A stretch of 13,944 nucleotides of DNA, taken from positions 1 to 13,944 of the forward strand of contig JAHKZS010000074.1 of assembly GCA_020626545.1 (NCBI GenBank). Reading direction: 5' to 3'. Each line of letters opens with the position of its first letter. Position 1 is the stretch's first letter. This stretch comes from a bacterium (GTDB taxonomy: Bacteria; Bacillota; Clostridia; Oscillospirales; Acutalibacteraceae). Both the position numbers and the translations under genes were made by a program. The notes beneath the pieces were generated by a model that was given only the letters and a program-made list of their open reading frames with translations, was not told the origin of the DNA and did not search any database. This document shows, one piece after another, positions 1-13,944 of this stretch.

Positions 1-1
1 A

Positions 2-289
2 AGCTCTAAGGCTTCGTCCAAAGCTTCCAAAACTACCGTAAGCGGTAAATCTTCTTCTGCCGCTTCTTCGGGAAGTAAGACAAGCTCCAAGGCTTCCAAA
101 AAAACAACTTCTAAGAAAACATCTAAGAAAACTTCTGAGAAGAGCTCGGTTTCTTCGAGCAAGACATCTTCCAAGAAGTCTTCTAAATCAAGCACTTCGT
201 CGAAAAAAAGTTCCAAGACAAGCTCGAAAAAATCTTCCGGCGACAGTGTAGCGAAGGATAACGTGGAGGTGGATTTCAGTGATCTTTAA
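2..289 (+). CDS. C-terminal fragment of a Ser/Lys-rich protein (5' end outside the window)
   Basis: The frame beginning at base 2 is open from the window edge to a TAA at 287-289 and contains no Met, so this is the 3' end of a gene starting upstream. The 95 visible residues are extremely low in complexity: about 37 Ser and 22 Lys in the first 80, in short SSK, SKK and TSK steps. A short acidic end (VAKDNVEVDFSDL) follows. Ser codons are mixed (TCT, TCC, TCG, AGC, AGT), so this is a protein-level bias and not a simple DNA repeat. Such a tail is disordered and strongly cationic. It could contact cell wall, nucleic acid or membrane, but the function cannot be told from the tail alone. Its last 11 bases overlap the GTG start of the next gene, which suggests translational coupling in one operon. 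Confidence 0.75.
   Translation, partial: SSKASSKASKTTVSGKSSSAASSGSKTSSKASKKTTSKKTSKKTSEKSSVSSSKTSSKKSSKSSTSSKKSSKTSSKKSSGDSVAKDNVEVDFSDL
265..272 (+). promoter_or_regulatory. Ribosome binding site that supports the GTG start at 279
   Basis: GGAGGTGG sits 6 bases before GTG 279, inside the 3' end of the Ser/Lys-rich gene. No ATG gives a better placed start, and the residues following the GTG form a proper signal peptide. Confidence 0.8.
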
Positions 290-764
290 TAAAGCCAAAA
301 AAGTAATCGCGGCGGCTTTAGCTGTTACAATGATTGCTTCTGTATCGACAGTATTCGCGGTTAACGCTGAGGAAAAGATTTTACTCGGCGACGTAAACGG
401 CGACGGAAAAATTAACGTAATGGACGTAACCGCTATCCAGAAGATAACCGCGGGACTTAAAGACGCTCCCGATAATTACATCGAAAAAGGCGACGTTAAT
501 TTAGACGAAGTAGTTAATATCAAGGACGCCACCATTATCTCTAAGTATGTAGCTAAGCTCGTTTCCGAGCTTCCTGTTACAACTCCTATCGAGGATGATA
601 CCACTGCTCCCGAGGAAACTACTATCGCTACAGAACCGGGCTCAGACGAAACTCAGCCCGCGACTAAAGTAACCGAGCCCGCGACCACAGTAACCGAACC
701 TACAACAGAAACTACCACTCAGCCTGAAACAGATGAATGGGATCCGCATATTTATCAGCCATGA
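279..764 (+). CDS. Small secreted dockerin-only protein with Thr/Pro-rich tail
   Basis: This 161-residue protein has a signal peptide (basic MIFNKAKK, hydrophobic segment about 9-27, likely cleavage after VNA at 28-30). A type I-like dockerin follows at about 37-93. It has two Ca-binding F-hand repeats: D38-V-N40-G-D42-G-K-I-N-V-M-D49, and D72-V-N74-L-D76 to D83, where Glu77 replaces the usual Gly. The rest (about 97-150) is a disordered Thr/Pro/Glu linker ending in DEWDPHIYQP, with no catalytic or binding module. Dockerins plug secreted proteins into cohesin scaffolds of cellulosomes or amylosomes, so this may be an adaptor, a capping subunit or a carrier for its tail. The GTG start at 279 is preferred because GGAGGTGG lies at 265-272 with good spacing. 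The gene overlaps the genes on both sides by a few bases. Confidence 0.85.
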   Translation: MIFNKAKKVIAAALAVTMIASVSTVFAVNAEEKILLGDVNGDGKINVMDVTAIQKITAGLKDAPDNYIEKGDVNLDEVVNIKDATIISKYVAKLVSELPVTTPIEDDTTAPEETTIATEPGSDETQPATKVTEPATTVTEPTTETTTQPETDEWDPHIYQP

Positions 765-1471
765 TATTCAGGTATAAGATAGCTGATATTGTATTCGACG
801 CGGATATAAGATACCGTTACACTTATAATATTATGAAGGATTACCTCGTAGACGACGAGCCTGCGAGGTTCTCCATTGTTATAACGGATGAGGATATAGA
901 AAACGAGAAAAAGCTTTCGCCTCATTCTTTAAGTGACGCGAGCTATGAGTGTACCGCGGTTTACCGCAAGTATATATACGAGGTACTCGATAAGTACGAC
1001 GCGTTCTTTTTCCATTGTTCGTCTATCGAGGTAGACGGCAAGGCTATTATGTTTACCGCGAAAAGCGGTACGGGTAAAAGTACCCACCGCAACCTCTGGA
1101 TGAAGAATTTCGGCGATAGGGTAAAGATTATCAACGACGATAAGCCTATTATAAGAAAGGTCGACGGCGTTTTTTATGTTTACGGAACACCGTGGCGCGG
1201 TAAAGAGGCTATGGGCGAGAACGTAAAGGTTCCCGCTAAGGCGCTGTGCTTTTTATCGAGAGCCGAAAAGAACTCTATCGGCTCTATTTCTACGAGCGAA
1301 GTCGTAGCGAGAGCGCTTAACCAGACCGTCCGCCCGTCTGACGCGGGGCTTATGGGTAAGCTTCTCGATTTACTCGACGGCTTTTTACAGCAGGTTAAGT
1401 GTTACGATTTAAGAGTTAATATGGACGATGAAGCGGCAGTTACCGCTTATAACGAGATTATGAAGGAATGA
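761..1471 (+). CDS. HPr-kinase/PEPCK-like P-loop protein of the RiPP-associated type
   Basis: The 236-residue protein has a Walker A motif AKSGTGKST (100-108) preceded by FFHCSSIEVDGKA (83-95), then INDDKP (124-129) and YGTPWRGKE (141-149). This pattern is that of the HPr(Ser) kinase C-terminal domain and of HprK-like proteins in peptide-modification clusters, some of which phosphorylate Ser of lasso peptides. The normal N-terminal regulatory domain of true HprK is absent, so a role in carbon catabolite control is unlikely. The ATG at 761 is preferred over an in-frame ATG at 737 because it forms an ATGA overlap with the stop of the dockerin gene. No Shine-Dalgarno precedes it, so translation probably depends on termination of the dockerin gene. 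The substrate is unknown; a Ser or Thr in an operon-encoded protein is a guess. Confidence 0.82.
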   Translation: MIFRYKIADIVFDADIRYRYTYNIMKDYLVDDEPARFSIVITDEDIENEKKLSPHSLSDASYECTAVYRKYIYEVLDKYDAFFFHCSSIEVDGKAIMFTAKSGTGKSTHRNLWMKNFGDRVKIINDDKPIIRKVDGVFYVYGTPWRGKEAMGENVKVPAKALCFLSRAEKNSIGSISTSEVVARALNQTVRPSDAGLMGKLLDLLDGFLQQVKCYDLRVNMDDEAAVTAYNEIMKE

Positions 1472-1475
1472 GTTT

Positions 1476-1742
1476 ATGAAGGTAAAGAACGATTATCTGC
1501 TTCGAAACTTCGGCGGCGATTATATCGTTGTAGCCGTAGGGGAGGACAGCGAGGATTTTAATAAACTTATTACGCTAAATTCGGTCGGAGCATTTATTTT
1601 TAAGGCGCTCAGCGAGGATATTACCCGCGGGGAGCTCGTCGATAAAATGGTTGACCACTACGAAATCGACCGCGCTACCGCCGAAAAAGACTGCGACGCT
1701 TTTATTAAAAAGCTCGGTGACGCTGGACTTTTAGATGCCTAA
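1476..1742 (+). CDS. PqqD-family peptide-binding protein
   Basis: This 88-residue protein (MKVKNDYLLRNFGGDYIVV...) has the PqqD-like winged-helix plan. A short beta hairpin carries the usual 'llr...g..y.vv' start, then LNSVGAFIFKAL (about 34-45), then helices with ITRGELVDKMVDHYEID, ending in an aspartate-rich DAFIKKLGDAGLLD helix. The central LNSVGAFIFKAL matches the common 'LN.tga.iw.lL' signature. PqqD proteins (RiPP recognition elements) bind leader peptides and present them to modifying enzymes. AAGGAA at 1463-1468 lies 7 bases before the start. The gene begins 4 bases after the kinase-like gene and overlaps the next one by 8 bases, which implies equal dosage and joint function. No leader peptide is recognisable nearby apart from the signal peptide of the dockerin protein. 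Confidence 0.85.
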   Translation: MKVKNDYLLRNFGGDYIVVAVGEDSEDFNKLITLNSVGAFIFKALSEDITRGELVDKMVDHYEIDRATAEKDCDAFIKKLGDAGLLDA

Positions 1743-2199
1743 ACAGATTGAGGATGTTATCCGCGAGCGCGGATATTATATGACTAAAACCAAGGGTACG
1801 AGTATGTATCCGCTTATAAAATCCGACTGCAGCGACGTCTGTATCGTTAAAATCGACGGCGAGATTCAGAAGTACGACGTAATCCTTTATAAAAGGGAAA
1901 CAGGCGAACATGTACTCCACCGTGTGCTCGGTAAAAACGACGGCGGATATATATGTTGCGGCGATAACCAATGGATTCTCGAGTACAACGTTACTCGGGA
2001 TATGGTTTTGGGTAAGCTCGATTCCTGGTATAAAAGAGATAAAAAATATACCGTGCGTGATAAGCGGTATTTAAGATACGTTAAATTCTGGTGCAAATCC
2101 TTAAAGCTTAGAAAGCTTATGCTAAAGCTTATGCGCTTTAGGTATAAGCCTAAGGAATGGTGCTACAGGGTTTATAAAAAACTATTTAAAAAAGGTTAA
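1735..2199 (+). CDS. S26/S24-like signal-peptidase-fold protein without a membrane anchor
   Basis: Residues 20-26 (KGTSMYP) carry the signal peptidase box B with nucleophile Ser23. Residues 59-65 (HVLHRVL) carry an H-R pair as in the ER/SipW type, with His62 as likely general base, and CGDN at 75-78 matches the conserved GDN box. The catalytic plan is therefore Ser-His, not the Ser-Lys of bacterial Lep. Length is 154 residues. Unlike true signal peptidases there is no hydrophobic N- or C-terminal helix. Instead the C-terminal third (about 95-154) is strongly basic with Trp, Tyr and Phe (YVKFWCKSLKLRK), fitting peripheral attachment to membrane or nucleic acid. The start overlaps the PqqD-like gene by 8 bases and has no good ribosome binding site, so coupling is likely. 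It may trim a peptide handled by the two genes before it (inference). Confidence 0.8.
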   Translation: MPKQIEDVIRERGYYMTKTKGTSMYPLIKSDCSDVCIVKIDGEIQKYDVILYKRETGEHVLHRVLGKNDGGYICCGDNQWILEYNVTRDMVLGKLDSWYKRDKKYTVRDKRYLRYVKFWCKSLKLRKLMLKLMRFRYKPKEWCYRVYKKLFKKG

Positions 2200-2202
2200 T
2201 TG

Positions 2203-3060
2203 ATGGAAAATGTTATTTCGGTAAAAAATATGCGTGAGAGCGACGCTTTCACGATTAATACCTCTGTAAGCGGTAAGGAACTTATGCAGAGAGCCGCCGC
2301 GGGCGTTTATAAAAGCGTTAAATGGAGAGGGAACATAGCCGTTATCTGCGGCAGCGGTAATAACGGCGGCGACGGTTACGCTCTGGCGGAAATCCTTTTC
2401 GATAACGGATACCGCCCGGTTATTCTGAGGGTGAGCGATAAGCTTTCCGACGACGGAGCGTACTATTACAGCCGTTGCAGGAATAAAGGTATTAACGAGA
2501 GCTTTTGCGACGAATATACCGAGCTCGGCTCTTACGATATAATTGTCGATTGTATTTTAGGAACGGGTTTTTCGGGTGAGCTTAGGGAGGATATGGTTTC
2601 TCTTATCGAGAATATAAACCGCGCGCCCGCTTATAAAGTCTGCGTAGATATTAACAGCGGGCTTTCGGGAGCTAACGGCACGGCGAGACCGATTGCCGTT
2701 AAATCCGACTTAACCGTTTCGATAGGATATTTTAAAACAGGTATGTTTTTAAACGACGCTCCGAAATATATCGGCTCGCTTAAAAACGAGGATATAGGAA
2801 TAAAGCTGTTGAAAAAGCAGTATTATTTAATCGGAAAGGACGAACTCAGCCCGTTTACGGGATATGCGAGCGTATCGCTTTCGTCCGATAAGTTCGCCTT
2901 AGAGTACGCTACCGACGAGGACGAGTTCAGAAGAAGTCCGCTTAAGGTCGTTTCTAAGGAAAGCTGCGACAGCCAGAAGATTTTTGTAGTAGATTACGGC
3001 GGAAGTAAGCTTATAGTCGACCAGACTTACGTTTATTTCCAATCCGATAAAGTTATATAG
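2203..3060 (+). CDS. nnrE: NAD(P)H-hydrate epimerase domain protein (YjeF_N) with extra C-terminal region
   Basis: Residues about 1-205 form a YjeF_N/NnrE domain, which interconverts R- and S-epimers of damaged hydrated NAD(P)H. Seen are ELMQRAA (26-32), the nucleotide-binding loop GSGNNGGDGYA (50-60), the catalytic-type Asp in VDCILGTGFSG (115-125) and VDINSGLSGANG (148-159). In many bacteria this domain is fused to the NnrD ADP-dependent dehydratase. Here NnrD is missing. Instead residues about 210-285 form a short, beta-rich extension (SPFTGYASVSLSSDK, KIFVVDYGGSKLIVDQTYVY) that I do not recognise. The ATG at 2203 is preferred over the in-frame TTG at 2200; AAAAGG at 2190-2195 gives a modest ribosome binding site. 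It starts 3 bases after the peptidase-like gene, so it is in the same operon, although a metabolic link is not evident. Confidence 0.82.
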   Translation: MENVISVKNMRESDAFTINTSVSGKELMQRAAAGVYKSVKWRGNIAVICGSGNNGGDGYALAEILFDNGYRPVILRVSDKLSDDGAYYYSRCRNKGINESFCDEYTELGSYDIIVDCILGTGFSGELREDMVSLIENINRAPAYKVCVDINSGLSGANGTARPIAVKSDLTVSIGYFKTGMFLNDAPKYIGSLKNEDIGIKLLKKQYYLIGKDELSPFTGYASVSLSSDKFALEYATDEDEFRRSPLKVVSKESCDSQKIFVVDYGGSKLIVDQTYVYFQSDKVI

Positions 3061-3068
3061 GAGGAAAT

Positions 3069-3887
3069 ATGGAATTAATTAACGGAAGTAAAAACATTAC
3101 TAACCCCGAGCTTTTGGAAGCTATAGAAAAGATGCAGGCGGATAATACCCCCGATAACGTAAACAGAATGATTGACTGTGTGATGCAGGCTCAGTTTATT
3201 ACTCCCGGCGTGGTGTCTAAGCCTCAGAACGTCGCTAAAACCGACGGCAACGGAACTGTTATGCAGCAGGAAACTCAGGTACAGTTCCAGCTTATTGAAA
3301 ATCAGAACAAGGAAAAATTCTTCCCCGCCTTTACCGATCAGGAGGAAAAGAAAAAATGGACTGTTTCCGAGGGCAAGGACGACGTGATTATGACCTTCGA
3401 CGGCTTTGCTCAGGTGCTTGCCGAGAAGGATTGCCACGTAAAAGGCTTCGTAATCAATCCCTTCGGAAAGAGCGTAGCTTTCCCGAAAGATATGGTTATG
3501 TCGCTTAAAAAGCAGAAGGACGAGAGAGAAAAGAACTCGGGACTTAAGCAGCAGACATTTACCGCCGACGATAAAGTAGAGCTCGGCGATCCCGATCCCG
3601 ACAAATATCCGATAGATATGATGGCTTCTATCATAAACTATCTCCAGGAGCGTTCTGATGTAGACGCCGCTTACCTCAAGATGTTTAAACGCGAGCAGGA
3701 TGAAAAGGCGAGCTACCTCGTTATTGTCGATTTTCAGGGCGATAAGATGGAAGAAATATTCAAGGGTATTTCGATGAGCGCTTCTCCGCATCTCGACGGC
3801 TACCAGCTTTCGATGATGCCGTACTCAATTCCTTTCGCTCAGAAAGCGGTCGAGGACGTAGAGCCGTTCTTTACCGCCGAAGATTAA
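3069..3887 (+). CDS. SseB-family protein
   Basis: This 272-residue soluble protein has two parts. The N-terminal SseB domain (about 25-150) includes VQFQLIENQNKEKFFPAFTD, a Trp-containing strand and GFVINPFGKSVAFPK. The C-terminal SseB_C domain (about 170-270) runs through KYPIDMMASIINYLQ, DAAYLKMFKRE, YLVIVDFQGDKMEEIFKGI and a final EPFFTAED. SseB was first described as a protein affecting serine sensitivity in E. coli, and the family's biochemical role is not settled. AGGAGGA at 3059-3065 is a strong ribosome binding site over the stop codon of the epimerase gene. As the last gene before the terminator at 3896-3928 it closes the first operon. The serine link is of mild interest because the downstream operon encodes amino acid transport, but nothing here proves a joint role. 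Confidence 0.85.
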   Translation: MELINGSKNITNPELLEAIEKMQADNTPDNVNRMIDCVMQAQFITPGVVSKPQNVAKTDGNGTVMQQETQVQFQLIENQNKEKFFPAFTDQEEKKKWTVSEGKDDVIMTFDGFAQVLAEKDCHVKGFVINPFGKSVAFPKDMVMSLKKQKDEREKNSGLKQQTFTADDKVELGDPDPDKYPIDMMASIINYLQERSDVDAAYLKMFKREQDEKASYLVIVDFQGDKMEEIFKGISMSASPHLDGYQLSMMPYSIPFAQKAVEDVEPFFTAED

Positions 3888-3895
3888 GAGAATTT

Positions 3896-3928
3896 AAAAA
3901 GCCGGTTTACTTTTGTAAATCGGCTTTT
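3896..3928 (+). terminator. Rho-independent terminator after the first operon
   Basis: GCCGGTTTAC (3901-3910), loop TTTT (3911-3914) and GTAAATCGGC (3915-3924) form a 10-bp stem with one G-U pair. A T run follows at 3925-3928. Flanking A and T runs extend the stem by further A-U pairs. It lies 8 bases after the SseB stop codon and 8 bases before the next start codon. Confidence 0.85.
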
Positions 3929-3936
3929 GGTGTAGA

Positions 3937-4860
3937 ATGAAAGATTTAATTAGGAATAAATATATCGCGTATCTCGGTGCGTTTATCTGCGCGGGCTTAT
4001 GGGGAACGGCGTTTCCGCTTATTAAGCTCGGTTACTCCTCGCTTAAAATCGAGGGCTCGGACGCGGCGTCCAAGATACTTTTCGCGGGCGAGCGGTTCGC
4101 CTTAGCGGGAGTTTTGGTGTTCGTTTTCGGACTTATAATCTACCGAAAACCTCCGCTTATATCTAAGCGCGACTTCGCGCCAGTCGCGTTGCTCGGCGTA
4201 ATTCAAACCGCGCTCCAATATCTTTTCGCCTACATAGGCGTAGGTTTTACAACCGCGGTGAACACCTCGATTATAACGGGTACGGTTTCGATAATTTCCG
4301 TGGCGCTCGCGGCTCTGTTTTTTAAAAACGACAGGCTCACTTTCCTGAAAACCGCGGGCTGTGTACTCGGGCTTTGTGGAATAGTGTGCGTTAATTTTTC
4401 GGACTTTTCGCTCGGTTCGGCGACCTTTTTCGGAGATATTATAGTTTTGCTTTCGGCGTTTTCGGGAGCTTTTGGAAATATTATCACGAAAAAGATTTCC
4501 GACGGAAGAAATCCGCTCTCGGTAACGGCGTTCCAGCTTTTTATCGGCGGAGTTATACTTTTAATAATAGGGCTTATCTTCGGCGGACGGACAGTTTACC
4601 GCGACGGCGGTTCATGGGCAATACTTTTATGGCTGTCGCTGGTATCGTCGGTGAGCTTCTTAATCTGGACGGCGCTTCTAAAACACCATTCCGTAAGCCG
4701 AATTACTATTTTTACAATGCTCGTTCCGATATTCGGCACGCTATGGAGCTATTTCCTTTTAGGCGAGGATATTCTGAGGATAGAAAATCTCGTATCACTT
4801 ATACTGATAGCTGTCGGAATAGTTATGGTAAATATTAAGGTAGGTAAAAATGAGAATTAA
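3937..4860 (+). CDS. EamA/DMT-family transporter
   Basis: This 307-residue, ten-helix membrane protein is made of two EamA repeats. The first repeat opens with YIAYLGAFICAGLWGTAFPLIKLG (about 10-33), the typical 'LLWGtnfv..k' start of drug/metabolite transporters. The second begins near 165 with FGDIIVLLSAFSGAFGNIITKK, and the protein ends in a basic cytoplasmic tail (IKVGKNEN). Family members export amino acids, nucleotides or other small metabolites; the substrate cannot be read from sequence. The ATG at 3937 gives the usual short cytoplasmic N-terminus, but only a weak GGTG (3929-3932) precedes it, directly behind the T run of the upstream terminator. The last 11 bases overlap the HAD gene, so the two are coupled. 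Pairing with an amino acid symporter downstream suggests amino acid traffic (inference). Confidence 0.88.
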   Translation: MKDLIRNKYIAYLGAFICAGLWGTAFPLIKLGYSSLKIEGSDAASKILFAGERFALAGVLVFVFGLIIYRKPPLISKRDFAPVALLGVIQTALQYLFAYIGVGFTTAVNTSIITGTVSIISVALAALFFKNDRLTFLKTAGCVLGLCGIVCVNFSDFSLGSATFFGDIIVLLSAFSGAFGNIITKKISDGRNPLSVTAFQLFIGGVILLIIGLIFGGRTVYRDGGSWAILLWLSLVSSVSFLIWTALLKHHSVSRITIFTMLVPIFGTLWSYFLLGEDILRIENLVSLILIAVGIVMVNIKVGKNEN

Positions 4861-5515
4861 AGGCGTAGTGTTCGATATGGACGGCGTTTTACTCGACAGC
4901 GAAAAATACTATATAAGGTTTTGGAGCGAAGCGGGGAAGGCTTGCGGTTATCCTTTCGAGGAAAAGCACGCCCTCGCCATAAGAAGTATGGCGCGCCCTT
5001 ACGCTGTCGAAAAACTAAAGGGCTTCTTCGGCGGGAGTTTTGATTACGATAAGGTTAGAAATAAGCGTATCGCGCTTATGGACGAATATATCGAAAAGAA
5101 CGGTATAGAGCTGAAGCCTTACGCCGAATATATACTTAATTGGCTTAAAGAAAAAGGTTTAAAAACCGCGCTTGCTACGGCTACTCCGCCCGAGAGGGCG
5201 AAGCGTTATCTAACTTCGGTCGGACTTTACGACTGTTTTGATGAGGTTGTAACCGCTTCTATGGTAAAAAGAGGCAAACCCGCGCCGGATATTTACGAGT
5301 TTGCCTGTAAAAAGCTCGGGTTGAGTCCCGGGGACTGTATCGCCGTTGAGGACAGTCCGAACGGAGCGGTATCCGCCGCGGACGCGGGTTGCGTTACGGT
5401 TATCGTACCCGATATGGACGAACCCGATGACGAATTAAAAAATAAGGTTTTTAAGGTGTTAGATAATCTTAAGATGCTTTCGCTTTTGATAGAAAATATA
5501 AACGGAGAAAGTTAA
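4850..5515 (+). CDS. HAD-superfamily hydrolase, beta-phosphoglucomutase-like subfamily
   Basis: The 221-residue protein shows all four HAD motifs: motif I FDMDGVLLDSE (8-18; nucleophile Asp9, acid/base Asp11), motif II LATATPP (108-114), motif III Lys143 in KRGKPAPD, and motif IV VEDSPNG (166-172). The helical cap between about residues 16 and 85 is of the C1 type found in phosphoglycolate phosphatase and beta-phosphoglucomutase relatives. A role as phosphatase or mutase on a small phosphorylated sugar or nucleotide is likely; the exact substrate is not visible. It overlaps the EamA gene by 11 bases, has AAGGTAGG in the preceding gene end at 4838-4845, and lies one base before the symporter gene. 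Confidence 0.9.
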   Translation: MRIKGVVFDMDGVLLDSEKYYIRFWSEAGKACGYPFEEKHALAIRSMARPYAVEKLKGFFGGSFDYDKVRNKRIALMDEYIEKNGIELKPYAEYILNWLKEKGLKTALATATPPERAKRYLTSVGLYDCFDEVVTASMVKRGKPAPDIYEFACKKLGLSPGDCIAVEDSPNGAVSAADAGCVTVIVPDMDEPDDELKNKVFKVLDNLKMLSLLIENINGES

Positions 5516-5516
5516 A

Positions 5517-6944
5517 ATGTTAGACGCAATTTCAAATTTTTTAAACGCCGCTGACGAGTTTGTTTGGGGCTGGTTTATGATAGTTCTGCTTTTGGGAACT
5601 CATATTTTTATAACCATACGCACAAGATTTGTCCAACGGAAAACCCTAAAAGCTATTAAGCTCTCGGTGTCTAAAGACCCTGACTCTGACGGAGATATAA
5701 GCCCGTTCCAGTCGCTCGCGACGGCGCTCGCCTCGACTATCGGTACGGGTAATATTATCGGCGTAGGCACCGCTATCGCCTTAGGCGGTCCCGGAGCTGT
5801 GCTTTGGTGCTGGCTTACGGGTGTGTTCGGTATAGCTACTAAGTACGCCGAATCGCTTTTAGCCGTTAAGTACAGAGTCCGCGCTAAAGACGGAAGAATG
5901 CTCGGCGGAGCTATGTATATCCTCGAAAGAGGTTTGAAGATGAAATGGCTCGGCGTGCTGTTCGCCTTATTCGCGCTTTTTGCTTCGTTCGGTATCGGCT
6001 CGGGTGTTCAGGTAAACGCTATCTCGAGTATTATGAACAGCGCCTTTAACCCTAAAAACACCTTGAATATTACGCTTTTCGGTCAGAATGTTTCTATTGT
6101 TTCCTTAATTATCGGCATTGCGGTCGCTGTTATTACGGCGATAGTAATCTTCGGCGGAATTAAATCTATCTCGAGAGTGTGCGAGTTTTTAGTTCCAGGT
6201 ATGGCGGCTCTTTACGTTATCGGATGTATTATTATCCTCGTTATGAACTTTAACTACCTCGGCGACGCTGTTATGCTTATATTAAAATCCGCGTTCTCGA
6301 CTACAGCCGCCGCGGGCGGATTTATAGGTTCGTCGATTATGATTGCGGCTCGTTACGGAATCGCGAGAGGACTTTTCTCCAACGAATCCGGTTTAGGTTC
6401 CGCTCCGATTGTAGCCTCAGCGGCTCAGACGAGAAACTCTGTCCGCCAAGCTCTCGTATCCTCGACCGGTACTTTCTGGGATACGGTTGTAGTATGTCTT
6501 ATGACGGGACTTGTACTCGTAAGCTCGGTTATTAAACATCCCGCGCTCTTTAACGGAGCAGACGGCGATAAGCTTACATATACCGCGTTCCAGCAGATTC
6601 CCTACGTCGGAACTCCGATACTCGTAATCGGAATTGTGGCTTTCGCTTACTCGACTGTACTCGGTTGGTCGTATTACGGCGAGCGTTGCGTTGAATACCT
6701 GTTCGGCGTAAAGGGTATGATACCTTATAAGATAGTGTTCGTACTGGTGCTTTTAGTAGCTCCCGTTATCTCGCTCGATATGGTATGGGTGCTTTCGGAT
6801 ATATTCAACGCGCTTATGGCGATTCCGAACCTTATAGCAGTTGTGCTGCTCTCGGGAGTTGTCGTCAAGGAAACGAAGTATTACCTCTACGGCAACAGAC
6901 TCGACGAGTATGATAAGTCTGAAATTCCGAGCTATAATAAATAA
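5517..6944 (+). CDS. Sodium:alanine/glycine symporter (AGCS family, AlsT-like)
   Basis: This 475-residue integral membrane protein has about ten to eleven helices. The family signature GGPGAVLWCW is at 90-99, and LASTIGTGNIIGVGTAIALG (71-90) forms the substrate and sodium site region. Other family landmarks are the TGVFGIATKYAESLLAVKYR stretch and LGGAMYIL. AGCS proteins import alanine or glycine with sodium. GGAGAAAG at 5504-5511, inside the end of the HAD gene, is the ribosome binding site. The gene is the last of a three-gene operon ended by the hairpin at 6964-6993. Length and motifs are normal, so it should be functional. Confidence 0.93.
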   Translation: MLDAISNFLNAADEFVWGWFMIVLLLGTHIFITIRTRFVQRKTLKAIKLSVSKDPDSDGDISPFQSLATALASTIGTGNIIGVGTAIALGGPGAVLWCWLTGVFGIATKYAESLLAVKYRVRAKDGRMLGGAMYILERGLKMKWLGVLFALFALFASFGIGSGVQVNAISSIMNSAFNPKNTLNITLFGQNVSIVSLIIGIAVAVITAIVIFGGIKSISRVCEFLVPGMAALYVIGCIIILVMNFNYLGDAVMLILKSAFSTTAAAGGFIGSSIMIAARYGIARGLFSNESGLGSAPIVASAAQTRNSVRQALVSSTGTFWDTVVVCLMTGLVLVSSVIKHPALFNGADGDKLTYTAFQQIPYVGTPILVIGIVAFAYSTVLGWSYYGERCVEYLFGVKGMIPYKIVFVLVLLVAPVISLDMVWVLSDIFNALMAIPNLIAVVLLSGVVVKETKYYLYGNRLDEYDKSEIPSYNK

Positions 6945-6963
6945 GATTTTACATATATAACAA

Positions 6964-7005
6964 CGGAGGATGTTCGAATTTGAACATCCTCCGAAATTTT
7001 TATTT
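6964..7005 (+). terminator. Terminator between converging genes
   Basis: CGGAGGATGTTC (6964-6975), a 6-base loop and GAACATCCTCCG (6982-6993) form a perfect 12-bp stem. AAATTTTTATTTT follows on the + strand, so it ends the symporter operon. The stem is symmetric and lies just past the stop of the - strand Nudix gene. It may also slow transcription from that side, though the - strand T tract is weak (TTGTTATAT). Confidence 0.88.
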
Positions 7006-7689
7006 TATAATTTTAATCGCCGTTTCGGCTTTGTTGATTATCCTTAAATCGTTATCGTAGGAGCAAAGCTTCCGCGCTTGTTGTAAATCCACCCAAATGT
7101 ACTCGGCGATTTCTTCCTCCTGAATATGAACGTTGTCGGTAAACGCCTGAGCCAAGAAGAATACAACATGCTTGCGGATTTTACCGAACGGAGAGTAATC
7201 GCTTACCTCTCTGAAGCCGTCTTTAATCTCGACGTCGAGCGAGGTTTCTTCTTTTATCTCGCGGATAGCGGTTTCCTGTTCGGTTTCGCCGATTTCGATG
7301 TGACCCTTAGGAAAGCTCCAGTACCTTCCGTTGTTGTTTTTAACGAGAAGTATCCGTGTGTTCGCCTTTCCGTTATAAAACACTACGGCGCCGCAACTCT
7401 TTTCGTTAAGACATTTTAGCGAGGTTAGAGTTGTGTTTTTTAAGTAGGAGAACTCGGTTCGAATCTCGGGCTCGTAATAAACGCTGTTTTCCGAAGCGAC
7501 AATAACGCGCTGATCGTCCTCACCGAAAGTAGCTAACGCAATCACGATACCCTTAAAATACTCGTTGACGGGTTTGTCGGAAAGGACATATGCTTTTTTG
7601 CGCTGGGAATTATCTGAGTTAAGATATCCGGAGTAAATATTTTTCGTAAGCTTGCCGAAAATATTTACGCCTACTTTATCCGCTAACAT
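7000..7689 (-). CDS. Nudix hydrolase with degenerate inorganic-pyrophosphatase-like N-terminus
   Basis: The C-terminal half (about 95-229) is a Nudix domain close to the bis(5'-nucleosyl)-tetraphosphatase (Ap4A) group. RYWSFPKGHIEIGE leads into the Nudix box, with Gly129, Glu135, Arg143, Glu144, Glu147 and Glu148 in place; only the box's last Gly is replaced by Ser150. Metal-binding glutamates are intact, so hydrolysis of a nucleoside diphosphate-linked substrate is expected. The N-terminal part (about 30-92: KKAYVLSDKPVNEYFKGIVI, DDQRVIVASEN) resembles the 'dAYvLgvdePv.ef.G.ViAi' core of pyrophosphatases fused to Nudix in related Clostridia, but the acidic catalytic residues are gone and the region is short. 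The ribosome binding site AGGAGGG is complementary to 7698-7703, and the gene follows the membrane protein by 21 bases in the same - strand operon. Confidence 0.85.
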   Translation of the reverse strand: MLADKVGVNIFGKLTKNIYSGYLNSDNSQRKKAYVLSDKPVNEYFKGIVIALATFGEDDQRVIVASENSVYYEPEIRTEFSYLKNTTLTSLKCLNEKSCGAVVFYNGKANTRILLVKNNNGRYWSFPKGHIEIGETEQETAIREIKEETSLDVEIKDGFREVSDYSPFGKIRKHVVFFLAQAFTDNVHIQEEEIAEYIWVDLQQARKLCSYDNDLRIINKAETAIKIIK

Positions 7690-7710
7690 ATCCTTTCCCT
7701 CCTTTATAAA

Positions 7711-9006
7711 TTATTCCGCTTCCGCGTCGTAATCAGTATCTGTATCTGTGTCGTAATCCGAGTTCGAATCAGAATCTTCGCCGGTATCTGTGTCGGTATC
7801 TGTGTCGGTTTCTGTCGATAAGAGTTTCTGAAGACTTGCGAGCTGATCGGAATCAGCCGAGCTGTCTGTGTCGCTTATAAACAGAACATCTGTAATTCCG
7901 TTTTCTTCACATAAGCTTTTAAGGTTTCCGTTATACTGAGTGTAATCTATCGAATAAACTTCCTCGTAGTTATAGGTGAAATATGGTACCGAGGAGTTTC
8001 CTGTCTTGTTGTGGATTATGGCGATTTTACCGCTCGCCTTATCGCTCTCGCTCTTAATTACCTCGAGCGGATTTTTGCCGTACAGGAATACGTCGTATGC
8101 CGAAGCTCCCGACTCCGCGTCCTTATTGTAAACGCTTTCCGCGGTAAATGTTTCGTCGTCCGAAGTTGTGATTGTATTATTTATACTGTACGGGAAATCC
8201 CAGTAAGTTACCGTGTCTATGCCGAGTTCCGAATCGGTTGTGTCGTTATAATAGCCGGTGAAATTCTGTACTGCGGCTTCCTTACACGAACTTAAGGCGA
8301 TTTTAGGTTTCTTCGTCGTATCGACAAAGGATTTATATACGCAGAATCCGCCGAGCGCCGTCGGGTTGTAATCCGAGTCAAAGAAAATATAGTCGTTACA
8401 ATGAGTAGAAAACTCGTTGTAGGTATTGATGTATTTTACCTTTTTGTCGTATTTCTTATAAGCCGCCTTGATGTAGTCCGCCTGAGATTTTGTGGAAATA
8501 CCTTCGTCCGTATTCTTCATACGGTTCGGGAGTCCCGTTTCGATATGAGTCGGAAAAATCGACGAGTAAACATTTACTCCGTTTCCGAGAGTTGATTTAA
8601 CTTCGTTGATGTAATCGGCGTAAGCTTTGGCGTTTTCTTTAGTGCCGTTGAAGGCGGCGAAAGCTTTTGAGTTCCAAACGTAAACTTCGCCGTCGAGAAC
8701 TCCGACGCTTTCTGTATCGTCGTCCTTGATATCGGGTTCCTTAAATGTGATGCTGTCGGTCGGTATGGCCTTGGCTTTAGTTTTAGCGTTTGCCGAAGTA
8801 CCGGTTCCTAAAGTCGCTGTATTTATAGTTGGATCGGTTTTTGTACTTCCGGTGCATACGCAGCTGAATATACAGGAAATAAGCGCTACTATCAGCGCGA
8901 AGATTACGATTCCGGTCGCTATAATTATAACTCTGTTTCTAAATTTTTTATTGACGTGAATTTTACGGTCGTATGACCTGTAACCGCCTCTGTTATTATA
9001 TGCCAT
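7711..9006 (-). CDS. Membrane-anchored DHHW/SGNH-like protein, probably catalytically inactive
   Basis: Residues 1-24 are basic and cytoplasmic, one helix spans about 25-50, and the rest is extracellular. The outer domain (about 100-395) follows the DHHW family (SGNH acylhydrolase-like) pattern: VNVYSSIFPTHIE (144-156); FFDSDYNPTALGGFCVYKSF (208-227), matching the family 'F.rtDHHWt..Ga..aY'; then GKIAIIHNKTGNSSVPYFT (326-344), matching 'k.llvikDSyans..PfL', and YEEVYSIDYTQYNG. The DHHW motif reads DYNP and the Ser motif reads HNKT, so both catalytic His and Ser appear lost. The last 35 residues are an acidic TDTDTD/DSDSNSD tail coded by a 12-base repeat. The domain normally O-acylates or deacylates surface glycans; here it may bind without catalysis. 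AGGAGGC at 9012-9018 precedes the start. Confidence 0.8.
   Translation of the reverse strand: MAYNNRGGYRSYDRKIHVNKKFRNRVIIIATGIVIFALIVALISCIFSCVCTGSTKTDPTINTATLGTGTSANAKTKAKAIPTDSITFKEPDIKDDDTESVGVLDGEVYVWNSKAFAAFNGTKENAKAYADYINEVKSTLGNGVNVYSSIFPTHIETGLPNRMKNTDEGISTKSQADYIKAAYKKYDKKVKYINTYNEFSTHCNDYIFFDSDYNPTALGGFCVYKSFVDTTKKPKIALSSCKEAAVQNFTGYYNDTTDSELGIDTVTYWDFPYSINNTITTSDDETFTAESVYNKDAESGASAYDVFLYGKNPLEVIKSESDKASGKIAIIHNKTGNSSVPYFTYNYEEVYSIDYTQYNGNLKSLCEENGITDVLFISDTDSSADSDQLASLQKLLSTETDTDTDTDTGEDSDSNSDYDTDTDTDYDAEAE
7726..7818 (-). repeat. 12-base tandem repeat coding an acidic Thr-Asp tail
   Basis: On the - strand, units close to GACACAGATACC recur imperfectly and encode residues 397-427 of the DHHW-like protein (STETDTDTDTDTGEDSDS and a second DTDTDTDYD block). 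Slippage could change tail length between strains without shifting the frame. Confidence 0.7.
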
Positions 9007-9067
9007 AACCTGCCTCCTAAAAATAGGCTGTATTCAAATATCCGGCGAAAAAATACATATATACTTT

Positions 9068-9096
9068 ATTATACACTAAAAATATACGGTTTACAA
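9068..9096 (-). promoter_or_regulatory. Sigma-A-type promoter for the - strand operon
   Basis: Read on the - strand there is a -35 TTGTAA (complement of 9091-9096), a 17-base spacer and a consensus -10 TATAAT (complement of 9068-9073). The leader to the start at 9006 is about 55 bases. It fits transcription of the DHHW-like and Nudix genes. Confidence 0.8.
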
Positions 9097-9147
9097 TGCT
9101 TTTTTCGCTTTTTCGGCTTATTTTTTATATAATAATTGATACTGAAC

Positions 9148-9176
9148 TTGCAAGAGCAAATAATATGTGGTAAAAT
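9148..9176 (+). promoter_or_regulatory. Sigma-A-type promoter for the aminotransferase/trpS operon
   Basis: TTGCAA (9148-9153), a 17-base spacer and TAAAAT (9171-9176) with an extended TGG at 9168-9170 lie about 40 bases before the ATG at 9218. AGAGGA at 9206-9211 is the ribosome binding site. It is divergent from the promoter at 9068-9096, with about 50 bases between the two -35 elements. Confidence 0.75.
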
Positions 9177-9217
9177 TCTAAGGTATGGTTAATTATTTAT
9201 TGAAAAGAGGATGTTAA

Positions 9218-10405
9218 ATGGAATACAAGTTTTCTGATAGAACCAATAACCTTAAACCCAGCGCGATTAGAGAGATTTTTAAGTACGCCGCTGACCCGGA
9301 GGTAGTATCGCTTTCCGCGGGAAATCCCTCTCCGGACGCGTTTCCGATCAAGGAACTAGAGGAGATTTCCGCCCGTCTGTTTAAGGAAAATCCTATCGGA
9401 CTGCTTCAGTACAGCGTCACCGAGGGATACGCTCCGCTTAGAGAACATCTAAAGAATTATATGAACGAAAAGTATAATATCGGTACTGACGACGACGATA
9501 TTTTAATTACAACGGGAGCCCAGCAGATTATGGATTTCTCCACAAAGGCGCTCGTTAACGAAAAGGAAGTTATAATAACCGAGGCTCCGAGCTTTATCGG
9601 CTCGCTGAATTCTTTTCGAGCCTATAACGCTAAGCTCGTCGGAGTGCCTGTCGAGAGCGACGGTATGAATATCGAGCTTCTCGAAAAAGCGCTTAAGGAA
9701 AATGATAACGTTAGATTTATCTATACAATCCCGAACTTCCAAAATCCCTCGGGCGTTACAATGAGCCTTGAAAAGAGAAAGAAGCTCTATGAGCTCGCCT
9801 GCAAGTACAATGTGCTTATTTTAGAGGACAACCCCTACGGAGATTTAAGATACAGCGGAGACTTTATCCCCGCGATTAAAACTCTCGACACCGAGGGCCG
9901 CGTTATCTACGCGGGAAGTTTCAGCAAGGTTATCTCTCCCGGTATCCGCGTAGCTTACGTTATAGCGCCTAAGCCGATTATCCAGAAACTGACTGTTTGT
10001 AAGCAGGGAAGCGACGTCCATACTAATATTTGGTCGCAGATGCTATGCTATGAGTTTTTAACTAAATACGACTTTGAGGCTCATCTCGAAAAGTTGAGAA
10101 CCATTTACCGTAAAAAAGCTAAGTTCGCTATGGATTTACTCGATAAATACTGCGCTCCCGAAATTACCTACGATAAGATAGACGGCGGTCTGTTTATCTG
10201 GTGTAAGCTTCCGAGCGGAGTCGATATGCCCGATTACGTCAAGAAAGCTATCGAGCGAAAGGTTTGTGTAGTACCGGGTAACGCGTTTTTGACCGACGAA
10301 AACGACAGCTCCGATGGATTTAGAATCAACTTCTCCACTCCGACCGACGAACAGCTCGAAAAGGGTATTAAAGTGCTCGGAGAGCTTATAAAAGAACTTG
10401 TTTAA
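9218..10405 (+). CDS. PLP-dependent aminotransferase, class I/II (2-aminoadipate/MocR-like type)
   Basis: This 395-residue fold-type I transaminase shows SLSAGNPSPDAFP (31-43), LQYSVTEGYAPLREHL (63-78), NPSG (176-179; Asn176 contacts PLP), EDNPYGDLRY (203-212; Asp204 binds the pyridine N), SFSKVISPGIRVAY (234-247; Lys237 forms the Schiff base, Arg244 binds phosphate) and DGFRINFSTP near the C-terminus with the carboxylate-binding Arg. The family includes 2-aminoadipate, aromatic and branched-chain transaminases, and substrate cannot be assigned. There is no DNA-binding wHTH domain, so this is a stand-alone enzyme and not a MocR regulator. The gene shares an operon with trpS, starting right after a good promoter; a role with aromatic amino acids is possible but unproven. 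Confidence 0.9.
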   Translation: MEYKFSDRTNNLKPSAIREIFKYAADPEVVSLSAGNPSPDAFPIKELEEISARLFKENPIGLLQYSVTEGYAPLREHLKNYMNEKYNIGTDDDDILITTGAQQIMDFSTKALVNEKEVIITEAPSFIGSLNSFRAYNAKLVGVPVESDGMNIELLEKALKENDNVRFIYTIPNFQNPSGVTMSLEKRKKLYELACKYNVLILEDNPYGDLRYSGDFIPAIKTLDTEGRVIYAGSFSKVISPGIRVAYVIAPKPIIQKLTVCKQGSDVHTNIWSQMLCYEFLTKYDFEAHLEKLRTIYRKKAKFAMDLLDKYCAPEITYDKIDGGLFIWCKLPSGVDMPDYVKKAIERKVCVVPGNAFLTDENDSSDGFRINFSTPTDEQLEKGIKVLGELIKELV

Positions 10406-10416
10406 TGAGGTGCAAT

Positions 10417-11412
10417 ATGGAAACAGAAAAGAAAAAAGTCGCGCTTAGTTTAATCCAGCCCAGCGGAACAATTACGCTCGGAAACTACCTAGGCGCTATC
10501 AGAAACTGGGTTAAAATGCAGGACGAGTTTAACTGTATTTTCGCCTTAGCCGATTTACACACAATCACCGTCCGCCAGGAACCCGCTAAAATGCGCAAAA
10601 ATATTATAGACGCCTACGCTTCAATTTTAGCGTGCGGTATAGATGTAGAAAAAACATTGTTCTTTATTCAGAGCCATGTCCATACTCACGCCGAGCTCGC
10701 TTGGATTTTGAACTGTTATACTCAGTTCGGCGAGCTTTCGAGAATGACTCAGTTTAAGGACAAGAGCGCTAAGCACGCCGATAATATTAACGCCGGACTC
10801 TTTACTTATCCGTCGCTGATGGCGGCTGATATCCTGCTTTATCAGGCGGACTGCGTTCCCGTAGGAGCCGACCAGATGCAGCATCTCGAGCTCGCGCGCG
10901 ATATAGCTAACCGCTTTAACGGACTTTATCCGAACGTGTTTAAAGTTCCCGAGGCGTATATCCCGAAAACAGGCGCGAGGGTAATGAGCCTTCAGGATCC
11001 GACTAAAAAGATGAGTAAATCCGACGAAAACGTTAACGGATGCGTACATCTTCTCGATCCTCCCGAGGTCATTATGAAGAAGTTCAAGCGCGCCGTTACC
11101 GACAGCGAGGCCTGTGTGCGTTACGGCGAGGGCAAGGACGGTATAAACAACCTTATGGATATTTACGGAGCTGTTACGGGACTTACCCGCGAGCAGATTG
11201 AGCACGACTTCGACGGTAAGGGCTACGGCGACTTTAAAACCGCCGTGGGCGAGGCTGTAGTCGAGGCGTTGAGACCTGTTAAGGAAGAATACGAGAAGCT
11301 TATCGCCGATAAAGCGTATCTCGAAAGCTGTTACAGAAAGGCGGACGAAATCGCGCTTAAAATTTCGTCAAGAACTCTCGCTAAGGCTAAGAAAAAAATC
11401 GGATTTATATAA
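10417..11412 (+). CDS. trpS: Tryptophanyl-tRNA synthetase
   Basis: This 331-residue class Ic synthetase charges tRNA-Trp with tryptophan. IQPSGTITLGNYLGAIRNW (13-31) contains the HIGH-equivalent TLGN, FALADLHTIT (42-51) and QSHVHTHAELAWILNC (85-100) build the Trp pocket, PVGADQMQHLELARDIA (148-164) is the classical family motif, and KMSKS is at 198-202. Length fits the bacterial family. The ATG at 10417 is chosen because GAGGTG (10407-10412) lies just before it and most TrpS proteins begin a few residues before QPSG; an in-frame ATG at 10405 overlaps the aminotransferase stop and would add four residues. It is the second gene of the operon from 9148. Confidence 0.95.
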   Translation: METEKKKVALSLIQPSGTITLGNYLGAIRNWVKMQDEFNCIFALADLHTITVRQEPAKMRKNIIDAYASILACGIDVEKTLFFIQSHVHTHAELAWILNCYTQFGELSRMTQFKDKSAKHADNINAGLFTYPSLMAADILLYQADCVPVGADQMQHLELARDIANRFNGLYPNVFKVPEAYIPKTGARVMSLQDPTKKMSKSDENVNGCVHLLDPPEVIMKKFKRAVTDSEACVRYGEGKDGINNLMDIYGAVTGLTREQIEHDFDGKGYGDFKTAVGEAVVEALRPVKEEYEKLIADKAYLESCYRKADEIALKISSRTLAKAKKKIGFI

Positions 11413-11420
11413 AAAACCGG

Positions 11421-11455
11421 GCTGTACGAGTTTATCGTACAGCATTTTTCTTTTC
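11421..11455 (+). terminator. Terminator after trpS
   Basis: GCTGTACGA (11421-11429), loop of 5 bases and TCGTACAGC (11435-11443) form a perfect 9-bp stem, followed by ATTTTTCTTTTC. It starts 8 bases after the trpS stop codon. Confidence 0.85.
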
Positions 11456-11506
11456 GCTCGCAATAATAACCAAAAAGCCTGCGGAAATTTTATACATAAT
11501 TCACAA

Positions 11507-11535
11507 TTGATTTTGTTACAAATTAGTTATAAAAT
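11507..11535 (+). promoter_or_regulatory. Probable promoter of the large secreted protein
   Basis: TTGATT (11507-11512), a 17-base spacer and TAAAAT (11530-11535) are well spaced. A second -10-like TATAAT at 11547-11552 has no good -35. The leader is A/T-rich and about 50 bases long, and AAAGGAGAG at 11581-11589 is the ribosome binding site for the ATG at 11597. The rest of the 184-base gap holds only the trpS terminator. Confidence 0.55.
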
Positions 11536-11596
11536 AGTAGATGAATTATAATATATTTTTATTATAACGGAAATTTTTGCAAAGGAGAGAAAGAAA

Positions 11597-13944
11597 ATGC
11601 AAATGTTCAAAAAATCAGTTGCTTTAGTGCTTTCCGTTCTTATGTTACTGTCTATGCTCACAGTAGCTGCCGGAATGTCTGCTTTTGCGGCTGAAACTTA
11701 CAAGGTAACGGCTAAAAACACTCAGGGTGTGTTTGCCGATGTTTCCAAGACCTATAAGGCAGGGGACGAGTTTGACCTTAACGTTTATTTAACAGCGGAT
11801 CAGCTTCTCGCAGACGGTCAGCTTGATGTAAAATTTGATCCCACAGCGTTATTTGCTACTAAAATCACTAAGGGTACTCCGTTCTCCGGAGATGCTGTAT
11901 CTTTTGTCGGTGCAGGTGCTAATAGCGAGAAATATCAGAACAAAAACAGCTGTGTTGCTATCAACTTCACATGTGGTATTGACGCTGCCAATTACTCAAC
12001 ATCATCGATTTTCTTCACAGTTCACTTCAAGGTTAAGGACGCAATCAACGCGGACCAGACTATTGATGTGGATGTAGAGATTCTCGACGGTATCGAAGAT
12101 GAGTACGATTTATCTACACGTTTTGCTTATATTGACAGTCATGCGACAGTTGCCGCTCAGAAGGATAACTTCTCGATGACTGCCGAATTAACAGGCGGCT
12201 CTACAGAGCCCGAAACTCAGCCTGCAACACAGGCTCCCACAACAGAAGCTCCCACAACACAGGCTCCTACAACCGCAGCTCCTACAACCAAGGCTCCCGA
12301 TACTTATACAGTATACTTCACAGACGCTCTCGGTTGGGGTGCTCCCAACATCTACTACTGGAACGACGGTCCCGAATGGCCCGGCACAGCTATGACTTTA
12401 GATCAGGAAGATAACGGCTTCGGTCAGAAGGTTTATAAGGCTACTGTTCCCGCAAGCGCTGCGGGTATCGTATTCAACGGCGGCGGAAAACAGACTGTAG
12501 ATATTAAGTCTGACATCAAAGACGGCGCTCAGTGGTATCCTATCAATGAGAAAGACAGCCAGGGCCACTACAAAGTAGAGCTCGCAGGCGGCGAACAGCC
12601 TACAACAGAGGCTCAGGAAACAACTACTCCTGTAGGCGATAAGGACTATTACCTCTTCGGTTATATCAACGGCGCTAACTACGCTTGCGAAGACGACGCC
12701 GCTAATATGGGCGACTATAAGTTCGTAAACGGTAAAGTTACAGCTACATTCGACCAGACAAGCTATGTTGCTGTTAAAGAAGACGGTAACGCTAACTGGT
12801 ATATGACTGACGGCTGGCAGGGTGAAGTAAGCTCCGCTACACTTTACAATACAACTTCTCTCGGAACTGACGCTAACAAGCTTTATGTTCCCGGTAATGT
12901 AGAAGTTGAATTTACTCTCGTTAAGAATGGCGACGGTACATTAACACTTTCTTATACAACTAAGCAGGAACCCACAACTGCTGAACCCACAGAAGCTACT
13001 ACAGCTAAACCTACAGAAGCTACCGAGCCGACAACAGCGGCTCCCGAGCAGACGACAGCCGCTCCCGAGCAGACAACAGCGGCTCCCGAGCAGACAACAG
13101 CGGCTCCTGAGGAAACAACAGTCGCTCCTACAACTAAGACTCTCGAAATGTACACATTCTATTATCTGCCCTCCGCAGAGCAGGAAGCAGCAGGTAATAC
13201 ATACAAGCTCAACTTCAACGATCCTAACGGAACTAATCCTGAAAACTGGCATCAGTACACATTCGTTCAGACTCCTATCAAGATGAACGGCGTAAACCTC
13301 TACAGCGTATCTGTTCCCAAGGATTTTGATGATGTAACAGTATTACAGTATCAGGTATATAACGGCAACGATTGGGTATCTGAGAACAAGTTTGCTAACG
13401 TTAAACTCAGCGATTACAACAACCAGGTTGTAAGATCTGACGGTACAATCGAGCCTGAACAGCCGACAACAGTAGCTCCCGAGGAGACAACAGCAGCTCC
13501 CGAGGAGACAACAGCAGCTCCCGAGGAAACAACAGTTGCTCCCGAGGAAACAACAGTTGCTCCCGAGCCGACAACCGAAGCTCCCGAGCCGACAACAGTT
13601 GCTCCCGAGCCGACAACAGTAGCTCCTCAGCCGACAACTGTAGCTCCTCAGCCCACAACAGCAGAGCCCACTAAGGCTACACAGGCTCCGACAATTGCTC
13701 CTTCTAAGGTTGACTTTAACAAGCCTGTTGATGAAGCTTCAGCTGTAAACGCTATTTCTAAGGCTAAGTCCGACGGCGATCCCAAGGGATCCAAGTTCAG
13801 CGGTCTTAAAGCTAAGGTTGCCAAGACTACCAAGAAATCCAACAAGGTTACTTGGAATAAGGTTTCAGGCGCTAAGAAGTATATCGTAATGGGTAACAAG
13901 TGCGGTAAGACTAACGGTAAGTTTAACGCGTTCAAGAAGCTCAA
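11597..13944 (+). CDS. Secreted multi-module starch-binding surface protein (3' end beyond the window)
   Basis: The frame is open for 782 codons from ATG 11597 to the window edge. A signal peptide (1-31, cleavage near AFA|AE) is followed by a beta-sandwich at about 34-198 that resembles cohesin-like domains (AGDEFDLNVYL, GQLDVKFDPTAL, FFTVHFKVKDA). A Thr/Pro linker (203-235) leads to a CBM26-like starch-binding module at about 236-315 (GWGAPNIYYWNDGPEWPGT, IVFNGGGKQTVDI; aromatics Tyr253, Tyr254, Trp255, Trp261). A module at 350-455 starts YYLFGYINGANYACE and resembles modules in ruminococcal starch proteins. A further beta module lies at 517-615, then a long Thr/Ala/Pro/Glu linker, then an Fn3-like repeat start (FSGLKAKVAKTTKKSNKVTW; GAKKYIVMGNKCG). 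It probably binds starch at the cell surface and may belong to an amylosome. Whether it ends in a dockerin or sorting signal is outside the window. Confidence 0.85.
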   Translation, partial: MQMFKKSVALVLSVLMLLSMLTVAAGMSAFAAETYKVTAKNTQGVFADVSKTYKAGDEFDLNVYLTADQLLADGQLDVKFDPTALFATKITKGTPFSGDAVSFVGAGANSEKYQNKNSCVAINFTCGIDAANYSTSSIFFTVHFKVKDAINADQTIDVDVEILDGIEDEYDLSTRFAYIDSHATVAAQKDNFSMTAELTGGSTEPETQPATQAPTTEAPTTQAPTTAAPTTKAPDTYTVYFTDALGWGAPNIYYWNDGPEWPGTAMTLDQEDNGFGQKVYKATVPASAAGIVFNGGGKQTVDIKSDIKDGAQWYPINEKDSQGHYKVELAGGEQPTTEAQETTTPVGDKDYYLFGYINGANYACEDDAANMGDYKFVNGKVTATFDQTSYVAVKEDGNANWYMTDGWQGEVSSATLYNTTSLGTDANKLYVPGNVEVEFTLVKNGDGTLTLSYTTKQEPTTAEPTEATTAKPTEATEPTTAAPEQTTAAPEQTTAAPEQTTAAPEETTVAPTTKTLEMYTFYYLPSAEQEAAGNTYKLNFNDPNGTNPENWHQYTFVQTPIKMNGVNLYSVSVPKDFDDVTVLQYQVYNGNDWVSENKFANVKLSDYNNQVVRSDGTIEPEQPTTVAPEETTAAPEETTAAPEETTVAPEETTVAPEPTTEAPEPTTVAPEPTTVAPQPTTVAPQPTTAEPTKATQAPTIAPSKVDFNKPVDEASAVNAISKAKSDGDPKGSKFSGLKAKVAKTTKKSNKVTWNKVSGAKKYIVMGNKCGKTNGKFNAFKKL
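12203..12300 (+). repeat. Degenerate Thr/Pro linker repeat between the first two modules
   Basis: About six 15-base units of the APTTx type (APTTE, APTTQ, APTTA, APTTK) separate the cohesin-like and CBM26-like modules. This looks like a flexible, probably glycosylated linker. Confidence 0.7.
13031..13129 (+). repeat. 21-base minisatellite coding TTAAPEQ units
   Basis: Four nearly identical 21-base units (first unit ACAACAGCGGCTCCCGAGCA plus G) and a partial fifth encode heptapeptides TTAAPEQ. The third unit repeats the first exactly and the second differs at only two bases. They link the module at 350-455 to that at 517-615. Confidence 0.85.
13466..13669 (+). repeat. 21-base minisatellite coding TTxAPEx/TTVAPQP units
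   Basis: Nine 21-base units plus a partial unit encode TTVAPEE, TTAAPEE, TTVAPEP, TTEAPEP and TTVAPQP heptapeptides. The units are related to those at 13031-13129 and separate the last beta module from the Fn3-like region. Confidence 0.85.

Follow-up and report, generated by a model that had tools for sequence, protein, structure and literature searches.

A putative LPP-type RiPP maturation set encoded with two exported, constant-tailed proteins in a Ruminococcus-like gut bacterium

In a Ruminococcus-like gut bacterium (Acutalibacteraceae), the gene of a dockerin-bearing secreted protein is packed against genes for an HprK-like kinase, a PqqD-like protein and a signal-peptidase-like peptidase. 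This raises the question of what the three proteins act on, and what part the secreted protein has in it. The window, i.e. the whole stretch of DNA that was analyzed, is contig JAHKZS010000074.1, positions 1-13,944, of assembly GCA_020626545.1; the genome is labelled G000 here. The first-pass annotation had described four tightly packed genes, which we call B, K, P and S, and they were recovered when coordinates, domains and overlaps were derived anew (Table 1). The genes are real, but the string is longer than described: it begins one gene earlier, with A, and continues into yjeF and sseB, all on one strand in the order A-B-K-P-S-yjeF-sseB. A and B overlap by 11 bases, B and K by 4, and P and S by 8, while K and P lie 4 bases apart. 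The start of K (236 residues) lies in an ATGA overlap with B, at 761 and not at 737. Nor is the dockerin protein the sole short secreted product, as had been proposed, because A is also exported. A complete copy of A in locus L031 (7023-7541) has a lipoprotein-type signal. Of 62 A sequences, 57 conform to a simple lipobox pattern; the five exceptions include the cut window copy and those of G154 and G163.

Table 1. Features of the window
Feature	Coordinates	Strand	Basis
Gene A, truncated at its 5' end by the contig start; Ser/Lys-rich exported protein with C-terminal tail DNVEVDFSDL	2-289	+	ORF; tail profile match at 236-286
A-type C-terminal tail, final 10 residues	257-286	+	tail comparison across the genus
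Gene B: signal peptide, dockerin type I, Thr/Pro linker, conserved tail	279-764	+	ORF (GTG start); signal peptide read from sequence
Dockerin type I domain of B, residues 36-91	384-551	+	PF00404 (Dockerin_1), E=1.7e-13
B-type C-terminal tail WDPHIYQP	738-761	+	genus alignment
K, HprK-like kinase, LppK-type; Walker A FTAKSGTGKST	761-1471	+	predicted-structure match; weak NCBIfam matches
P (P1), discrete PqqD-like RiPP recognition element (RRE), LppB-type	1476-1742	+	domain search; PDB matches; pocket residues
S, S24/S26 signal-peptidase-like peptidase, LppS-type	1735-2199	+	domain search; alignment; predicted structure
yjeF, NAD(P)HX epimerase domain protein, directly after S	2203-3060	+	domain search; ORFs
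sseB-like gene, end of conserved block	3069-3887	+	domain search; locus comparison
Protein with cohesin and CBM26, incomplete at the contig end; B may dock to it	11597-13942	+	domain search

K, P and S had been proposed to be RiPP-type accessory genes, and their kinase fold, RRE pocket and peptidase residues, all of the LPP type, bear this out. LPP (Linear Polyphosphorylated Peptide) RiPPs were described in 2026 from the lpp cluster of Paenibacillus alginolyticus (PMC13381572, in the part available). K has no match among PDB sequences, and its predicted model resembles structures of PEPCK and HprK. Among solved structures, P matches LppB (9x8z_B, E=0.0044) and also PbaB1 (9x90_B) and TbiB1 (5v1u_A). 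In LppB, residues N33, V35, Y60, D70 and F74 form the pocket for the YxxP leader (PMC13381572, in part). The first four are kept in all 22 P proteins of window-type loci, and the F74 position holds Phe in 20 and Tyr in 2; the V63 and V67 positions have a different residue in most of these proteins. For S, the PDB sequences yielded only a ribosomal protein (E=0.97), the predicted model is nearest to signal peptidases (best E=1.2e-3), and Ser23, His62 and Asp77 are invariant in a 17-row alignment. NCBIfam matches of K, P and S, including TIGR02228 for S, all fall below the curated cut-offs.

As described in the available part of PMC13381572, LPP precursors are peptides of 35-200 residues with a conserved N-terminal YxxP leader, the products bear several phosphates on a core Ser, and the clusters encode LppN, an NTP transferase (NTP_transf_5), and LppD, an MsbA-like exporter. 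Compared with that description, the window system has the HprK-like kinase, the discrete PqqD-like RRE with matching residues in its YxxP pocket, and the SpI-like leader peptidase with Ser/His/Asp (by alignment). It also has short YxxP-leader precursors, present in trans; no macrolactam cyclase adjoins the trio, and LppN occurs in some sister loci. It differs in that the precursor is unlinked, that neither LppN nor an exporter is present at the window locus, and that the string is shared with two exported proteins bearing constant C-terminal tails. The terms 'dockerin' and 'ruminococc' are absent from the main text of PMC13381572, and a search of the main texts of openly available papers returned no published link of dockerins or Ruminococcus with LPP-type genes. 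Paeninodin-type phosphorylated lasso peptides, whose accessory genes have been reported in rumen Firmicutes, also employ an HprK-like kinase and a PqqD-like B1 protein (PMC8498205, PMC7533575, both in part). Unlike in these systems, neither a macrolactam cyclase nor a B2 peptidase adjoins the window trio, as judged from the window ORFs and Pfam searches with eight window proteins, and the peptidase of the trio is signal-peptidase-like.

The earlier statement that there is no RiPP precursor is true of the window but not of the genome. A candidate at G000:C148:1623-1796 combines a YKTPSI leader, a Ser-containing segment and the tail ENRYGDFMSFAFNPANWFD. The first precursor profile returned none in G000 at E<=1; another one finds the C148 peptide at E=0.0023, and a later one scores it at 8.8e-24, with the peptide itself being a row of that profile. 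Precursors of this type do not match in detail the motif YxxPxVLxHQxIxFETxxS of Bacilli. The precursors were read at 21 places in 20 of the 22 window-type genomes (all except G094 and G112). Eighteen of the 20 encode an unlinked peptide that combines a YxxP leader with a [DE]Nx[YF] tail, and no clear tail-bearing precursor was seen in G131 and G154. Across the genus, 71 of 161 genomes encode an A or B tail. Precursors classed as tail-bearing (matches reaching model position 52 or beyond) were found in at least 45 genomes which, among the matches listed, all belong to these 71, the profiles that find them themselves including the tail. In G121, outside the 71, a match over positions 1-49 reaches the motif. 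Of 31 precursors encoded beside B, only one has the Pro of YxxP.

How stable is the association of the exported proteins with the trio? Wherever A and B share one contig, A sits directly upstream of B. The 22 window-type loci are spread over 22 genomes. Sixteen read A-B-K-P-S-yjeF, three have the same order with LppN after S (G008, G162 and G163; PF14907 confirmed for G008), in G007 the order is B-K-P-S-yjeF and A lies on a different contig, and two are incomplete (G112, cut after S, and G146, without S). This is more than chance would give. The dockerin gene and the trio go together repeatedly, as the first-pass annotation suggested. The opposing expectation, a trio widespread without a secreted partner, is half right: trios lacking A or B tails are found elsewhere, yet within the window-type lineage the trio and the tails stay together. 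In the K tree, the window type forms one clade of 24 rows (100/100). Inside it, G031 and G178 retain K and one PqqD protein and are without B, P1 and S1, the only two cases of this joint absence; G178 still has a divergent A.

The dockerin itself turned out not to be the constant feature of B. The B-tail pattern of the genus, roughly [DE]G[YW]xxx[IV][YFI][QRK]P, fits 68 of 71 B sequences, and the final Pro is present in all 71. B proteins of G005 and G018 retain the tail with no recognisable dockerin (Big_2 was found in G005), and the dockerin as key element was accordingly rejected. In G000, the type I dockerin of B is accompanied by cohesins in the genome, and the two might pair. The cohesin encoded at the window's end scores 29.5 bits, over the cut-off, in one search and 23.6 against a cut-off of 24.1 in another. 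With a type I dockerin on B and a gene for a cohesin + CBM26 protein further along the contig, the window resembles the amylosome-type systems of R. bromii, as far as the available part of their description goes. Unlike in those systems, window B has no recognised enzyme or carbohydrate-binding part, and its constant element is the C-terminal tail.

Taken as a group, A tails are similar to the motif at the C-terminus of precursor cores, with scores far higher than those of shuffled controls. An A-tail matrix gave a mean of 2.41 on the cores of 30 peptides beside B (shuffled -5.60, sd 0.67) and of 2.38 on those of 18 unlinked peptides (shuffled -4.78, sd 0.88); leaders were slightly high too (-3.28 vs -4.70, sd 0.55). 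Single peptides reached p<0.05 in 15 of the 30 cases beside B and in 9 of 19 unlinked peptides that count as tail-bearing by a looser pattern, one of the nine (G007) off the motif. The likeness is weak in G000 itself (score -4.4, p=0.36, not significant), and it is also not significant in G005, G167 and G130. Similarity of A and precursor tails within genomes (p=0.05, n=40) is confounded by kinship and was not used. The idea that the A and B tails together form a split leader was dropped: no test favored it, and the A matrix fits cores better than leaders.

Taken together, sequence comparisons suggest that the trio is probably an LPP-type maturation set (LppK/LppB/LppS-like) with an unlinked precursor and two exported partners, A and B. 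We put the probability at slightly above one half (about 0.53). The C148 peptide would be its substrate. We infer the action of the enzymes on this peptide and the roles of A and B as follows. P1 would hold the YxxP leader, K would phosphorylate a Ser near the leader/core border, and S would remove the leader. The linear phosphopeptide could then leave through the ABC exporter of a second LPP locus (G000:C135), encoded beside a second P/S pair. A would be a membrane-anchored lipoprotein on a Ser/Lys spacer, with a tail like the peptide's C-terminal motif across the genus. B would be secreted and, where it has a dockerin, as is usual, could attach to a cohesin scaffold; it has a constant tail of its own. 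A and the peptide may share one extracellular binding partner, in which case A might compete with the peptide (self-protection) or help to place it.

A more specific version is that the phosphopeptide is wired into the surface scaffold, with A copying the RiPP's C-terminal epitope and addressing the same receptor, and the usually dockerin-borne B tethering or presenting on cohesins. We regard it as tentative and on balance doubtful. The absence of significant tail likeness in G000 lowers the odds of both this version and the LPP-partner reading. Lantibiotic producers have LanI-type immunity lipoproteins encoded alongside the peptide maturation genes. Unlike LanI, A has tails resembling the peptide itself and not a peptide binder, and an immunity role for A is putative.

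Alternatively, A-B could be an amylosome-type surface module with a role of its own, the LPP genes lying nearby for regulation or by history only. Cohesins are indeed present in G000, and 22 of 75 loci (13 A-B-C and 9 A-B) show no K, P, S or N in the fetched stretch. We nevertheless find this unlikely: in several lineages A-B adjoins PqqD proteins of differing residue patterns, A tails as a group resemble precursor cores, B, P1 and S1 are jointly absent in two relatives, and B can occur without a recognisable dockerin.

Similarly improbable is that the trio acts on A and/or B themselves. In that case P1 would bind their tails before export as recognition sequences of the follower type, K would phosphorylate Ser in the Ser/Lys region of A, and S would trim one of the two. 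The window tails of A and B lack YxxP, while P1 keeps the YxxP pocket and a YxxP precursor exists. In addition, A and B carry export signals, and inspection of the K, P and S sequences by eye revealed none. The residue that LppK modified at its site was Ser and neither Thr nor Tyr (PMC13381572, in part), whereas the linker of B is rich in Thr. What this alternative does explain is the single string shared with K, P and S and the joint absence of B, P1 and S1 in G031 and G178; it also agrees with the Ser-rich nature of A and with the A tail of G026, IYEEPQINFSDLE, a YxxPxI match.

Finally, K as a housekeeping kinase tied to yjeF-sseB, with P, S, A and B as passengers inserted there, would fit the K-yjeF pairs without P and S in 11 K-tree rows (12 with G178) and the persistence of K where B, P1 and S1 are absent, but it is very unlikely considering that K is the only HprK-like match in each of eight genomes (G000, G005, G007, G008, G015, G018, G031 and G033) and that their second LPP loci, among those read, show no K beside P (L161 being cut after P).

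These same two observations suggest that K may be kept to serve the second loci. In L170 and L176, from other relatives, K does adjoin the second-locus P. A co-variation between LppB position 35 and the leader Pro fails: second-locus P proteins have Ser or Thr there, yet the second-locus precursors read carry YxxP.

Should the LPP-type reading be correct, a cassette of unassigned role comes closer to the RiPPs described in 2026 as LPPs, and that family extends to gut and rumen relatives of Ruminococcus, with precursors away from the enzymes. What LPPs do is left open by the defining paper (PMC13381572, in the part available). Two exported partners have constant tails, and one of these tails looks, across the genus, like the end of the peptide itself; they may offer a handle on this function. 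If A does copy the peptide's epitope, mimicry of that epitope, serving immunity or co-assembly, would be built into this RiPP family.

Two further arrangements were observed among the relatives. G059 has B-C-K-P-S with an A-like gene, and second A-tail matches are present in G140 (contig C2) and G143 (contig C3).

The window comprises the entire 13,944-base contig C33 of draft genome G000, which is 86.8% complete. The first-pass annotation had read genes B, K, P and S correctly, but it overlooked the genes downstream of them as well as A, which shares 11 bases with B. In relatives, the complete A is a lipoprotein-type protein with a spacer rich in Ser and Lys.

Genes at the 5' end of the window
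Gene	Position	Strand	Description
A	2-289, cut	+	exported Ser/Lys-rich protein; 11-base overlap with B
B	279-764	+	dockerin type I, PF00404 E=1.7e-13
K	761-1471	+	weak HprK-type matches, best ScmC E=2.8e-6
P	1476-1742	+	PqqD, PF05402 E=7.1e-16
S	1735-2199	+	signal-peptidase-like peptidase
yjeF	2203-3060	+	downstream of S
sseB	3069-3887	+	downstream of yjeF

The trio K, P and S fits LppK, LppB and LppS of the Linear Polyphosphorylated Peptide (LPP) family of RiPPs, described by Popov et al. 2026 (PMC13381572). According to that paper, LppK repeatedly phosphorylates a core Ser, LppB holds the YxxP leader and LppS, aided by LppB, cleaves the leader, the core set also including LppN and LppD. NCBIfam matches for K, P and S each fell below the curated cut-off. 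A sequence search of P against solved structures returned lasso- and LPP-system RRE proteins, including LppB (9x8z), and LppB residues N33, V35, Y60 and D70 are present in P of all 22 loci with a gene string like that of the window (window type). The predicted model of K (mean pLDDT 95.0) matched PEPCK and HprK structures. For the S model (mean pLDDT 85.8), signal peptidases were nearest and LexA-type folds next, with no match reaching E 0.001; Ser 23, His 62 and Asp 77 are invariant in a 17-row alignment of S. LppN lies 3' of S in 3/22 window-type loci (G008, G162 and G163), with Pfam confirmation for G008. Taken together, the LPP-type identity of the window enzymes is well supported.

We then asked how widespread the conserved C-terminal tails of A and B are. 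Tail profiles run on 161 genomes of the genus (E<=0.01) matched the A tail in 59, the B tail in 67 and either one in 71. We annotated 75 loci in fetched stretches of unequal length, some stopping at contig ends, so that any absence applies within the fetched stretch. The 22 window-type loci included 16 with A-B-K-P-S-yjeF, three with the same string plus LppN, and one each with A on a separate contig (G007), cut beyond S (G112) and without S (G146). Other loci, in which C denotes a short precursor-like peptide and N LppN, were A-B-C alone (13), A-B alone (9), A-B-C-P-S-N (7), B-C (4), B only (3), two each of A only, A-B-C-K-P-S-N, B-C-P-S-N, A-B-C-P, A-B-P-N and A-B-C-P-N, and one each of A-B-C-P-S, B-C-P, A-K-yjeF and B-C-K-P-S. 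The B-tail pattern was present in 68/71 B rows and a simple dockerin pattern in 58/71, several misses being cut rows or evident dockerins; B of G005 and G018 is without a recognisable dockerin. The constant part of B is therefore its tail, not the dockerin. Alone among the A tails read, that of G026:C48 (L137 3095-3418; IYEEPQINFSDLE) matches the RRE-binding motif, as YxxPxI.

Lineages of the genus other than the window type often have C directly 3' of B (31 extracted); no such peptide was found after B in window-type loci. A profile search identified a candidate precursor in G000 at C148:1623-1796, MKSEYKTPSILIEDLEKVDVLLLESTDTDTSTTKRLERENRYGDFMSFAFNPANWFD (E=0.0023). Such unlinked peptides occur in 18 window-type genomes, and all 18 carry YxxP as well as the motif [DE]Nx[YF]. 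This reading covered 21 places in 20/22 window-type genomes (G094 and G112 were left out); the places read in G131 and G154 held no countable precursor, G131 having just a loose DNKF. Support for the LPP-type identity of the C148 precursor is fair. Immediately 3' of its gene is a BspA-type LRR protein (LRR_5 E=1.2e-27; L305 1848-2345). In G012:C20:34346-40504 (L171), weakly matching precursor-like short peptides recur at intervals of roughly 3 kb, apparently in tandem with large secreted proteins.

Taken as a set, the peptide tails resemble those of A. A matrix of 30 unique A tails was slid across the core part of the peptides, with shuffled sets as control. Set-level scores, which overstate independence because the peptides are kin and the tail was part of their profile, averaged 2.41 at the best place for 30 unique C peptides beside B, versus -5.60 for 2000 shuffled sets (sd 0.67, highest -2.92), and 2.38 versus -4.78 (sd 0.88, highest -1.25) for the 18 unlinked window-type peptides. 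Leaders gave -3.28 versus -4.70 (sd 0.55), and a control with B tails did not raise the score of the C peptides (-9.92 versus -8.41). The best place was the [DE]N motif in 28/30 peptides beside B, 15/30 being singly significant (p<0.05). Among 19 tail-bearing unlinked peptides collected with a looser pattern, the corresponding numbers were 16/19 and 9/19, one of the nine (G007) lying off the motif. In pairs such as that of G008 (DNVVIDFDEI in A, ENIYISFFDL in C) the likeness is plain; in G000, whose own peptide scored -4.4 (p=0.36), it is faint. The literature searched did not describe the A/B extension or the tail likeness.

Are these components also absent together? The window type forms a single clade (24 rows, support 100/100) in a tree built from 70 K proteins. 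Inside this clade, G031 has K-yjeF-sseB, with B, P and S not found beside K, A not found in the 510 bases to the contig end and no A- or B-tail match in the genome at E<=0.01. G178, also inside, has a divergent A with K-yjeF-sseB; B, P and S were not found at that locus. Each has one PqqD, at a second locus; 19/22 window-type genomes have two, and G154, G162 and G166 one. The 95 genomes matching the tail-bearing C profile (E<=0.001) include neither G031 nor G178; a looser profile gave them one and two matches, respectively. Matches extending to model position 52 or beyond occurred in at least 45 genomes, all 45 within the 71 with an A or B tail. Without the 11 profile-source genomes, this held for 34/34 among the matches listed (~2e-15 under an assumption of independent genomes, which does not hold here). 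A G121 match (positions 1-49) reached the motif, and that genome is outside the 71.

Judging from sequence, the trio would mature the C148 peptide, with A and B as putative exported partners. The tail common to A and the peptide suggests a common partner outside the cell, and a protein with cohesin and CBM26 on the same contig as B could hold B. In the G034, G127 and G059 lineage, where C is next to B, a response regulator gene lies directly upstream of A (L067 4936-7024; L250; L284 7099-8809), preceded by a histidine kinase gene in G034 (by Pfam) and G059:C1 (L284, by resemblance). A signalling role is therefore also possible.

G000 also has a second LPP locus on C135 (L159 1337-3786), with another P (PqqD) and S (S26) and an ABC exporter, and no kinase beside them. 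Since the window K is the sole HprK-like match in G000, it may serve both loci. Upstream, second loci of window-type relatives (L162-L165) and G031 (L175) encode two secreted proteins, one very large and one with a dockerin (LRR_5 plus dockerin in L165, the one tested); downstream lie genes of ABC and NTP_transf_5 type (PF14907 confirmed in L162). Several of these loci have a short YxxP-type peptide, and none has K beside P. The upstream part is missing in L160 (G005) and L161 (G018, cut). LPP-type genes are thus accompanied by dockerin proteins at two kinds of locus. Some other relatives have K at the second locus (L170, L176, L096 and L097); in the last three, too, two secreted proteins, one very large and one with a dockerin, precede the LPP-type genes, the short YxxP-type peptide being present in several of the wider set (L162-L165, L175, L176, L096 and L097).
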